In this document: positions 1-64,000 of the stretch, one piece after another
Numbering within the stretch: position 1 is the stretch's first letter
Layout: the number at the start of each line of letters is the position of its first letter
Assembly (NCBI RefSeq): GCF_025165815.1
Contig: NZ_JAFFZE010000003.1
Coordinates: forward strand, 62,001 to 126,000
Reading direction: 5' to 3'
Origin: Actinophytocola gossypii
GTDB lineage: Bacteria; Actinomycetota; Actinomycetes; Mycobacteriales; Pseudonocardiaceae
DNA: 64,000 nucleotides
Program-made: the position numbers and the translations under genes
Notes under the pieces: model-generated
What the model saw: the letters and a program-made list of their open reading frames with translations, nothing else
Told to the model about the DNA's origin: nothing
Database searches by the model: none

Positions 1-406
1 CGTACCGACTGCCCGGACCCGTCGACTTCCGAGTGCTCCGCCCCGCGTAGTAGATCCGCTCCACCTCGCGACCGTCCACCGAGCCACGCACATAACTCGG
101 GGTGTGCATCCCCGCCGCGTCCCACCCCCGCCGACCGGAGGGCGCACCGAGCTCGACCGCACGCCCCGCCCTGTCGACGACGAACTCCCAGGAGTCATCG
201 GCGACACTCGCCCCGACCGGAAGCCGAGCCTCGACGATCCGCACCACGAACTGCGTGGTGAACGCGCCGATGAACATCGACCACGTCCCGTCGCGGTGGT
301 GCACGTCCGGGTCACTGACGCCGATCAGACCATGCCCCGGCCTCGGCTCGTCGAGCATGCCGAACAGTGGACGTGCATCAGTCAAGGTCCAATCGCTCGC
401 CGCCAT
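1..406 (-). CDS. Partial sugar-hydrolase-like protein (N-terminal part of a beta-propeller glycosidase)
   Basis: An open frame runs on the minus strand from an ATG at 406 to the window edge, about 135 codons with no stop, so only the N-terminal part is visible. Translation by eye gives a start of MAASDWTLTDARPLFGMLDE, then 'DPDVHHRDGTWSMFIGAF' near residue 35 and 'MHTPSYVRG' near residue 100. Asp-Pro-Asp-Val followed by a short aromatic 'W-x-M-F' strand is typical of the first blades of five-bladed propeller glycosidases (GH43/GH32/GH68 type), where the first Asp is often the catalytic base. The family is inferred from this pattern only. The gene reads away from the AT-rich repeat at 540-578, which may be its operator. 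There is no obvious signal peptide. The start is not confirmed, since no strong Shine-Dalgarno is visible. Confidence 0.5.
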   Translation of the reverse strand, partial: MAASDWTLTDARPLFGMLDEPRPGHGLIGVSDPDVHHRDGTWSMFIGAFTTQFVVRIVEARLPVGASVADDSWEFVVDRAGRAVELGAPSGRRGWDAAGMHTPSYVRGSVDGREVERIYYAGRSTRKSTGPGSRY

Positions 407-539
407 GGCCGCCAGACTACGGACAAACACCCCACCGGCCACCAAACAGGTCCACCAGCACCAGCGTGCCCCTCCCCTGGCCCGAAGCGTCTTTGATCTG
501 TCGGTACGGCTCGGGACAGGCCGGGCCGATGCTCGGCGA

Positions 540-578
540 AATAATCGGACATCAATATAGTTACTAGAATATTTTAGT
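540..578. promoter_or_regulatory. AT-rich repeated element, copy 1 (putative operator or promoter)
   Basis: This AT-rich patch lies in otherwise about 70% GC DNA, roughly 140 bp upstream of the minus-strand gene that starts at 406. It contains 'atcggacatc' (544-553), then 'atagttacta', then a near-palindrome 'ctagaatattttag' (565-578, 6 of 7 pairs). Copy 2 at 923-962 shares 21 of 23 bases in the first part and also ends in a palindrome. A regulator-binding site is the simplest reading, but this is inference. Confidence 0.45.
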
Positions 579-922
579 GAACCAGGGGAGCAGCGCCGGT
601 CGACCGGCCGGGATGGCCCAGGCGCCCGCCGAGCGCGAGAACCAGCCGACCCGTGAGGGGTGGCCCCTGACCTTCAGCTGAAGGCGCCCGCCGAGCAGCA
701 CGGATGCCCCCACGGAGCCCGTCGTCGGGATCGCCCGACCTTGGACCGGAAGATCATCCGAAAGCCGCGGCCATCGTCCGGCTTCGCCGGCCTCTGGGAC
801 CCCTTCGCGTGACTGATCGGCAGGTCGCGCGGCATCGCCACCCGTCCTGATCTCCCCACTCCCCTCTTGGCGGCGGGGTGCTTTGGTCGTCGGGCCGCGT
901 GGTGGCCGATGTGGATGCCGCG
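579..922. other. Spacer between the two AT-rich repeats with no supported gene
   Basis: The 344 bases between the two repeat copies contain only Arg/Pro/Gly-rich open frames without family features. The minus-strand frame 564-935 starts inside repeat copy 2 and has no convincing codon bias or domain. I see no RNA gene or insertion sequence here. It may be remnant DNA duplicated together with the operator. Confidence 0.4.
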
Positions 923-962
923 TAATATCGGACATCTAAATAGTTACTAAATGATATTTAGA
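923..962. promoter_or_regulatory. AT-rich repeated element, copy 2 (putative operator or promoter)
   Basis: This is the second copy of the element at 540-578. 'atcggacatc' lies at 927-936, followed by 'atagttacta' and a perfect 6-bp inverted repeat with a 3-base loop, ctaaat-gat-atttag (947-961). Copies are 383 bp apart in direct orientation. No gene clearly starts next to it: the nearest supported gene ends at 1125 on the minus strand. Confidence 0.4.
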
Positions 963-1124
963 GGTCGTGCCCTGCACCACGGCGAAGGTGGCCGCGCTCG
1001 ACCGACTCCTCGTCGGCACACTCCGGCACTTCGACGGCACTGCACGACGCCTACCCGCCGTCCGAAGACCCCGTCGAGGGCGCGACCGTATGACGTCAGC
1101 GAAACGCGACAGGGAACGGCGGTG

Positions 1125-1862
1125 CTACCTCGACCCCTCGGGAAGCCGCCTGGTGCGGTAGTGGTACCGCGCCACCTCGGTGAACCCAGCGCCCCGGTAC
1201 AGCGTCAGCGCCGGCTCGTTCTCCGCCCGCACCTGGAGCCAGCAGTCGCGCGCTCCCCCGTCGCCCACCAACGCCTGAGTCGTCGCCGCGGCCAGGCCCC
1301 GCCGGCGCGCGTCCGGCCGCACCGCCACGCAGTACAGCCCGCCCCAGCCGTCCACCAGCGCCAGCCGGGCCACCGCCGCCGCCCCTGCCCCGTCCCAGGC
1401 CGTCGCGTAGCGGGCCGGGCCCGCGGTCAGGATCCGCCGCGCGACCGACCTCGCCCGCTCGTCACCCCGGCCGTCCACCCGCCACCACAGGTCCATCCAC
1501 TCCTCGTCCGGCTCGTCGGCGACCGTCACCCGAGCCGCGCCCGCCGGCAGCCGGTCGAGCACCTCCGCCGCCGAGGCCGTCATCACCAGCGTCGGCGACC
1601 CGTACGCGTAACCCCGGGCCGCCAGCAGCGCGTCCAGGTCCGGCGGGTACACGGTCGGGCCGAGCTGGAACACCGCCGGGAGCCCGCGTGCCCGGTACGT
1701 CGACGCCACTCTGGACAGTGCGGCGTCGACATCGGACGGAGGGGTCAGCGGCAGCACCGAGTTCGCCCGCTGCGTCACCCCACCCGAGAACCTGGCCAGC
1801 CAGCCGTCCATGCTGACCTCCTCCAGCGCCGGCCACCCCCGCCGCATCAGCTCATCCAGCAC
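1125..1862 (-). CDS. GNAT-family N-acetyltransferase
   Basis: A 245-residue protein predicted to move an acetyl group from acetyl-CoA to an unknown amine. The C-terminal half shows the GNAT core: 'LYCVAVRPDARRRGLA' near residue 190 is motif A with the R-x-x-G-x-A pyrophosphate loop, and 'AENEPALTLYRGAGFTEV' near residue 215 is motif B. The N-terminal half resembles a degenerate second GNAT fold, as is common in two-domain actinobacterial members. It lies 61 bp downstream of the ABC exporter gene on the same strand, so the two are probably co-transcribed. The start at 1862 is the longest option; an ATG at 1811 ('MDGWLARFSGG') is also possible. The substrate cannot be deduced. Confidence 0.8.
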   Translation of the reverse strand: MLDELMRRGWPALEEVSMDGWLARFSGGVTQRANSVLPLTPPSDVDAALSRVASTYRARGLPAVFQLGPTVYPPDLDALLAARGYAYGSPTLVMTASAAEVLDRLPAGAARVTVADEPDEEWMDLWWRVDGRGDERARSVARRILTAGPARYATAWDGAGAAAVARLALVDGWGGLYCVAVRPDARRRGLAAATTQALVGDGGARDCWLQVRAENEPALTLYRGAGFTEVARYHYRTRRLPEGSR

Positions 1863-1923
1863 GCCCCGAGCATGTCACCGCACCGGTTCACGGTCACCCG
1901 CACCGTGCCGACCGGCTGACGTC

Positions 1924-3807
1924 TCAACCGACACCGCTGGTGGCCGGCTCCTGGTCGAACTGGGTGCGGTACAGCTCCTCGTACCGGCCGCCCGCCGCCA
2001 GCAGGCTCGCGTGTGTGCCGCGCTCCACGATCCGACCCTCCTCGACGACCAGGATCTGGTCCGCCGCCCGGATCGTCGACAGCCGGTGTGCGATCACCAG
2101 CGCGGTCCGGCCGGCCAGCGCCTCGGTCAGCGCCGCCTGCACGGCCGCCTCCGACGTCGAGTCCAGGTGCGCGGTCGCCTCGTCCAGGATCACCACGCGC
2201 GGCCTCGCCAGCAGCAGCCGCGCGATCGTCAGCCGTTGCCGCTCACCGCCGGAGAGCCGGTAGCCGCGCTCCCCCACGATCGTGTCCAGGCCGTCGGGCA
2301 GCGACGAGACCAGGTCGTGCAGCCTGGCCCGGCGCAGCGCGTCCCACAGGTCCTCGTCGGACGCCGCCGGGTCGGCCAGCAGCAGGTTCGCCCGGATCGA
2401 CTCGTGGAACAGGTGTCCGTCCTGGGTGACCAGGCCGAGCGTGTCCCGCAACGACGCGAACGACACGTCCCTGGCGTCCGCCCCGCCCAGCCGGACCGCG
2501 CCGGCGTCGACGTCGTACAGCCGGGGCACCAGCGAGGCGATCGTCGACTTCCCCGCTCCCGACGAGCCGACCAGCGCCACCAGCTGCCCCGGCTCCACCC
2601 GGAACGAGACGTCGTGCAGGACCTCCACTCCCCCGCGGGTGTCCAGCTTCGCCACCTCCTCCAGCGACGCCAGCGACACCTTGTCCGCCGACGGGTAGGC
2701 GAACGACACGTGCTCGAACTCCACCGACACCGGCCCGTCCGGAACCGGCACGGCGTCCGCCTTCTCCTCGATCAGCGGCTTCAGGTCCAGCACCTCGAAG
2801 ACCCGCTCGAACGACACCAGCGCGCTCATCACCTCCACCCGCGCGCTCGCCAGCGCGGTCAGCGGCGCGTACAGGCGGGTCAGCAGGAACGACAGCGCCA
2901 CCACCGTGCCCGGGTCGAGCGTCCCGACCAGCGCGAACCAGCCGCCGAACCCGTACACCAGCGCGAGCGCCAGCGCCGACACCAGGGTCAGCGCGGTGAT
3001 GAACACCGACTGCACCATCGCCGTGCGCACCCCGATGTCGCGCACCCTGCGCGCCCGCACGGCGAACTCCTCCGACTCGGCGTCCGGCCGGCCGAACAGC
3101 TTCACCAGGGTGGCGCCCGGCGCGGAGAACCGCTCGGTCATCTGGGTGCTCATCAGCGAGTTGTGGTTCGCGGCCTCCCGCTCCAGCCTGGCCAGCCGGG
3201 AACCCATCCGCCGCGCGGGCAGCACGAACACCGGCAGCAGCACCAGCGCCATCAGCGTGATCTGCCAGGACATGCCCAGCATCACGACCAGGGACAGCAC
3301 CAGCATCACCAGGTTGCCGACCACCCCGGACAGGGTGTCGCTGAACGCCCGCTGCGCGCCGATCACGTCGTTGTTCAGGCGCGAGACCAGCGCACCGGTG
3401 CGGGTTCGGGTGAAGAACGCGATCGGCATCCGCTGCACGTGGTCGAACACCGAGGTGCGCAGGTCGAGGATCAGCCCCTCACCGATCCGCGCCGACTGCC
3501 ACCTGGTCAGCAGCCCGAGCCCGGCCTCCGCGACCGCGATCGCGGCGATCAGCACCGCCAGCCGCACCACCACCGACCCGGGCGAGCCGTCCACGATCGC
3601 GTCGACGACCTGGCCGGCCAGCACCGGCGTGGCCACCGCCAGCGCCGCGGCCACCACACTGAACAGCAGGAACCACCCCAGCAGCCGCCGGTGCGGGCGC
3701 GCGAACCGGCCGATCCGGCGCAGCGTGCGCACGGAGAACGGGCGCCGGTCGTCCGTGGCGTTCATCGCGTTGTAGAGCGACATCCACGCCGTCGTCTCCA
3801 TGTCCAT
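1924..3807 (-). CDS. ABC exporter half-transporter (fused membrane and ATPase domains)
   Basis: A 627-residue type IV-fold exporter half-transporter that should act as a dimer in the membrane. Residues about 35-330 carry six hydrophobic segments of the ABC_membrane domain. The ATPase domain has Walker A 'GSSGAGKST' (about 414), the signature 'LSGGERQRL' (about 519) and Walker B 'VVILDEATAHLDS' (about 540), followed by the 'AHRLST' switch histidine, so all key residues are present. The N-terminus 'SLYNAMNATDDRRPFS' is typical of actinobacterial multidrug or lipid exporters. The neighbouring GNAT gene suggests a small resistance-type operon, but the substrate is unknown. Confidence 0.9.
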   Translation of the reverse strand: MDMETTAWMSLYNAMNATDDRRPFSVRTLRRIGRFARPHRRLLGWFLLFSVVAAALAVATPVLAGQVVDAIVDGSPGSVVVRLAVLIAAIAVAEAGLGLLTRWQSARIGEGLILDLRTSVFDHVQRMPIAFFTRTRTGALVSRLNNDVIGAQRAFSDTLSGVVGNLVMLVLSLVVMLGMSWQITLMALVLLPVFVLPARRMGSRLARLEREAANHNSLMSTQMTERFSAPGATLVKLFGRPDAESEEFAVRARRVRDIGVRTAMVQSVFITALTLVSALALALVYGFGGWFALVGTLDPGTVVALSFLLTRLYAPLTALASARVEVMSALVSFERVFEVLDLKPLIEEKADAVPVPDGPVSVEFEHVSFAYPSADKVSLASLEEVAKLDTRGGVEVLHDVSFRVEPGQLVALVGSSGAGKSTIASLVPRLYDVDAGAVRLGGADARDVSFASLRDTLGLVTQDGHLFHESIRANLLLADPAASDEDLWDALRRARLHDLVSSLPDGLDTIVGERGYRLSGGERQRLTIARLLLARPRVVILDEATAHLDSTSEAAVQAALTEALAGRTALVIAHRLSTIRAADQILVVEEGRIVERGTHASLLAAGGRYEELYRTQFDQEPATSGVG

Positions 3808-3918
3808 CGTGCTGCTCCCACCCTGCGTTCGTGTGCCGTACGCGAGTCTGGCACCGCGTACCGACAGTTCCGGTCGAGCCGGACGAAAGCGACGGTAGAA
3901 GCTCGAGTTAGCTCGAGG

Positions 3919-4764
3919 TCAAGCCCGTTCCAGTCCCGTCGGGTTGATCTCCGGCAGCACCCCGGACGCCCACAGGGCCGACACCGACGGCGCCAGCACC
4001 TCGACCAGCCGGTCCACCCCGGCCTCGCCGACGGCCGACAGCCCGCCCCGCCAGGACGCGGCGTCGGTCCGCTCCTCCACCTCGGCCAGCAGCTCCCGGC
4101 CCGCCGCGGTGAGCCCGCCGTCCCCGGTCAGCAGCCCCCGGTCGGCCAGCCCGGTCGCGGCCGAGTCCCACGCGTGCTCCGACCAGCCGCGCACCGACCG
4201 CAGCTGGCTGCCGGGGAACCGCCCGAACCCGACCTGCAGCAGCAACGCCTCCAGCCCGCTCAGCCCGCACGCCACCAGCGCCGCCACGTGCCCGTCGCCC
4301 CGGTGCTCGCGCAGCGTCGTCGCCACCTGCCACAGCGCCGCCACCGGATCGTCCGGCAGCGGCAGGCAGGCGTTCGCGGCGTGCAGCGGCCGGCCCGTGC
4401 CGTCGGCGGCGGCCAGCACCGGACCCAGCTCCGCCGCGACGGTCGCGCAGACCGCCTCGTCCACGCCGACCTTCCGCAGCGCGGCCGCGCTCACCTCGGA
4501 CCGCGCGACCAGGCACGCCGCCGGGGTCGCCCTGGCCCACGCCTCCGGCAGCGCCTTGGCCACCATCGACGGCTCGAACCCGGCGAACGCGGCGACCACG
4601 GGTTCGGCGCCGACCGGGCCCAGCGGCGCGGCGCGGAACGCGAAGTAGGTCATCCAGAAGCCACGCAGGCCGATCGCGACACCGGCGTCGCGGACCCCGG
4701 GCGCGAAGTAGACGACGTCGTGCAGGGGCTCCAGCGAGGACCACAGGCGACGAGCAGGGTGCAT
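3919..4764 (-). CDS. SCO6745-family protein
   Basis: A 281-residue protein recognised by its N-terminus 'MHPARRLWSSLEPLHDVVYF' followed by 'GLRGFWMTYFAFRAAPLG' (about residues 33-50), the hallmark of the actinobacterial SCO6745 family, whose C-terminal half is helical and resembles a winged-helix regulator. The biochemical function of the family is not established. The frame stays open further upstream, but the ATG at 4764 is chosen because the family motif begins exactly there. The gene is divergent from the GH92 gene, whose start is 73 bp away, so they share a promoter region. Confidence 0.75.
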   Translation of the reverse strand: MHPARRLWSSLEPLHDVVYFAPGVRDAGVAIGLRGFWMTYFAFRAAPLGPVGAEPVVAAFAGFEPSMVAKALPEAWARATPAACLVARSEVSAAALRKVGVDEAVCATVAAELGPVLAAADGTGRPLHAANACLPLPDDPVAALWQVATTLREHRGDGHVAALVACGLSGLEALLLQVGFGRFPGSQLRSVRGWSEHAWDSAATGLADRGLLTGDGGLTAAGRELLAEVEERTDAASWRGGLSAVGEAGVDRLVEVLAPSVSALWASGVLPEINPTGLERA

Positions 4765-4837
4765 GGCGGCAGTGTGCCCGGGAAATGGGATCATGCGCCA
4801 CCGAAACGTCGATCGACCCGGCGAGGAGCTGTCGCGG

Positions 4838-7800
4838 ATGAGTGCTCGGGGTTTCTTCTCGTCGTTCGAGAACACCGACCCCCCGCTGACCTGGATCGAC
4901 GGCGTCGACGTCGACGCGAACAACGCGCCCCGCGCGGCCGGCGCCACCATGAGCACCCGCGAGGGCGGCGGCCCCGCCAAGCCCTACACCGCCAGGCCAG
5001 GCGTCGGGTTCACCGGCCGCCGGGCCCTGCGCTACCAGGGCAACCACCCCGGACGGGGACCCGCGTACGTGGTCAACCGGCTGTTCCTCGTCGACCTGCT
5101 CGTCTCCCGCGACACCGTCCTCGAGTACGTGCTCCTGCCCGAGCTGCTCGGCGACGACCTGCGCTACCCCAGCACGTTCGTCGCCGTGGACCTCGCCTTC
5201 GACGACGGCTCCCGGCTCTCCGACCTCGGGCTCGCCGACCAGCTCGGGTTCGCGCTGACCCCGCGCGGGCAGGGCGAGTCCAAGGCCCTCTCCCCCAACC
5301 AGTGGAACCGCCGGTTCGTCCGCATCGGCGGCGTCGCCGAGGGCAAGATCGTCACCACCGTGCTCCTGGGCTACGACAACCCCGCCGGCCCGGCCCGGTT
5401 CGCCGGCTGGGTCGACGACATCGCGATCGTCGACCGCCCGAGGCCGGAGCCGCGCCGGCCGGTCGACCACGTGATCACCACCCGGGGCACCAGCTCGGTG
5501 AAGTCGTACTCGCGCGGCAACACCTTCCCGGCCACCGCCGTCCCGCACGGGTTCAACTTCTGGACCCCGGTCACCGACGCCGCGCGCCTGGACTGGATCT
5601 ACAGCTACGCCCGGCACAACAACGACCGCAACCTCCCCGCCGTCCAGGCGTTCGCGGTCAGCCACCAGCCGAGCCCCTGGCTGGGTGACCGGCAGACCTT
5701 CCACGTGCTGCCCTCGGCCGCCGCGGGCAAGCCACGCGCCGGACGCCGGCGGCGAGCCCTGACCTTCCGGCACAACAACGAGATCGCCCGCCCGCACCAC
5801 TACGGCGTCCGGTTCACCAACGGCATCCGGGTCGACATCGCGCCGGCCGACCACGCCGCGATCCTGCGGTTCACCTTCCCCGGTGAGGACGCCAACCTCG
5901 TCTTCGACAACGTGACCCGGCACGGCGGCCTCACCCTCGACCCGGTCGCCGGCACCGTGTCCGGGTACTCCGACGTCCGCAGTGGACTGTCCGAGGGCGC
6001 CGGCCGGATGTTCGTGCACGCCACCTTCGACCGCCGCATCGCCGGCGGCGGGAAGCTGCGCCGCGGCCTGTCCCGCCGGGTCACCGGCTACCTGCGGTTC
6101 GAGCCCGACCCGGACGGCGAGACCGTCGTGACCATGCGCATCGCCACCTCGCTGATCAGCCTCGCGCAGGCCAGGCGCAACCTGTGGCTGGAGATCGCCG
6201 ACGACGACACCTTCGACACCGTCCGCGAACGCGCCGCGCGGCAGTGGGACGACATCCTCGACCGGGTCGAGGTCGACGGCGCCTCCGACGACCAGCTCAC
6301 CACCCTCTACTCCAACCTCTACCGGCTGTTCCTCTACCCCAACAGCGGCCACGAGAACACCGGCACCACCGAGAACCCCAGCCACGCCTACGCCAGCCCG
6401 TTCGCCAAGCCGGCGAAGAAGAACACCCCCACCCAGACCGGCGCCGCGCTCGTCCAGGGCCGGATCTACGTCAACAACGGGTTCTGGGACACCTACCGCA
6501 CCGCCTGGCCCGCCTACGCGCTGCTCGACCCCGCCCGCTGCGCCGAACTGGTCAACGGGTTCCTGCAGCAGTACACCGAGTCCGGATGGGTCGCCCGCTG
6601 GTCCTCCCCCGGCCACGCCGACCTGATGACCGGCACCAGCTCCGACGCCGCGTTCGCCGACGCCCACCTCAAGGGCGTGCCGGGCATCGACCTGCGCGCC
6701 GCCTACGAGGCCGCGCTGCGCAACGCCACCGTCGCCCCGCCAGACGACACCGTGGGGCGCAAGGGACTCGACCGGTCGATCTTCCTCGGCTACACCCCGG
6801 ACACCGTCCGGCACGGGCTCGCCTGGACCCTCGACGGCTGCGTCAACGACTTCGCCATCGCCAACCTCGCCGCCGCCGTCGGCGACCGCGACAACCACGG
6901 GTACTTCCTCGACCGCGCCCGCGCCTACGTGCGCTCGTTCGATCCCAACACCGGGTTCTTCCAGGGCCGCAGGAAGGGGAACTGGCGGCAGACCGCCAGC
7001 CAGTACGACCCGCGCGCCTGGGGTGGCGACTACGTGGAGACCAACGGCTGGAACACCGCGTTCTCGGTGCCGCACGACGGCGCCGGTCTCGCCGCGCTCC
7101 TCGGCGGCCCGGCCGCGCTGGCCGCCCGGCTCGACGAGTTCTTCGCCACCCAGGAGACCGGGCGCGCCCGCGGCGCCTACTGGCGCACGATCCACGAGAT
7201 GCCCGAGGCCCGGGACGTGCGGATGGGCCAGTACGCGCACTCCAACCAGCCCTCGCACCACATCATCTACCTGTACGCGTACGCCGGAGCGCTGTGGCGG
7301 ACCCAGGAGAAGGTGCGTGAGGTGCTGTCCCGGCTCTACGCCGGCAGCGAGGTCGGCCAGGGCTACCCCGGCGACGAGGACAACGGCGAGATGTCGGCGT
7401 GGTGGCTGTTCGGCGCGCTCGGCCTGTACCCGCTGCGGGTCGGCAGCCCCGAGTACGTCATCGGCTCCCCGCTGTTCCGCCGCATGTCCGTGCGCGTCGG
7501 GGAGGACGCGACGCTCGTGGTGAACGCCCCGAACAACAGCCCAACCAACGTGTACGTGCAGGGCCTGATGGTCAACGGCACGCCGTGGGAGAAGGCGTGG
7601 CTGCCGCACGAGGTGGTCGCGCGCGGCGCGGTACTGGACTTCCAGATGGGCCCGGAACCGTCCCGGTGGGCGTGCGGTCCGGACGCCGCCCCGCCGTCGC
7701 TCACACCACCCGGCACCGTGCCCCGCACGATGGTCGACATCACCGCCGACCCCGGCGGGCACGCCGAGGGCAGCGACGGTGTCGCGGTGGCCGCCCTGTT

Positions 7801-8134
7801 CGACGACACCAGCCGCACCCAGGTCACCTTCCGCACCCCCGCCGCGTGGGTCGGCTATCGGACCTCCGGGGCGGCCGCGGGCGTGGCGTACTACACGCTC
7901 ACCTCGGGCACCGGACGCGACGACCCGCGCAGCTGGGCGCTGCGCGGGTCGAACGACGGCGTCAACTGGACCGTGCTGGACGAGCGGTCACGCGAGACCT
8001 TCCGGTGGCGCCGGCAGACCCGCGCGTTCGCGGTGGCCAACCCCGGGCAGTACACCCACTACCGGTTGGACGTCACCGAGAACACCGGGACCCCGACGAC
8101 CACCCTCGCCCAGCTGGAACTACTGGCGCGGTAG
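4838..8134 (+). CDS. GH92-family alpha-1,2-mannosidase-like glycosidase
   Basis: A 1098-residue protein of glycoside hydrolase family 92, calcium-dependent exo-mannosidases that trim alpha-mannosides. Family blocks are clear: 'NGFWDTYRTAWPAYALLDP' around residue 547, 'SNQPSHHIIYLYAYAG' around 805, and 'GYPGDEDNGEMSAWWLFGALG' around 845, which holds the paired acidic residues that form the catalytic base in the family. After about residue 960 a C-terminal beta-sandwich resembling an F5/8 type C carbohydrate-binding module follows. The start at ATG 4838 follows 'gaggag' 10 bp upstream; the frame is open to 4763. Unusually for GH92, no signal peptide is visible, so it may act inside the cell or leave by another route. 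Its 3' end overlaps the convergent membrane-protein gene by 15 bp. Confidence 0.88.
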   Translation: MSARGFFSSFENTDPPLTWIDGVDVDANNAPRAAGATMSTREGGGPAKPYTARPGVGFTGRRALRYQGNHPGRGPAYVVNRLFLVDLLVSRDTVLEYVLLPELLGDDLRYPSTFVAVDLAFDDGSRLSDLGLADQLGFALTPRGQGESKALSPNQWNRRFVRIGGVAEGKIVTTVLLGYDNPAGPARFAGWVDDIAIVDRPRPEPRRPVDHVITTRGTSSVKSYSRGNTFPATAVPHGFNFWTPVTDAARLDWIYSYARHNNDRNLPAVQAFAVSHQPSPWLGDRQTFHVLPSAAAGKPRAGRRRRALTFRHNNEIARPHHYGVRFTNGIRVDIAPADHAAILRFTFPGEDANLVFDNVTRHGGLTLDPVAGTVSGYSDVRSGLSEGAGRMFVHATFDRRIAGGGKLRRGLSRRVTGYLRFEPDPDGETVVTMRIATSLISLAQARRNLWLEIADDDTFDTVRERAARQWDDILDRVEVDGASDDQLTTLYSNLYRLFLYPNSGHENTGTTENPSHAYASPFAKPAKKNTPTQTGAALVQGRIYVNNGFWDTYRTAWPAYALLDPARCAELVNGFLQQYTESGWVARWSSPGHADLMTGTSSDAAFADAHLKGVPGIDLRAAYEAALRNATVAPPDDTVGRKGLDRSIFLGYTPDTVRHGLAWTLDGCVNDFAIANLAAAVGDRDNHGYFLDRARAYVRSFDPNTGFFQGRRKGNWRQTASQYDPRAWGGDYVETNGWNTAFSVPHDGAGLAALLGGPAALAARLDEFFATQETGRARGAYWRTIHEMPEARDVRMGQYAHSNQPSHHIIYLYAYAGALWRTQEKVREVLSRLYAGSEVGQGYPGDEDNGEMSAWWLFGALGLYPLRVGSPEYVIGSPLFRRMSVRVGEDATLVVNAPNNSPTNVYVQGLMVNGTPWEKAWLPHEVVARGAVLDFQMGPEPSRWACGPDAAPPSLTPPGTVPRTMVDITADPGGHAEGSDGVAVAALFDDTSRTQVTFRTPAAWVGYRTSGAAAGVAYYTLTSGTGRDDPRSWALRGSNDGVNWTVLDERSRETFRWRRQTRAFAVANPGQYTHYRLDVTENTGTPTTTLAQLELLAR

Positions 8135-8722
8135 CCGGCGGGACTGCAGGAACTGGGTGGTCTGCGCGTTCATGGCCATCACCAGCGCGATGACCGGCAT
8201 GATCGCGAAGAAGATCGCCGAGCCGATCAGCACCGCCTTCGCGCCCTCGAGCATGTCGATGCCGCCGGAGTCCAGCGTCGAGTACACGATCATGTAGAAC
8301 AGGCAGATCGCGATCTCCACGATCGCGGCCACCACCAGCAGCGTGCGGCTCTTGCCGGACATGAGCTGCAGACCACCCAGGATCAGCAGGACCACGCCGG
8401 CGGTCTGGGCGAGGGCGACCATGAGCTGGATGAGCAGCGCGGTGCCCTCGAGGTTGGGCACACCGGTCCAGACCAGGATCGTGGTGATCGCGGTGATGCC
8501 GGCCTGCACGTAGGCGAGCACACCGGCGGTGGTCGCCACGCCCGGGCGGGGGATCGGACCACTCGTGTACTCCTGCGACGCCTGCGGCATCCCGCCGTAG
8601 CCGGGAGCAGGCGGCATCCCACCGCTGTTCGGGTACTGGCCGCCAGGCTGCTGAAAGCCCCCGCTACCGGGGTTGTGCCCACCGGGTTGCTGCGGCTGCT
8701 GGCCGCCGTATGGCTGCGTCAT
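8120..8722 (-). CDS. Membrane protein with Pro/Gln/Gly-rich cytoplasmic tail
   Basis: A 200-residue protein of unknown function. Residues 1-65 are low-complexity and rich in Gly, Pro, Gln and Tyr ('QPYGGQQPQQPGG'), and the rest holds about four hydrophobic segments, two of them near 'GVLAYVQAGITAITTILVW' and 'AKAVLIGSAIFFAIMPVIAL'. This layout is common in actinobacterial membrane proteins. The ATG at 8722 is preceded by 'ggagaag' at a good distance and is preferred over the longer frame to 8770, whose first codons come from a strong hairpin. The 3' end overlaps the GH92 gene on the opposite strand. Confidence 0.75.
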   Translation of the reverse strand: MTQPYGGQQPQQPGGHNPGSGGFQQPGGQYPNSGGMPPAPGYGGMPQASQEYTSGPIPRPGVATTAGVLAYVQAGITAITTILVWTGVPNLEGTALLIQLMVALAQTAGVVLLILGGLQLMSGKSRTLLVVAAIVEIAICLFYMIVYSTLDSGGIDMLEGAKAVLIGSAIFFAIMPVIALVMAMNAQTTQFLQSRRLPRQ

Positions 8723-8733
8723 CACTTCTCCTT

Positions 8734-8760
8734 CGGCCTCCGGCGACACGCCGGAGGCCG
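8734..8760 (-). terminator. Strong GC-rich hairpin between two minus-strand genes
   Basis: A perfect 12-bp stem (8734-8745 with 8749-8760) closes a three-base loop 'aca'. There is no U-tract. It lies downstream of the phosphomutase gene (ends 8856) and directly upstream of the ribosome-binding site of the membrane-protein gene (start 8722). It may terminate the upstream transcript, or act as a leader structure for the gene below. Confidence 0.5.
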
Positions 8761-8855
8761 GATTGTTCACTTGAGGGGTGCACGAATACTGGCACAGTCG
8801 CCGGAGCTCCGTGCGGGTTTCACGCAGTTCGCGACCCGTGTCGACCGTGCTACGG

Positions 8856-9548
8856 TCAGCGGCCGGTCTCGCCGCCCGGGACGGCCTCCCCCTGCGGGAC
8901 CTCCGGGGTCGGCTCCGGCGGCACGATGCTCGCCAGCTCGCCGCCGTTGTCGTTCATCCGCAGCACGAACGGGCGGGTGTCGGTGTACTGCACCACCGAC
9001 ACCGAGGCCGGGTTCACCACGATCCGCTGGAAGCCGTCCAGGTGCTGGCCGAGCGCGTCCGCCAGGATCGCCTTCAGCACGTCACCGTGGCTGCACAGCA
9101 ACCAGACCGCGCGCTCCCCGTGCTCGGCGGTGATCCGCGCGTCGTGCGCCCGGACCGCGGCCACCGCCCTGGCCTGCACGGTCGCGAGACCCTCGCCGCC
9201 CGGGAACACCGCGGCCGACGGGTGCTGCTGCACCACCGACCACAGCTTCTCCTTGAGCAGGGTGCGCAGCTCCCGGCCGGTCCACTCCCCGTAGTCCACT
9301 TCGGACAGGCCGGGTTCGGTCACCGGATCGAGGCCGCGAGCCCGCGCCAACGGCGCCAGCGTCTGCTCGCACCGCAGCATCGGCGACGACACCACCGCGG
9401 CGATCGGCACCGGCTCCAACCGGGCCACCAGCTCCTCGGCCTGCCGGCGGCCGGTCTCGTCGAGCTCGACGCCGGCGGACCGTCCGGCGAGCACCCCGGA
9501 ACCGTTCGCGGTCGAGCGGGCGTGCCTGAGCAGTACGACGGTGGCCAC
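8856..9548 (-). CDS. Histidine phosphatase, MSMEG_4193-type putative phosphomutase
   Basis: A 230-residue member of the histidine phosphatase (phosphoglycerate mutase-like) superfamily. The phospho-acceptor motif 'LLRHARSTANGSG' is at residues 6-18, the second catalytic histidine in 'LLCSHGDVLKAIL' near residue 155, and the acidic proton donor probably in 'VDYGEWTG' near 84. 'VVQYTDTRPFVLRMND' near residue 190 matches the actinobacterial MSMEG_4193 subfamily, whose substrate is not established. The gene follows uppP by 12 bp, so the two are very likely co-transcribed; this order is common in actinobacteria. Confidence 0.85.
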   Translation of the reverse strand: MATVVLLRHARSTANGSGVLAGRSAGVELDETGRRQAEELVARLEPVPIAAVVSSPMLRCEQTLAPLARARGLDPVTEPGLSEVDYGEWTGRELRTLLKEKLWSVVQQHPSAAVFPGGEGLATVQARAVAAVRAHDARITAEHGERAVWLLCSHGDVLKAILADALGQHLDGFQRIVVNPASVSVVQYTDTRPFVLRMNDNGGELASIVPPEPTPEVPQGEAVPGGETGR

Positions 9549-9560
9549 GGCGCCAGTAGA

Positions 9561-10400
9561 TCACACGGCCGGGCCGGCGTCCGGGTCCAGCGCCCCGGCC
9601 GCCACCAGAATCAGGATCAGCGCGCCCAACGCGAGGCGGTACACCACGAACGGCATGAAGCTGCGCCGCTTGATGTAGCTCATCAGCCAGGCGATCACCG
9701 CGTACCCCACCGCGAACGCCACGATGGTCGCGACGATCGTCGGTCCCCAGTCCGGCGCGTTGTCCCCGCCGATGTCGGTCAGCTGGTAGAAGCCGGAGGC
9801 GAACACCGCGGGCACCGCCAGCAGGAACGCGTACTCGGCGGCATCCTCGCGCTTGTAGCCGAGCATCCGCCCGGCGGTGATCGTGCCGCCGGAACGGGAC
9901 ACGCCGGGGATCAGCGCCAGCGCCTGGGCGAACCCGAACCCGATGCCGTGCGGCACCGTCAGGTGGTCGAGATCACGTTCCCGCTTGCCCAGGTAGTCGG
10001 CGACGCCGAGCAGGATGCCGAACACGATCAGCGTCATCGCGATCAGCCGCAGGTCGCGGAACGCGTGCTCGATCTCGTCCTCGAACAGCAGGCCGAGGAT
10101 CGCGATCGGCAGCGTGCCGACGATCACCAGCCAGCCCATCCGGGAGTCCGGGTCGTCCCGCCACGTGGACGGCCGCCGCAGCGACCGGAACCACGCGACC
10201 AGGATGCGCCAGATCTTCTTGCGGAAGTACAGGACCACCGCGGTCTCGGTGCCGATCTGCGTGACCGCGGTGAACGCCGCGCCAGGATCGTCCCAGCCGG
10301 CGAACGCCGCGGTGACGCGTAAGTGCGCGCTGGAGGAGATGGGGAGGAACTCGGTGAGTCCCTGCACGAGACCGAGGATGAGGCCTTCCAGCCAGTTCAA
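9561..10400 (-). CDS. uppP: Undecaprenyl-diphosphatase UppP (BacA family)
   Basis: A 279-residue integral membrane phosphatase that converts undecaprenyl diphosphate to the monophosphate and so recycles the lipid carrier for peptidoglycan and wall polymers. The conserved 'GLTEFLPISSSAHL' block is at about residues 14-27, with the catalytic glutamate, and 'IPGVSRSGGTITAG' lies near residue 165. About seven or eight hydrophobic segments fit the family and the length is normal. The start codon follows directly after the stop of the LLM oxidoreductase gene (10401), so translation is probably coupled. Loss of this family commonly raises bacitracin sensitivity. Confidence 0.95.
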   Translation of the reverse strand: MNWLEGLILGLVQGLTEFLPISSSAHLRVTAAFAGWDDPGAAFTAVTQIGTETAVVLYFRKKIWRILVAWFRSLRRPSTWRDDPDSRMGWLVIVGTLPIAILGLLFEDEIEHAFRDLRLIAMTLIVFGILLGVADYLGKRERDLDHLTVPHGIGFGFAQALALIPGVSRSGGTITAGRMLGYKREDAAEYAFLLAVPAVFASGFYQLTDIGGDNAPDWGPTIVATIVAFAVGYAVIAWLMSYIKRRSFMPFVVYRLALGALILILVAAGALDPDAGPAV

Positions 10401-11447
10401 CTACCCAACTCCCGCAAGTTCGAGCGCCTCCACCGCGACGCGCAGGGCCGCGATGCTGTGCTCGAGATCTTGCAGTACCGGGGAAAGCGTCAGTGTGGTG
10501 ACCCCCGACTCGGCGAGGGCCCGCATGCCGTCTGCTATACGTTCCTTCGGGCCGAGCAACGAGGTCTGGTCGAGGAACCCGAGGGGCACCGCCGCGGCCG
10601 CCGCGGCGTAGTCCTTGGCCAGGTAGCGGTCCTGGATCTCGGCCGCCTCGGCCTCGAACCCCATCCGGCACGCCAGGTTGTTGTAGAAGTTCTGCTCGCG
10701 GCTGCCCATGCCGCCGACGTAGAGCGCCGCGTACCCGCGGACCTGGTCGGCCGCGGTCCGCCAGTCGTCGCCGACCACGATCGGCACGGTCGGCACGACG
10801 TCGAACCCGTCGAGGGTCTTGCCGGCCTTCTCCCGGCCCTTGCGGATCAGCTCCAGCGACTCGGGGCCGAACTCGGGCGAGTAGAAGATCGCCAGCCAAC
10901 CGTCGGCGATCTCCCCGGTCAGCTCCAGGTTCTTCGGCCCGATGGAGGCCAGGTAGATCGGGATCTCCTCGCGTACCGGGTGCACGATCAGCTTGAGCGG
11001 CTTGCCGGGCCCGTCCGGCAGCGGCAGCGTGAAGTGCCGGCCGGAGAAGGAGACCCGCTCGCGGCGCAGCGCGGTGCGGACGATCTCGACGTACTCGCGG
11101 GTGCGGGCCAGCGGCTTGTCGAACTTCACCCCGTACCAGCCCTCGGACACCTGCGGGCCGGACACGCCGAGGCCCATCCGGAACCGGCCGCCGGACAGGG
11201 TGTCCAGGGTCGCGGCGGTCATCGCGGCCATCGTCGGCTGGCGGGCCGGGATCTGCAGGATCGCGCTGCCCACGTCGATCCGCTCGGTGTGCGCGGCCAC
11301 CCACGCGAGCACGGTGGGGACGTCCGAGCCGTAGGCCTCCGCCGCCCACGCCACCGAGTAGCCCAGCCGGTCGGCCTCCTGGGCCAGCTTCAGGTTGTTG
11401 GCGTCGTTGCCGGCGCCCCAGTAGCCGAGGTTCAGTCCGAGTCGCAT
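10401..11447 (-). CDS. LLM-class F420-dependent oxidoreductase
   Basis: A 348-residue luciferase-like TIM-barrel protein. The N-terminus 'MRLGLNLGYWG' followed by 'AEAYGSDVPTVLAWVAAHTE' (about 37-56) and 'DTLSGGRFRMGLGVSGPQV' (about 80-98) is typical of the F420-dependent branch found in mycobacteria and relatives. Cofactor and substrate are inferred from the family only. It is the first gene of the minus-strand group LLM-uppP-phosphomutase and abuts uppP. It is divergent from the aldo-keto reductase gene, with about 68 bp between the starts. Confidence 0.85.
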   Translation of the reverse strand: MRLGLNLGYWGAGNDANNLKLAQEADRLGYSVAWAAEAYGSDVPTVLAWVAAHTERIDVGSAILQIPARQPTMAAMTAATLDTLSGGRFRMGLGVSGPQVSEGWYGVKFDKPLARTREYVEIVRTALRRERVSFSGRHFTLPLPDGPGKPLKLIVHPVREEIPIYLASIGPKNLELTGEIADGWLAIFYSPEFGPESLELIRKGREKAGKTLDGFDVVPTVPIVVGDDWRTAADQVRGYAALYVGGMGSREQNFYNNLACRMGFEAEAAEIQDRYLAKDYAAAAAAVPLGFLDQTSLLGPKERIADGMRALAESGVTTLTLSPVLQDLEHSIAALRVAVEALELAGVG

Positions 11448-11515
11448 CGGGGGACCATACCTCGATCCGGGGTCACTGCCAGCACTGATGACCTCGTCCG
11501 CTTAGGCTTCTCCGG

Positions 11516-12493
11516 GTGGAGCAACGACACCTCGGCGACAGCGGGCTGCGGGTGTCCAGGATCGGCCTGGGCACCATGACGTGGGGCCAGGACACCGACG
11601 CCGACGAGGCCGCCAGCCAGCTCGTCGCGTTCGCCGACCTCGGCGGCACCCTGGTCGACACCGCCGACGTCTACAACGACGGGGAGAGCGAGCGGATCCT
11701 CGGCGCCCTGCTCGACGACCTGGTGCCCCGCCAGGACATCGTGCTCGCCACCAAGGCCGTGGCCCGCCGCGACGAGGGCCCGTTCGGCGGCGGCGCGTCC
11801 CGAGGCGCGCTGCTCACCGCGCTGGACGGGTCGCTGCGCCGGCTCGGCGTGGACCACGTCGACCTGTGGCAGCTGCACGCCTGGGACACCGCGGTGCCGC
11901 TCGAGGAGACCCTCGCGGCCGTCGACCACGCGGTGACCAGCGGCAAGGTCCGCTACGCCGGCGTGTCGAACTACTGCGGCTGGCAGCTCGCCACCGCCGC
12001 GACCCTGCAGCGCGCCAAGCCGTTCGGGGTGCCGCTGGTCAGCGCGCAGCTGGAGTACTCGCTGCTCGAACGCGGCCTCGAACGCGAGGTCGCGCCGGCG
12101 GCCGCCCACCACGGGCTCGGCCTGCTGGCCTGGGCGCCGCTCGGCCGGGGTGTGCTGACCGGCAAGTACCGGGCGGCCACCCCGGCCGACTCCCGCGGCG
12201 CCTCGAACCACTTCGCGCCCTACGTCGACCACCACCGGACCGAGCGGGCCGCCCGGATCGTGCAGGCCGTGGTGACCGCCGCCGACGGGCTCGCCACGTC
12301 ACCGCTGTCGGTCGCGCTCGCCTGGGTCCGGGACCGGCCTGGGGTGTCGTCGGCGATCGTGGGTGCACGCGACACCGGGCAGCTGCTCGGGTCGCTGGTG
12401 TCCGAGGAGCTCACGTTGCCCACGGCGATCCGGGCGGCGCTGGACGACGTGAGCGACCTCGAACTCGGCTACCCGGAGACCCGGCTCGGCTGA
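11516..12493 (+). CDS. Aldo/keto reductase
   Basis: A 325-residue NADPH-type aldo/keto reductase of the YajO/voltage-gated-channel-beta-like group. The catalytic tetrad is visible: Asp and Tyr in 'VDTADVYNDGESE' near residue 45, Lys in 'VLATKAVARR' near 77, and His in 'DLWQLHAWD' near 119. The C-terminal 'AIVGARDTGQLLG' binds the nucleotide phosphate in this family. The GTG start at 11516 is chosen because the family N-terminus 'MEQRHLGDSGLRVSRIGLGT' begins there. Its last 25 bp overlap the convergent SulP gene. The physiological substrate is unknown. Confidence 0.9.
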   Translation: MEQRHLGDSGLRVSRIGLGTMTWGQDTDADEAASQLVAFADLGGTLVDTADVYNDGESERILGALLDDLVPRQDIVLATKAVARRDEGPFGGGASRGALLTALDGSLRRLGVDHVDLWQLHAWDTAVPLEETLAAVDHAVTSGKVRYAGVSNYCGWQLATAATLQRAKPFGVPLVSAQLEYSLLERGLEREVAPAAAHHGLGLLAWAPLGRGVLTGKYRAATPADSRGASNHFAPYVDHHRTERAARIVQAVVTAADGLATSPLSVALAWVRDRPGVSSAIVGARDTGQLLGSLVSEELTLPTAIRAALDDVSDLELGYPETRLG

Positions 12494-14754
12494 GGCTCCG
12501 GCGACCCGGCCGCGCGGAACCCGCCGCTGCGCGGGTCGTACACGTGCATCCGCGCCTCGGTCAGGTCGAAGTACATGCCGACCAGGGTCAGCTCACCCCT
12601 GGCCAGCGCCGCGGCGACCACCGGGGACGTGCGCAGCCGGTCGAGCTGAGCCAGCACGTTGTGCAGCGCGAGCCGGTCCCACTCCGCCTCCGGCTCCCGC
12701 CCGTCGACGGTCAGCGGCGGCATCTCCCCCGCCCGCCGCAGGGTCGGCGCGGCGTGCCGCAGCCACGAACGCAGCGCGGGCGCACCGGCCGGCACGCCGC
12801 GCACGAGCGCCTTCATCGCGCCGCACGACGAGTGCCCGCAGACCGCGACCTCCCGGACCCGCAGCCGGCCGACCGCGTACTCGAGCGCGGCGGCGACCGA
12901 GCCCTCGCGGTCGCCGGGTACGAGGTTGCCGATGTTGCGCACGGTGAACAGGTCGCCGGGTCCGCTGGCGGTGATCACGTTCGGCACGATCCGGGCGTCC
13001 CCGCAGGTCAGCAGCAGCGAGTCGGGGGTGTGCCGGTCGGCGAGGCGGCGCAGGGTGGGTTCGACCAGGTGCGCGGTGCGGCGCGCGTACTCGGCGGTGC
13101 CGCGCAGGATCGGGCCCGGCTCGGCGCGCTGGGCCGGCACCACCCCCTCCGCCGAGGGCTCGGGCGCCGGCTCGTCGGGGCGCTCCGGGTCGCACTGCCA
13201 CTCCGACCATGGCGCGAACCAGCGGGGCAGGGCGCGCTGCGCGGCCGCCCGGTGCACGGTCGGCTCACCGGCCTTGCCCCTGGCGAACCACGGGTGGCCG
13301 ATCTCGTTGACGATCACGGTGCCGCCGGTGCGCTCGTGGGCGTGCTGCCAGGCGGACAGGGTGTCGAACGCGGCGTGGTCCATGAAGTCCACCACCAGCT
13401 CGAGGGTGACCGTGCTGCCGCGCGGAACGCCGCCGAGCACGGTGGTGAGCCGCGGGATGGACAGCGAGGCCAGGGCGCCCTCGACCACGATCCGCCAGTC
13501 GTCGCCGTCCCGCTCGGCGTGGATGCCGGCCCACAGCAGCCGGCGCAGCGTCAGCGCCGCCGCGAGCCCGATGCCGAGCAGCACGCCGTCGAGCAACCCC
13601 AGTCCGACCACGCCGAGCAGCGTCACCAGGTAGACCGGCAGGTCGCCGTGCCGCAGCACCTGCTTGGCCCGGCCGACGTCGACCAGGCGGGCGCCGACGT
13701 AGACCAGCAACCCGGCCAGCGCGGCCAGCGGGATGTGCCGCAGCACCCCGGCGAGCAGGACCACGAACACGAACACCCACAGCCCGTGCAGGACGGCGGA
13801 GGCGCGGGTGCGCGCGCCGGAGGCGACGTTGGTGGAGCTGCGGACGATCACGCCGGTGACCGGCAGCCCACCGAGCGAGCCGGACGCCATGTTGGCCATG
13901 CCCTGCCCGACGAGCTCGCGGTTGAGGTTGGCGCGCGGGCCGGTGTGCAGCTTGTCGACGGCGACCGCGGACAGCAGGCTCTCCACGCTCGCGACCAGCG
14001 CGATCGTGAACACGGCGAGGGCGAACGCGCCCCAGCCGCCGTCGGGCAGCACGGGGGCGAAGTCGAGGTTGAGCACGTTCTCCGGCAGCTCGACGCGGTC
14101 GATCGTCATGCCGGTGACCACGGACAGCACGGTCATCCCGACGACCGCCGCGAGCGGCCCCGGCACGCGGCGGACCGCGGCGGGCAGCCGGCCCCAGCAG
14201 ACCATGATCACCACGGTGAGCACACCGACGAGGGTCGCCGGGCCGCTGGCGTCGACCACCTGGCCGGGAAGTTCGAGCAGGTTCGCGACCGGGGAGTGCT
14301 GGGTGGCGCCGCCGAGCACCACGTGCAGCTGGGCGAGCGCGATCGTGACGCCGATGCCGGCGAGCATGCCGTGCACGACGGCGGGTGAGATGGCGAGCGC
14401 GGCACGCGCGATCCGGCTCAGCCCGAGCAGCACCTGAGCGGCGCCGGCGAGCACGGTGATCGCACACGTGGTGGCCCAGCCGAAGGTGTCGATGGTCTCG
14501 GCGACGATCACTGTCAGACCGGCGGCGGGGCCGCTGACCTGCAGGATCGAGCCGCCGCACAGCCCGGCCACGACGCCGCCGACGACCGCGGCGGTCAGGC
14601 CGGCGACGACCGGCGCGCCGGACGCGAACGCGATGCCGATCGACAGCGGCACCGCGACGAGGAAGACGACGAGGGATGCGGGGAGGTCGTAGCGCAGGGT
14701 GGTTCGCCAGCGGCCCGGCGGCCCGTGCTCGTTGCCTGACCTGGTCTCGATCAT
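12469..14754 (-). CDS. SulP-family anion transporter fused to a beta-carbonic anhydrase
   Basis: A 761-residue fusion. The first 400 residues are a SulP membrane domain ('YDLPASLVVFLVAVPLSIGIAF' begins the first core helix, shortened here), followed by a short STAS-like segment (about 420-510). Residues about 550-740 form a beta-carbonic anhydrase: 'LLTCGDARIVPN' carries the zinc Cys and the Asp-x-Arg dyad, and 'VCGHSSCGAMKAL' carries the zinc His and Cys. Such fusions are thought to couple bicarbonate uptake to CO2 interconversion. The start at 14754 is chosen because 'ggagg' lies 7 bp upstream; ATG codons at 14760 and 14832 are less well placed. The usual CSDSR motif reads CGDAR here, but the Asp-Arg dyad is kept. 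Confidence 0.88.
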   Translation of the reverse strand: MIETRSGNEHGPPGRWRTTLRYDLPASLVVFLVAVPLSIGIAFASGAPVVAGLTAAVVGGVVAGLCGGSILQVSGPAAGLTVIVAETIDTFGWATTCAITVLAGAAQVLLGLSRIARAALAISPAVVHGMLAGIGVTIALAQLHVVLGGATQHSPVANLLELPGQVVDASGPATLVGVLTVVIMVCWGRLPAAVRRVPGPLAAVVGMTVLSVVTGMTIDRVELPENVLNLDFAPVLPDGGWGAFALAVFTIALVASVESLLSAVAVDKLHTGPRANLNRELVGQGMANMASGSLGGLPVTGVIVRSSTNVASGARTRASAVLHGLWVFVFVVLLAGVLRHIPLAALAGLLVYVGARLVDVGRAKQVLRHGDLPVYLVTLLGVVGLGLLDGVLLGIGLAAALTLRRLLWAGIHAERDGDDWRIVVEGALASLSIPRLTTVLGGVPRGSTVTLELVVDFMDHAAFDTLSAWQHAHERTGGTVIVNEIGHPWFARGKAGEPTVHRAAAQRALPRWFAPWSEWQCDPERPDEPAPEPSAEGVVPAQRAEPGPILRGTAEYARRTAHLVEPTLRRLADRHTPDSLLLTCGDARIVPNVITASGPGDLFTVRNIGNLVPGDREGSVAAALEYAVGRLRVREVAVCGHSSCGAMKALVRGVPAGAPALRSWLRHAAPTLRRAGEMPPLTVDGREPEAEWDRLALHNVLAQLDRLRTSPVVAAALARGELTLVGMYFDLTEARMHVYDPRSGGFRAAGSPEPQPSRVSG

Positions 14755-15025
14755 TGCCATGCCTCCGTGTCCGGGCGGTGAGTGGGTTATCGCGGGCCCG
14801 GACGAACGCCGGCGCCCGATGACCACAGACAACCCGATGACCTGGTGCGATGTCTGTCACCGGCGCCGAAGTCCACCCGACCCGGTGATCGACCCGCCCG
14901 GCCCACGACGCGCGGTGAAGAGGGGTTAGCGTCGTCGGCGTCAATGGAGGATGCTGGAGGATACGTCCCGACGGCGTGACGCACCGTGGTCGCGCACGTC
15001 GGGCCGGCGGAAGTGTCGGAGGTCG

Positions 15026-16036
15026 ATGTTGCGTCGCATGATGACCGCGGTTCTGGTGTGCTGCGCCGCGGTGGGGACGGCTTGCTCGTCGAGCGAGCCG
15101 AGCGACCAGCTGATGGTGACGGACGACCCGGTCGCGGCGACCGCGGCCAAGTCCCCGGCGCCGTCCACCGCGCCCGCGGGGACGGTCAGCGAGCTGGCCG
15201 GAACGCCCACGTCGACGGTAGTGGACCCCGAGCACGGCGTCCTTGCGGTGGCGGTCGAACAGCCCCCGTCGGTGCTGCTCTACGACCTCCCGGACTCCGG
15301 CTCCCTCACCGCCCCGACCGAGGTGCCACTGCCCGCGCCCGCGGAGTCGATCACGCTCGCCGCGCCGGGCGGCCCGCTCCTGGCGGCCGTACCCGGCGAG
15401 CTGGTGCGAATCGCCCTGCCGGACGGCTCGGTGTCCGCCGCGCCCGTCGACGGCGAGCTGACCAGCGCCGCGGCGTTCGGCGACCGCACCCTGGTCGCCG
15501 TACGTGACCGCAAGGCGGTGGCGGTACTCGGCGGCGACACGGTGCACCGGATGATCTCCGGCGGCCTCTACAGCGCCGACCAGGTCCTGGCGACCGACAA
15601 GGGTGCGGTGGTGTTCGACCGCCTGCGCAACGCGGTGTTCGAGCTGGACGTGCCGAAGGGCACCGTCGACGAGGGTCTGCGGGCGGGTGAGGGAGCGACC
15701 AACGCGGTGACCGACCGGTTCGGCCGGGTGCTCGTGGCCGACACCCGTGGCGGCGCGCTGCTGGCGTTCTCGCTGGACCCGCTGCTAATGCGGCAGCGGT
15801 ACCCGGTGGAGGGGGCGCCGTACGGGTTGGCGTACGACCGGGAGCGCGACCTCGTCTGGGTGACCCTCACCGGCACGAACGAGGTGGTCGGGTTCGACGT
15901 GGCGGGGGAGGAACCGGAGGAGAAGCACCGCTTCCCGACCGTGGAGCAGCCGAACTCCGTGGCCGTGGACCCGAACAGCGGGCGCGTGATCGTCGCGTCC
16001 GCGACCGGAAAGGGAGTGCAGGTGATCGAGGTATGA
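15026..16036 (+). CDS. Lipoprotein with a beta-propeller-like domain
   Basis: A 336-residue predicted lipoprotein. A short basic N-terminus and hydrophobic core ('MMTAVLVCCAAVG') lead to the lipobox 'VGTAC', with the lipid-modified Cys near residue 19, followed by a Ser/Pro/Ala linker. The rest repeats the pattern of YncE/NHL-type propellers: 'TSTVVDPEHGVLAVAVEQ', 'TNAVTDRFGRVLVADTRG', 'PYGLAYDRERDLVWVTLTG' and 'PNSVAVDPNSGRVIVASA'. It probably acts on the outer face of the membrane in binding or scaffolding. The ATG at 15026 has 'ggagg' just upstream (short 3-bp spacing), and the longer frame from 14951 would place the signal sequence internally. It overlaps the next gene by 4 bp. Confidence 0.8.
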   Translation: MLRRMMTAVLVCCAAVGTACSSSEPSDQLMVTDDPVAATAAKSPAPSTAPAGTVSELAGTPTSTVVDPEHGVLAVAVEQPPSVLLYDLPDSGSLTAPTEVPLPAPAESITLAAPGGPLLAAVPGELVRIALPDGSVSAAPVDGELTSAAAFGDRTLVAVRDRKAVAVLGGDTVHRMISGGLYSADQVLATDKGAVVFDRLRNAVFELDVPKGTVDEGLRAGEGATNAVTDRFGRVLVADTRGGALLAFSLDPLLMRQRYPVEGAPYGLAYDRERDLVWVTLTGTNEVVGFDVAGEEPEEKHRFPTVEQPNSVAVDPNSGRVIVASATGKGVQVIEV

Positions 16037-16248
16037 GTGCAGACGGGGTGGTCGACGGGGACTGGGAGTACCGGCCGTTGCGGCTACCGCCCGGATTGTC
16101 GCGGCGCGCAGCGGCCACGCAGCTGTCCATCCACGCCGAGTTCGCCGGGTGGGAGCTGTCCAACGTGCGGCTCTACTCGGACGGGAGCCGGCGGGTGCTG
16201 CTCAAGCGGCGGCGCGCCGCCGGCCTCCTGCCCGGGCTGAGCACGTAG
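16033..16248 (+). CDS. DUF5703-type small protein
   Basis: A 71-residue protein. 'WEYRPLRLPPGLSRRAAA' (about residues 11-28) and 'LSIHAEFAGWELSNVRLYSD' (31-50) match the actinobacterial DUF5703 family as I know it. Function unknown. Its ATG overlaps the stop of the lipoprotein gene (ATGA), so the two are translationally coupled. Confidence 0.8.
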   Translation: MSADGVVDGDWEYRPLRLPPGLSRRAAATQLSIHAEFAGWELSNVRLYSDGSRRVLLKRRRAAGLLPGLST

Positions 16249-16252
16249 GTCG

Positions 16253-16792
16253 TCAGCCGCCGTTCGCCGGCGGCGTCTGCTCGACGAAGTCCCACACCAG
16301 CCGGGCCCCCGCGTCCCCGGTCCGATAGACGTGGATCCCGGTCCCCACGGCGATGCCGACGGTGACCACCGCCGCGACGATCGTGGTCACGGTGGTGCCG
16401 GTCGTCCGCGTGGTGGCGACCGCGGTCCCCCCGCCGGCCGTGTCCTCAGGCACGCTCGAGGCCCGCTCCGCCCGCCGGTGCAGGATCATGAACGCGGTCA
16501 CCGCGACGAAGAGCCCCAGTGCCCACCAGACCAGCATGTCCCCCAGCTCCGCGTGCTCCCGGATCCCCGGGTTCGTCCCCACCCGCGACTCCAGGAACTC
16601 CCCACTGCTCGTCGCCACCGGCGTCAACACGAACCCAGCGGCCGCAGCGGCCACCACCAACCACCCGAACCGCTTGCGGACGGCCGGCCACACCGCGATC
16701 AGAATCGATCCAGCGACGGCGATCGGCAATAAGACGACAACGAAGTGCACGACGAGCGGGTGCAGCGGAAGTCCGCCGATGAAATCGGGCAC
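16253..16792 (-). CDS. DUF2231 family membrane protein
   Basis: A 179-residue membrane protein. The N-terminus 'PDFIGGLPLHPLVVHFVVVL' is the hallmark of DUF2231, in which the 'LHPLVVH' histidines are conserved. Four hydrophobic segments follow, and 'REHAELGDMLVWWALGLF' near residue 90 is also typical. Members are often linked to redox or haem-type membrane functions, but this is not established. The GTG at 16792 is chosen because 'ggagg' lies 5 bp upstream; the longer frame to 17170 runs into the neighbouring M20 peptidase gene and has no family support. Confidence 0.85.
   Translation of the reverse strand: MPDFIGGLPLHPLVVHFVVVLLPIAVAGSILIAVWPAVRKRFGWLVVAAAAAGFVLTPVATSSGEFLESRVGTNPGIREHAELGDMLVWWALGLFVAVTAFMILHRRAERASSVPEDTAGGGTAVATTRTTGTTVTTIVAAVVTVGIAVGTGIHVYRTGDAGARLVWDFVEQTPPANGG
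16256..16274. terminator. Hairpin between convergent genes
   Basis: A 7-bp GC stem (gccgccg at 16256-16262 with cggcggc at 16268-16274) closes the loop 'ttcgc'. It falls at the meeting point of the DUF5703 gene (ends 16248, plus) and the DUF2231 gene (ends 16253, minus) and could terminate both. There is no U-tract. Confidence 0.45.
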
Positions 16793-16872
16793 AGGTGCCT
16801 CCGGTTCGGTTCGAAGATGCGTGATCAGTCTGGCGTGGCACCCGTTCGTTACGCGTAGGTTCGCCAAACGGT

Positions 16873-18201
16873 TCAGCAGGTCCGAAGGAACCTGTCGAGC
16901 ACGCGGGCCCCGAACCGCACCGCGTCCACCGGCACCCGCTCGTCCACCCCGTGGAAGAGCGCGGTGAAGTCGAGATCGGCGGGAAGGCGCAGGGGCGCGA
17001 ACCCGAAGCACCGAATCCCCAAGCTGTGAATCGCCTTCGCGTCCGTACCCCCCGACAGCATGTAGGGGATCGTCCGAGCCCCCGGATCCTCGGCGACCAC
17101 AGCGGCCGTCATCGCCTCCACCAGGTCCCCGTCGAACGAGGTCTCCACGGACGGAAGCCGCGTGACCCACTCCCGCTCCACGTCCGGCCCGAGAATCTCG
17201 TCCAGCTCACGCTCGAAAGCCGCGTCCCGGCCAGGCAGAACCCGGCAGTCCACGACGGCCTCGGCAACAGAAGGAATCACGTTCGCCTTGTACCCCGCGG
17301 TGAGCATCGTCGGGTTGGCCGTGTCCCGCAGGGTGGCCCCCACCACCCGAGCCAACGGCCCCAACTTCTCCACCGCCCCGGGCAGGTCGCCCTCATCGAA
17401 CTCCAGCCCCGTCAGCGAGGTGACCGAGTCCAGGAATGCCCGAACCGAGTCCGTGACCACCAACGGAAACCGATGGCTCCCCAACCTGGCGACAGCGGCC
17501 GCGAGCTTCGTGACGGCGTTGTCGTCGTGAATCATCGACCCGTGCCCCGCACGGCCACGAACCCGCAACCGCAACCAGGCGATCCCCTTCTCCGCGACCT
17601 CGATCGTGTAAGCCCGCAGATCATCCGCAAGAGAGACGGAGAACCCCCCGACTTCCCCCACAGCTTCGGTGACCCCGTCAAAGAGGTCGGCCCGATGCTC
17701 CACCAACCACTGCGACCCGAAGGCGCCCCCCGCCTCCTCATCGGCAAGAAAGGCGAACACCAGGTCCCGAGGCGGCACAACCCCGTCCCGCTTGAACCCC
17801 CGAGCCACGGCGAGGGTCATCCCCACCATGTCCTTCATGTCGACAGCCCCCCGCCCCCAGATGTACCCGTCCTGGATGGCGCCCGAAAACGGATGCACAG
17901 ACCACTCGGCAGCGTCCGCGGGAACAACGTCCAGGTGCCCATGCACCAGCAACGCCCCCCGCTCCCGATCGGCCCCCGGGAGCCGCACGAACACGTTCCC
18001 CCGCCCCTCAGCCCCCGACTCGAGGTAGGTCGGCTCGTAGCCCACCTCCGCGAGCTTCCCCATCACGTACTCGGCGGCCACCCGCTCCCCCACGGTCGTG
18101 GCAGCCTCCCCCGTGTTCGTCGTGTCGATCCGGATGAGCTCACTGGTGAACTGAACGGCCTCGTCCTGGACGCGCGCGGCACTCGTCTCCTCGGTCACCA
18201 C
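16873..18201 (-). CDS. M20-family metallopeptidase (ArgE/DapE-like)
   Basis: A 442-residue cytoplasmic di-zinc hydrolase of the M20/M25/M40 family. Metal and catalytic residues are in place: His and Asp in 'LVHGHLDVVPAD' (about 84-95), the bridging Asp in 'IWGRGAVDMKDM' (about 115), the catalytic Glu pair in 'LADEEAGGAFGS' (about 151), and the C-terminal His in 'LFHGVDERVPVDAV' (about 415). The dimerisation domain lies between about residues 195 and 310. It probably removes an acyl or amino-acid group from a small peptide or N-acyl amino acid, but the substrate is not evident. The gene stands alone, just left of tRNA-Leu. Confidence 0.9.
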   Translation of the reverse strand: MVTEETSAARVQDEAVQFTSELIRIDTTNTGEAATTVGERVAAEYVMGKLAEVGYEPTYLESGAEGRGNVFVRLPGADRERGALLVHGHLDVVPADAAEWSVHPFSGAIQDGYIWGRGAVDMKDMVGMTLAVARGFKRDGVVPPRDLVFAFLADEEAGGAFGSQWLVEHRADLFDGVTEAVGEVGGFSVSLADDLRAYTIEVAEKGIAWLRLRVRGRAGHGSMIHDDNAVTKLAAAVARLGSHRFPLVVTDSVRAFLDSVTSLTGLEFDEGDLPGAVEKLGPLARVVGATLRDTANPTMLTAGYKANVIPSVAEAVVDCRVLPGRDAAFERELDEILGPDVEREWVTRLPSVETSFDGDLVEAMTAAVVAEDPGARTIPYMLSGGTDAKAIHSLGIRCFGFAPLRLPADLDFTALFHGVDERVPVDAVRFGARVLDRFLRTC

Positions 18202-18321
18202 GCCTTCCTACCATCCCGACGATCAGGAAGCCCCAAACCCCCAGGTCAACCCCATGATCCCCACAAAGGGGTATCCCATGCCCCCACCCGAACGCGATCC
18301 GCTACGCTATGCACCACACAA

Positions 18322-18405
18322 GTCCGAGTGGCGGAATGGCAGACGCGCTAGCTTGAGGTGCTAGTGCCCGACAAGGGCGTGGGGGTTCAAGTCCCCCCTC
18401 GGACA
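18322..18405 (+). tRNA. tRNA-Leu (anticodon GAG)
   Basis: An 84-nt class II tRNA folds by hand. The acceptor 'gtccgag' (18322-18328) pairs with 'ctcggac' (18398-18404), with discriminator A at 18405. The anticodon stem 'ctagc/gctag' closes the loop 'ttgaggt', giving GAG. A variable arm 'tgcccgacaagggcg' and T-arm 'gggggttcaagtccccc' follow. CCA is not encoded. Its 3' end is the attachment site of the island. Confidence 0.95.
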
Positions 18406-18406
18406 C
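18385..18406. repeat. Left attachment site (att, 3' end of tRNA-Leu)
   Basis: 22 bases covering the T-loop, T-stem and acceptor 3' side of tRNA-Leu. They are repeated at 44398-44419 with two mismatches, both in the T-loop region; the last 15 bases are identical. The recombinase gene ends 49 bp to the right. The tRNA stays intact, as expected for integration into a tRNA 3' end. Confidence 0.85.
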
Positions 18407-18454
18407 ATCATTACCCCATGAACGATCTTCACGTTCCCGTCGGGGTTCAGGCGC

Positions 18455-19882
18455 TCAGCGATCGGCATCGTCCGTCGTGGCTGCCGTCTCCACGGTCCAT
18501 CCTGCGGTGTCACACACGATTGTCAGATCGAACTGGCGCATCAGTTCAGCAAAGTCTCGACGTTGCCCACTGTCGCCACTCCCCCGCTCTTCGGAGCCCA
18601 GCCCATCGTCCAGCTCCAGGACCGCGAGATGGGCGGGGAGGCTGGCGAGGATGTGATCCTCGCGAACGTAGAGGTTCTTCGCCCGCTCGGGAACCGCTCG
18701 TTGAGCGCTGGTGTAACCGTGGCGGCAGCGGTAGCCGGCCCGGTTGTTAACCCAGTGAGCGTCCATCCGCCGACCACACAGACGGCAACGCACCAACCCG
18801 GCCAGTAGATACACACGGGTGGTGCCATCCCCGGTAGGGCGCGTGGCGCGGATGGCCTGCGCGGCAACGAAGTCCTGCTCGGTGACCAACGGTGGGTGCA
18901 CGATCTGTTTGGAGATCACCCAGTCCTGCACCGGGTTCCACCGATGCACCGGGCCCCGCCGTTGCTTACCGCGTGCCGCCTCGTAGTCACGCCCCTGCCG
19001 GTTCCACACCTGACGACCCGTGTACCGCGGGTTCGCCAGAATCGCAGCCACCGTCCGCAACGTCCACACCCCACCACTACGATGGCTGTTCCGCTCCGGA
19101 TCCACATGCGACGGACACCGCACTCCCCTCTCGTTCAACTCCCGAGCGATACCCGCCACGCTCCTTCCCGCGAGACGTTGCGCGAACATCCACCGCACAT
19201 GCGGCGCTGTAGCGGGATCAGGGTCGAGCCGCCGCAACCGTCGCCCCCACTGCGCGTGGGCACGGTTGGGGTGCGGACCCGCATCGACCAGCCGATAGCC
19301 GTATGGCGGCCGGCCGCCCAGATACCGGCCTTGCTCGCACACCTGCGCCCGCATCGCCGCGGTCACCCGATGACGGGACCGCAACACTTCCCGCCGCGAC
19401 TGGGCGCCCAGCAGCAGCATCAACGCCTGATGCGTCACATCATTCAGGTCAAGCGGACCATCGGTCTCCGGCAACCACAACTGCACCCCACACCGCTCGA
19501 ACACCGGCATCAACTGCTGCAACTGATCACCGTAGAACGCCCGCTCGAACTCCCCCACCACAATCGCGTCGAACCCGCGGTTGGGATCTCTCAACGCGTT
19601 GAGAAGGGCCGCGGCCGCCGGGCGGTCCGTCCACGGCAAGCGGCGCGAGTAGCCGCTGTCGAAGAACTCGGACACGACCGCACCCCGACCGAAGATCACG
19701 TTCTCCGCGACATCACGCTGCCAATACTCGGACGACGCCCGATCCTGATAATCCTCCGTAGACGTACGACCGTAGAACGCAAAACGCAACCCAACGCCAC
19801 GTTTCTCGGATCGCGCACCACCGCGTCGCGCCTGTCTCTGCACCACCCAACCCTCAAGCATGCTCTCGTCCCCGACTCCCAC
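18455..19882 (-). CDS. Large serine recombinase (site-specific integrase) of the island
   Basis: A 475-residue large serine recombinase, expected to catalyse attP x attB integration at tRNA-Leu. The resolvase-type N-terminal domain has 'FAFYGRTSTEDYQD' (about residues 34-47), with the nucleophilic Ser in 'RTS', and the conserved 'VVGEFERAFYGDQ' near 105-117. The recombinase domain follows, with 'GGRPPYGYRL' near 190 and 'ILANPRYTGRQVWNR' near 280. A zinc ribbon is seen in 'VRCRLCGRRM' and 'YRCRH' (about 365-390). The C-terminal coiled-coil segment is short compared with phage integrases such as phiC31. The gene lies directly beside the left att site and appears intact. The first GTG/ATG codons are uncertain by up to about 30 residues. 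Confidence 0.9.
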   Translation of the reverse strand: MGVGDESMLEGWVVQRQARRGGARSEKRGVGLRFAFYGRTSTEDYQDRASSEYWQRDVAENVIFGRGAVVSEFFDSGYSRRLPWTDRPAAAALLNALRDPNRGFDAIVVGEFERAFYGDQLQQLMPVFERCGVQLWLPETDGPLDLNDVTHQALMLLLGAQSRREVLRSRHRVTAAMRAQVCEQGRYLGGRPPYGYRLVDAGPHPNRAHAQWGRRLRRLDPDPATAPHVRWMFAQRLAGRSVAGIARELNERGVRCPSHVDPERNSHRSGGVWTLRTVAAILANPRYTGRQVWNRQGRDYEAARGKQRRGPVHRWNPVQDWVISKQIVHPPLVTEQDFVAAQAIRATRPTGDGTTRVYLLAGLVRCRLCGRRMDAHWVNNRAGYRCRHGYTSAQRAVPERAKNLYVREDHILASLPAHLAVLELDDGLGSEERGSGDSGQRRDFAELMRQFDLTIVCDTAGWTVETAATTDDADR

Positions 19883-19998
19883 ATCTCACTCCGACAGTCG
19901 TCATCAGTGCGTTCCCATCTGAAACGCCGAGCAGACACACTTGTGACGCGAAGTACCTACGTAATCACTCCCGACAGTCGCGTACACCCGACCGACGA

Positions 19999-20376
19999 GC
20001 GGTCCAACGCCGCCAACGAGCGTTCTCGGACCTGGTCATCGCCGACGGCGGGCTGAGCCCGCAGCAGGCACGCCCCCTGGAAGATAACGGCGAGGGCCGG
20101 CTGCAGGTCGAGTTCGCCCAGATCGCCCACTGGCTACCCGCCTACGCGGCCAGGACACCGGGGCCGGCACTGGAACTCGACCGCGTGTGTTCGGCTGATC
20201 CACGCCGACCGCATCAACATCCGAACGAGCGAGTCGCGCTGGTAGGCGGTCCACAGAACGCGCTGCTGATCGTGCATCCTGCCCACGTCGTAACCGCTCT
20301 ACTGGCCGAGTTCCACGCTGGTTATGTGAAGGCCCGGGGGCTTACGCAGTCGGCGATCGCTCACGGACGCCAGTAA
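19999..20376 (+). pseudogene. Gene fragment of unknown family
   Basis: A plus-strand frame without stops, ending at 20376, has good third-position GC bias. By eye it reads 'AFSDLVIADGGLSPQQARPL' and then, after about 80 residues, 'GGPQNALLIVHPAHVVTALL' and 'FHAGYVKARGL'. No suitable start codon with a ribosome-binding site is visible, and the middle part ('DPRRPHQHPNER') looks out of frame, so this is probably a decayed gene rather than a functional one. It sits between the recombinase and gajB and overlaps the 3' end of gajB on the other strand by 16 bp. I do not recognise the family. Confidence 0.4.
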
Positions 20377-21440
20377 GGAATCGGCGATTCACCTGGAGTG
20401 TTTAGGACGATCGCCACGCTCTGCTCGGCCCTGGTGACGGCCACATAGAACTCTGCCGCTGCGCGGTCCTCGAGTCGCGTGCTGCTTTGGAGGAACTTGC
20501 ATATATTACTTGTGGGCCAGATCATGACCCGCAGCCGGGACAAGCCTTTTGAGACGCGGAAATTCATGAAGTCGTATGGCTTGTTCTTCGCCGAGTTCGC
20601 GCTCTGGCGCAGCAGCAAGGGGTCGAACTGTTCGAGGTAGGCCGGTACGTCCGTTTCGTGGACAAGGAACAGGCCGTCGTGGTCGGTACATGCAGTGTTT
20701 ATCGAAGTGGTAGGCGTGAATGCCCATGATGCGTCGAAAAGACTATCCGCGAACGACGCAATCTCTTGACGACACCGCCAGGTTTCGGCGCGCTGTTCGA
20801 TGTGCAGCTGCCCTTTCTTCTGCTGCTCGCGGAACCAGTCCCAGATTTTCATGTACTGGTAGCGTTTGTGCTTCTTTTCGCGTTCGTTGGTCAACAGGAC
20901 TGCTTGGCGAACGTCGCCAACCATGTGGAGTGCGATGGGTGCCTTCATGAGCCGGAGGAGGATCTCCAGGTCGTATCCACATAGGTCCTGCGCTTCGTCG
21001 ATGTAGATCGTGTCGTAGATCCGGCTGAGGCATGCCACTGCCGCATTCTGACTCGCGTCCGAGATGCGCGTCGCAAGTTGCGCGAGGTGAACCCGCCGGA
21101 CCTGTGCCTCCGAGTTGAAGTACCTTTCATATGCGTCATTGCTGGCGTATTGCTGGGGCATGCTGTCGAAGTCGAACCCTGTAACACGTACGCCTGAGTA
21201 GACGAACGGCAACGCTGGCTTGACGAAGTGCCGGATCAGGAACGTGAACCAGCCCATGACCTCGATGGCCGGACGAAGCCCGACTTGGCTCGCGATGCGG
21301 CGACGCAGTTCGTCCTGGTTAGCCGTGGTGTATGTCAGGACCAGGATTCGCTCCTGCGGCGGAGCAGCGACGCAGGCTTCCACGATGCCCTGTGTCTTCC
21401 GCGCACCCGCAACGGCCAAGGTGAGCTGGTTGTCAGGCAT
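20361..21440 (-). CDS. gajB: Gabija GajB-like UvrD/SF1A helicase
   Basis: A 359-residue SF1 helicase-like protein, second gene of a Gabija pair. Motifs seen: a variant Walker A 'AVAGARKTQGIV' at residues 9-20, motif Ia 'ILVLTYTTANQDELRRR', motif II 'IYIDEAQDLCG' near 143, motif III 'HMVGDVRQAVLL' near 170, and motif VI 'FYVAVTRAEQSVAIVL' near 333. Despite its small size (classical GajB is nearer 500 residues), all core motifs are present, so it is a compact version rather than an obvious truncation. In Gabija the helicase-like subunit responds to nucleotide or DNA changes during phage replication and works with the GajA nuclease. It overlaps gajA by 8 bp. GC content is clearly below that of the flanking chromosome. 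Confidence 0.85.
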   Translation of the reverse strand: MPDNQLTLAVAGARKTQGIVEACVAAPPQERILVLTYTTANQDELRRRIASQVGLRPAIEVMGWFTFLIRHFVKPALPFVYSGVRVTGFDFDSMPQQYASNDAYERYFNSEAQVRRVHLAQLATRISDASQNAAVACLSRIYDTIYIDEAQDLCGYDLEILLRLMKAPIALHMVGDVRQAVLLTNEREKKHKRYQYMKIWDWFREQQKKGQLHIEQRAETWRCRQEIASFADSLFDASWAFTPTTSINTACTDHDGLFLVHETDVPAYLEQFDPLLLRQSANSAKNKPYDFMNFRVSKGLSRLRVMIWPTSNICKFLQSSTRLEDRAAAEFYVAVTRAEQSVAIVLNTPGESPIPYWRP

Positions 21441-23037
21441 CGTGAATGAACTTCACAGCGTCGGCGATGTACTCCGGAGGTGTCAGATTGTGCGGTGAGT
21501 CGGCTATGCGGATCGCGGCATCCGTCTTGTTGTTCGTCATCCAGGTCACTGTGTCGGCCTGGGGTGTGATGCCCAATACCGTTCGCATGGTCGCATCGGA
21601 GTTCTTGGCCAGTAGTTGCGGCTCGAGGGTGCGCCCGTGGACAGGCGCGCTGATGAACACCTCGCGACAGGTCCTGTCCAGGTACTGCACGAGGTCTGCA
21701 CGAAGTACCTCCGCCGACTTGCCGTCGTTGTCGCGCAGTGCCACGCAGCGCTTGTCGAGTGCGGCAGCTAGTTCCAAACAACGTTTGAAGGACAGCCCGC
21801 GCATGCTGAGCACGTCGACGCCGTCCTCGATAGGACGCCGCTGATATTGGTCGCAATAGAAGCGCTCGAACACGATCTCGTCGGACGGCCCCTCGACAAA
21901 GACTACGCGATCCGCGAGAACGAGCCGCAGCGTGTCGTAGCCCGGCAGCTTGCGGAAGTAGGCCACCGTGTCATCGCTGATATCACCGAATGTGCATGTG
22001 TTGCCATCGTTCACCAAGCGCAGTGCATCAAGCCCCAGCCTGTTCAGTACGTATGAGCTGTGCGTCGACATGAAGATCTGCTGGCTTTCACCGCGGAGAT
22101 CACGAATCCTTGATACGAGCCTGTTCAGGCTCGTATGCGACAGGTGGTTCTCCGGTTCCTCGATAGTGACCACCCGCGCCGTGCTGTTGTTCCTGTCCAT
22201 CGCGAGCGCAAGCTTGATCGATACCTGCTGTCCGAGCCCTGCCATGCCGAAGGGCAGGTCAGACACGTGAGGTACGACACTCAGGTCCCACGCGGACCGC
22301 GACGATTGGTCCATCGCCAGGCTGAGCTGGTGGCCGTCGAGTGGGCCGTCCAGGTCCCGCAGCACCTTGTTCACACCTGCCAGGTGCTGCTGGGTCATCT
22401 CCTCTTTGACCGACCTGTAGGCCACAGACACGGCGGCGTGCTCCGCTGGCGCGAGCCGCTCCTGGAGCAGCTGCCGGACGTGGTAGTCGACGGCGTTAGA
22501 GGATCGAACCGTGCGTGAGTCGATGACCGCTACCGTCAACTCCCGAGGTTTAGCGCTGAGCACCTCGCCTCTGAAGGTTCGCCAATTGACCTTGAAGTAC
22601 TCGACGGGCAGGATCCCCGTCCCGGAGTTCAGGTGCTGCTCGATCTCCTCTGCGTATGCCTGATCGGGCTCGATGGCGAGTTCGACACCGGGACACATCC
22701 TAACGGGACGTTCCGAGTGGTTGGCACCTGCGAGCGTCTGCAGACCGTCCTCATCGTTCAAAAAGATCTCGATAGAGATCGTCGGAGGTGTTCGTTGCCC
22801 GCCAGCACACCGGTCGGCGAAGAAGTCCTGGACCAAACCGTGGTTGAACCAGTACGGGTTCAGTTCTTCGGCAGCCGAGCGACCGTTGATCCTGCCAGTC
22901 AAGGCCATGTTGATGGCTTCAAGGATCGTCGATTTCCCGCTCTGATTGTCACCAACAAAAATATTCAGGTCATTGGAAGCCGTGACCGTCGTGTCTTTGA
23001 ATTTCCGATAACCACGAATCCGAACCTTTTCAATCAC
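21433..23037 (-). CDS. gajA: Gabija GajA-like OLD-family ATPase/TOPRIM nuclease
   Basis: A 534-residue protein (GTG start at 23037) with an ABC-type ATPase head and a C-terminal TOPRIM nuclease. Walker A is 'VGDNQSGKSTILEAI' near residue 28 and Walker B 'VTIEEPENHLSH' near 290, followed by 'IFMSTHSSYVL'. The TOPRIM part has 'VVFVEGPSDEIVFERF' near 375 with the catalytic Glu, and 'CVALRDNDGKS' near 430 with the Asp-x-Asp pair. GajA is the sequence-specific nicking or cleaving nuclease of Gabija, inhibited by nucleotides until they fall during infection. The frame is open to 23172, but GTG 23037 is preferred because 'aagggg' lies 6 bp upstream and the family N-terminus ('EKVRIRGYRKF') follows immediately. 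It overlaps gajB. Confidence 0.88.
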   Translation of the reverse strand: MIEKVRIRGYRKFKDTTVTASNDLNIFVGDNQSGKSTILEAINMALTGRINGRSAAEELNPYWFNHGLVQDFFADRCAGGQRTPPTISIEIFLNDEDGLQTLAGANHSERPVRMCPGVELAIEPDQAYAEEIEQHLNSGTGILPVEYFKVNWRTFRGEVLSAKPRELTVAVIDSRTVRSSNAVDYHVRQLLQERLAPAEHAAVSVAYRSVKEEMTQQHLAGVNKVLRDLDGPLDGHQLSLAMDQSSRSAWDLSVVPHVSDLPFGMAGLGQQVSIKLALAMDRNNSTARVVTIEEPENHLSHTSLNRLVSRIRDLRGESQQIFMSTHSSYVLNRLGLDALRLVNDGNTCTFGDISDDTVAYFRKLPGYDTLRLVLADRVVFVEGPSDEIVFERFYCDQYQRRPIEDGVDVLSMRGLSFKRCLELAAALDKRCVALRDNDGKSAEVLRADLVQYLDRTCREVFISAPVHGRTLEPQLLAKNSDATMRTVLGITPQADTVTWMTNNKTDAAIRIADSPHNLTPPEYIADAVKFIHDA

Positions 23038-23253
23038 GACAAACCCCTTACCGCCTGCTTGTAGTCGTTTACGGACCGCAGGGTCTTCCGACTCTGAAGC
23101 AACACCGTTGCTGACGTCCACTTGATCTCCGTTATGGACAAACATCGCCACAAGACGGCAGTCTGTTACCACCTGTTACCGCCCAACCGGGCCAAGTTCG
23201 GCGAGTCCGAACCGGTCATGTGCAACGCGGAGTGCACGCGTGGGTCGGTTGAC

Positions 23254-23705
23254 CTACTGGCCCGGTCCAACTCGGCCCGCTCCACCGCCTCGGCAGCGGG
23301 ATCTCAACGGTCCGCCGCAACACCTCGCGGCCGCCGGTACCACACCATCTGCAGCGATACGTCCGGTCCAGCCGTCCACATCGCGAGGCACATACGCCGG
23401 CACCTGGCCACTCTCGTCCCACGCGGCGGGAGGCGCGCCCAGCAGCACAGGGTCCGTCGGCTCACGGACCGGCTGTAGCCGACCGCCGAGAACCTGGTCC
23501 TGCAACGCGGTCCGGACCTCTGCGTCATGGTCGACCAACGCCCGCCCGCGTGTACCGAACACCCCGAGCATCGCGAGCACCACGCCCCGTGACCGCGCCG
23601 ACTATCCGGTCGCTGAGGAGGAAGCCGGCCAGCACTCCGAATCACCGCGCCCACGACAGCGACAGCGGCGAGTAGCAGCCGCCCCTTCGCCCGACGAGAC
23701 ACCAC
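23254..23705 (-). pseudogene. Decayed gene for a small membrane-anchored protein
   Basis: The 780-bp gap between gajA and the HEPN-like gene contains a minus-strand signal split over frames. 'VSRRAKGRLLLAAVAVVGAV' (from 23705) looks like a basic N-terminus plus membrane helix. After frame changes, 'VVLAMLGVFGTRGRALVDHD' (from about 23590) continues with a well-biased hydrophilic stretch ending near 23340. At least two frameshifts are needed to join them. I read it as a degraded gene of unknown family. Nothing else is supported in 23038-23951. Confidence 0.35.
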
Positions 23706-23951
23706 GCCCTCGACGGTATCGGGTCAGGCCTTGACAGCGGCGTAATGTGTGTGCGGACCCGTGCAGGCCACGCGCTTGAACCGCTCATCAAGGTTCGCCA
23801 ACGAACCGAACCACCACCCCAGAAACTCAGAGGAACTGAGCCAACTGCTGGCCTCGGTCCTGCTCAGCAACGACGAGAAAGCGGGGTGTCATATCGTTCG
23901 CGACGTTACAGGACGAGCTGCTTGCCAGTTGACGGAAGGGACGCGTGGACC

Positions 23952-24962
23952 ATGAGCGGCGCGCACGGCTCTGAAAGTAGCGACGCTTCAAGAGGAAGCC
24001 TGGAGTTCGACCCTATTGTTAACGGGGTCGACTTCCTCGACAGCGCGATCTCCCATCTGGCCGAAGCCGACGATCCCCGCAGCTTGAAGTACGCCGTCCT
24101 GCATCTGCAGGCCGCTATCGAGATCCTGGTCAAGGTACGGCTGCAGCGCGAAGGCATCCAGCACATCTTCGAGGATCCATATAGCGCCGATCAGAACAAG
24201 CTCAGGCAAGGCGACTTCCGCAGCGTCACGCTCACCACGGCGATCAAACGGCTGGCCAAGGTCGCCGACGTCCAGCTGTCAAACACTCAGCGCAACGCAC
24301 TCAACTCCCTCAACAAGGAACGCAACAAACTCCAACACTTCGGCTCCACCAGCAACCACGAGGTCGTGACCATCAGGGCCGCGGCAGCCCTTGACGTGCT
24401 GTCCGAGTTCATCCAGCAACACCTCGTGCCGGACGCACCCGACGAAGAGACCGAACACCTCGAGCGGGCCGAAGAACTCATCGCTGCCACGCTGACAACC
24501 ATCAGCGCGGTCCATCGGGCCAGGTCGACCCGCATCGCGCCCGAACTGGACGCCTGGCAGGGAATCATCATTCACTGCCCGGAATGTATGGAGGTGACGT
24601 GGACCTTCCAGCCCCACGACGAAGCGTCACGCTGCCGGTTCTGCGGTCATGACTGGAACCAGGTGGAGGGCACCGACGCGGCCGAAGAGTACGTCTCGGC
24701 AGTCCTCGGTGAGTCACGCTACGAGGCAGCGAAGGGAAGGACCGGCTGGTCGATCACTGACTGCCCGGAATGCGAGTTAGAAGCGCTCGTCGCAGTCGCC
24801 ACCCGTGACGATCCCAACAGCTTCCTCGTCAACGCATGCTTCGCCTGCGGCTTCGTCACCGACGGACGTCTCGGCTCCTGCGGGCGGTGCGGTCGCACTA
24901 CTTCGGATCCCCACGACGGCATCTGTTCCTACTGCTTGGACGACTTGGTAGCAAGGGACTGA
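23952..24962 (+). CDS. HEPN-like domain protein with C-terminal zinc ribbons
   Basis: A 336-residue protein of unknown family. Residues about 20-160 are all-helical. 'YAVLHLQAAIEILVKVRL' (48-65) followed by 'LNKERNKLQHFG' (120-131) gives an Arg-x4-His pattern (R124, H129), the HEPN ribonuclease signature, preceded by the charged helix that usually supports it. The C-terminal part holds three pairs of zinc-binding motifs: 'CPECMEV/CRFCG', 'CPECELE/CFACG' and 'CGRCG/CSYC'. HEPN domains are common RNase effectors in toxin-antitoxin and abortive-infection systems; assignment here is from motif and helical pattern only. ATG 23952 is chosen because upstream in-frame sequence is Arg/Pro-rich noise; a weak 'ggaaggg' lies about 14 bp upstream. 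It stands alone, convergent with sbcC (59 bp apart). Confidence 0.6.
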   Translation: MSGAHGSESSDASRGSLEFDPIVNGVDFLDSAISHLAEADDPRSLKYAVLHLQAAIEILVKVRLQREGIQHIFEDPYSADQNKLRQGDFRSVTLTTAIKRLAKVADVQLSNTQRNALNSLNKERNKLQHFGSTSNHEVVTIRAAAALDVLSEFIQQHLVPDAPDEETEHLERAEELIAATLTTISAVHRARSTRIAPELDAWQGIIIHCPECMEVTWTFQPHDEASRCRFCGHDWNQVEGTDAAEEYVSAVLGESRYEAAKGRTGWSITDCPECELEALVAVATRDDPNSFLVNACFACGFVTDGRLGSCGRCGRTTSDPHDGICSYCLDDLVARD

Positions 24963-25020
24963 AACGATCCGGTGCGCGATCCCTGAACCGGCACCATCTC
25001 CGACTGGAAAGGTCCTGCCG

Positions 25021-28000
25021 TCAGGCCAGCGTCTGCAACCCGCTTACCAGATCCGCCTGCACGAGTTCGTCGCGTTCGGCCGGCGTCAGCCAGCGTGCTC
25101 TCGACCCGGTCGCACCGCGCTCGACCCACAGGACGTCGTCCACAGCTTCGGCGACGGCGTGCAAGTGGCTGATCACCATGACGAGGCGGTCGCCGCCGGC
25201 CTGGGTGCGCAGTACTTCCAGGGCGGCCTGCAGGGCCGTGGTGTCGAGCGCCGCGAACCCTTCGTCCAGGAACAGGGAGCCGAGTCGAGGGCCGGTCAGG
25301 GAGTGCAGCTCGGCCAGCGCCAGTGCCAGTGCGAGGGACGCCAAGAACTTCTCGCCGCCGGAGAGCCGACTCGGGGTGTGGACGACGCCGGAGTTGCGGC
25401 TGACGATCTCGAAGCTGCCGGCGAAGCCGAACCGCTGATCGGTCAGCTGCCTGAGGAGGTCGCTGGCGATGGCCAGCAGCGTTTGGGTGTTCAGTTCGGT
25501 CAGGTGACCGAGGAACTTGGCGTCGACCAGTTCGCCGCGCAGCACGTCCAGTGCCGCCAGTCGTGCACCGCCGGCTTCGATGGCGAAATCCAGATCGGCG
25601 GCCGGCCGGACCTGCTCCAGCGCCGCTTTCTGTGCCGTGCGCTGGACTTTCGCCTCCTTTTCGGCTGTTGCGCGGCTAGCGACGAGCGGGTGCAGCGAGA
25701 TTGGATCCGTCAGGTCCGCGGCGGGGTCGAAACCCTCCACATCAGTCAGTGTCGCAGCCTGTTCACCGAGGTGGATGCGCGCTTCTTGTGCGAAAGACGC
25801 ATGGGTGGCGCTGGTCTCGATCAGTTCGGCGTGCAGCTCGGCAGCAACTGTCGACAGAGTCGTCGAGAAGGTCCGGATTTCGGCGAGTCCCGATTCTGCG
25901 GCGGGCCCTGGTGCACGGCTCCGGCTGGTGTCGGGCAGCTGAGCCACCGCGTGTGCAGCCGCGTTCGCCCACCCGTCCAAGCGACTGCGAAGCCTGGCCA
26001 GCGGCTCGTCCACGGCGGTGTGATGTTCCAGGTCGAGGGCGCGCCGCAGGGTGAGAACTGTGTTCTTCTCGTGGCGACTCGTCTCAAGCGCGGTATGCAG
26101 CTCCCTGATCTCGGCCAGCCGGGCGGCTATCGCCTCGGCCGCGTCGGCGGCGTCGGCGGGACTGATGTCGATCGCGTCGTCCGGCAGGATTGCCTGGATT
26201 CGAGGGGGCAGACCGCCGATGTCCGCAGCGGCGCGGTCCACGGCGCGCGTGTGCCTGGCTGATGCCGCCTTGGCTTCCTTGACAGCCTTGTTGTGAGCGG
26301 TCTTGCTTAGGTCCAGTGCCGTGCGGTCCGCCTTGATCGCGGTGGTCTCCTTGGCGTCGTCGATGCGCAGTTGTTCCGCGCGGGTGGCGGCGGCGTGTTC
26401 GCTGGCGGTGAGGGCGGTGACGGCGGGCTCGGTGAGTTGCGTCGGGTCGGCAACGGCGCCCGGGTGGGTGGCGAGGACGGTGGTGGCCGCGGTCAGTGCG
26501 GCCGTCGCGGTTTCGGTGGCGAAGGCCACTTCTGTTTCCGTGGCGAGGGACGCGAAGTCTGTGAGGAGTTCCAGCGCCTTTTGGGTGGCTCGTTGCACTT
26601 TCTGCTCGGCAGCCCGGTGGTCTTGCGCGCTCCTGGCAGTGGTCGATTCGGCTGTCGTGACCGCGGCGCGGGCCTCGACGAGTTCACGGGCGGCCTCGTC
26701 CAGGTTGGTCTTTGCTGCGTTAACGAGGGTGTTCGCCGTCTTGAGTTCGGCCGCGGTTGCTCCGGCGTCCGCTTCGAAGTCATCGGGCAGTTCTCGTCGG
26801 CACACTGGGCAGTCGTCGCCTGGGTGGGCCTCAGCGGCGACTGCCGCCGCCTGGTTGCGCATCCGGAGGACCTCATGTTTGTCCTCGGCCTCCGTGAGGT
26901 CGGTCTTGGCGGCGGAGGCCTTTTCTTCGCGGGGCGCGATGGCCTGCTGGGCGGTTTCGAGAGCGGTGCGGGCCAGGCTGTGGGCCTGGGCGGCGGTGGC
27001 GACCTGCTGCGCCGCCGAAGTCGCTTCGGTGAGATGGGCGCGAACGGAGAAGCCGAGCGTGTGAAGCCGCGTGTTCACGTCGGCCGCGGCAGCGGCGAGC
27101 TCGGTGAGCGGCTTGGCTTGCGCGGCCCGCTGGGCCAGATCCGTGTCGGCTTTCGCGATGTTGTTGGCTTCGGCTGTGAGTTCGTTGTGCTGAGCGGCGA
27201 GCCGGTCACGCTCGCCCCGTTGGTCTTCGGCTTGCGCCGCGAGCTTTTCCACGACCGTGGCGGCTTTGGTGAGTTCGCCCAGGCCTTCACCTTGCGTCTC
27301 GATGGCTTCGATTTTCGTGGTCAGCTCGCCGTCGCGCTTGTCGGCCGCGGTGGCACGGGAGTCCAAGGATTTCTGCCTAGTGGAGAGGTCGGCGACGACA
27401 GGCTCGAGGGCGTCCAGGATGGACGCGGCGTCCGTCACGGCCTTCTCGGCCAGGGATTCGGCGGCGCGACTGGCCTCGCCCGCTGCCGTGGTGGCGTCAG
27501 CTGCCTGCTTCTGGAGCGACGACATGGTGTCGATGGCGGAGCCCAACCGCTTGGCGGCGGCCTCGGCGGCGCTGGCCGCCACACCGGCTACCTCGGCGGC
27601 CTGTGCCGGGTTGTCGGGCATGGCCTGTCGTTTGATCTTCGCGTCCGCGAGTAGATCCTTGAGGCTATCCCGGCGGCGGCTGGCGCCGGTGCGTACGGAC
27701 TCGAGGGCGTCGGTTCCGAACAGCTCGCGGAGTCGTTCGGTCCGTTCCCGTGGCGCGGCGATGAGGAGCTGGTCGAACTTGCCCTGGGGCAGGAGCCCGA
27801 CACGAAGGAAGGTTTCGTAGCCCATTCCCAGCACGGTTTCGATCCGCGTGTTGACGGCGCGCGCGCCGTCTTCTTCGTGGCCGGTGTCGAGGTTGGTGAG
27901 GTGGTGCCGCCCTGCGTTGGGGTTCTTGGCGTGCAGGGTTCGCTGCACCTTCCAGCGATGTCCGTCGTGCAGGAAGGTGAACTCGACGCTCATGGCCTCG

Positions 28001-28203
28001 GCGCCGTCGGCGATCAGGTGCCGGACTTGGTGTGCGTCCCAGGAGCTCTTGCGGAACAGGGCGTAGGTGATGGCGTCGAGCAAGCTGCTTTTGCCTGCGC
28101 CGGTGTCGCCGAGCGCGGCGGCCAGGCTCTTGCCGGTGAAGTCGACCGTGACCGGGCGCGGGTAGCTGCGGAAGCCGTTCAGAGACAAGGTCATGGGCCT
28201 CAT
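25021..28203 (-). CDS. sbcC: SbcC-type SMC-like ATPase (Rad50 homologue)
   Basis: A 1060-residue Rad50/SbcC-like protein. Walker A 'LGDTGAGKSSLLDAITYALF' is near residue 31, long Ala/Glu/Lys-rich coiled coils occupy about 180-890, and the zinc-hook 'DDCPVCRRELPDD' sits near residue 465, at the coil apex where two molecules join. The C-terminal head has the signature 'LSGGEKFLASLALALALAEL' (near 950) and Walker B 'LGSLFLDEGFAALDT' (near 985). With SbcD it would process DNA hairpins and blocked ends. The ATG overlaps the sbcD stop (ATGA). The location inside a defence island, rather than at a core locus, suggests an accessory copy, which cannot be tested from this window. Confidence 0.9.
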   Translation of the reverse strand: MRPMTLSLNGFRSYPRPVTVDFTGKSLAAALGDTGAGKSSLLDAITYALFRKSSWDAHQVRHLIADGAEAMSVEFTFLHDGHRWKVQRTLHAKNPNAGRHHLTNLDTGHEEDGARAVNTRIETVLGMGYETFLRVGLLPQGKFDQLLIAAPRERTERLRELFGTDALESVRTGASRRRDSLKDLLADAKIKRQAMPDNPAQAAEVAGVAASAAEAAAKRLGSAIDTMSSLQKQAADATTAAGEASRAAESLAEKAVTDAASILDALEPVVADLSTRQKSLDSRATAADKRDGELTTKIEAIETQGEGLGELTKAATVVEKLAAQAEDQRGERDRLAAQHNELTAEANNIAKADTDLAQRAAQAKPLTELAAAAADVNTRLHTLGFSVRAHLTEATSAAQQVATAAQAHSLARTALETAQQAIAPREEKASAAKTDLTEAEDKHEVLRMRNQAAAVAAEAHPGDDCPVCRRELPDDFEADAGATAAELKTANTLVNAAKTNLDEAARELVEARAAVTTAESTTARSAQDHRAAEQKVQRATQKALELLTDFASLATETEVAFATETATAALTAATTVLATHPGAVADPTQLTEPAVTALTASEHAAATRAEQLRIDDAKETTAIKADRTALDLSKTAHNKAVKEAKAASARHTRAVDRAAADIGGLPPRIQAILPDDAIDISPADAADAAEAIAARLAEIRELHTALETSRHEKNTVLTLRRALDLEHHTAVDEPLARLRSRLDGWANAAAHAVAQLPDTSRSRAPGPAAESGLAEIRTFSTTLSTVAAELHAELIETSATHASFAQEARIHLGEQAATLTDVEGFDPAADLTDPISLHPLVASRATAEKEAKVQRTAQKAALEQVRPAADLDFAIEAGGARLAALDVLRGELVDAKFLGHLTELNTQTLLAIASDLLRQLTDQRFGFAGSFEIVSRNSGVVHTPSRLSGGEKFLASLALALALAELHSLTGPRLGSLFLDEGFAALDTTALQAALEVLRTQAGGDRLVMVISHLHAVAEAVDDVLWVERGATGSRARWLTPAERDELVQADLVSGLQTLA

Positions 28204-29517
28204 CGCACGTCCTCCGTCCTGGTGGCCTCGGCGCCGATTAGCAGTCTGGAGCGGTCGACACCGTCAAGGCTCTCGCCGGCGATGACGGCGGTCAGCAGCG
28301 TCTCCTCGCAGCAGGGGGCCGGTTCGGCGGGATCCGGTTCGGCCTGCAGGTCGGAGAAGGTGGCCATGACGTGGTCCAAGGCGCGCCCGGTGGTGCCGCG
28401 GCCGGGCAGGTAGTCGCGCAGCAAGTCGTCGATGCTGGGCAGCTCCGCGGTGATGGCCGTGCGGTCCAGCACCTGCCCGGCGGCGCCGGGGAAGCGTTCC
28501 TCGATGCCGACGATCGTCGCCTGCGGCAGCAGCTTGGCGAGTGTCTCGGCGAGGAAGTGGTTGGGGGCGTCGACGTCCACCACCGCTTTCACCCAGGCGT
28601 CTCCGACGCGCTCGGCGCGCTGCGCGATCTCCTCCAGGGTCCCGATCAGGTGAACCAGGCGGCGGCCGGAGTTCAGGGCAACGAGGTCGATCAGGGGCAC
28701 CCTGCCCGGGGCGATCTGAGCCAGGACGACGCTCTTGGTGTCGCTGGTCTCGCCGAAGTCCAACTGGAGCGGGCTGCCGGCGTAGCGCGCGGGAAAGCCG
28801 GCCCGGTCGACGCTCTGGGGTTTGTGGATGTGCCCAAGTGCGCCGTAGTCGACGCCCGGCAGGTCGTCGGCGGCGACGGCGTAGTCGGAGGTGATCGAGA
28901 CCGGCCGCTCGGAGTGGGAGGGGGTGGCCCCCTCGACGAAGAGGTGTGCGGCGAAGATCAGGAGGTCGGCCGGACCACGGTCGGCAGCCAGGCGGCGGTA
29001 GACATCGGCTTGGACGGAGCGAATGCGCTCGGCGTAGGCGGCGGTCGCCGTAGCGGGGTCGGCGAAGTCGTAGGCGAACCGGTTGGGATGCAGGTAGGGC
29101 AGCGCGCCGACACGTAGCGTCAGGTCGCTGGCCCGGGTACTCGGCGATCAGGAGCCCGCCTGGGCGGGCGTCGGTGGCGAACCGCACCCGGACCAGGTCG
29201 TCGGCGCGGTTGCCCATGTCGGTGAGAACGTAGTCCAGGAATCGCAGGACATTGGGCGTGTCGTGGTTGCCCGCGACGACGACCACCGGAGCGATGTCCC
29301 CGAGCCGGCGCAGAGCCTGAGCGGCACGGTGGACGTCGTCGAGGGTCGGACGCCCGTCGAAGAGGTCACCGCTGTGCACGATCAGGTGGGGGGCGAAGTC
29401 CGCGGCGATCTCGACGATCTCGTCCAGGACGGCGTCGAACTCGGCGTCGCGCCGGTAGCGGCGGCCGATCTGCCGCCCGAGGTGCCAGTCGGAGGTGTGG
29501 AGCACGCGTCCCGTCAC
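28200..29517 (-). pseudogene. sbcD: SbcD-type nuclease gene with a frameshift
   Basis: The gene encodes a calcineurin-like Mn-dependent nuclease, partner of SbcC. The first frame (GTG 29517, 'gggagg' upstream) carries 'VLHTSDWHLGRQIG', 'LIVHSGDLFDGRPT' and 'VVVAGNHDTPN'. It derails near 29140, where 'gagtacccgggccagcgac' appears to have one extra G. The other frame then continues perfectly with 'TLRVGALPYLHPNRFAYDFA', 'FAAHLFVEGATPSHSERPV', 'DYGALGHIHKPQSVDR' and the C-terminal cap domain to 28200. All five phosphoesterase motifs are present when both frames are joined. It is either a recent inactivating mutation or a sequencing error in a G/C run. About 438 codons in total, a normal SbcD length. 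Confidence 0.8.
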
Positions 29518-29642
29518 GGGATGCCTCCCTAGGGGGTAACGACGTCGAGCGAAGCCGCGACTTTGGATGTGACATCACGCACCGTACACGACAACTCGGG
29601 AGAACTCTGGAAGTCATCTGGAAGCCTGGTACGCTCTCGATC

Positions 29643-30497
29643 ATGAGCGACCCTTTAGATGCGCTGGAGGAGAACATCGCCACGCTGCGCCGCGCGATCC
29701 GCGACGCCGCCACCGCAGGTGACTCCATTCGGCTCGACGAGCTACGTGCTCGACTCCGCCGCGCCGAACGGGCTTGGAGCGCACTCGTCGACACCGACGA
29801 CCCGTCCACCGCTCCTGCGACCGCCGAGCGGATGGACCCGCCGTCGAGCGCGCCGGTCAGCCGGGGAGCGATGCTCCCGGCACGCGAGCACGCCCACCGG
29901 GCACTGATGCTGCTGCAGACCCCCGCAGCCCCCAAGCTCATTGTGAACGTCCACGAGGCGTTCTTCCCCGGCGAACTGTCCGCGTCGAAAATGTCGAGCC
30001 TGCGCCGGGACGAGGAACGCTCCTACCGAGCAGCGCCCGGCGCCCGGCCGTACTACCTGTGCCCCGCACTGACCTACGACCTACTGTCACCAGCACGGGC
30101 ACTCGTCACGATCAGCACCTGGCGGCTGGAACAGCGGATCATCGGCCCGCTGTCGCCACGCGTGGACTTCCTCACCGGCGCGATCCGCATCGCCGAGGCG
30201 ATCCGGGGGTCGATCGATTCGCCGGACACCGAAGCAAGCCCGACGGCGTGGCGCCTGCTCTGGCGCTTCGCCGTGAACATCCCCGGCGCCACGAGCACGA
30301 AGCCGGCCGCCGACGTCGGCACGACCGACCCGAACCAGGTGATCGACGCCGCCCGTGCCGAACTGGACGTGCACGCCGACACCGACCACGCCACCCGCGC
30401 CGAGTCCGCCCGGCGGGCACGTAAGCAACTCAGCGACGTTCAGCAACTGTTCGGCGCGTCGCTACGGGACGTCAGGCACCGGCAAGCCGAAGCTTGA
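29643..30497 (+). CDS. Protein of unknown function, first gene of a nuclease-helicase operon
   Basis: A 284-residue soluble protein that I do not recognise. Residues 1-50 form a predicted coiled coil ('LEENIATLRRAIRDAATAG', then 'LDELRARLRRAERAWSALV'), followed by a Pro/Ser linker. A mixed alpha/beta domain (about 80-200) contains 'PKLIVNVHEAFFPGEL', 'YYLCPALTYDLLSPARALV' and 'LVTISTWRLEQRIIGPLSPR'. The C-terminal 60 residues are again helical and charged. It opens a plus-strand run of four tightly packed genes and is divergent from sbcD, with 125 bp between the starts. The coiled coil suggests an assembly or adaptor role, which is inference. Confidence 0.75.
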   Translation: MSDPLDALEENIATLRRAIRDAATAGDSIRLDELRARLRRAERAWSALVDTDDPSTAPATAERMDPPSSAPVSRGAMLPAREHAHRALMLLQTPAAPKLIVNVHEAFFPGELSASKMSSLRRDEERSYRAAPGARPYYLCPALTYDLLSPARALVTISTWRLEQRIIGPLSPRVDFLTGAIRIAEAIRGSIDSPDTEASPTAWRLLWRFAVNIPGATSTKPAADVGTTDPNQVIDAARAELDVHADTDHATRAESARRARKQLSDVQQLFGASLRDVRHRQAEA

Positions 30498-30534
30498 CCC
30501 CGACCCCATCGCACCATCGCAAGGAACGAACACC

Positions 30535-31686
30535 GTGATCGCAACCCCCGACCAGCGCCTGGACGCGCTACGCGGGCCCGCACCCCGCATGCACCACAAC
30601 GCACGAACCCTGGCCGCGCTGGAAAACAACCCCCGCTGCATGCTGCGTGCCGTGCTGGACGCCTCCGGCTCCGACAAGGCCGCGATCGCCGCCCACACCG
30701 GCTACCAAGCTCCCTTCGGCCAATCCTCCTTCGCCCTCGCGCGCGGCAACGTCTTCGAGACGATGGTGAAGGCCAACGGCTGCGCGGAGTTGCTCCGGGT
30801 CCTGCGCGAGACCCTCCAGCTCACGCTGCCAGAGGTGGGCTACCAGGACCTCAACGACGTCGGCGGTGACGGCCGCGCCGAATCCCGCCACGCCCGCACC
30901 ACGCACCTGCTGACGGCCGCGGCCCGCGGCCACGGCAGCGACACGCTCTACGACCACCCGATGCTGCGGCTCGTCGTCGGCGGGCACCCGGTGTTCCTCG
31001 AGCCGGATCTCGTCGCCTTCCGCGTCGACGACCGCTTCCACGTCGTGGAAATCAAGAGTTTTCCGATCGTCGACGACCAGGCTGCGCCCGCGCAGGTGCG
31101 GGCGGCGACGACCCACGCATGTGCCTACATCATCGCGTTGCGGGCCATGCTCGCCGCAAGCGGCATTGGCCCCGAATCCGTGTCCGACACGATCGTGCTG
31201 ATCGCGCCGAAGGACTTCACCAACCGTCCGACCGGGGCGTTCGTCGACGCCCGCAAGCAGGTCGCCACCCTGACCCGGCAGCTGGAGCGGATCCAGCGCA
31301 TCGGCGACCTGGTCGAGCTCCTGCCCGAAGGGTTGACGTTCGACCTCGCCGCCGACGACACCGGCCGCCCGCAGCGTCCGGCACAGGAGCTGGCCGAGGC
31401 GCTGGACCAGGTACCCGCCACCTACTATCCGGAATGTCTCAACCACTGCGAGATGGCGTTCTATTGTCGCTCCCGAGCCCGCGCTGACGGTTCGCTGGAC
31501 GTGCTCGGATCCGCGGTCCGCGAGCAACTCGGTGGCGTCGACACCGTGACCATGGCCCTCGGCCTGGCTCGCGGGACGTTGACACCGAACGACGATCAGG
31601 TCGAGATGGCCGTCGCATTGCGGCACGCCGCCCGGTTGCGGGTCGAGCTGCACAACTCCCCCGGCGCGGCGGGAGCAGCCTCATGA
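30535..31686 (+). CDS. Cas4/Dna2-like PD-(D/E)XK nuclease with probable Fe-S cluster
   Basis: A 383-residue nuclease of the RecB/Cas4/Dna2 type. Motifs in order: 'LARGNVFE' (68-75), matching the N-terminal family motif; 'PVFLEPDLVAF' with Asp158; and 'VVEIKSF' with Glu172 and Lys174, giving a D-x13-E-x-K active site. Four cysteines fit the Fe-S cluster layout of Cas4, AddB and Dna2: one near the N-terminus (Cys35 in 'NNPRCMLRAVL') and three near the C-terminus (Cys301, Cys305, Cys311 in 'PECLNHCEMAFYC'). I expect 5'- or 3'-exonuclease or flap activity on single-stranded ends, by analogy. GTG 30535 is chosen for 'aaggaa' 8 bp upstream. It lies 37 bp after gene 1 and overlaps gene 3 by 4 bp. 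Confidence 0.8.
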   Translation: MIATPDQRLDALRGPAPRMHHNARTLAALENNPRCMLRAVLDASGSDKAAIAAHTGYQAPFGQSSFALARGNVFETMVKANGCAELLRVLRETLQLTLPEVGYQDLNDVGGDGRAESRHARTTHLLTAAARGHGSDTLYDHPMLRLVVGGHPVFLEPDLVAFRVDDRFHVVEIKSFPIVDDQAAPAQVRAATTHACAYIIALRAMLAASGIGPESVSDTIVLIAPKDFTNRPTGAFVDARKQVATLTRQLERIQRIGDLVELLPEGLTFDLAADDTGRPQRPAQELAEALDQVPATYYPECLNHCEMAFYCRSRARADGSLDVLGSAVREQLGGVDTVTMALGLARGTLTPNDDQVEMAVALRHAARLRVELHNSPGAAGAAS

Positions 31687-33215
31687 GCCGGGTATCCGCA
31701 CTGGCCCACCTAGAGGCGATGGAGGCGATGGAGGCGATGCCCCTGACCCGCTTCCGGCACCGACACCTGTCCGACCGGCCGCTGGTGGTGATTCCGCTGA
31801 CCATGGCGGGAGAGGCGGGAACCCCTCTGGCGGTGCTGGTCGGAGAAAGCAGGAGGTCGTCGACCCTGCTGGTCGTCGGCCAGCCGCGCAACCGGGACCA
31901 GCGGTTCGCGTTCGCCGCCGAATTCGGCCGGATCGTGATGGGCTACATCGACTCCTGCCGCCAGGACCGCCTGGAAATCCCCTCCCGCGGAGAGGAGCGG
32001 CGTTCCCGCTACACCTCTGCTCCGCAGATCCTGGTTCCCAACAACGGCGGGATCAAGGCGCTGAGCGACCTGGGCCGCATGTGCCGGTTCCGCCGCACGG
32101 ACGGCCCGTACCCGGTGCCCGCGGTCGTACCCGAACTCGGGAAGTGGCTGACGTTCCTGGTCGAAACGGCCGAGCAGGCGGGCACCTCGATGCTGCTGCC
32201 GATGACCGGCCTGCTCGGCGAGCACTGGGCCACCGGTCAGAGCGCACTCGAGGACCAGAACTTGGCCTCGCTCATGGCCTGGATCTCTCCCCCGGATGGG
32301 CTGACCGTCCAGGAGGCCATGGCCGACGCCGAGAACCCCGAATTGTGCCCGCCCGCGGGTCCCGCGACGTCCCCGCAGTTCGACAACACCTACCTCGCCC
32401 CCGCCATGCGGCGATTCGACACCGCGCGGGCGACCGGCAATGAGCAGGCGCTGGCCGAAGCCCAGGCCGACCTGCGGGGGTTGCTCAGCGAACAGCTCAA
32501 TCCGACCTGGCGTCTGATGTGGACCGCCCTTGCGCTGCTGCGCGGCGTCGACGAGGCGCCGCGGGCGGCCGCACGCTTCGAGCGCGACTGCGACTCCTTC
32601 ACCGACTACTCCGACTATCAGGACTCCGGCGACGCCCGGCCGCAGCCCAAACGAGACGGCGCGATCAGGGCTGCTCGGCGGCTGAGCAGGCTGGAGCGCG
32701 CGCTGGCCGACTTCGAAGCCGACATGGCCTTCGACGACCCATACGTCCGCGCCGACCAGCGCAGCCTCGGCGAGGCGTTCGCCGGAACGGTTGTGGCAGC
32801 CGAACCCGACCGGGTCGACATCACCGCGTCGAACCGGCGGGTGCCGAGGCCACGGGTCACCGTGCGCACCCTGGATCCCGTCCGACTGGTCGACGACACC
32901 AAGCTGATCAGCCCGACGATGCCACCCGGACACAAAGCCGAGATCGTCTCCATCGTGCGCGACGGCGACGCGAGCTTGATCATGGTGGAGGTCACCGGCG
33001 GTATGGGCCGCGCCCGGGTCCCGAGACCGGGAACCGTACCTGTTGTCGAGCAGCACATCGACTACCTGCCCGACCCCGGCTGGCGGCCGACCCCGGTGTT
33101 CCCGGAAGCAGACCAGATCCCGTGGACGCACGCCGGCGACCCGGAAGACTCCGAAACCATGGATCCCGTTGCAGCCGGCCAGGCCGCGACCGAGGAGTGG
33201 GGCGATGACAACTAA
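31683..33215 (+). CDS. Unknown protein of the nuclease-helicase operon, possible nucleic-acid-binding C-terminus
   Basis: A 510-residue protein I do not recognise. The N-terminal third has beta-rich segments ('RPLVVIPLTMAGEAGTPLAV', 'STLLVVGQPRNRDQRFAF'). The middle is helical, with 'NPTWRLMWTALALLRGVDEA' near residue 275 and the acidic 'DSFTDYSDYQDSGD'. The C-terminal 150 residues have the strand-rich look of the OB-like domain that precedes Upf1/Dna2-type helicase cores ('GEAFAGTVVAAEPDRVDI', 'HKAEIVSIVRDGDASLIMVE'). It overlaps the nuclease gene by 4 bp and the helicase gene by 11 bp, so the three proteins are probably made together. I infer that it is the DNA-binding or scaffold subunit of a split Dna2-like machine. 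Confidence 0.72.
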   Translation: MSRVSALAHLEAMEAMEAMPLTRFRHRHLSDRPLVVIPLTMAGEAGTPLAVLVGESRRSSTLLVVGQPRNRDQRFAFAAEFGRIVMGYIDSCRQDRLEIPSRGEERRSRYTSAPQILVPNNGGIKALSDLGRMCRFRRTDGPYPVPAVVPELGKWLTFLVETAEQAGTSMLLPMTGLLGEHWATGQSALEDQNLASLMAWISPPDGLTVQEAMADAENPELCPPAGPATSPQFDNTYLAPAMRRFDTARATGNEQALAEAQADLRGLLSEQLNPTWRLMWTALALLRGVDEAPRAAARFERDCDSFTDYSDYQDSGDARPQPKRDGAIRAARRLSRLERALADFEADMAFDDPYVRADQRSLGEAFAGTVVAAEPDRVDITASNRRVPRPRVTVRTLDPVRLVDDTKLISPTMPPGHKAEIVSIVRDGDASLIMVEVTGGMGRARVPRPGTVPVVEQHIDYLPDPGWRPTPVFPEADQIPWTHAGDPEDSETMDPVAAGQAATEEWGDDN

Positions 33216-34551
33216 CGACCACACCGGCTTCGACCCGGCTGCCGCCGCCGATGTGGCGACTACCGCGATCCTGGCCGACCTCGCAGATGCCGCCAACCGG
33301 GCGGTGGTCGTGGACTCGCCACCCGGCGCTGGCAAGAGCACGCTAGTGGTCCGAGCCGCGGGTGACCTCGTCGAAGGCGATGAGCGACCGATCATCGTCG
33401 CCCAGACCAACAACCAGGTCGACGACCTGGTTGTCCGCTTGGCCGAGGCGCACCCGGACATCACGATCGGCCGGCTCAGCGCGTCCAGCTACACCACGCC
33501 GCCGACCGTCGACGCCCTCGCGAACACCATCGTCGCCACCCGCGTGGCCGACCTGGCCGGCTGCAGGATCGTCGTCGGCACCTCCGCCAAATGGGCCACC
33601 GTCCGCGATGAGACCTTCGGCTGGGCGATCCTGGACGAGTCGTACCAGATGCGCTCGGACATGCTGCTCCAGATCGTCGAGAGGTTCGACCGCGGCCTGT
33701 TCGTCGGGGACCCCGGTCAGCTGGACCCCTTCACCGTCGTGGGCACCGAACGGTGGATCGGGCTGCCCCACGACCCGACTCAGAACGGCGTCACAGTGAT
33801 GCTGGAGCACAACCCCGGCACCCCCGTGCACCGCCTGCCGGTGTCCTGGCGCCTTCCGACCACCGCCGCCCCGACCGTCGCCCGGGCCTTTTACCCGTTC
33901 GCTGGCTTCAACGCGGGAATCGGAGAAGGGGTTCGCGCGCTGGAGTTCCGCTCCGCGGGATTTGGCAGCAGCGTCTTGGACGAGACCCTGGCAATGGCGT
34001 TCGCCACCGGCTGGGCGCTGCACGAGCTGCCTCGCCGCCACGTCCCGCGCACCGACAGCGAGACCATCCAGGCGACCGCGGACCTCGCAGTCCGGCTGCT
34101 GGACCGCGGCGCGATCGCCACCTGCGAACGCCACCGCGACGGCCGGGTTCTGGACGCCGGGGACATCGCGATCGGCGTAGCCCACCGCGACCAGGCCGAC
34201 CTGGTCCGAGCCGCGCTCGCCCGCACAGGCCGCCCGTACGCGGGGCAGGTCGCGGTCGACACGGCCAACCGCCTGCAGGGCCGCGAATTCGAGGTCGTGA
34301 TCGTCGTGCACCCGCTGTCCGGTCGCCGGGACGCGACCGCGTTCCACCTGGAGGCCGGACGGTTGTGCGTACTCACCTCTCGGCACCGGCAGGCGTGCAT
34401 CGTCGTCGCCCGCGAAGGGATCACCGACCTCCTGGACAGCCACCCGTCGACCGACGCCGTGCACCTGTCGGTGCCGGCGAAGTTCCCGGACGGCTGGGAG
34501 GCCAACCAGGTCGTGCTGGCCAAGCTCGCCCGACATCGCGTTGCCGCATGA
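33205..34551 (+). CDS. SF1 helicase (Upf1/Dna2-like)
   Basis: A 448-residue ATPase with a full SF1 motif set of the Upf1/Dna2 group: Walker A 'VDSPPGAGKSTLVVRAA' (about 35-51), motif II 'WAILDESYQMRSD' (about 140), motif III 'LFVGDPGQLDPF' (about 165), motif V 'VDTANRLQGREFEVVIVV' (about 352) and motif VI 'LCVLTSRHRQACIVV' (about 388). It is shorter than fused Dna2 proteins and lacks nuclease and Fe-S regions, which here are on the gene at 30535. ATG 33205 is used; the frame upstream lies inside the previous gene. It is the last gene of the four-gene run and is followed by jetA after 72 bp, so read-through into Wadjet is possible. Confidence 0.85.
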   Translation: MTTNDHTGFDPAAAADVATTAILADLADAANRAVVVDSPPGAGKSTLVVRAAGDLVEGDERPIIVAQTNNQVDDLVVRLAEAHPDITIGRLSASSYTTPPTVDALANTIVATRVADLAGCRIVVGTSAKWATVRDETFGWAILDESYQMRSDMLLQIVERFDRGLFVGDPGQLDPFTVVGTERWIGLPHDPTQNGVTVMLEHNPGTPVHRLPVSWRLPTTAAPTVARAFYPFAGFNAGIGEGVRALEFRSAGFGSSVLDETLAMAFATGWALHELPRRHVPRTDSETIQATADLAVRLLDRGAIATCERHRDGRVLDAGDIAIGVAHRDQADLVRAALARTGRPYAGQVAVDTANRLQGREFEVVIVVHPLSGRRDATAFHLEAGRLCVLTSRHRQACIVVAREGITDLLDSHPSTDAVHLSVPAKFPDGWEANQVVLAKLARHRVAA

Positions 34552-34623
34552 CTCCGTCACGGGGCGGGAGGTGAACCAGATGTATCTGCTGCGTCACACC
34601 GGCGCGCCGTACTCTGAGCGACG

Positions 34624-36144
34624 ATGAGCACACGAGGTGTAGAGGGTGCATACCAGGGTGCGCTTCGCGCCTTCCAGAACCCAATGCTTGATCTGCTCCA
34701 CCGGACGTATGCGCCGTTCGTGGTGACCGTGCTGGCGATGTTGTTCACCCCTGAGCGGCCAACCGTGGCGGTGGCGGATGCACATGCGGAGATCGACGAC
34801 ACCCTCGACCAGCTGCGGGCTGCGGGATACGGCGACGAGGACAACCAGCCGCTGCCTGCCGGGAACGCGCGCGACCTGTGCCGGCAGTGGGTCTACGCAG
34901 GCTGGCTGGTGCGACAGGTGTCCGACAACGACATCGAGGTGTACCGGTTGTCCGCACACGGAGTCGGCGCGCTTGAGGTCGCCGGCCGGGTCGGCGGAGC
35001 CCGGACCAGGGTGTCAGAGTCCCGGGTCAGGACGTTGTTGGACGCAATCGAGCGGCTCGCGCAGGACGCCGATCCGGATGTGATGGCCCGTATCGCGCGG
35101 CTCGAGGTGGAGATCCGGCAGCGTCAGCAGGAGCTCGCCCGTCTCGAACAGGGCGGCACCGTGGATGCCGTTGATGACGAGCAGTTGCTCGAGGCGGCCG
35201 AGAACGTGCTGCATCTGGCGCGGGAACTGCCCGCCGATTTTGCCCGCGTGGCTGAGTCGATCAAAGTGATGCAGCGGGATGTCGTCGCGGAGTTGCGGCA
35301 GGACGTGCGGCCGACCGGTGAGGTGCTGCGCGAGTACCTGGCCCGCGGCCAGCAGATCATGGACACGACACCGGAAGGCCGCGCGTTCGCCGGGGCGTTG
35401 CGCCTGATCGGTGATCCGGCGCAGATCGACGACCTGTGGAGCCAGCTGCACACGGTGTTGCGGCACCGATTCACCGACTTGCTGCCGGAGCTCCAGCGAA
35501 GGGAACTCACCGAGATCGCCCGCCGGATCGAGCAGGGCGTCAACGAGGTGCTGACGGCACAACGCCAGGCGTCCCATGTGATCACCACTCAGGTCCGCAA
35601 CCATGACCCGTTGCGAGACCGCCAGGTGGACGAGCTGTTGCGGGACGTGATGTCCGGATTCCACAAGTGGGTACCCAACTCGCGGCGCAGCGCGACTGTG
35701 GACCCGCTGCGCCGCCTTCCGGTGGCCGATGTCGGGCACCTGCGGCAAACGATGAGCGATGTGCGGCCACCTCAACCACCCGCGCCTTTGCGGGAATGGG
35801 ACGAAGCGGAGGACGTGCCAGACGCCGACACCCGCGCGTGGGGTGGTCCTCGGTACGCCGAACTGCGTGCGCACCTGGCGGCGTTCGCAGACGACGCGGA
35901 GCGTGTCGATGTCGCGGCCGCGTTCCGCGCAGCGCCTGAGGAGCTCCAACGACCAGTTGATCTGCTCGGCCTGCTGGAGATCGCGCATGACTCCGGAATG
36001 ACCGATACGGCTGAGGTCACGGTGGTCGAAGCGGTCCGCCCCGACCAGACCCGCCGACGGTTCGCGTTCGGCGGCGTGTCGGTGACGAACCTTGCGACGA
36101 GCCCGGTGCCGGCCAGCGCTGACGGGAGTGACGACGATGAGTGA
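34624..36144 (+). CDS. jetA: Wadjet JetA (DUF3375-type, kleisin-like subunit)
   Basis: A 506-residue protein, first gene of a complete type I Wadjet locus. Features fit DUF3375: winged-helix N-terminus '[18 protein letters not shown]' (about 20-37), '[20 protein letters not shown]' near 85, '[19 protein letters not shown]' near 120, then a coiled coil from about 140-200 ('[18 protein letters not shown]'). JetA is the MukF-like kleisin that bridges the JetC ATPase heads and organises the DNA-extruding motor that recognises small circular DNA. It overlaps jetB by 8 bp. No strong ribosome-binding site precedes the ATG at 34624, and the region before it is only 72 bp, so expression may depend on the upstream operon or a leaderless transcript. 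Confidence 0.92.
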
Positions 36145-36808
36145 ACCGGACAGCGACGAAGCCGACTGGTCGGATGACACGGCGGCGGGGTTCATCGCGC
36201 CGGTCTCGATGGAGGATGACCCGGCGGAACTGTTCGCCGGTGACGCGGGCACGCTCGACGCGGATGTGCGGCGGGTGCTGGTCCAACTGCTGCGGCGCAA
36301 GTTCTTGCTGGCCGAGAAGTACCCGGCACAGTGGCGCACGTTGCAGGAGAACCAGCAGATCATCGAGTCACGGTTGCATGACCTGTTCGTCCGGCTCGTG
36401 GTCGATCACGACCGCGGTATCGCCTACAAGCAGCAAGTGCGCTCCGCGGAGCTGGACGTGCCGATCCTGCTCAAGGACGACCCCTACAACCGTGCCGAGA
36501 CCTTGGTGCTGGTGCACCTGCGAACCGTCTTCCAACGGGAAAGTGGTACGGGCGAGACATCCGCTCGGGTGGACATCGAAGAGCTGGAACAGACCGTGCT
36601 GACCTATTTCGATCCGGAGGACCACAACCTGGCCCGCGGCCAGCGCGACATCCGTAAGGCAATAGAGCGGCTGGCCACCGAAGGACTGATCACCGAGGAG
36701 TCCGCGGGGCGGTACCGGATCACACCGCTGGTCGAGGTTGTGCTGAGCACCGAGAAGCTCACCGAGCTGAACCAGTGGCTGCGCGAACGGAACGAGGTTA
36801 CGTCGTGA
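36137..36808 (+). CDS. jetB: Wadjet JetB (DUF4194-type, MukE-like subunit)
   Basis: A 223-residue protein matching DUF4194: an acidic N-terminal 45 residues, then '[20 protein letters not shown]' (about 50-69), '[14 protein letters not shown]' near 90, '[19 protein letters not shown]' near 112-130 and the C-terminal winged-helix signal '[20 protein letters not shown]'. JetB is the MukE/KITE-like subunit that binds the kleisin JetA. ATG 36137 is inside the end of jetA, and its own stop overlaps the jetC GTG start. The region fits the canonical order jetA-jetB-jetC-jetD. Codon bias matches the neighbouring genes. Confidence 0.9.
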
Positions 36809-39800
36809 GCATGATCGACACGCTGTTCGGGCTGATCCCAGTGGCCTCCCGTGGCCAGCAGTGGGTCGCGCGGAACCTGCAGTTGGTCAACTGGGGCGGC
36901 TACGATGGGTACCACCAGGTGAGGCTCGCTTCCGGCGCGACCCTGCTCAGCGGGGGTTCCGGGTCGGGCAAGTCGACACTGATGGACTCCTACATCGCGT
37001 TGCTCATGCCGCACACGACACCGTTCAACGGGGCGTCCAACGGCGGTGTCGTCGGCCGGCCCAGAGGCAAGGACCAGCGCAACATCCTCTCCTACGCGCG
37101 CGGGAAACTCGACGAGTCTCGGACCGATGGCGAGACGAGATCGCAGGTGCTGCGTGGGGACGGCCGCGACACCTGGTCGGCGATCGCGATGACCTGGGTC
37201 GACCACACCGGTGCCGAGTTCACCGCGCTCCGGGCCTGGTACGTGCCATCATCCGCCCGCACCCTCGACGACATCGGCCCGGTCCGCGCCACCTGTGACA
37301 GCTCGTACGACCTACGCACACTGGAAGCCGTGGCGAAACCGGACATCAAGCTCGCCCGTGCAGCGGTCACCGCAACCGGCCTCACCTGCTTCGAGACCGA
37401 CAAGGAATTCATCGCGCGACTGCACACCACGCTTGGCATCGGGGCCGCAGGCGACGGGCACAAGGCGGTCGGGCTGCTCGGCCGAATCCAGGCCGGCCAG
37501 CAGATCACCACGGTTGACGCGCTGTACAAGACGATGGTCCTCGAAGAACCGTCCACATTGACCACGGCGGACGCGGTGGTGCAGCAGTTCGACGAATTGT
37601 CCGGCACGCGGAAGCGGATGATCACCGCCCGGCAGCAGGTGAAGGCGTTGACGCCAATCCGCGAACATCGGGACACCATCGACGACGCGAAGGCACAGCT
37701 GCGGGTCATCGACGACGTCGGGGCGTTCACCGACGCCTCGTCCCCCGCCGCGTTGTGGCGTCACGAACGCCGGCTTGACCTGTTACGCGCGGCCGAGGAA
37801 GACCTGGCACGGCGGCACCGCCAAGCCGAGCAGAACGTGCTGGAGACAGACGCGTTGATCAAGGCGGCGGAGTCCCAGCGCGACGGGGTGATCGACACCC
37901 TGCGCGCCTCCGGCGGCGACCGGTTGGACACCGCACTTCGAGAGATCCGCGGCGTGGAGCAGCAGCTGGCCAACGTCGAACGCTCGCGGGAGCGACTGGA
38001 CCGGGCGCTGGACACCATCGGTGCCACCGTGTCGACCGAACCGGATTTCGCCGCGCTGGTCGAGACAGCACACCGAGTACTTGCCGACACCGACGCCAGG
38101 AAAACTGCGCAAACGCAGTTCGCTGAGGCAATGGCGGAACAACGGGACGCCGAACGAGTCCTGACGAGGTTGCGTGCCGAGCGCAAGGCCGCCAAGACAC
38201 GCCGGAGCAACTTCCCGGACGACCTGCACAATGCACGCGCCGCGCTGGCCGAGGCCGCCAAGCTCACTCCGGACGACCTGCCGTTCGTCGGTGAGCTGAT
38301 CGAAGTACGAACGGAGTTCGAGCCGTGGCGGGAAGCGTTCAACCTGGCGCTTGGCGGGTTCGCCTCCCGGATGCTGATCGACATCGGCCAGTTGAGCTCA
38401 TTCCGCGAGGCGATCAACGCGGTGTCGCTCCCCTGGCGCGTCCAGTTTGAGGGGGTGCGCACTGGTCTGCGCGACGAGGTCGGACTGGAGGATAAGACGC
38501 TCCCCGGCCGGCTCGACTACCGGCCATCGCCGTTCACTGCCTGGCTCAAGAGCGAACTCGCCCGCCGGTTCGACTACGTCTGTGTCGAGACACCTAGGCT
38601 GCTTGGGCAATACCCCAAGGCACTCACGATCACCGGCCAGACGTCGGACCGCAGTCGGGGCGCGCACGGCGGTCACGGCCGGCGCAACCTGCTCGGCTTC
38701 ACCAACAGCAGGCTGCTCGCCGACCTCGAAACCCGGATCGGCCATGCCCAACAACGCCTTGACATCGCCGAAGAGCGGGTGACGGAGGCGGAGACGACCC
38801 TCAACTCGTTCGAGGCCAGACGCGCTGCCTACCAGGCCCTGACCGAGCTGTCCTGGGGCCAGGTGGACGTCGCGTCGGTCAAGGCAGAACGGGACCGCTG
38901 GTCGCGCGTCATCGACGAGGTGCGGGCGGGCAACCCGGAGATCGATCGGCTTCAGCAGGATGTGGAGAAGCTCAAGAAGCGGGTCACCAAGCTGACCGAG
39001 CGCATCGGCCAGCAGAAGGGCGAGGCAAAGACGCTCGGCGAGTCTTGGGAATCGACGGTCGACGAGGTGGATCACGCCCAGCAGGCACTCGACATCGCCG
39101 TGGAGACCGGCATAGAGGTCAGCCGAGAACACCGGGCATACCTGGCGACGCTGTTCGACGGAGCCCCAGACGACACCGCCCCGACCGCAGCGCTCGCAGA
39201 GTTCGACGCCGCCATGAAACGTGCCACCGAGCGGCTCCGCGCCGACAAGCAGTCCGCTACGGAATCGATCAGCCGATCGGAGAAGGCACTACACGACACA
39301 TTCTCGACGTTCGTCGAACGCTGGCCCAACCCGAACCTCGGCACCGACCCGCACGCCTCCTACCGCGACTTCGACCACCTGCTCACCGACCTGGAGACCA
39401 ACGGCCTGCACGAGCTAGAGACCGAGTGGCGCGACAGCCTGCTCAAACTCTCCGGCAACGACCTCACCAGCCTCGACAGTGAACTCGCCGCCGCTGTCCG
39501 AGAGATCCGCGACCGGATCGACCCCGTCAACCGCATCCTCGCCGACCTGCCATTCGCCGACGACGACCACCGGCTGCGCATCGACCCGCAGGAAAGCCAC
39601 TCCGCGGTGCGCGCCCGGTTCCGCAAGGAACTACGCGACGTACGTGCCTTCATCGACAAGGCGACGGCGGACGCCGACCGCGAACGCGCCTACCACCGGA
39701 TGGCCAAGGTGATCGACCGCATCCGCCGCACCGCGCCCGACTTCGCCGACCTGATCGACGTGCGCAACCACGTCCGAATCAGCGCCGAGAAACGCAATCT

Positions 39801-40155
39801 CGACGGCGAGCACGTCGCCGTGTACGACCACATCGGCGAGAAGTCCGGCGGCGAGTCCCAAGAACTGGTCGCGTTCATCGTCGGTGCCGCGTTGCGCTAC
39901 CAACTGGGCGACGCCGGCGCCGAACGCCCCCGCTACGCCCCCGTCTTCCTCGACGAGGCACTCATCAAGGCGGACGCGCACTTCACCGGCCGGGCCATCG
40001 GCGCCTGGCGCGGACTCGGCTTCCAACTCATCATCGGCGCACCCAACGACAAGCACAGCGCGATCGAGCCGCACGTGGACGCGGAGTACCTGATCCTCAA
40101 GACCACCCAGGGCCGGTCCTGGGCAAAACCCATCATCGGTGTATCCGACACATGA
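36805..40155 (+). CDS. jetC: Wadjet JetC (MukB/SMC-like ATPase)
   Basis: A 1116-residue SMC-type ATPase, the motor of Wadjet. Walker A '[20 protein letters not shown]' is near residue 48-67. Two long coiled coils (about 290-480 and 650-800) flank a central hinge-like region ('[20 protein letters not shown]'). The C-terminal head has the signature '[20 protein letters not shown]' (about 1014) and Walker B '[15 protein letters not shown]' (about 1045). This is the MukB-like arrangement in which the complex extrudes DNA loops. The GTG at 36805 overlaps the jetB stop (GTGA). An ATG at 36811 is an alternative. The protein is full-length for the family. Confidence 0.92.
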
Positions 40156-40189
40156 CCGCCGACGCATCCGTCGCAGCGGAGGCAATATC

Positions 40190-41428
40190 ATGAACACCCG
40201 CCTCATCACCCCGGACGATGCCGTCACGGCCATCAGCCGCAAGATCAACCAGAAGTGGGCGGAAGCTGTGTGCGCGGAACTGGGCGTCGGCGAGCGAGTC
40301 ACGTTCTCCGTTCCGCTCCGCCCCGGCGTGTCGACCGGCAAGGCCGTCGAGCAGATCGGGCACGCCGCCTGGCACGAGTGGCACATGCGCTGGCGCGAGT
40401 TCGCCGGCCAGCTTCCCGTCGGCGTGGAGATCGTCTGTAAGACGGTCGCTGTCCGGGGTGTCACTGGCGAGTTTCCCGCCACGCTCATCGCAGACCTGGA
40501 TGCCGCCGTCGTCCTGGAGGCCGAAGCCGGATCCGGATCTCGTACCGATGCCGAACCGCCGTCCGTGGACGTCGACCGCGCCCGCACGCTCGCGTCGTCG
40601 CTGCGGTCGGCTGGCGCGGTCCTCATCCCGGCCACCCTTCGGGCTACATACCGGCTTCAAACCACCGACGCGGAGGTGTTGGTCAATGCCGTGACCTGGC
40701 TACGCCAGCACCCCGACGCCAGCGCCTGGACCGCGCGTCAACTCCCAGTCCCCGGCATGCACACCAAATGGCTGGACACCCACGGCACGCTGCTGCGGGA
40801 CGTCACCGGACGCGACGTCCGAGACGAGGTCCGGCCCCGGCTGACCGTCGTGCACCTGACCTACGTCGACCCTGACCACGCCGCAACGGGCCGCCGCAGA
40901 CACGACGCCTGGACCACCGGCGACGTGCACGACATCGCCTACCAGCCGCGAATCGTCCTCATCGTCGAGAACCGCGACTCCCGACTCTGGTTCCCGCCAG
41001 TCAAGGACACGATCGTGGTCGAGGGCGGCGGCAAGGCCGCAGCCACCCTCCTTGCGAATGTGCCCTGGATCCGCGCAGCAAAACACATCGTCTACTGGGG
41101 AGACATCGACGCGGACGGCTACACAATCCTCGACCAGTTCCGCGCCGCGCTGGCCAAGCCGGCGCCGGACGGTGCACCGGCACAGCCCGTCACCTCCATC
41201 CTCATGGACGCCACCGACTTACACCGCTACGCCCAGCACGGCGTAAACCACGACAAGGCCGGCCGTCCCATCAAGCCGTCATCGGCGACCCTGCCGCACC
41301 TCACCGAAGCCGAGGCCACCGCGTACGACATCATCGCAACCGTCGGCCCCACGCCATTTCGACGGATCGAACAGGAAGCCATCCCCCTCATCCACGCCGC
41401 AACCCGACTGCTAGACGGCACGACGTGA
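40190..41428 (+). CDS. jetD: Wadjet JetD (DUF3322/DUF2220, TOPRIM nuclease)
   Basis: A 412-residue nuclease subunit that cuts DNA once the Wadjet motor has reeled in a small circle. The N-terminal DUF3322-like arm has 'GKAVEQIGHAAWHEWHMRWR' (about 43-62) and 'RQLPVPGMHTKWLDTHGTLL' (about 183-202). The C-terminal topoisomerase VI-A-like TOPRIM core shows 'IVLIVENRDSRLWFPP' (about 260) with the metal-binding Glu and 'HIVYWGDIDADGYTIL' (about 300) with the Asp-x-Asp pair. ATG 40190 has 'ggagg' 7 bp upstream. It follows jetC after 34 bp. All catalytic residues are present, so the system looks functional. Confidence 0.92.
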   Translation: MNTRLITPDDAVTAISRKINQKWAEAVCAELGVGERVTFSVPLRPGVSTGKAVEQIGHAAWHEWHMRWREFAGQLPVGVEIVCKTVAVRGVTGEFPATLIADLDAAVVLEAEAGSGSRTDAEPPSVDVDRARTLASSLRSAGAVLIPATLRATYRLQTTDAEVLVNAVTWLRQHPDASAWTARQLPVPGMHTKWLDTHGTLLRDVTGRDVRDEVRPRLTVVHLTYVDPDHAATGRRRHDAWTTGDVHDIAYQPRIVLIVENRDSRLWFPPVKDTIVVEGGGKAAATLLANVPWIRAAKHIVYWGDIDADGYTILDQFRAALAKPAPDGAPAQPVTSILMDATDLHRYAQHGVNHDKAGRPIKPSSATLPHLTEAEATAYDIIATVGPTPFRRIEQEAIPLIHAATRLLDGTT

Positions 41429-41438
41429 CGCTTGAAGC

Positions 41439-41462
41439 GAGTGGTCGCGGGCAGGCCCACTC
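41439..41462 (+). terminator. Possible terminator after jetD
   Basis: 'gagtgg' (41439-41444) pairs with 'ccactc' (41457-41462) around a 12-base GC-rich loop, 11 bp after the jetD stop and before the convergent DUF3223 gene. The stem is short and there is no U-tract, so this is a weak call. Confidence 0.35.
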
Positions 41463-41514
41463 ACTTGTTCGTGACCTGTTTTAGCTGATGCTCTAGCCGA
41501 GCGCTATTGCGACA

Positions 41515-42219
41515 TCAAGTTTGTTGCCGCCACGGCCCGCTAACCACGCACTCTCGGACCCCGCTTGAGCAACGATATAGATTGGCTTCAATGGACACTA
41601 CTCGCAAGGTGGCGTTGCGACGGTGATAGTCACGCCATGCCCTTGCTTGGTCATCGCGTCCGAGTTGCACCCCGATCGATCCGTCCGCACGTGCGATGAC
41701 CATCTCGTCCCAACCGCCCTGCTCACCAACGAACTGCTCCGCGAGTTCGAGGAACGTGGGCGAACTGTGATCAACATGCGCCTCTTCCCTCGCAACGACC
41801 CGACCCGTGACCGCACACAACACCGGAGCTGGTGAACAATAGGTTTCCTCGGCGAATTCGTACACCTGATTCGAGACTTCGTGTCGCATCGCACCCATCA
41901 CCAGCCGTCGGTGCGATGGAGGCCGCAGACACTTCATAAACGAGAAATCAGTTTCAGAACGATCGACGCGGACAAGATAGAACGATCGTTGCCGGACGAA
42001 TTTTGGATTGACGCGAACCTCGAAATGAGCTACACCACAACCCAACTTTTCGTCCCGCTCCGGATGAAGTTCTAGGAGATCAAGCAGGAACTGCTCGTCT
42101 GCGATTCCAGTAACCCGTTGCCCGGGATCATAACGATAAAGAACGTCGCGGCAGGCCTGCTCCGCGTCCTTCTTCAGCGCAAAGGAACGGTCCCCCACCA
42201 GCACGGGATTGCGCGGCAT
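41515..42219 (-). CDS. DUF3223 (DCL-like) domain protein
   Basis: A 234-residue protein of unknown function. 'LKKDAEQACRDVLYRYDPGQ' (about 15-34) followed by 'EQFLLDLLELHPERDEKLG' and, in the centre, 'CAVTGRVVAREEAHVDHSSP' (about 134-153) match DUF3223, a small family with a conserved Cys/His motif that resembles an HNH or zinc-binding site and is often found near restriction or DNA-repair genes. The C-terminal 60 residues ('DDQARAWRDYHRRNATLRVV') look helical. GC content is lower than in its neighbours, which fits recent transfer. It converges on jetD and is divergent from the HNH-type gene, with 146 bp between the two starts. Confidence 0.65.
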   Translation of the reverse strand: MPRNPVLVGDRSFALKKDAEQACRDVLYRYDPGQRVTGIADEQFLLDLLELHPERDEKLGCGVAHFEVRVNPKFVRQRSFYLVRVDRSETDFSFMKCLRPPSHRRLVMGAMRHEVSNQVYEFAEETYCSPAPVLCAVTGRVVAREEAHVDHSSPTFLELAEQFVGEQGGWDEMVIARADGSIGVQLGRDDQARAWRDYHRRNATLRVVSIEANLYRCSSGVRECVVSGPWRQQT

Positions 42220-42365
42220 CGATGCTTCCCTCCGTAGCGTCCGAGGTCAGGTTTACTCGGCTTGACGCGGCCGTACAAGGGCAGCGCCAGTCGCTGGCCC
42301 CGCGTGCCTGTCTGTGCCACCGGAATCCGGTTGGCCAAGTCCTCCACGGTTCGGGAGACGCGTAG

Positions 42366-43133
42366 ATGGCCGCCTCCCGGCGACACCGAACCCGCCATGA
42401 TGTCGACATGGCTACTCCCGCATCGGGACCCCGTCCATCACGAGCCGGTGTCCGTAAGAAGATCCATCCCGCTACTGAGGCCGCGTTGTGGGCGTTGAGC
42501 AACGGGCGCTGTTATGCGCCCGGGTGCCCGATGCCGGTGATCATGGAAACCCGGCCCGGTGTCTACCGAAAGAACGCCTGGGTATCGCATATCTACGGGG
42601 TGCGGCCGGGCGCGGCTCGCTACCAGGCTGACTTGCAACCAGAGCAACGGGATTCGTTCACGAACTTGTTACTGCTGTGTCTGCCCCATCACGAAGAGGT
42701 CGACGACGAGAAGACCGGCGAGGAGCTCTACCCTCCCGACGTGCTCCGCCGTTGGAAGATCGAGCACGAGGGCGGCAACGGGCCAGCGCTGGCCGCGCTC
42801 GGTCCCATCGATGCCGATGTCCTGACCACGCTGTTGACCGCCGTGTTCACTCCACCGCTCGACCGGCTAGAGGCCATTACGAAACGCCTGGAGGAGACCG
42901 GCGTCGCCAATGCCGACACTGTCGCCGAGCTTCAGCAGGTCCTCGCCGTCCTGACCATGACGACCGAAGGTATCGACGCCCGAACAGCGCGAGCTCTCTC
43001 CTTCGCGGCTGAGGTATTCGGAACAAGTACCTTCCATAAGTCTGCTCTGCATCTCGGTCATGCGGCTGAGGTATTGCCCGGAGTTGCGAAGCGAATAGCA
43101 GGGGCAACGGACACGTTGGGCCGTTTCCGCTGA
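42366..43133 (+). CDS. HNH-nuclease-like protein
   Basis: A 255-residue protein with an HNH-type zinc site in the first half: 'NGRCYAPGCPMPVI' (about 46-59), then 'VSHIYGVRPGAARYQADLQP' and 'DSFTNLLLLCLPHHEEVDDE' (about 98-117), which give the Cys-Cys-His-Asn-His arrangement of HNH endonucleases that have 'NLLLLC..HH' as their last motif. The second half is helical ('PPLDRLEAITKRLEETG', 'VAELQQVLAVLTM'), perhaps for oligomerisation or sensing. ATG 42366 has 'gggag' 8 bp upstream; ATG 42408 ('MATPASGPRP') is an alternative. A role as a defence effector is suggested by location only. Confidence 0.65.
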   Translation: MAASRRHRTRHDVDMATPASGPRPSRAGVRKKIHPATEAALWALSNGRCYAPGCPMPVIMETRPGVYRKNAWVSHIYGVRPGAARYQADLQPEQRDSFTNLLLLCLPHHEEVDDEKTGEELYPPDVLRRWKIEHEGGNGPALAALGPIDADVLTTLLTAVFTPPLDRLEAITKRLEETGVANADTVAELQQVLAVLTMTTEGIDARTARALSFAAEVFGTSTFHKSALHLGHAAEVLPGVAKRIAGATDTLGRFR

Positions 43134-43193
43134 TTTCGGTGTGTGTCAGGCATCGGGTCCTGTCGGCGTCATTTCTGAACTACGGGCCAATCG

Positions 43194-43538
43194 TTATTCG
43201 CGCGTCTGGTTTGGTGCCGCGCCATCCCATAACGCGGCGAGACTGATCAAGAAGTGGTCGAGATCGTCTGCGTGAACCCGAGCGGCGACGTAGTCGCTAG
43301 AAACAGCCGCTGTTCGCCCCTCGCGCTGACCCGATTTCGACCCGGCGACAAGTCGCTTGAGAAACCCGATCACGAGGGCTTCCACGCCTGGGACGAACTT
43401 CTCATCGATGCGGTCAGCGTGCTGCGGCAAGTCAAGTTCGACGAAGATCTCGCTCCGATGCCGGTTGATCCCCAAGAGTCCTGGAAGGCCGTGCTGAGCA
43501 GCCAGATCCGCAGACACCGTTAACGTCGCCATAGCCAC
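43194..43538 (-). CDS. Small protein of unknown function (uncertain)
   Basis: A 114-residue minus-strand frame with fair third-position GC bias (about two thirds). It reads 'RHRSEIFVELDLPQHADRID' and 'VHADDLDHFLISLAALWDGA' and has balanced amino-acid composition. A plus-strand frame (43254-43523, 89 residues) overlaps it fully and is nearly as plausible; only one is likely real. I recognise neither. No clear ribosome-binding site supports the start at 43538. Confidence 0.35.
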   Translation of the reverse strand: MAMATLTVSADLAAQHGLPGLLGINRHRSEIFVELDLPQHADRIDEKFVPGVEALVIGFLKRLVAGSKSGQREGRTAAVSSDYVAARVHADDLDHFLISLAALWDGAAPNQTRE

Positions 43539-43553
43539 ACAGGATGCCAGACC

Positions 43554-43667
43554 TCGCCAACGACGGCGCCCACCGGATCGCCGGCCCCTGCGGCGCCCAC
43601 AACAAGGCCTACGAACAGGTAGCCAAGCAGTTCGCCCATCGCCGCTCGAAGATGTGACGCGCTGGGC
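43554..43667 (+). CDS. Short ORF, possible gene remnant
   Basis: A 37-codon frame reading 'MPDLANDGAHRIAGPCGAHN' then 'KAYEQVAKQFAHRRSKM', with good GC bias at third positions. The 'PCGAHNKAY' part resembles the tail of zinc- or HNH-type proteins. It has no convincing start context and is probably the end of a deleted gene. Apart from this and the neighbouring small ORF, 43134-43755 holds nothing I can support. Confidence 0.3.
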
Positions 43668-43755
43668 CGATCAGATACATAGCCTTCCCGCAGGGTAGCG
43701 ACCTTCTGCCCTCCGGACAACGACGACGGTTGCGCGGTGGCAGCAGGGGGCGACG

Positions 43756-44261
43756 ATGGGTTGCGTGAACGGCGCCAGTCAGGCCCCACGGATCCCCTCA
43801 CACGCCGGCCGGGTGCGGGAGCGGCTGATCGATGCGCTCATCCCCGACGCACTCAGCCCCAGCAACGAGCCCGCGAGTGTTCCGCTGCCTGTGTTGCCGA
43901 CGCTGCACCGGCTAGACACCCGCCACCCAGCAACGTTGCTGGTGTCGACCAGCAGGATGGACCGCTCCGGCCGCGTCCATGAGCGGATCCTGCTACGCGA
44001 ACTTGGCTGGAACCCCGGCAGCCGGCTGGACATGGACACGATGCACGGCATGATCCTCATCGCCGCTACCCCGACCGGTCAGCACACCATCGACCACCGC
44101 GGCGCCATCAAACTCCCCGCCCCATCCGGCGCCTCTGCAGGATCGAATACGGCCCGCCGATCGTGCTCGCCGCAGTTGTACCCGAACAGGTGATGGTCAT
44201 CCACCCCTCCACCACCATCGCCGCCATGACCGGCCAACCCCACCCCCTGGCCCAACCATGA
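43756..44261 (+). pseudogene. AbrB/MazE-like DNA-binding protein gene, frameshifted
   Basis: The first frame carries 'RMDRSGRVHERILLRELGW' and 'SRLDMDTMHGMILIAATPTG', the swapped-hairpin pattern of actinobacterial AbrB/SpoVT-like regulators, up to 'HRGAIKLPAP'. Near 44118 one base in a C-rich run shifts the frame. The continuation 'LCRIEYGPPIVLAAVVPEQV' and 'MVIHPSTTIAAMTGQP' runs to the stop at 44261 in another frame. Joined, it gives a normal-length regulator of about 165 residues. Such genes often sit in integrative elements of this group. As it stands it is broken, or the base is a sequencing error. Confidence 0.55.
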
Positions 44262-44363
44262 CCCACGCGACGCAACCAACACCTCCGACCAACGACTCAA
44301 CCCAGGACTGCCCGAACAGCGCCTCCACCGGACCCACGCTGGTATCGTGGACGCATGAGCAAC

Positions 44364-44380
44364 CTCCCGGAATCCGGGAG
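44364..44380. repeat. Perfect inverted repeat next to the right att site
   Basis: 'ctcccgga-a-tccgggag' is an 8-bp perfect inverted repeat with a one-base centre, lying 17 bp inside the right att copy. It could be a recombinase-binding arm, a regulator site or a short terminator. I see no equivalent palindrome at the left att site. Confidence 0.5.
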
Positions 44381-44397
44381 ATGTCCCTCGAACAGGT

Positions 44398-44419
44398 GTT
44401 CTAATCCCCCCTCGGACAC
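44398..44419. repeat. Right attachment site (copy of tRNA-Leu 3' end)
   Basis: This matches 18385-18406 at 20 of 22 positions; the final 15 bases 'tcccccctcggacac' are identical. It does not belong to a complete tRNA here. It lies in the 3' end of the dead recombinase frame, where it encodes 'VRGGIRTPV' on the minus strand. Confidence 0.85.
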
Positions 44420-46063
44420 GCACACTATTCACCCGCATCGAAATCTCAGCGGTGGAACCCCCTGGCTCATACAGAACCTGCAAGTCTGTGCCCGCATAGA
44501 GTTCGGCCAGCTTCTCTCTACTTCCCCGGCTCAGCGTCGCAGGCACGTCGCCCAACGAGGCGATGCGCGCGTGCACCTCAGCGGCCTCCATCAAGTTCAG
44601 TGCAGGCGTGTTGTTGATCTCTGCCTGTGCCGCTGCCCGCTCGGCCTGCGCCGTGTTGATCGCCTCCACGAGCGCGGTCGGATCGATGCCCGCGGCGATC
44701 GCTGCTTGGAATCTTCGGATCTCCGCCTCGGCCTTGGCGAGCCGATGTTCGGCCGCATCCCGCCCTGTCGCCTTCTGTCCGGCTCCGTCCTGTGAGGCCA
44801 CGAGCGCCGCAACGGTCTTGTCGACGTGGTCCCGGTGGAACAACTCGGCGAACCACTCGTTGATTGCGTCCCGGATGGTGTCCTCGCGGAGGTAAATCGC
44901 AGCGGGATGCATTGCCAACACCGGAAAACCCGGCGCAAGCGTCCGGGCAGGACACCGGTAATACATCGCGTGCTTACGCGGGCTGCCTTCCATCTTTCGC
45001 CTGCAGATCGCGCACCGGATGCGCCCGCGGAACAGGTAGTGCTGCTTGACCGGCCGAGCCGAGCGCTCCGTCTTCCGCGCGGTCCGCAGCCCATCAGCGG
45101 CCTTGGAGCGACGCAGCAACTGGGCTTGGGTGAAGTCGTCTACAGAGATGGTCTTCGGGTGCGAAGGCTTCCGAGAGCGCACGACCCGATCCGGAGTAGA
45201 GCGACGAAACCGCACCACGTGTCCGGCCGCCACGTCGTCCGGGTCAACCAAGGTCTCCTGCTTGGTCCACCGCCCGAAGATCGCGTATCCGGTGTAGCGC
45301 GGGTTCTCCAGGATGGATCGCACCGTGCTGCCCTGCCAGCCATCGGCGAGCCGGTGCGTGTTCTGCTCCGGCCGCCGCGCCGAAGGACACAGGATGCGAT
45401 CCCGATTAAGCCCGTTCGCTATCGCCCGATCACCGAGCCCGGCCAGGTACTCAGAGAAGATCCGCCGAACCACCTCGGCAGCTGACTCATCGATCTCCAG
45501 GACTCGCAGCCGCTAGCCCTCCGCAGCCTTCCGCGGATTCGGATGCGGACCGCCGTCGACGACCTTGTACCCGTACGGCGTCCGGCCACCCTGATGCCGA
45601 CCCTCGTTGATCACCTGCGCATCCATCGCAGCCCGCACACGAGCCTGGACGTGCTGCCGCTCATACTCGCTCATCCCGCCGAGGACGCTCATCAGCATCT
45701 TGTGCGACGGATTCCGCGCGTCGAACTTCCCGCCCAGCTCCGGCACCCACAGGTCCACCCCGTAGGCAGCGAACCGCGGCGCGATCAACGAGAACTGGTT
45801 CCCGACCAGCACCGCGTGCCCTCCCCCACCACGACCGCGTTCCACCCCCTGTCCAGCTGCTTCAACGCGGCCAGCAGACGAGACGCCTCCGCCCGACGCT
45901 CCCACGGCACCGAACGCGACTGCCCCACGTCGAAGAACTCGGCAACCACCTCCCCACCGAGCGGCCCGACGAACTTCGACGCGTTGCCCAACTGCCACCC
46001 GTGCGACGTCTCCGGGTCCTGGTTGTCCTCCGTCGAGCAGCGTCCGTAGAACGCGACCGGCCC
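44398..46063 (-). pseudogene. Second large serine recombinase, inactivated
   Basis: Related in layout to the island recombinase. Reading from about 46063: 'VAFYGRCSTEDNQDPETSHG' with the catalytic Ser; 'WNAVVVGEG', then a frameshift in a G-run near 45820; 'LVGNQFSLIAPRFAAYGVDL'; 'GGRTPYGYKVVDGGPHPNPR'; an in-frame TAG at 45513-45515; then 'VRRIFSEYLAGLGDRAIANG', 'ILENPRYTGYAIFGRWTKQE', the zinc ribbon 'IRCAICRRKM/YRCPA', and a coiled coil. The frame passes through the right att copy and stays open to 44079. With a frameshift, a nonsense codon and a truncated start (a Tn3 fragment begins at about 46079), it is dead. Position and orientation relative to its att copy mirror recombinase 1, so it probably came from an earlier element at the same tRNA. 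Confidence 0.85.
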
Positions 46064-46078
46064 GATCCCCTCCTCGAC

Positions 46079-46457
46079 CTCTCCGACGAGACCTACCGGC
46101 GCAGGATCGCCCGCCAACTCAACAAGGGCGAGAACCCGCACGCCCTGCGCCGCAGCCTCGCCTACGCCGGCGAGGGCGCCGTCCGCCGTCGCCACCACGA
46201 GCAGCAGACCGAGCAGATGCGGTGTCTCACCGTGGCGACGAACGCGATCGTGTGCTGGTTGACCGAGTACCACGGCCTCGGCGTGGCCGCGCTGCGTCTC
46301 GACGGCCGCGACATCGACGACGAGGTCCTCGCCCACATCTGGGCCACCCCACCACGAGAATGTGCACTTCTACCGCACCCACTCCGCCGACATCGACGGC
46401 GAACTCGCCCAACTCGACGCCGACGGCTACCGACCGCTTCGGCTGCTGCCGGCAGGC
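46079..46457 (+). pseudogene. Tn3-family transposase C-terminal remnant
   Basis: The frame reads 'LSDETYRRRIARQLNKGEN', 'RSLAYAGEGAVRRRHHEQQT' and 'LTVATNAIVCWLTEYHGLG', then 'DDEVLAHIWATPP', which is the C-terminal end of a Tn3 transposase catalytic domain. A frameshift near 46355 moves the last part, 'HFYRTHSADIDGELAQLDAD' and 'GYRPLRLL', to another frame. The N-terminal 850 or so residues are absent. It abuts the broken start of the second recombinase head to head, so the insertion or rearrangement probably helped to kill that gene. No terminal inverted repeat was found. Confidence 0.8.
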
Positions 46458-46575
46458 CATCACCGCCGGCCGGTAGCGGCTCATTCGCGACGGCCATTGG
46501 TAACCCCCCGTAGCGCGCGTCTCGTTTGCGCGACGCACATCGGGGTTCTCCTTTACTCATGTGAGGGGTCTCCCT

Positions 46576-46593
46576 CCTCGGTGGGCACCGAGG
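46576..46593. terminator. Perfect hairpin downstream of the DUF6326 gene
   Basis: 'cctcggtg-gg-caccgagg' is an 8-bp perfect stem with a two-base loop, about 60 bp beyond the 3' end of the DUF6326 gene (minus strand, ends 46655). No U-tract. It is probably the terminator of that gene and marks the return to chromosomal DNA after the mobile remnants. Confidence 0.5.
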
Positions 46594-46654
46594 CAGGCGG
46601 ATCGGTTCAGCGCGCCGACACCGATTCGCGGGAGGATTCGGGGCGGGCAATCTC

Positions 46655-47086
46655 CTAACGGAACTTCCACGCGTACCGCAGGATGACGGACAGGAGCAGC
46701 ACCTCGATTCCGATGGAGAGGCCGTAGAAGGAGGCCCACTCCCAGGCCTCCCCTACCGCGTTGAACACCGAGAAGGGGATGTAGAGCAGCGCAACGACGA
46801 GGTTCGTGGCGCGGTTCACTCGGACGGGCAGCGTCATGGAGAGCATCACCATCAGGGCCGGGATCGTCACGGACGCGGTGAAAATGCTCAACAACGTCCC
46901 GCTGATGTCGAACTCGAAGACGACGCCACTCCGGATTTCGTCGATGGCGCCAGGCTTGTAGAGGTGGAAGTAGTCGACATAGATATAGAGGAACATGAAG
47001 CTGGTCCATGCTGCCGCGAGCTTGGCCTGCACGGGGATCGGCGGGTTGTCGAGCCGGCTCGGGGTGTTCGTTCGGATGTCGCTCAT
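46655..47086 (-). CDS. DUF6326 family membrane protein
   Basis: A 143-residue protein with four hydrophobic segments and the DUF6326 pattern: 'VQAKLAAAWTSFMFLYIYVD' then 'YFHLYKPGAIDEI' (about 19-51), 'MVMLSMTLPVRVNRATN' near 78, and 'GEAWEWASFYGLSIGIEVLL' near 112. Function unknown. The ATG at 47086 has 'ggaaagga' upstream on the minus strand. It is divergent from the histidine kinase gene, with 222 bp between the starts. The two-component system may control it, as divergent small membrane proteins are often targets, but no site is visible. Confidence 0.82.
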   Translation of the reverse strand: MSDIRTNTPSRLDNPPIPVQAKLAAAWTSFMFLYIYVDYFHLYKPGAIDEIRSGVVFEFDISGTLLSIFTASVTIPALMVMLSMTLPVRVNRATNLVVALLYIPFSVFNAVGEAWEWASFYGLSIGIEVLLLSVILRYAWKFR

Positions 47087-47308
47087 CGTTTCTCACTTCC
47101 TTTCCGTACCATTCGTTGCCGCCGGAATGGCCGGAATGCCGTTTCGGAGGTTTGTTGGGCCGTCGGTTCCGGTAATCTGGAACAGATTGCTGGCGCGGCC
47201 GCATGCGCCGCTACGAGCCGAGGGCGATGGTGGCGGGCCGAAGGTCTACACCTCGGGTTCGACTTTGGTCGGATGCCGTGGGGCCCAACCCGGCCGTACG
47301 CTTTGATC

Positions 47309-48538
47309 ATGATGGCCCCGGCGGACCAGCAGGACCGGAGCGCGCTACCGGCGGGCGTGATCAGCGATGCTGACCACGATCCAGTACGCCTGGCCGGGCG
47401 CACGGTCCGCGGCCGGGTCGTCGACGCCACCTGTTTCCTGCTGGCCGTTGGCGTCGTGGTGCTGACCCTGGCCGACAGTCGCGCGCAGCACATCGCGCCG
47501 GTCCCGCTCACCGTCGACCTCGTCCTCGGCAGCCTGTGCAGTCTGGCGGTGTGGCTGCGCCGGCGCTGGCCGGTCGGCCTCGCCGTGGCCGCTGGTCTGG
47601 TCAGCGTCTACGCGACGTCCGCCGCGGGCGCGGCGCTCGTCGCGCTGTTCACCGTCGCGGTCCACCGGCGCTTCGCAGTGGTTGCCCGGATCGTGGCCGG
47701 GTACGCGCTCGTACCATTCCTCACGCTGCTGGTTCGCCCGGACGTCCCGGTCGGCCCCTGGTCGCAGATCCTTCTGGGCGTCGTCTTCGCGCTCGCGGTG
47801 CTCGCCTGGGGCATGTTCGTGCGGGCCCGGCGCCAGTCGCTGCGCGAACGGGCCCGGCGGGTCGAGGCCGAACAGGAGCTGCGGGTCGCCGAGGCCCGCC
47901 AGAGCGAACGCAACCGGATCGCCCGGGAGATGCACGACGTGCTCGCCCACCGCCTGTCCCTGCTGAGCCTGCACGCCGGGGCGCTGGAGCTACGCCCCGA
48001 CGCCGCGCCCGACGAGGTCGCCCGCGCCGCCGGGGTGGTCCGAGACAGCGCCTACCAGGCGCTGGAGGACCTTCGGGAGGTGATCGGCGTCCTCCGCGCC
48101 GGTGCCGGCCGGTCCGACGAGACGCCGGAACGGCCGCAGCCCACCCTGGCCGACCTTCCCGACCTCGTCGACCAGTCGCGGCGCGCCGGGATGACGGTGT
48201 GGCTCGACTGCCAAACCGATGCGCTTGCCGCCGTACCGGCTGGTGTGGGGCGCAGCGCGTACCGGATCGTGCAGGAAGGGCTGACCAACGCCCGCAAGTA
48301 CGCTCCCGACGCCGAGGTGGCCGTCACCGTCCGGACAACCCCGGGCGACGGCGTAACCGTCGAGATCCGCAACCCGTGCCCGATGGGCGCCGGTGGTGGT
48401 ACCGCGATTCCCGGCGCCGGCATCGGCCTCATCGGGCTCACGGAACGGGCCGCCCTCGCCGGCGGACGCCTCGAACACGGACCTACCCCGGCCGGTGAGT
48501 TCCGGCTCTGGGCCTGGCTACCGTGGCCTACCCTCTGA
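47309..48538 (+). CDS. NarL-type sensor histidine kinase
   Basis: A 409-residue membrane kinase. Four to five hydrophobic segments lie in residues about 35-170, with no large extracellular loop, so the stimulus is probably membrane-borne. The HisKA_3 box 'REMHDVLAHRLSLLSLHAGA' (about 208-227) carries the phospho-accepting His. The HATPase domain shows 'YRIVQEGLTNARKYAP' (about 315-330) and the G-box 'GAGIGLIGLTERAALAGG' (about 368-385). The frame is open far upstream (46964), but ATG 47309 is chosen because residues before it have no family features. It precedes the response regulator gene by 54 bp, a standard two-component operon. Confidence 0.9.
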   Translation: MMAPADQQDRSALPAGVISDADHDPVRLAGRTVRGRVVDATCFLLAVGVVVLTLADSRAQHIAPVPLTVDLVLGSLCSLAVWLRRRWPVGLAVAAGLVSVYATSAAGAALVALFTVAVHRRFAVVARIVAGYALVPFLTLLVRPDVPVGPWSQILLGVVFALAVLAWGMFVRARRQSLRERARRVEAEQELRVAEARQSERNRIAREMHDVLAHRLSLLSLHAGALELRPDAAPDEVARAAGVVRDSAYQALEDLREVIGVLRAGAGRSDETPERPQPTLADLPDLVDQSRRAGMTVWLDCQTDALAAVPAGVGRSAYRIVQEGLTNARKYAPDAEVAVTVRTTPGDGVTVEIRNPCPMGAGGGTAIPGAGIGLIGLTERAALAGGRLEHGPTPAGEFRLWAWLPWPTL

Positions 48539-48592
48539 TCGCGGCCCAGGGTCGTGTCCGTGGCCCGGCTGGGCAGAGAGAAGGAGCCCAAC

Positions 48593-49255
48593 GTGAACGC
48601 AGCGGTACGGGTCCTCGTCGTCGACGACGACCCGCTCGTGCGGACCGGCCTGGCGATGGTCATCGGCGGCTCATCCGACCTGACCGTGGTGGGCGAGGCC
48701 GGCGACGGAAGCGAAGTAGCCGCCGCCGCCGACGCCTACGCCCCGGACGTGGTCCTGATGGACATCCGCATGCCCACCCTCGACGGCCTCGCCGCCACCG
48801 AACAGCTGCGCGCCCGACCCGACCCACCCGAGGTCATCATCCTGACCACCTTCGACGCCGACGAGCACGTCCTCCGCGCACTACGCGCCGGGGCCAGCGG
48901 CTTCCTGCTCAAACACACCCCACCCGCCGAGATCCTGCGCGCGATCACGCGGGTCGCAGCCGGAGAACCCATCCTGTCGCCGACCGTGACCCGACAGCTC
49001 ATCGCCCACCTCAGTGACACCGGCGCCGCCGCCCGGCAACAGCACGCCGCCACCGCGCTGGATCAGCTCAGCGAACGCGAACGCGAGGTCGCCGTCGCCG
49101 TCGGGCACGGCAAGTCCAACGCCGAGATCGCCAACGAACTGTTCATGAGCGTGGCCACCGTGAAAGCCCACATCTCCCGCATACTCACCAAACTCGATCT
49201 CAACAACCGTACCCAGATCGCCCTACTCGCCCACGACGCCAGCCTCACCAGCTGA
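48593..49255 (+). CDS. NarL/LuxR-type response regulator
   Basis: A 220-residue response regulator. The receiver domain starts at 'VRVLVVDDDPLVRTGLAMVI', with the acidic pair at 10-12, the phosphorylated Asp in 'VVLMDIRMPTLDG' (about 55), Thr in 'IILTTFDADEH' and Lys in 'GFLLKHTPP' (about 105). The LuxR-type helix-turn-helix is 'LSEREREVAVAVGHGKSNAE', continuing 'IANELFMSVATVKAHISRIL' (about 155-195). GTG 48593 is preferred, with 'agaaggag' upstream. Its kinase partner is the preceding gene. Targets are unknown; the nearest candidates are the divergent DUF6326 gene and its own operon. Confidence 0.92.
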   Translation: MNAAVRVLVVDDDPLVRTGLAMVIGGSSDLTVVGEAGDGSEVAAAADAYAPDVVLMDIRMPTLDGLAATEQLRARPDPPEVIILTTFDADEHVLRALRAGASGFLLKHTPPAEILRAITRVAAGEPILSPTVTRQLIAHLSDTGAAARQQHAATALDQLSEREREVAVAVGHGKSNAEIANELFMSVATVKAHISRILTKLDLNNRTQIALLAHDASLTS

Positions 49256-49357
49256 CACCGGCAAAGCCTGGCCCCCCGCCGGCACCCGGATTGACGGCCC
49301 CAGCCAAGCCGCGACGCCCCCCACTTTTGGCCATGACGCCCAGCGCCGGCGATCGTT

Positions 49358-49690
49358 TCAGGTTGTCGGCGTGATGGTTCCGCTGCCCGTGTGGACAAAG
49401 GGTGCCCAGCCCCAGGGTCGTCCGTGGTGGCGGTCGCGCGGCGCGCTTACGGCGGTGTGCAGGGCCACCGTCGGATCGGCGGAGTCCTCGAGCGTGATGC
49501 GGCGGGCTGACCACTTGTGCTTACGGCACATCGCCTCGGTCCGGGCCACGACCTGGGCAGACGTTGGGCCGATCCAGCAGACCGGCTTCGCCGTACTTGC
49601 GGTGACGGTTGACCCACTTCGAGGCGCATTGCCGGGAGATTCCCATCTCGGCGGCGACATGCGCGATCGGACGGATCTGGCTGAGCAGGC
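49358..49690 (-). pseudogene. IS481-family transposase remnant
   Basis: The helix-turn-helix N-terminus typical of IS481 transposases, 'RPIAHVAAEMGISRQCASKW' followed by 'VNRHRKYGEAGLLDRP', is read from about 49673 to 49570. The signal then changes frame and continues with 'ARTEAMCRKHKWSARRITLE' and 'TVALHTAVSA', down to about 49358. The DDE catalytic domain is absent. It is a decayed 5' piece of an insertion sequence; no terminal repeats were found. It fills the 49256-49798 gap together with non-coding sequence. Confidence 0.7.
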
Positions 49691-49798
49691 GACCACACGA
49701 GGGATACTCGGGCCGGCGCTGCTGAAGCGGTGTGGTGAGGTGCGGCCCTCCGCGGCGCTGGACGGGCCGCGCCGCGGAGTCTGCTGGGCGGCCGTCTG

Positions 49799-50347
49799 TC
49801 AGGGGAAGATGCGCTGGTAGCGCAGCGACGTGTACCCGTTGTTGTCGGAGCGGATCTCGACAACGCTCGCCACGTTCGAGCCGCGATCGAGCCGTCGGGC
49901 CTGCAGACGGATCGTGGTCTGCTGGCTCACGTCGACCAGTTCGCTGATCGGGGCGGTCTCGTTGTCGCCGATTTCGATCCCAACCGGGTGCCGGTTTATC
50001 AGTTGGATGATCATGCGCTCGCTCAGCGGAACGACGGAGCCAGCCGTCTCGTTCCACAACCGGGCGACGATGTACGAGTTGGCACCGGGCGGGCCGGTGA
50101 TGCGGCCGCGGACATCAGCGTCGAGCGCGTAGGTGCCGGCTTGGGGCAGCGTGACCGTCAGCGGCATGTTCGTCCAGGCACTGTTCAGATTCGGCAGGTC
50201 GACCAACTGCGGGTTCAGGTGTTCGATTCCCCGCGTCGCCTGCGCGGCCGGTTCCGCGACGATGACGTCGGGCTGCGCGGTCACGACGCCCGCCGCCAGC
50301 GCCACCGCCGTGGCACCGGCGGCCAGGTACATGTGGACACGTTTCAT
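49799..50347 (-). CDS. Secreted protein of unknown function
   Basis: A 182-residue exported protein. 'MKRVHMYLAAGATAVALAAG' is a signal peptide, with probable cleavage after 'VVTAQP' or a little later. The mature part is beta-rich ('WTNMPLTVTLPQAGTYALDA', 'TTIRLQARRLDRGSNVASVV') and ends in 'SLRYQRIFP', suggesting a small jelly-roll or C1q/TNF-like sandwich. The family is not certain. The minus-strand start follows 'aaaggagtgagcg'. It belongs to a strip of accessory, partly decayed genes between the two-component system and the lipid operon. It may be species-specific. Confidence 0.7.
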   Translation of the reverse strand: MKRVHMYLAAGATAVALAAGVVTAQPDVIVAEPAAQATRGIEHLNPQLVDLPNLNSAWTNMPLTVTLPQAGTYALDADVRGRITGPPGANSYIVARLWNETAGSVVPLSERMIIQLINRHPVGIEIGDNETAPISELVDVSQQTTIRLQARRLDRGSNVASVVEIRSDNNGYTSLRYQRIFP

Positions 50348-50618
50348 CGCTCACTCCTTTGTGCGACATTTCTTCAGGGACGTCCATGGCGACCGCGACC
50401 GGGTTGATCGAAACAAGGACTACTCGCCAAGCGCGACAGTCGAACCAGCTGATTCCCGGCGTTCGCCACCGCGTTCGTCGTGAATAGGGTATCCGGACGA
50501 CAATCCGAACGGGCGCATCCTGCCGCACACATTCGGGTGAATCTGAAAGAGCGATATATATTTCGTCGCAGGCGGCGTTGTCATTTGACGACAGCAATCC
50601 AGCCCGGGTGGTGGTTGG

Positions 50619-50858
50619 CTACTGGTACCGCACGATCAGGCGGATCAGCTCGTAGCCGCTGCCTCGGTTCGTGGCGCCGGGGTTGGCGATGACGGTGACC
50701 GTGTCGCCCTCGGTGTCGAGGGTGGCGGTGATGTTGGTGATCCGAGCGGGTTCCCTTGGGGTGTCGGGGTTGGGCATCCGCATGGCTTGGGCGGAGGGCA
50801 CGCCGGTGACGTCGGTGTCGGCGAAGTGGACGGTGATGGTTTGGCGGGAAAGGGTGAC
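50619..50858 (-). CDS. Short beta-rich ORF, probably a truncated gene
   Basis: A minus-strand frame opens after a TAG at 50859-50861 and reads 'TITVHFADTDVTGVPSAQAM', 'PARITNITATLDTEGDTVTV' and 'GSGYELIRLIVRYQ', with strong codon bias. The only good start codon (GTG at 50801) would omit part of the first strand, and no signal peptide is left, so the 5' end appears to be lost. It may be distantly related to the secreted protein next door, since both end in a strand with 'RYQ'. Nothing else is supported between 50348 and 51028. Confidence 0.4.
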   Translation of the reverse strand, partial: VTLSRQTITVHFADTDVTGVPSAQAMRMPNPDTPREPARITNITATLDTEGDTVTVIANPGATNRGSGYELIRLIVRYQ

Positions 50859-51028
50859 CTACTGGGCCGCACACTGGGGAATAATGGCCAGCAGGAGTCG
50901 TCGCTGGAGAAATCGCATGACATGGCTCGACCGCTATCGAACTCGTGCGTTGTTCGCGATAGGGACGTCGGTTGCCAGCGGTCTCATTTCCTCGCCATCG
51001 GCAAGTTCATGACTGACGCTCGAAAAAT

Positions 51029-51440
51029 GTGCTGATCATCTGGATGGTCACGGTTGTCGGCGCCGTCGTGCTTGTCGTGCTCGCCGGCATCCGGGTGATT
51101 CGCCGTGCCCGCAAGCGGGCGCGGCGGGTTTTCGTGATCGTCTCGACGTTCGACCAGAAGTCCTGCATCGCGGAATTCGTGCGGCAGCTGACCAACGCCT
51201 TGGATCGGGCCAACATCGATCTCGTGCTCAAGGTGCCTGACCGCGATTCCGACGCGAGTGCGCAGGAATGACCACAGCGTTTACGTCGGCTATGACACCG
51301 CGGAGCTCGGAAATCAGGCTGGCTGGTGGCTCGTGAACCACCTTCGCGGCTCCCGGCGGTGCGCGCGGATTCCGCGGTCCGAACTCACGAGCGTGGAGGT
51401 CGTCATCGACGACACCTGCGAAGCCCGGAACAAATGGCTA
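51029..51440 (+). pseudogene. Remnant of a membrane-anchored type-1 substrate-binding protein
   Basis: The first frame (GTG 51029) gives a membrane anchor 'MVTVVGAVVLVVLAGIRVI', a basic stretch, and 'RRVFVIVSTFDQKSCIAEFV' followed by 'RANIDLVLKVPDRDSDASAQ', the start of a periplasmic-binding type-1 (LacI/RbsB-like) fold. At 51271 it stops. The next frame resumes with 'SVYVGYDTAELGNQAGWWLV' and 'LTSVEVVIDDTCEARNKW', which belongs further along the same fold. About 60 residues are missing at the junction and the C-terminal half is gone. I read it as an internally deleted, truncated gene. The family call is by pattern only. Confidence 0.5.
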
Positions 51441-51560
51441 CAACGCACCCGGCCAGGTTGCGTTGGGAGGTGCCGCCGCCGGAACGGCGTGGCCCGGCGG
51501 CGGGCTCCAACAGGACGTGATTTCGGCGACCGTTCCGGCCGCGCGACAAACGCGTGTCGC

Positions 51561-52160
51561 TCAGCCGAAGGTGATGTCGATGTTGCCGGTGACGTTCTTC
51601 ACGCCGCCGGTCAGGCACTGGGTCTCGGCGGCGGCCGTCGCGGCGTCGATGGTGGTCTGGTCGGCCGACACGGTGACCGGTGCGCCCGCGACCGACTCGG
51701 GGCCGCCTTCGACCACGGCGTTCTCCAGGTGGGGTCCGGTCTCGTCCAGCCGGAACGTCTCGGCGGTGACGGTGCTCTGCTGCGACGACCCGTCCGCCAT
51801 GACCCAGTCGATCACCAGGCGGGGATCGGACAGTTCGGCCACCTCGCAGGTCGCGACGCCGTCGGCCGCGTCCGGCATCTCGTAGCGGGCGCCGGTGATC
51901 TGGCCCTGCGGGTCCTCGCACCGCGCGGTGCCCTGGAGGAGCCTGCCGCTGAACTCGGCCGGTTCGTCGGCACCCGTGATCGGCACGGACGGCTCGGCCA
52001 GGGCCCACAGCGTGCACGTCACGGGGGCCGGCTGGGTCTGGCCGTCCGCTGGCAACTGGGGCAGCACCACCGCGATGCCCGTGAGGACCGCGGTCACCGC
52101 CAGGACCGCGCCCCATCTGCGGTGGGTCTTCGTGCTGGTCTCATCCGTTCTGTCATCCAT
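51561..52160 (-). CDS. Membrane-anchored or secreted protein of unknown function
   Basis: A 199-residue protein. After a charged N-terminus ('MDDRTDETSTKTHRRW') comes one hydrophobic segment, 'GAVLAVTAVLTGIAVVL' (about 17-33), then an extracytoplasmic domain with several cysteines ('VTCTLWALAEPSVPI', 'GTARCEDPQGQ', 'VATCEVAELSD', 'TQCLTGGVKNVTG') that could form two disulfides. The family is not recognised. It is divergent from the SDR gene that opens the lipid operon, with 235 bp between the starts, so a shared control region is possible. Confidence 0.68.
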   Translation of the reverse strand: MDDRTDETSTKTHRRWGAVLAVTAVLTGIAVVLPQLPADGQTQPAPVTCTLWALAEPSVPITGADEPAEFSGRLLQGTARCEDPQGQITGARYEMPDAADGVATCEVAELSDPRLVIDWVMADGSSQQSTVTAETFRLDETGPHLENAVVEGGPESVAGAPVTVSADQTTIDAATAAAETQCLTGGVKNVTGNIDITFG

Positions 52161-52395
52161 GTCGACTCCCGCTTATCTCGGCACGTTCGCAGGTCGAACG
52201 GCTGTAACCGAAAACAGTCGCACCGGTGGATTCAGCTACCAAGAGTTTCCGCCTTCTTTCCTTCTATCCGGTGAATTGCGCCAGCGCTCGCCGAAGATCA
52301 CTGGAATCACTCGAAAGAAGCATGGTGCTTGCTCCCGTGCTCATCGCCGTGCCACGTTCGGAGCGGTACTTCCACGACGTCGAGAGGTCGTGCTG

Positions 52396-53445
52396 ATGCG
52401 CATCGCGTTGACCGGTGCCACCGGGTTCCTTGGCGTTCGGCTGGTTCGTGAGTTGTTGTCCCGGCACGAGGTGCTCACCGTGCTGGCGCGCACGGGGTCG
52501 GCGGGCGTGGTCGGGCGCATCGAGGCGGCGTTGCTGGCGGCCGGTACGCCAGAGCCGGAATTGCGCAGCAGGCTGCGCGTGGTGGAGGTCGACCTCGGCG
52601 CGGCTCGGCTGGGGTTGTCGGCGGCGTCGTTCCGGAAACTGGCCGACGACCTCGACCTCGTCCTGCACTGCGCGGGCAGCATCGACCTCGAAGGCGAGTT
52701 GGCGGCGCTGCGGGCCGTCAACGTCGAGGGCGTGCGCGGGGTCCTGGAACTCGCCGCCGCCGGCCGTCGCCGCCCAGTGCCCTGTCACGTCAGCACCGCG
52801 TTCGTGGCCGGATCGCGCCACTCGGGGGTGGTCCACGAGGACGAGCTGGACGGGAGCTGGGGCTTCGAGAACGCCTACGAGCGGTCGAAGTACGAGGCGG
52901 AGCTGCTGGTGCGCCGCTGGGCGGCCCGGCACCGCCGGCCCGCGGTGGTACTGCGGCCGAGCATCCTGGTCGACCACCGTCCACCGGACCCCGGATTGCC
53001 AGCCCACCCGCTCCAGGTCATGGCCCGGCTCGTCACGGCGTTCACGCCCGCGGACCGGACGGTGACGGTGCCGGGCGACCCCGCCGCCCACCTCAACCTG
53101 CTGCCGGTGGACGACGCGGCACGGGCGATCTCCGCGCTGGCCGTGGCCGAACCGTCCGGCGGGGTGGACACCTATCACGTGGTGCACGAGCGGGACGTGC
53201 CGATCAGCGAACTCCGGCACGTGCTCGAGCGGGTCGCCGGGTGCCGGTTCACACTCGACCCGCGAACACCTCCCGGTTCCGCGCCGACCGTGCCGGGGTT
53301 CGGCCCGTACCTGTGGCACCGCCGCCGCTACGACGACACGCGTACCCGGGCGGTTCTCACCGGGCCCGCCTGCGCCGTGCCGGTGGACGAGGACTACCTG
53401 CGCATCGGTGTGCTGCCGAGCCGGACACCAGCGGTGGCCCGGTGA
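52396..53445 (+). CDS. Thioester-reductase-like SDR (extended, NAD(P)-binding)
   Basis: A 349-residue extended short-chain dehydrogenase/reductase, first gene of the lipid/polyketide operon. The Rossmann motif 'MRIALTGATGFLGVRLVREL' is at the N-terminus, 'LHCAGSIDLEGELAALRAVN' near 95-114, and the catalytic Tyr-x-x-x-Lys in 'ENAYERSKYEAELLVRRW' (about 160). The layout is like fatty-acyl or thioester reductase domains (NAD_binding_4), so it may reduce an acyl-thioester or a keto group on the synthase product. ATG 52396 lies in 'gtgctgatg'. It overlaps the WS/DGAT gene by 4 bp. The exact reaction is inferred. Confidence 0.82.
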   Translation: MRIALTGATGFLGVRLVRELLSRHEVLTVLARTGSAGVVGRIEAALLAAGTPEPELRSRLRVVEVDLGAARLGLSAASFRKLADDLDLVLHCAGSIDLEGELAALRAVNVEGVRGVLELAAAGRRRPVPCHVSTAFVAGSRHSGVVHEDELDGSWGFENAYERSKYEAELLVRRWAARHRRPAVVLRPSILVDHRPPDPGLPAHPLQVMARLVTAFTPADRTVTVPGDPAAHLNLLPVDDAARAISALAVAEPSGGVDTYHVVHERDVPISELRHVLERVAGCRFTLDPRTPPGSAPTVPGFGPYLWHRRRYDDTRTRAVLTGPACAVPVDEDYLRIGVLPSRTPAVAR

Positions 53446-54725
53446 CGGCCGCGCCCCGGCGGCTGACGGGGCTCGAACACGCCTTCGTGACCTACGAGGC
53501 CCGCGCCGGCAACCTGCAGATCGGCGGGCTGTCCTCGTTCGCCGGACCGACCCCGGCACTGGACGACGTGCGCCGGTCCGTGGCCGCGCGGCTCGGTGCG
53601 CTGCCGGAGCTGGGAATGGCGCTGCGGCGGACGGGGCGGCGGCTGGACTGGGTCCCTCGGGAGGTCGACCTCACCCGGCACGTCCGGGAACGGGTCGCCG
53701 AGCAGGCCGAGTGGCCAGCCGTGGCGGACGAGATCATGGCCCGGCGGCTGGTCCGGGACGCGCCGTGCTGGGAACTCTGGTTGCTGCGCGGCCGGTCCGC
53801 CGACGAGTGGGCCATCCTGTTCAAGGCGCACCACGCCCTGCTGGACGGCGCGGCGATGATCGAGGCGACCTGCCGCATCGCCGGGCACCCCCGGCGCACG
53901 CCGGCCGCGGCCCGGCCACGACCTGCCAGGCGGCGCGGGCACGATCTGCTCACCGTGGTCCGCGGCGCGGTCCGGTACGCCGCCCGGTTCCTGCCACTGG
54001 CGTCCCACCCGTTCACGACCAAGGGCCGCACCGGGCACCGGCGCTTCGCGTGGGCCTCGCTGCCGATGGCCCGGCTGCTGGCGGTGGCGGCCCGGCAGGG
54101 CTGCACGGTCAACGACCTGTTCCTGGCCGCGCTGGCCACGGCGTTGCGCGAGTGGCCGCACACCCCGTGGCGCGGCTCGATCCGTCCGGTGTGGACGCTC
54201 GTCCCGGCGGACCTGCACGAGCGGGACGGCGACCACGAGCTGAGTACCAAGGTGGTCAACCTGCGGGTCGCGCTGCCGTGCGACGACCCGGATCCGCACC
54301 GGCGGCTGCGGACGATCAGCGCGGCCATGGCGGCGGCGAAGGGCAGCGGCCAGGTCGGGGTGGCGGGTGCCGCCACCCGGGCCCTGCCCGGGTGGTTCGT
54401 GCGGGCGGTGTTCGCGGTGACGTTCTCCCGCTGGCACATCGACCTGCTGGCCAGCAACGTCCGCGGCCCCCAAGGCCTGCTGCACTACCTCGGCGCGCCG
54501 TTGACCAGGATGGTGCCGCTGGGGTTCGTGCCGCGCCGCCATCCCCTCGCCGCCTACCTGATGACCCACGGCGACCAGGTCTGCGTCGGCTTCGCCGTGG
54601 ACTCGACGCTGCCGGACGGGCAGGAGTTGTGCCGGTTGTGGGTGCGGGCACTGCTGGAGCTGGACGAACCGGACGTCGACGGAAGCCAGGACCAGTGCAC
54701 ACCACCGTCGATCGCGCACCGCTGA
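53442..54725 (+). CDS. WS/DGAT-family acyltransferase
   Basis: A 427-residue wax ester synthase/diacylglycerol acyltransferase-type enzyme that would move an acyl group from CoA or a carrier protein to an alcohol. The catalytic motif HHxxxDG is intact in 'FKAHHALLDGAAMIEAT' (His130, His131, Asp135). The C-terminal domain has 'LLASNVRGPQGLLHYLGAPL' (about 344-363), matching the conserved 'SNVPGP' block. The GTG start overlaps the stop of the SDR gene. The 3' end overlaps the PfaD gene by 31 bp. In this operon it probably esterifies the synthase product or a reduced alcohol made by the SDR. Confidence 0.88.
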   Translation: MTAAPRRLTGLEHAFVTYEARAGNLQIGGLSSFAGPTPALDDVRRSVAARLGALPELGMALRRTGRRLDWVPREVDLTRHVRERVAEQAEWPAVADEIMARRLVRDAPCWELWLLRGRSADEWAILFKAHHALLDGAAMIEATCRIAGHPRRTPAAARPRPARRRGHDLLTVVRGAVRYAARFLPLASHPFTTKGRTGHRRFAWASLPMARLLAVAARQGCTVNDLFLAALATALREWPHTPWRGSIRPVWTLVPADLHERDGDHELSTKVVNLRVALPCDDPDPHRRLRTISAAMAAAKGSGQVGVAGAATRALPGWFVRAVFAVTFSRWHIDLLASNVRGPQGLLHYLGAPLTRMVPLGFVPRRHPLAAYLMTHGDQVCVGFAVDSTLPDGQELCRLWVRALLELDEPDVDGSQDQCTPPSIAHR

Positions 54726-56329
54726 CCACGGCCGCCGCCCCCGCCCGGTTGACGTGGTGTCCCGGCGCGGAGCCGGCCGCGTTCACCCCGGCGGACCTGT
54801 GCGTCGCGGTCGGCCGGATCCGCGAGACCGGCTACGTCGTGCTCGACGAGGACAGCGGCGGTCTCGGGTTCGCGACGGGCGGCGCGGCAGGGCACGGCGG
54901 CGGGCACCCGGTCGTCGGGGTGCTCCCGCCGCTGTACCCGGAACGGCTCGGCGACCGGTCGTTCTGCGAGGCCCACGGGACCCGCTTCCCCTACGTGGCG
55001 GGCGAGATGGCTGGCGGGATCGCGACCACCGCCATGGTCACCGCCCTGGCCGATGCGGGTCTGCTCGGCTTCTTCGGCGCGGCCGGGCTCGGCCTGCCCT
55101 CGGTCGAGCGCGCCGTCGCCGAGTTGCGCGCCGAGCTGGGCGGCCGCCCCAACTGGGGGGTCAACCTGATCCACACGCCGAACGAACCGGGCCTGGAGGA
55201 CCGGGTCGCGGACCTGCTGCTGCGCCAGGCGGTGCCGCGGATCTCGGCCTCGGCGTTCCTGCGGCTGACCCCGGCCGTGGTCCGCTGCGCGGCGTCCGGG
55301 CTGCGGTGCGACCGCGCGGGCCGGGTCGTGCGCCCGGTTCGGGTGTTCGCGAAGGTGTCCCGGCCCGAGGTGGCCGAGCTGTTCCTGTCCCCCGCGCCCG
55401 CCGAGCTGCTGGGTGAGCTGGTGCGCCGCGGTGAGCTGACCGCCGAGGAGGCCGAGCTGGCCGGCCGGGTGCCGGTCGCGGAGGACGTCACCGTGGAGGC
55501 CGACAGCGGCGGGCACACCGACAACCGCCCGCTGGTCGCCCTGCTGCCGACCATGCTGGACCTGCGCGACCGGCTGATCCGGCGCTTCGGCTACGCCCAG
55601 CCGGTGCGCGTCGGCGCGGCGGGCGGGCTCGGCACGCCGGTGTCGGTGGCCGCCGCGTTCGCCGCGGGCGCGGCCTACGTGGTGACCGGGTCGGTGAACC
55701 AGGCCGCCAGGGAGTCCGGGTTGTCCGAGGACGCCAAGCGGCTGCTCGCCACGGCCGGGATCGCCGACACGGTGATGGCCCCGGCCGCCGACATGTTCGA
55801 GCAGGGGGTCCGGCTGCAGGTGCTCGGTCGCGGCACCCTGTTCGCCGCCAGGGCCGCCCGCCTGTACCGGACCTACCGGGACCATCCCTCCCTCGACGCG
55901 GTGCCGGCACCGCTGCTGGACGGCATCGAGCGGGACGTGCTGGGGGCTTCGGTGACCGAGGTGTGGGCGCGGACCCGGCGCTTCTGGCAGGACCGCGACC
56001 CGGCCGAGGTGGCGCGCGCCGAACGCGACCCGAAACACCGGATGGCCCTGGTCTTCCGTTGGTACCTGGGGATGTCCAGCCGGTGGGCGGTCACCGGCGA
56101 GACCACGAGGCGGGCCGACTACCAGATCTGGTGCGGCCCGGCGATGGGCGCGTTCAACCAGTGGGCAGCCGACGGTTTCCTGGCCGACCCCGCGCACCGG
56201 TCGGTGGTGCAGATCGCCCGCAACCTGCTGGAGGGCGCCGCGGTCGTCACCCGGGCACACCAACTGCGTTCCGCCGGCCTGCCGGTACCCGGCCTGGCCT
56301 TCGCCTTCCCCGCACGCCGGCTGGAGTGA
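54695..56329 (+). CDS. PfaD-family trans-acting enoyl reductase
   Basis: A 544-residue flavin enzyme of the PfaD group (nitronate monooxygenase-like TIM barrel), which supplies enoyl reduction in trans to PUFA- and HglE-type synthases. Features: 'RFPYVAGEMAGGIATTAMVT' (about 95-114), 'WGVNLIHTPNEPGLEDRVAD' (about 152), 'VRVGAAGGLGTPVSVAAAFA' and 'AYVVTGSVNQAARESG' (about 305-345, FMN phosphate site), and the C-terminal 'YQIWCGPAMGAFNQWAADGF' (about 475), which is diagnostic of PfaD. GTG 54695 lies inside the end of the acyltransferase gene. It is followed by the synthase after 5 bp. PfaD next to an iterative synthase indicates that at least some double bonds are removed. Confidence 0.9.
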   Translation: MHTTVDRAPLTTAAAPARLTWCPGAEPAAFTPADLCVAVGRIRETGYVVLDEDSGGLGFATGGAAGHGGGHPVVGVLPPLYPERLGDRSFCEAHGTRFPYVAGEMAGGIATTAMVTALADAGLLGFFGAAGLGLPSVERAVAELRAELGGRPNWGVNLIHTPNEPGLEDRVADLLLRQAVPRISASAFLRLTPAVVRCAASGLRCDRAGRVVRPVRVFAKVSRPEVAELFLSPAPAELLGELVRRGELTAEEAELAGRVPVAEDVTVEADSGGHTDNRPLVALLPTMLDLRDRLIRRFGYAQPVRVGAAGGLGTPVSVAAAFAAGAAYVVTGSVNQAARESGLSEDAKRLLATAGIADTVMAPAADMFEQGVRLQVLGRGTLFAARAARLYRTYRDHPSLDAVPAPLLDGIERDVLGASVTEVWARTRRFWQDRDPAEVARAERDPKHRMALVFRWYLGMSSRWAVTGETTRRADYQIWCGPAMGAFNQWAADGFLADPAHRSVVQIARNLLEGAAVVTRAHQLRSAGLPVPGLAFAFPARRLE

Positions 56330-56334
56330 GAGAC

Positions 56335-59300
56335 ATGGACGAGCGGGCGACGTCGGGCCGGCAGGTTCCGGTGGCGGTGGTCGGGGTCGGCGCGATCACA
56401 CCGGGAGCGCTCGACGTCGCGGGGTTCTGGCGCACCGTGCTCGGCGGCCACGACCTGATGACCGACGTGCCACCGAGCCACTGGCTGATCGAGGACTACT
56501 ACCGGCCGGGGCCGAGGACCCCCGGCAGCACCTACGCCCACCGCGGCGCGTTCCTGCCCGAAGTGGACTTCGACACGTTGCGGTACCGCCTGCCGCCCAC
56601 CGACGTCCCGTCGACCGACACCGCCCAGCTGCTCGCCCTGATGGTGGCCGAGCAGGTGCTCGCCGACGTGGCGCGCGGCGGGACCGCGCCGCCGGACCGG
56701 GAACGGGTCTCGGTGGTGCTCGGCGCCTCCACCCTGGAGCTGTTGTCCACCACGGCCTGCCGGATGCAGTACCCGATCTGGCTGAAGGTGTTGCGGGAGA
56801 ACGGCGTTCCCGAGTCGCTGGCGCAGCGGATCTGTGCCGACATCGTGGCGCAGTACGTCCCGGCCACCGAGGCCACCTTCCCCGGGATGCTGACCAACGT
56901 GGTGGCGGGCCGGATCGCGAGCCAGTTCGACCTGCACGGCACCAACCACACCACCGACGCCGCGTGCGCGAGCTCCCTGGCCGCGGTACACGGCGCGATC
57001 GCCGAACTCGCCCTCGGCCGGGCGGACCTGGTGGTGACCGGCGGGGTCGACGCGGCCAACGGCATCGACACGTTCATGTGCTTCACCGAGACGCCCGCCC
57101 TGTCCCCGACCGGGGACTGCCGCCCGTTCTCCGACGCGGCCGACGGCACCATGCTCGGTGAGGGCCTGGCCATGTTCGCGCTCAAACGCCTGGCCGACGC
57201 CGAGCGCGACGGCGACCGCGTCTACGCGGTGCTGCGCGGCCTCGGCACGTCGTCGGACGGTCGCGGCGCCGCGATCTACGCGCCGCTGGCCGCAGGACAG
57301 GTGCGGGCGTTGCGCCGCGCCTACGAACAGGCGGGGTACGGCCCGGACACCGTCGAGCTGGTCGAGGCACACGGCACCGGCACCGCGGCCGGGGACCGGG
57401 CCGAGTTCGAGGCACTCCGGACGGTGTTCGGCGACGGTGACCGCCGGGACCGGCAGTGGTGCGCGCTGGGCTCGGTCAAGTCGCAGATCGGGCACACCAA
57501 GGCCGCCGCGGGTGCCGCCGGGCTGCTCAAGGCCGTGCTGGCCCTGCACCACCGGGTGCTGCCGCCCACGATCAAGGTGGACCGCCCGAATCCCGCGCTG
57601 GAGCTGGAGACGAGCCCGTTCTACCTCGGTACCGCCGCCCGCCCGTGGGTGCGCGGCCCGGACCACCCGCGCCGCGCGGCGGTGTCGAGCTTCGGCTTCG
57701 GGGGCAGCAACTTCCACCTGACGCTCGAGGAACACACCCAGCCGGGCGGCGGGTGGCGGTACCGGGCCGCGCCGACCGAGCTGGTGGCGTTCAGCGCGAA
57801 TTCCGCGGCCGAGCTGCTGGCCGCGCTGGGCACCGTCGACGCGCTCCGCGCGCTCGCCGACGTCGCGCGGGAGAGCCAGCACGCGTTCCTGGCCACCCGG
57901 CCCTACCGCCTGGCCGTCGTCGCGCCGGACACCGCGACCCTGGAGGCGAGGCTGGCCGAGGCCGCCCGGGCGATCGAGCGTGACCCGGAGTCGTCATTCG
58001 CCACCCCGGCCGGGGTGCACTACGCGGCCGGGCCCGTTAGGGCCGGCCGGGTGGGGTTCCTGTTCCCCGGGCAGGGGGCGCAGTACGTCGGCATGGGCGC
58101 CGGTCTCGCCGTGCACGAGCCGTGCGCCCAGGCCGTGTGGGACGCCTTCGGCTCGCTGGACCTCGGGCGCCCGCTGCACCGGGTGGTGTTCCCGCCGACC
58201 GCCTTCACCGCCGAGGACCGCGCCGCGCAGCGGGAGCTGCTCACCCGCACCGAGTGGGCCCAGCCCGCCCTCGCCGTGCACAGCCTGGCGCTGCTCGCGG
58301 TGCTGGACGTCGTCGGTCTGCGGCCGGATCGGGTGGCCGGACACAGCTTCGGGGAGCTGGTGGCGCTGCACTGCGCCGGGGTGTTCACCGCGGCCGACCT
58401 GGTGCGGCTGGCGCACCGGCGCGGGGTGGCGATGGCCGGGGCGGCGGAGGTGTCCGGCGCGATGATCGCGGTCGGCGCGGGCCGGGACACGGTCGCCGCC
58501 GCCCTGACGCGGTACGACGCCGCACGGGTCTGGTTGGCCAACGACAACGGGCCGGCCCAGGTGGTGCTGTCCGGCGAGGAGGACGCGGTCGAGGACGTGG
58601 CGGGCAGGCTCCGCGCCGACGGTCACGACGTCGTGCGGCTGGCGACGGCCACCGCCTTCCACAGCCCGCTGGTCGCGTCGGTCACCGCGCCGTTGCGCGA
58701 GTTCCTGGCCCGGCTCGACGTCGCCTCGCCGCGCATCCCGGTCTACGGCAACGCCGACGCCGCCAGGTACCCGACGGAGCCGGACCTGGTGCGCGAGCGG
58801 GTCGCGGAGCAGGCGGCGGCACCGGTGCGGTTCGCCGACACCGTCGAGACCATGTACGCCGACGGCGTCCGCACCTTCGTCGAGGTGGGCGCGAAGGCGA
58901 GGCTGTCCGGGCTGACCGGGGCGATCCTCGCCGGCCGGGATCACCTGGCGGTGAGCCTCGACCACGAGGACCGCGACGGGGTCACCAGCCTCCAGCAGGG
59001 GCTGGCCCGGCTGGCCGTGGCGGGGGTCGAGCTGGACCTGGCCGCCCTGTGGGAGCCCTACGCACCGGCGAGCCCGGCCGACGAAGGAAAGCAGGCGATG
59101 ACCGTGCGGATCAACGGCGCCAACTACGGCAGGCCCTACCCGCCCGAGGGCGGAGCGGCCGCGCTGCCCGCGCCCAACCCCGAGCCCGAGGTCGTTCCGC
59201 CACCAACCGGGCGGCCGGCTGAGGTCGTTCCGCCCGTGGACGACGGACTGCTCGGCGTGATCGCGGCGGCCCAGCGGGAGACCGCCCGGGCGCACGAGGA

Positions 59301-62109
59301 GTACCAGCGCAGCCTGACCGAGAGTCACCTGGCCTTCCTGCGCATGTCGGAGGCGTCGTTCGCCGTGCTGCTCGGTGCGGACGGGGAACGGGCGGACGCG
59401 CCGCCGGTGAGCCCGGAGCCGCCGGTGATCACACCGGTGGTCACGCCCGTGCCCGCACCGGTGACGGATCCGGCGCCGGTTCCGGTGCCCGTGCCACGGG
59501 TGCGGGAACCGGTCGCCGTTCCGGTGCCCGACCCAGAGCCCGTCCCGGTGCCCGCGGAACCAGGCGGTCGGACGTTCGAGGAGATCCTGCTGTCGGTGGT
59601 GGCGGACCGGACCGGTTACCCGGTCGAGATGGTGCGGCTGGACATGGACCTCAACGACGACCTCGGCATCGACTCGATCAAACGGGTGGAGATCTTCTCC
59701 GACGTGCAACGCCAGGTGGGGACGGCACCGGCCGGTGATCTCGCGGAACTGTCCACTTCGCGGACGCTGCGGGAGATCGCCGACCGCATGGCCGGGCGCT
59801 TCGCCGACCAGGACGGCGCGGCGTCGACGCGGGCGGACCCGACCCCGGCGGACCTGATCCCAGCGGATCCGATCCCGGTGGACCCGACCCCGGCCGACGC
59901 CGAGATCCCCATGCCGTTGCGCAGGCTCGTGTTGCGGGCGGTGGAGCAGGCGCCGTCGGGTACGGCGGTGCCCGGGTTGGGTGCCGGGCCGGTCGCCGTC
60001 GTCGGCGGGGATCCGGCGGTGGCCCGCCTGATCGCCCGCGGTCTCGCCGGGCACGGCGTGGCGGCCGAGGTGAGCACGGTGACCGCGGTGGCCGACCGGG
60101 TTCCGGCCGGGATTCGTGGGGTCGTGTTGCTCGCCGGGTCGGGTTCCGGCGACGCCACGGCCGAAGCGCTGGAGGCGCTTCGTGTCGCGCGGTCGGTCGC
60201 GCCGGTCTTCCTGGCCGGCGGTGGCGTGTTCGTCACGGTGCAGGATTCGGGCGGGGACTTCGGTCTGGGCGGTCACCAGGCGGACGGGGCGTGGCTCGGT
60301 GGCCTCGGTGCGCTGGCCAGGACCGCCGCCGAGGAGTGGCCGGGGTCGTCGGTCAAGGCGATCGACTGTGCGCGAGCCGGTCGCGCGCCTGAGGCGGTGG
60401 CCGAGGCGATCGTCGGGGAGCTGTTGGGTGGCGGCGGCGACCTCGAGGTGGGGTTGCGCGCGGACGGCGGCCGGGTCGTCCCGAGGTGGGAGCCCGTACC
60501 CGCGCGGATGGCCGGCCCGGGGCATCTGGGTCCGGAGCCGGTGCTGGTGGTGACCGGCGGCGCGCGTGGGATGACCGCGCGGGCGTTGCTGGCACTGGCC
60601 GCCCGGGGCAAGCCGCGACTGCTGCTGCTCGGCCGAACCGACCCGGACACCGAACCGTACGGCCTGTCCGGTGCGGTCGACGAGGCCGCGATCGTCCGGG
60701 TGCTGGCCGAGCGCGACCGCACCGGGCGGCGGCCCGTGGAGTTCGCCGCCGAGGCGCGGCGGGTGCTCGCCGCTCGTGAGGTGCGCGGGACCGTCGAGTC
60801 GTTGCGGCGCGACGGAGCCGAGGTCAGGTACGCCACTGTGGACATCCGGGACGCAGACGCGGTGGCGGCCGCGCTCGCCGAGACCCGCGCGGAGTGGGGC
60901 CCGATCACCGGGATCGTGCACGGTGCGGGGGTGTTGGCCGACAGCGCCCTCGCGGACAAGACCGACGAGCAGTTCCGCCGGGTGTTCGACACGAAGGTGA
61001 CCGGCCTGCGTGCGCTGCTGGCGGCCACAGCGGACGATCCGCTCCGGCTGCTGTGCCTGTTCTCCTCGGTCGCCGGGAGCTTCGGCAACGCCGGGCAGGC
61101 CGACTACGCGATGGCCAACGCGGTCCTCGACCGGGTCGCCGCCGTCGAACGCGCCGCGCGGCCGGACTGCCTGGTCCGCTCGATAGCCTGGGGCCCGTGG
61201 AACGGCGGGATGGTCACCGCCGGGCACGCCGAGCGTTTCCGCTCCGCCGGGATCGACCTGATCCGACCCGAGGACGGGGCGGCCGCGTTCGTGGCGGAAC
61301 TGACGACCCATGGCCAGGAGCGGGTGATGATCACGGCGGGCGACCCCGCCGGTGTGCCGGCCCGGTTCCCCGTCGGCCAGGACACCCACCCGCAGCTCGC
61401 CGACCACGCGATCGACGGGGTGCCGGTGCTGCCCGTGGCGATGGTGCTTGACCAGTTCAGCGGAATCGCCATGGCCCGTGCTCCGCACCGGGAGCGCGTG
61501 GTCGTCCGGGACCTGCGGGTGCTGCGCAAGGTGACGCTTCCGGCCGACCTGCTCGTGCACACCAGCGCCGACGGCACCTCGGTGCGGCTGTGCGGCGCCG
61601 ACGGCACCCTGCACTACCGGGCGCGGCTTCCCGAGGACGAGCCCGTCCCACCGCCCGGCACCGGCTGGGCGTCCCCACCCGGCCTGGAGCCGCTGGACCG
61701 GTCCCCGCTCTACGACGGCGACGTCCTGTTCCACGGCCCGCGGTTCCAGTCGCTGATCTCCGTGGACGGGGTGTCGGCCGGCGGCGCCGCGGGCACGGTC
61801 GCCGGCGCCGGGAAGCTCGGCTGGGACGCCAGGGACTGGCACGTCGACCCCGCCGCGGCCGATGGCGGGTTGCAGCTGGGCTGCCTGTGGGGCGAGCGCG
61901 TGCTGGGCGGGCCGTGCCTGCCCATGGCCGTCGGCGAGACCCGCGTGCACCGGCCCGGCGCCGTGCGCGGGACCATCCGCGGCGTGGTCCGGGCGGGCCG
62001 GGTGCACCACTCCGACGCGCTGTGCGACATCGCGCTCGTCGACGTGGACGGGACCCCGGTGCTGGAGCTGTTCGGGGTGGACTTCGTGCTGTACCACCAC
62101 GAGAGCTGA
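56335..62109 (+). CDS. Iterative type I synthase, PfaA/HglE-like (KS-AT-ACP-KR-DH)
   Basis: A 1924-residue synthase. KS: residues about 10-475, with the triad Cys211 ('DAACASSLAAV'), His346 ('VEAHGTGT') and His387 ('IGHTKAAAG'). AT: about 560-900, nucleophile Ser671 in 'AGHSFGEL', N-terminal 'FLFPGQGAQYVGMGAGL'. A long Pro/Val/Glu-rich linker (about 940-1080) leads to one ACP with Ser1114 in 'LGIDSIKRVEIF', the motif typical of PUFA/HglE-type carriers. KR: 'VVTGGARGM' near 1405 and Tyr1591 in 'QADYAMANA'. DH: double-hotdog with His1691 in 'HAIDGVPVLP' and Asp1843 in 'DGGLQ'. There is no ER domain, which PfaD supplies. PUFA synthases have tandem ACPs and a KS-CLF protein, whereas this one has a single ACP and no CLF, so a reduced or hydroxylated chain is likelier than a true PUFA. 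The product is unknown. Confidence 0.92.
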   Translation: MDERATSGRQVPVAVVGVGAITPGALDVAGFWRTVLGGHDLMTDVPPSHWLIEDYYRPGPRTPGSTYAHRGAFLPEVDFDTLRYRLPPTDVPSTDTAQLLALMVAEQVLADVARGGTAPPDRERVSVVLGASTLELLSTTACRMQYPIWLKVLRENGVPESLAQRICADIVAQYVPATEATFPGMLTNVVAGRIASQFDLHGTNHTTDAACASSLAAVHGAIAELALGRADLVVTGGVDAANGIDTFMCFTETPALSPTGDCRPFSDAADGTMLGEGLAMFALKRLADAERDGDRVYAVLRGLGTSSDGRGAAIYAPLAAGQVRALRRAYEQAGYGPDTVELVEAHGTGTAAGDRAEFEALRTVFGDGDRRDRQWCALGSVKSQIGHTKAAAGAAGLLKAVLALHHRVLPPTIKVDRPNPALELETSPFYLGTAARPWVRGPDHPRRAAVSSFGFGGSNFHLTLEEHTQPGGGWRYRAAPTELVAFSANSAAELLAALGTVDALRALADVARESQHAFLATRPYRLAVVAPDTATLEARLAEAARAIERDPESSFATPAGVHYAAGPVRAGRVGFLFPGQGAQYVGMGAGLAVHEPCAQAVWDAFGSLDLGRPLHRVVFPPTAFTAEDRAAQRELLTRTEWAQPALAVHSLALLAVLDVVGLRPDRVAGHSFGELVALHCAGVFTAADLVRLAHRRGVAMAGAAEVSGAMIAVGAGRDTVAAALTRYDAARVWLANDNGPAQVVLSGEEDAVEDVAGRLRADGHDVVRLATATAFHSPLVASVTAPLREFLARLDVASPRIPVYGNADAARYPTEPDLVRERVAEQAAAPVRFADTVETMYADGVRTFVEVGAKARLSGLTGAILAGRDHLAVSLDHEDRDGVTSLQQGLARLAVAGVELDLAALWEPYAPASPADEGKQAMTVRINGANYGRPYPPEGGAAALPAPNPEPEVVPPPTGRPAEVVPPVDDGLLGVIAAAQRETARAHEEYQRSLTESHLAFLRMSEASFAVLLGADGERADAPPVSPEPPVITPVVTPVPAPVTDPAPVPVPVPRVREPVAVPVPDPEPVPVPAEPGGRTFEEILLSVVADRTGYPVEMVRLDMDLNDDLGIDSIKRVEIFSDVQRQVGTAPAGDLAELSTSRTLREIADRMAGRFADQDGAASTRADPTPADLIPADPIPVDPTPADAEIPMPLRRLVLRAVEQAPSGTAVPGLGAGPVAVVGGDPAVARLIARGLAGHGVAAEVSTVTAVADRVPAGIRGVVLLAGSGSGDATAEALEALRVARSVAPVFLAGGGVFVTVQDSGGDFGLGGHQADGAWLGGLGALARTAAEEWPGSSVKAIDCARAGRAPEAVAEAIVGELLGGGGDLEVGLRADGGRVVPRWEPVPARMAGPGHLGPEPVLVVTGGARGMTARALLALAARGKPRLLLLGRTDPDTEPYGLSGAVDEAAIVRVLAERDRTGRRPVEFAAEARRVLAAREVRGTVESLRRDGAEVRYATVDIRDADAVAAALAETRAEWGPITGIVHGAGVLADSALADKTDEQFRRVFDTKVTGLRALLAATADDPLRLLCLFSSVAGSFGNAGQADYAMANAVLDRVAAVERAARPDCLVRSIAWGPWNGGMVTAGHAERFRSAGIDLIRPEDGAAAFVAELTTHGQERVMITAGDPAGVPARFPVGQDTHPQLADHAIDGVPVLPVAMVLDQFSGIAMARAPHRERVVVRDLRVLRKVTLPADLLVHTSADGTSVRLCGADGTLHYRARLPEDEPVPPPGTGWASPPGLEPLDRSPLYDGDVLFHGPRFQSLISVDGVSAGGAAGTVAGAGKLGWDARDWHVDPAAADGGLQLGCLWGERVLGGPCLPMAVGETRVHRPGAVRGTIRGVVRAGRVHHSDALCDIALVDVDGTPVLELFGVDFVLYHHES

Positions 62110-62113
62110 GCGG

Positions 62114-64000
62114 GTGCGCGCCACCGGGACGTTCGCCGCGCTGGGCGCGCTCGTCGTGCGGCACCGGTGGGGGACCCTGGCGATCACGCTGGCCGTCGCC
62201 GCGCTGGCCGGGATCATCGGCGTGGGCGGCCTCGACCGGTTCGGCCACGGCGGCGAGCTCCAGCGGGACGCCGAGTCCGCCCGGGCCGCCGACGCGATCC
62301 GGGAACACCTGGGCGACGGCGGCGCGGACGTCCTGGTGACCTACCGCAGCCCGGTGCTGTCGGTGACCGAGCCCGCGTTCCGGGCCGCCGTCGACCGGTC
62401 GCTGGCGGCCGCACCGGCCGGGCTGGTGACCGGGACGCTGCGGTCCTGGGCCGACGGGCTGCCCACGCTGAACGCCGTCGACGGCCGCGCCACGGTGGTG
62501 GCGGTGATGCTGGCCGGCGCGGACGACACAGAGCGGACGAACAGCTACCGGATGCTGCGCGCACAGCTGCGGTCCGAGGGGCTGGCGGTGTCGTTCTCCG
62601 GGCCGGTCCCGATCCGGGACGCGTTGGTCACCGAGGCGCAGGACACGTTGCTGCGCCTGGAGTTGCTGGCCCTGCCCGCGGTGTTCGCGCTGCTGGTGCT
62701 GTTGTTCCGCAGTTTGGTCGCGGCCCTGTTGCCGGTGCTGGTCGGCGCGCTGACCCTGGCGGTGGCCTTCGCGCTGCTGCGTCCGCTGGCCGGGGTCATG
62801 GACATCTCGGTGCTGGCCGTGAACGCGCTGACCGTGCTCTGCCTGGCGCTCGCCGTCGACAGCGCGCTGTTCGTGGTCGCCCGGTTCCGCGAGGAACTGG
62901 CCCGGCGCGACGACGTGGACCAGGCCGTGGTGGCCACGGTGGCCTCCGCGGGCCGGACCTGTCTGTTCTCCGGGCTGACGATCGGTGTCACCGCGCTCAG
63001 CCTGGTGCTGTTCCCCACCGGGCTGACCCGCTCGATCGGGCTGTGCACGGCCATCGCGATGGGCGTGGGCACCGTGCTGAGCCTGACCGCGCTGCCCGCG
63101 TCGCTCGCGGTGCTGGGTCGCCGGGTGGACCTGCTGCGGGTGCCCGCGCCGCGGTGGCTCCGGCCGGGCAGCGCGCACCGGTTCTGGGGGCGGGTGGGCC
63201 GGGCGGTGATCGCCGAGCCCGTCGCGTACCTGGTCGCCACGGTCGTCCTGCTGGTGCTGCTGACCCTCCCGTTCCTGCACGTCACGCTCGGGTTCCCGGA
63301 CCAGCGGTCGCTGCCGGCGGGTGACCCCGCCAGGGTCGCGACCGAGGAGCAGCGCGCGGACTTCGCGTTCCCCGCGCTGGATCTGGTCCAGGTCGTCACC
63401 GAGTTCGGCGACCCGGCGGGCACCCCGGCGCGCGCGGCGGCCACGCGGGACTGGACCGGGCGGTTGCTCGGCACGCCTGGGGCGCGGTGGGTGGTGACCG
63501 CCGAGGAGTCCGGCCACCACGCCGTGTTCTACGTGTACGCGGGCGCGGCGGAGTCGCCGGCGACGCTGGACCTGGTCCGGGACATCCGCGCGCTGCCCCC
63601 GCCGCCGGGTGGCTCGGTGCTCGTCGGCGGCGCCTCGGCGATGGCCGTCGACGTCCTCGACGCGCTGAGTCGCTGGCTGCCGTGGGTGTTGGCGTGTATC
63701 GCCGTTGCCGCGTTCGCGTCGTTCGCGCTGATGTTGCGATCGGTCGTCCTGCCGCTCAAGGCGCTGGTGGTGACCGCCCTGCCGCTCGGGGCGTCGTTCG
63801 GGGTGCTGACCTGGATCTTCCAGGACGGCAACCTGACCTGGCTGGTCGGCGCGGCGCCGACCGGGTACCTCGACGTCTTCCAGCCGTTCCTGCTGCTGGT
63901 GATCCTGGTGGGGCTGTCGCTGGACTACGAGTTCTTCCTGCTGGCCCGCATCCGCGAGGAGTACGACCGCACCGGTGAGACCGACACCGCGATCGTCAAC
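62114..64000 (+). CDS. MMPL/RND-type lipid transporter, partial
   Basis: The frame starts at GTG 62114, 4 bp after the synthase stop, and is open to the window end (629 codons; 3' end missing). It encodes an MMPL-type exporter. 'RHRWGTLAITLAVAALAGII' is the first membrane helix, followed by a porter domain ('HLGDGGADVLVTYRSPVLSV'). A membrane block has 'LLVLLFRSLVAALLPVLVGA' and the essential acidic residue in 'ALAVDSALFVVARFREEL'. A second porter domain and a second membrane block, 'LVGLSLDYEFFLLARIREEY', follow. MMPL proteins move lipids or glycolipids out of the inner membrane using the proton gradient. Coupling to the synthase points to export of its product. Confidence 0.9.
   Translation, partial: MRATGTFAALGALVVRHRWGTLAITLAVAALAGIIGVGGLDRFGHGGELQRDAESARAADAIREHLGDGGADVLVTYRSPVLSVTEPAFRAAVDRSLAAAPAGLVTGTLRSWADGLPTLNAVDGRATVVAVMLAGADDTERTNSYRMLRAQLRSEGLAVSFSGPVPIRDALVTEAQDTLLRLELLALPAVFALLVLLFRSLVAALLPVLVGALTLAVAFALLRPLAGVMDISVLAVNALTVLCLALAVDSALFVVARFREELARRDDVDQAVVATVASAGRTCLFSGLTIGVTALSLVLFPTGLTRSIGLCTAIAMGVGTVLSLTALPASLAVLGRRVDLLRVPAPRWLRPGSAHRFWGRVGRAVIAEPVAYLVATVVLLVLLTLPFLHVTLGFPDQRSLPAGDPARVATEEQRADFAFPALDLVQVVTEFGDPAGTPARAAATRDWTGRLLGTPGARWVVTAEESGHHAVFYVYAGAAESPATLDLVRDIRALPPPPGGSVLVGGASAMAVDVLDALSRWLPWVLACIAVAAFASFALMLRSVVLPLKALVVTALPLGASFGVLTWIFQDGNLTWLVGAAPTGYLDVFQPFLLLVILVGLSLDYEFFLLARIREEYDRTGETDTAIVN

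Follow-up and report, generated by a model that had tools for sequence, protein, structure and literature searches.

Does the four-gene operon at positions 29643–34551 of the window (the whole 64,000-nucleotide stretch of Actinophytocola gossypii DNA that was analysed) form an independent defence system, or does it act together with its neighbours? A preliminary description had presented it as a candidate new defence system, in which a split Dna2-like nuclease and helicase are joined by two unrecognised proteins. Among actinobacterial genomes 42% reportedly carry Wadjet, versus 7% of others (PMC10482375).

The operon was confirmed as four tightly packed genes, g1 to g4 (284, 383, 510 and 448 aa), separated by +37, −4 and −11 bases, and the neighbours named earlier, SbcCD and Wadjet (here of type I), were found on either side (Table 1). 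The four genes recur together across many actinobacterial genera. In 83 loci with g2, whose genes were called with a codon-position gene caller, g3 and g4 were always present (83/83) and g1 was present in 82, in unchanged order, which indicates that the grouping is more than chance; L041 lacks g1 and in L056 it is in pieces. The g3 gene was detected in 11 of the 296 genomes of a phylum sample, all from the class Actinomycetes. Other phyla were covered solely by a scan of genome contigs, where the best 80 of 119 relatives, a choice biased to close ones, are all actinobacterial. No relatives of the operon matched in phage records and none were confirmed among viral contigs. As the preliminary description had supposed, PADLOC-DB 2.0 has no model for the operon: g1, g2 and g3 match 0 of its families each, up to E 0.01, and stay below cut-off for every family of PADLOC, Pfam, NCBIfam and PHROGs.

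Table 1. Coordinates of the module and the adjoining Wadjet in the window.
Feature	Position	Strand	Basis and remarks
SbcC, Rad50-like ATPase	25021..28203	-	TIGR00618 3e-53, Rad50 families
SbcD, Mre11-like nuclease	28200..29517	-	two pieces in two frames, 84-87% to the intact L013 SbcD
Intergenic sbcD/g1, divergent	29518..29642		125 bases; clade A arranged likewise
g1, helical N-terminus predicted, conserved SLRRDEERS core	29643..30497	+	alignment of homologues; no family match
g2, putative RecB/Cas4/Dna2-like PD-(D/E)XK nuclease by motif	30535..31686, GTG start	+	H141, D158, E172xK174, position 194, Y198; cysteines C35, C301, C305, C311
g3, 510 residues	31683..33215	+	no family match in PADLOC, Pfam, NCBIfam, PHROGs
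g4, Dna2/Upf1-type SF1 helicase core	33205..34551	+	AAA_11/AAA_12 above cut-off; SMUBP-2, DNA2 profiles; conserved motifs
JetA1 (DUF3375), Wadjet type I	34624..36144	+	PDLC00464 5e-215, PF11855 4e-118; starts 72 bases past g4
JetB1 (DUF4194), start codon uncertain	36110..36808	+	PDLC00473 1e-110
JetC1, SMC-like	36775..40155	+	PDLC00517 E=0
JetD1, nuclease	40139..41428	+	PDLC00530 2e-73, JetD_C 2e-30

The boundary drawn around these four genes proved too narrow, as the divergent SbcD–SbcC pair is part of the unit. SbcD adjoins g1–g4 in 37 of the 38 loci of the closest clade (clade A, counting the window and leaving out the duplicates L048 and L175), and its tree distances track those of g2–g4 with a Spearman coefficient of 0.94 over 34 loci. 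This linkage, which is established for clade A, rules out SbcCD as mere background and defines a unit of six genes, a module of which our literature search found no description. The SbcCD assignment comes from the family match of SbcC in the window, the adjacency of the two genes, and the SbcD phosphodiesterase motifs in relatives, complete in L013, L011, L123, L172 and L049. The SbcDs of the module cluster with a support of 0.88 in a tree whose only outgroups are the other two SbcDs of the window genome. That genome holds three SbcCD copies, the other two pairs (on C7 and C45) being about 30–39% identical over the matched stretches. In the assembly, a frame break interrupts the window SbcD somewhere from about 29092 to 29144. 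L010 and L023 have SbcCD in fragments or lack part of it.

The nuclease residues previously named in g2 were correct and are conserved in an alignment of 142 homologues. The cysteines C35, C301, C305 and C311 are kept in 141/141 sequences readable at each site, D158 and K174 in 140/142 and E172 in 139/142. Two further sites, which we take to be part of the RecB-family motif, are H141 (139/142) and Q194 (140/142) with Y198 (142/142); the window g2 has H instead of Q at position 194. From these motifs, g2 is likely a RecB/Cas4/Dna2-like nuclease with Fe–S-type cysteines. Compared with the Dna2 nuclease and its four-Cys Fe–S site, the motifs are conserved and no profile match is seen, with nothing above cut-off in Pfam, NCBIfam or PADLOC and no convincing match among PDB profiles. 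Hits of g2 to designed repeat proteins in PDB profiles (E 1.6e-10 and 3.7e-7) were judged uninformative, since the score adds up over the repeats and no individual stretch is significant.

The assignment of g4 to the Upf1/Dna2-type SF1 helicases was borne out by its best profile matches (SMUBP-2, 6.6e-11; DNA2, 2.2e-9) and by its motifs: K44, N69, D144, E145, D169, Q172 and R216 are kept in 142/142 homologues, and Q358, G359, R393 and R395 in 140–141. Membership in Mokosh or PLuB was rejected, with matches of 23–24 bits to the helicase motifs alone for Mokosh (full-length MkoA/MkoB or MkoC unmatched) and 50 bits against a cut-off of 999 for PLuB. The two remaining genes encode novel families. 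The ‘OB-like’ C-terminus once ascribed to g3 could not be found in Pfam, NCBIfam or PDB profiles; this protein accompanies g2 even at loci without g1 or without g4. A PDB-profile match of g1 to the coiled coils of rabenosyn (E 0.03) was judged uninformative.

The module resembles the eukaryotic MRN/MRX–Dna2 pathway in having an Mre11–Rad50 pair, Fe–S PD-(D/E)XK motifs and an SF1 helicase matching SMUBP-2 and DNA2 best; like Dna2, g4 displays an SF1B Upf1-like helicase core. Unlike Dna2, the putative nuclease and the helicase are on separate genes throughout the 83-locus set, together with two further proteins of no recognised family, and g2 lacks a profile match to either Dna2 or Cas4. In archaea, Mre11–Rad50 works with the helicase HerA, an FtsK-like hexameric ATPase, and with NurA, another nuclease. 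The plan of Mre11–Rad50 with helicase and nuclease is alike, but in the module the helicase belongs to SF1 and the putative nuclease is RecB-like, and family scans of g1–g4 and SbcC detected no HerA-type ATPase in these five proteins. In contrast to AddAB/AdnAB, there is no UvrD-like helicase–nuclease fusion: g4 has AAA_11/AAA_12 without a nuclease domain, and g2 has no Pfam match. The likeness to Mokosh (MkoA/MkoC) and to the PLuB helicases is limited to weak matches of g4 in the common helicase core, whereas g1, g2 and g3 are unmatched.

In the window, JetA (DUF3375), JetB (DUF4194), a MukB-like JetC and JetD (DUF3322/JetD_C) lie in one operon (34624–41428), the arrangement that defines Wadjet type I. 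A Wadjet of type I, II or III likewise adjoins the module in 35 of the 37 other clade-A loci, giving 36/38 (type I in 17, II in 11 and III in 8), on either side of the module and in either orientation. All 36 have a Jet gene no farther than ~650 bases away (in L015 and L027, genes missed by the reference sequences were named via PADLOC). Nevertheless, Wadjet and the module are distinct: Wadjet is defined by its four Jet genes, g1–g4 match no Jet profile in PADLOC, and Streptomyces Wadjets are mostly module-free. Types were assigned with tblastn references, corrected by PADLOC and home-made Jet profiles; tblastn missed the divergent type II of L130 and typed L013 and L025 weakly, and the L025 Wadjet consists of fragments. 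Within clade A, type I restriction takes the place of Wadjet in L047, and L026 has no Wadjet in view.

This pairing has been renewed repeatedly. Wadjet type switches at least 12 times on the g2–g3–g4 tree (Fitch count), which is below the mean of 16 for shuffled labels; counts this low arose in 1.4% of 2000 shuffles. Type is therefore inherited in part. Near-identical modules sit beside unlike types (L031, type I, vs L038, type II, distance 0.036; L018, type II, vs L021, type I, 0.045), and L013, the sister locus of the window, has a type III Wadjet (PADLOC JetA3 6e-127, JetC3 5e-141). In a class sample, all five SbcCD-linked loci carry Wadjet genes; further linked loci with Wadjet are L130, L172 and L123, the last with only JetC3 in view. 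The proposal of a candidate new defence system therefore stands in part: the operon has no PADLOC model, is recurrent and lies in a defence island, but its partner in clade A is a Wadjet of any type, so it is not just another independent island system.

On comparative grounds, a constant SbcCD and nuclease–helicase core with exchanged Wadjet types is strong evidence for a joint function. We give about an even chance to the reading that this mobile six-gene module processes DNA ends as a functional partner of Wadjet. Our observations comprise the gene content, conserved active-site motifs, the SbcCD linkage in clade A, the recurrent pairing with Wadjet I, II and III, and a mobile setting. From these we infer that the proteins form a complex, and likewise their enzymatic activity, their substrate, the order in which they act and an effect against plasmids. 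Wadjet, whichever its type, would recognise and cut small circular DNA; SbcCD (Mre11–Rad50) would load onto the fresh ends, clip those that are blocked or form hairpins, and pass the ends on. A split Dna2-like machine would then take over, its g4 helicase feeding single strands into the Fe–S nuclease g2. In this scheme, g3 may be a bridging subunit and g1 a recruiter or regulator, and the invader would be destroyed instead of being re-ligated or repaired. The module may also attack linear replicons, unsensed by Wadjet. More tentatively, immunity could comprise two stages, with Wadjet I, II and III as interchangeable circle sensors and one shared DNA-destruction module, a bacterial counterpart of MRN–Dna2 resection re-purposed for defence, whose g1 and g3 would be new families linking sensor and destruction. 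If true, such a machine would explain plasmid loss after the Wadjet cut in actinomycetes and extend protection to linear replicons. The six-gene block offers the two new protein families g1 and g3 a role that can be tested, and ties a locus widespread in actinobacteria to DNA-end processing.

Alternatively, SbcCD and the split Dna2-like machine could be a stand-alone defence directed at linear DNA (conjugating DNA, linear plasmids or the genomes of phages), travelling with Wadjet for complementary targets and sharing no mechanism with it. We consider this rather unlikely. Linear DNA is ignored by Wadjet, according to PMC10586767, and several copies of the module reside on a linear plasmid or close to the end of a chromosome. 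Against the partnership, divergent SbcCD-linked lineages are often without Wadjet: where SbcCD lies downstream (L049, L050, L053, L061, L067), only L067 has one; three Streptomyces (G540, G595, G614), whose copies lie towards the chromosome ends or in the arms, have none within ~9 kb; and 13 linked loci show no Jet A/B/D match (L187–L191 represent three genomes, L194 is from the same genome as L026, and L123 has JetC3 alone in view). The Wadjet-less linked loci examined adjoin other defence or restriction genes, namely type III restriction (L049), Shango genes (L050), type I restriction–modification (L047) and a type IV-like restriction enzyme (L188). However, the clade-A neighbour is not a mix of systems but an adjoining Wadjet in 36/38 loci. 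Co-location could also arise without a joint mechanism, since both module and Wadjet favour mobile islands and chromosome arms.

It is improbable, in our estimation, that the partnership with Wadjet protects the host, the module repairing or resecting chromosome breaks from Wadjet misfiring so that the cell survives its carriage. The composition does match a break-resection pathway (eukaryotic MRN with Dna2), and relatives of g2 are near-universal in two genera, resembling genome-maintenance genes: homologues occur in 142/150 Streptomyces genomes and in 52/54 of a Nonomuraea-like genus. Yet most Streptomyces Wadjets lack the module, which among 150 genomes adjoins JetA1 in 1/5 and JetA2 in 3/52 at the places listed, and the window genome already carries its two other SbcCD pairs.

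A role in replication or transfer of a mobile element or linear replicon (end maintenance, recombination), rather than in immunity, seems very improbable. The setting is indeed mobile: copies occur on two Streptomyces plasmids and near chromosome ends (L194, L187–L190), and the window copy lies in a tRNA-integrated island. This mobile-looking island, where Wadjet is joined by Gabija-like genes and further genes of defence type, also bears out the defence-island context of the preliminary description. Such company argues against an element aid, which would leave the Wadjet pairing unexplained as well. The last reading makes the module a paralogue, hitch-hiking in islands with no special Wadjet link, of a repair locus that is core in actinobacteria. 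It would suit the near-universal g2 homologues of the two genera but is already disfavoured and barely credible, with Jet A/B/D genes near 2/101 homologous loci without SbcCD (a control set where a few genomes occur twice; one of the two is a clade-A copy that lost SbcCD) vs 36/38 in clade A, and many partner switches.

The preliminary description had allowed that the genes might prove to be a conserved core repair locus. This fits the wider family and not clade A; for the window operon it was rejected, as g2 occurs in 0/5 same-genus genomes listed and 4/149 others of the family sample. The g1–g4 family overall is not restricted to defence islands. Where neighbourhoods were examined, copies of g2 in Streptomyces and the Nonomuraea-like genus have g3 and mostly g4, with SbcCD absent and Wadjet almost never present. 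Such relatives without SbcCD or Wadjet indicate that g2–g4 have a use of their own.

The operon genes g1–g4 are tightly coupled and all read in one direction. None of g1, g2 and g3 reached the cut-off of any family in PADLOC-DB 2.0, Pfam, NCBIfam or PHROGs, and no PADLOC-DB 2.0 model covers the operon, which the preliminary description did not recognise as a named defence system. The family search assigned g4 to AAA_11/AAA_12, and its profile retrieved SMUBP-2 and DNA2 from the PDB sequences, in which no convincing match was obtained for g1 and g2 and zero matches up to E 1 for g3.

Features of the window around the four-gene operon
Feature	Position	Strand	Description
Apparent mobile element	18322–44419		Imperfect tRNA-Leu 3´ repeat and serine recombinase genes
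Serine recombinase genes	18458–19882 and 44082–45473
Gabija-like pair	20364–23172		GajA (OLD ATPase with TOPRIM, 3e-186) and short GajB helicase (1e-122)
PDC-S64/HEC-08-matching protein	23745–24962		PADLOC candidates PDC-S64 and HEC-08; DUF3644; several CxxC pairs at C-terminus
g1	29643–30497	+	Operon gene 1; 37-base gap before g2
g2	30535–31686	+	Operon gene 2; 4-base overlap with g3
g3	31683–33215	+	Operon gene 3; 11-base overlap with g4
g4	33205–34551	+	Operon gene 4; AAA_11/AAA_12
HamC2-like DUF3223 protein and divergent protein	41518–43133		Divergent protein matches N-terminal part of CBASS-type endonuclease effectors

The designation of g2 as a candidate nuclease rests on motifs. Among the 142 homologues aligned, H141, D158, E172 and K174 are each conserved in 139–140, Q194 in 140 and Y198 in all, while C35, C301, C305 and C311 are conserved in all 141 homologues readable at each position. 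We read these residues, on motif grounds and not on a profile match, as the RecB/Cas4/Dna2 set plus a 1+3 Fe–S site. The window itself carries H at g2 residue 194 (31114–31116), the Q position of the QxxxY motif. Of the 142 homologues, the only ones altered at D158, E172 or K174 lack SbcCD (L065, L066, L135, L140 and L141). Two of these, the Streptomyces copies L140 and L141, combine E172 to L and K174 to R with retained g3 and g4, and their g2 is apparently nuclease-dead.

The genome-contig scan returned 119 relatives, the best 80 of which, together with three from the plasmid collection, made up the 83 loci examined. Gene order was constant, with g2, g3 and g4 in 83/83 and g1 in 82/83; one gene was split or truncated in L048, L056 and L077, and a 2.4-kb insert separated g3 from g4 in the Micromonospora locus L063, where a 765-residue HEC-05-like protein is encoded (12734–15028). 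The plasmid records yielded three g2 matches (two Streptomyces plasmids and one 11.85-Mb Nonomuraea record), the phage records zero, and no match was confirmed in viral contigs. Downstream genes in another locus (L052:6661–13094) resemble, by eye, a candidate type I CRISPR-Cas set.

In the g2–g3–g4 tree (142 tips), the window falls within clade A (support 1.0), counted as 38 loci after removal of L048 (a second contig of the L020 strain) and L175 (a second copy of the L016 genome). Divergent upstream SbcD is found in 37 of these loci and SbcC in 36; L041 lacks both as well as g1, L023 shows a partial SbcD only, and SbcCD is in pieces in L010. Wadjet adjoins this six-gene module in 36/38 loci, as type I in 17 (fragmentary in L025), type II in 11 and type III in 8, with PADLOC typing applied to representatives and weak cases. 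Its position varies, downstream of g4 in either orientation or past SbcC. As for the two exceptions, L047 has type I restriction-modification genes past SbcC, and nothing was seen downstream in L026, whose record starts at SbcC.

Wadjet type is partly inherited yet often exchanged, since parsimony requires at least 12 changes on the tree, against an average of 16 for shuffled labels. Modules only 0.036–0.05 apart in tree distance carry differing types, and the window (type I) differs from its sister locus L013 (type III). SbcD distances correlate with those of g2–g4 at 0.94 (34 loci). When the comparison is confined to 13 type I loci, the g2–g4 distances are tracked at 0.99 by SbcD and at 0.90 by JetA.

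In the window, g1–g4 are flanked on one side by divergent SbcD and SbcC, and on the other by a complete type I Wadjet starting 72 bases past g4. The SbcD frame is broken between about 29092 and 29144, owing either to misassembly or to a recent loss; the L013 SbcD, 84–87% identical, is intact. The source genome, an assembly of 53 contigs totalling 7.4 Mb and 99% complete, holds two further SbcC–SbcD pairs on contigs C7 and C45, with about 30–39% identity over matched stretches. The whole set looks to be part of a mobile element of ~26 kb, with a GC content below that of its flanks. The final 25 bases of a tRNA-Leu gene (18322–18406) are repeated at 44395–44419 (22/25 identical).

An evenly drawn class sample, with a g2 homologue in 59/345 genomes, gave 62 neighbourhoods besides the window's own, some ending early at contig ends. 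Wadjet genes were present in 5/5 SbcCD-linked loci (the window's own, type I; G045, G250 and G456, type II; G392, type III, with JetC3 alone visible at a contig end), and no Wadjet match was found in the remaining 58, up to about 9 kb on each side. Jet A/B/D profiles run over 101 SbcCD-less loci gave two matches, L041 of clade A and L081, with a JetD2-like gene 5.4 kb downstream of g4. The 140 tree tips scored divide into 39 with both SbcCD and Wadjet, 6 with only SbcCD, 2 with only Wadjet and 93 with neither; these counts are given without a p-value because a few genomes are counted twice and the loci share descent.

Some results argue against the Wadjet link. Where SbcCD is co-directional and downstream (L049, L050, L053, L061, L067), Wadjet accompanies 1/5; the neighbours tested are type III restriction genes in L049 and Shango genes in L050. 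Among the extra copies examined in 150 Streptomyces genomes, an SbcCD-linked copy exists in at least 10 genomes, counts not additive with the contig-scan loci, with which they overlap in part (e.g., G580 is L026). Wadjet accompanies six of the ten (G250, G513, G524, G575, G583, G622), and none is in view in G580 (chromosome end), G540, G595 and G614. The last three hold a divergent SbcCD-linked lineage (L187–L191); in G540 and G614 both ends of the chromosome contig have a copy, some 23 kb inward, and G540 has a TnsB-like gene past SbcC. Conversely, Wadjet in Streptomyces is mostly found without the module: among the matches listed, JetA1 exceeds the cut-off in 5 of 150 genomes and adjoins the module in 1, and JetA2 is present in 52 and adjoins it in 3.

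The alternative raised in the preliminary description, a conserved core repair locus present in most relatives regardless of island, fits the wider family but not clade A, as g2, the gene searched, is near-universal in two genera (142/150 Streptomyces genomes and 52/54 of the genus matching the Nonomuraea loci on the tree). In the window's family, g2 occurs in 5/150 genomes, its own counted, and was not found in five same-genus genomes among those listed. An SbcCD-less Streptomyces clade (30 tips) has g2–g3–g4, with g1 not found in these tips. In L128 and L129 (G244, G345), g2 and g3 occur with no g4 match nearby; g2–g3 may be the minimal pair. The lineage may have originated with a DNA-processing complex of the chromosome that only afterwards acquired SbcCD and became mobile, a direction that we infer.

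Full-text searches on Wadjet/JetABCD, run mainly over open papers, brought up no description of such a module, and the words SbcC, helicase and nuclease are absent from the text of an actinobacterial defence survey (PMC10482375). That survey describes Wadjet and Lamassu as enriched toward Streptomyces chromosome ends. According to a review (PMC10586767), Wadjet cleaves smaller circular DNA and leaves linear DNA, and Rad50 complexes are DNA-end sensors; a further paper (PMC12624138) describes hairpin telomeres attacked by E. coli Mre11–Rad50 unless shielded by a phage protein. From these sources taken together with its gene content, the module beside Wadjet is best read as an end-consuming stage or a linear-DNA arm. 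In the first case, Mre11–Rad50, the candidate nuclease and the Dna2-type helicase would consume the ends made by Wadjet; alternatively, the module would handle linear DNA. At 448 residues g4 is a short helicase, and no more than 100 residues separate K44 from D144. It may therefore be conjectured that g3 supplies a domain that in Dna2 and Upf1 lies inside the helicase.
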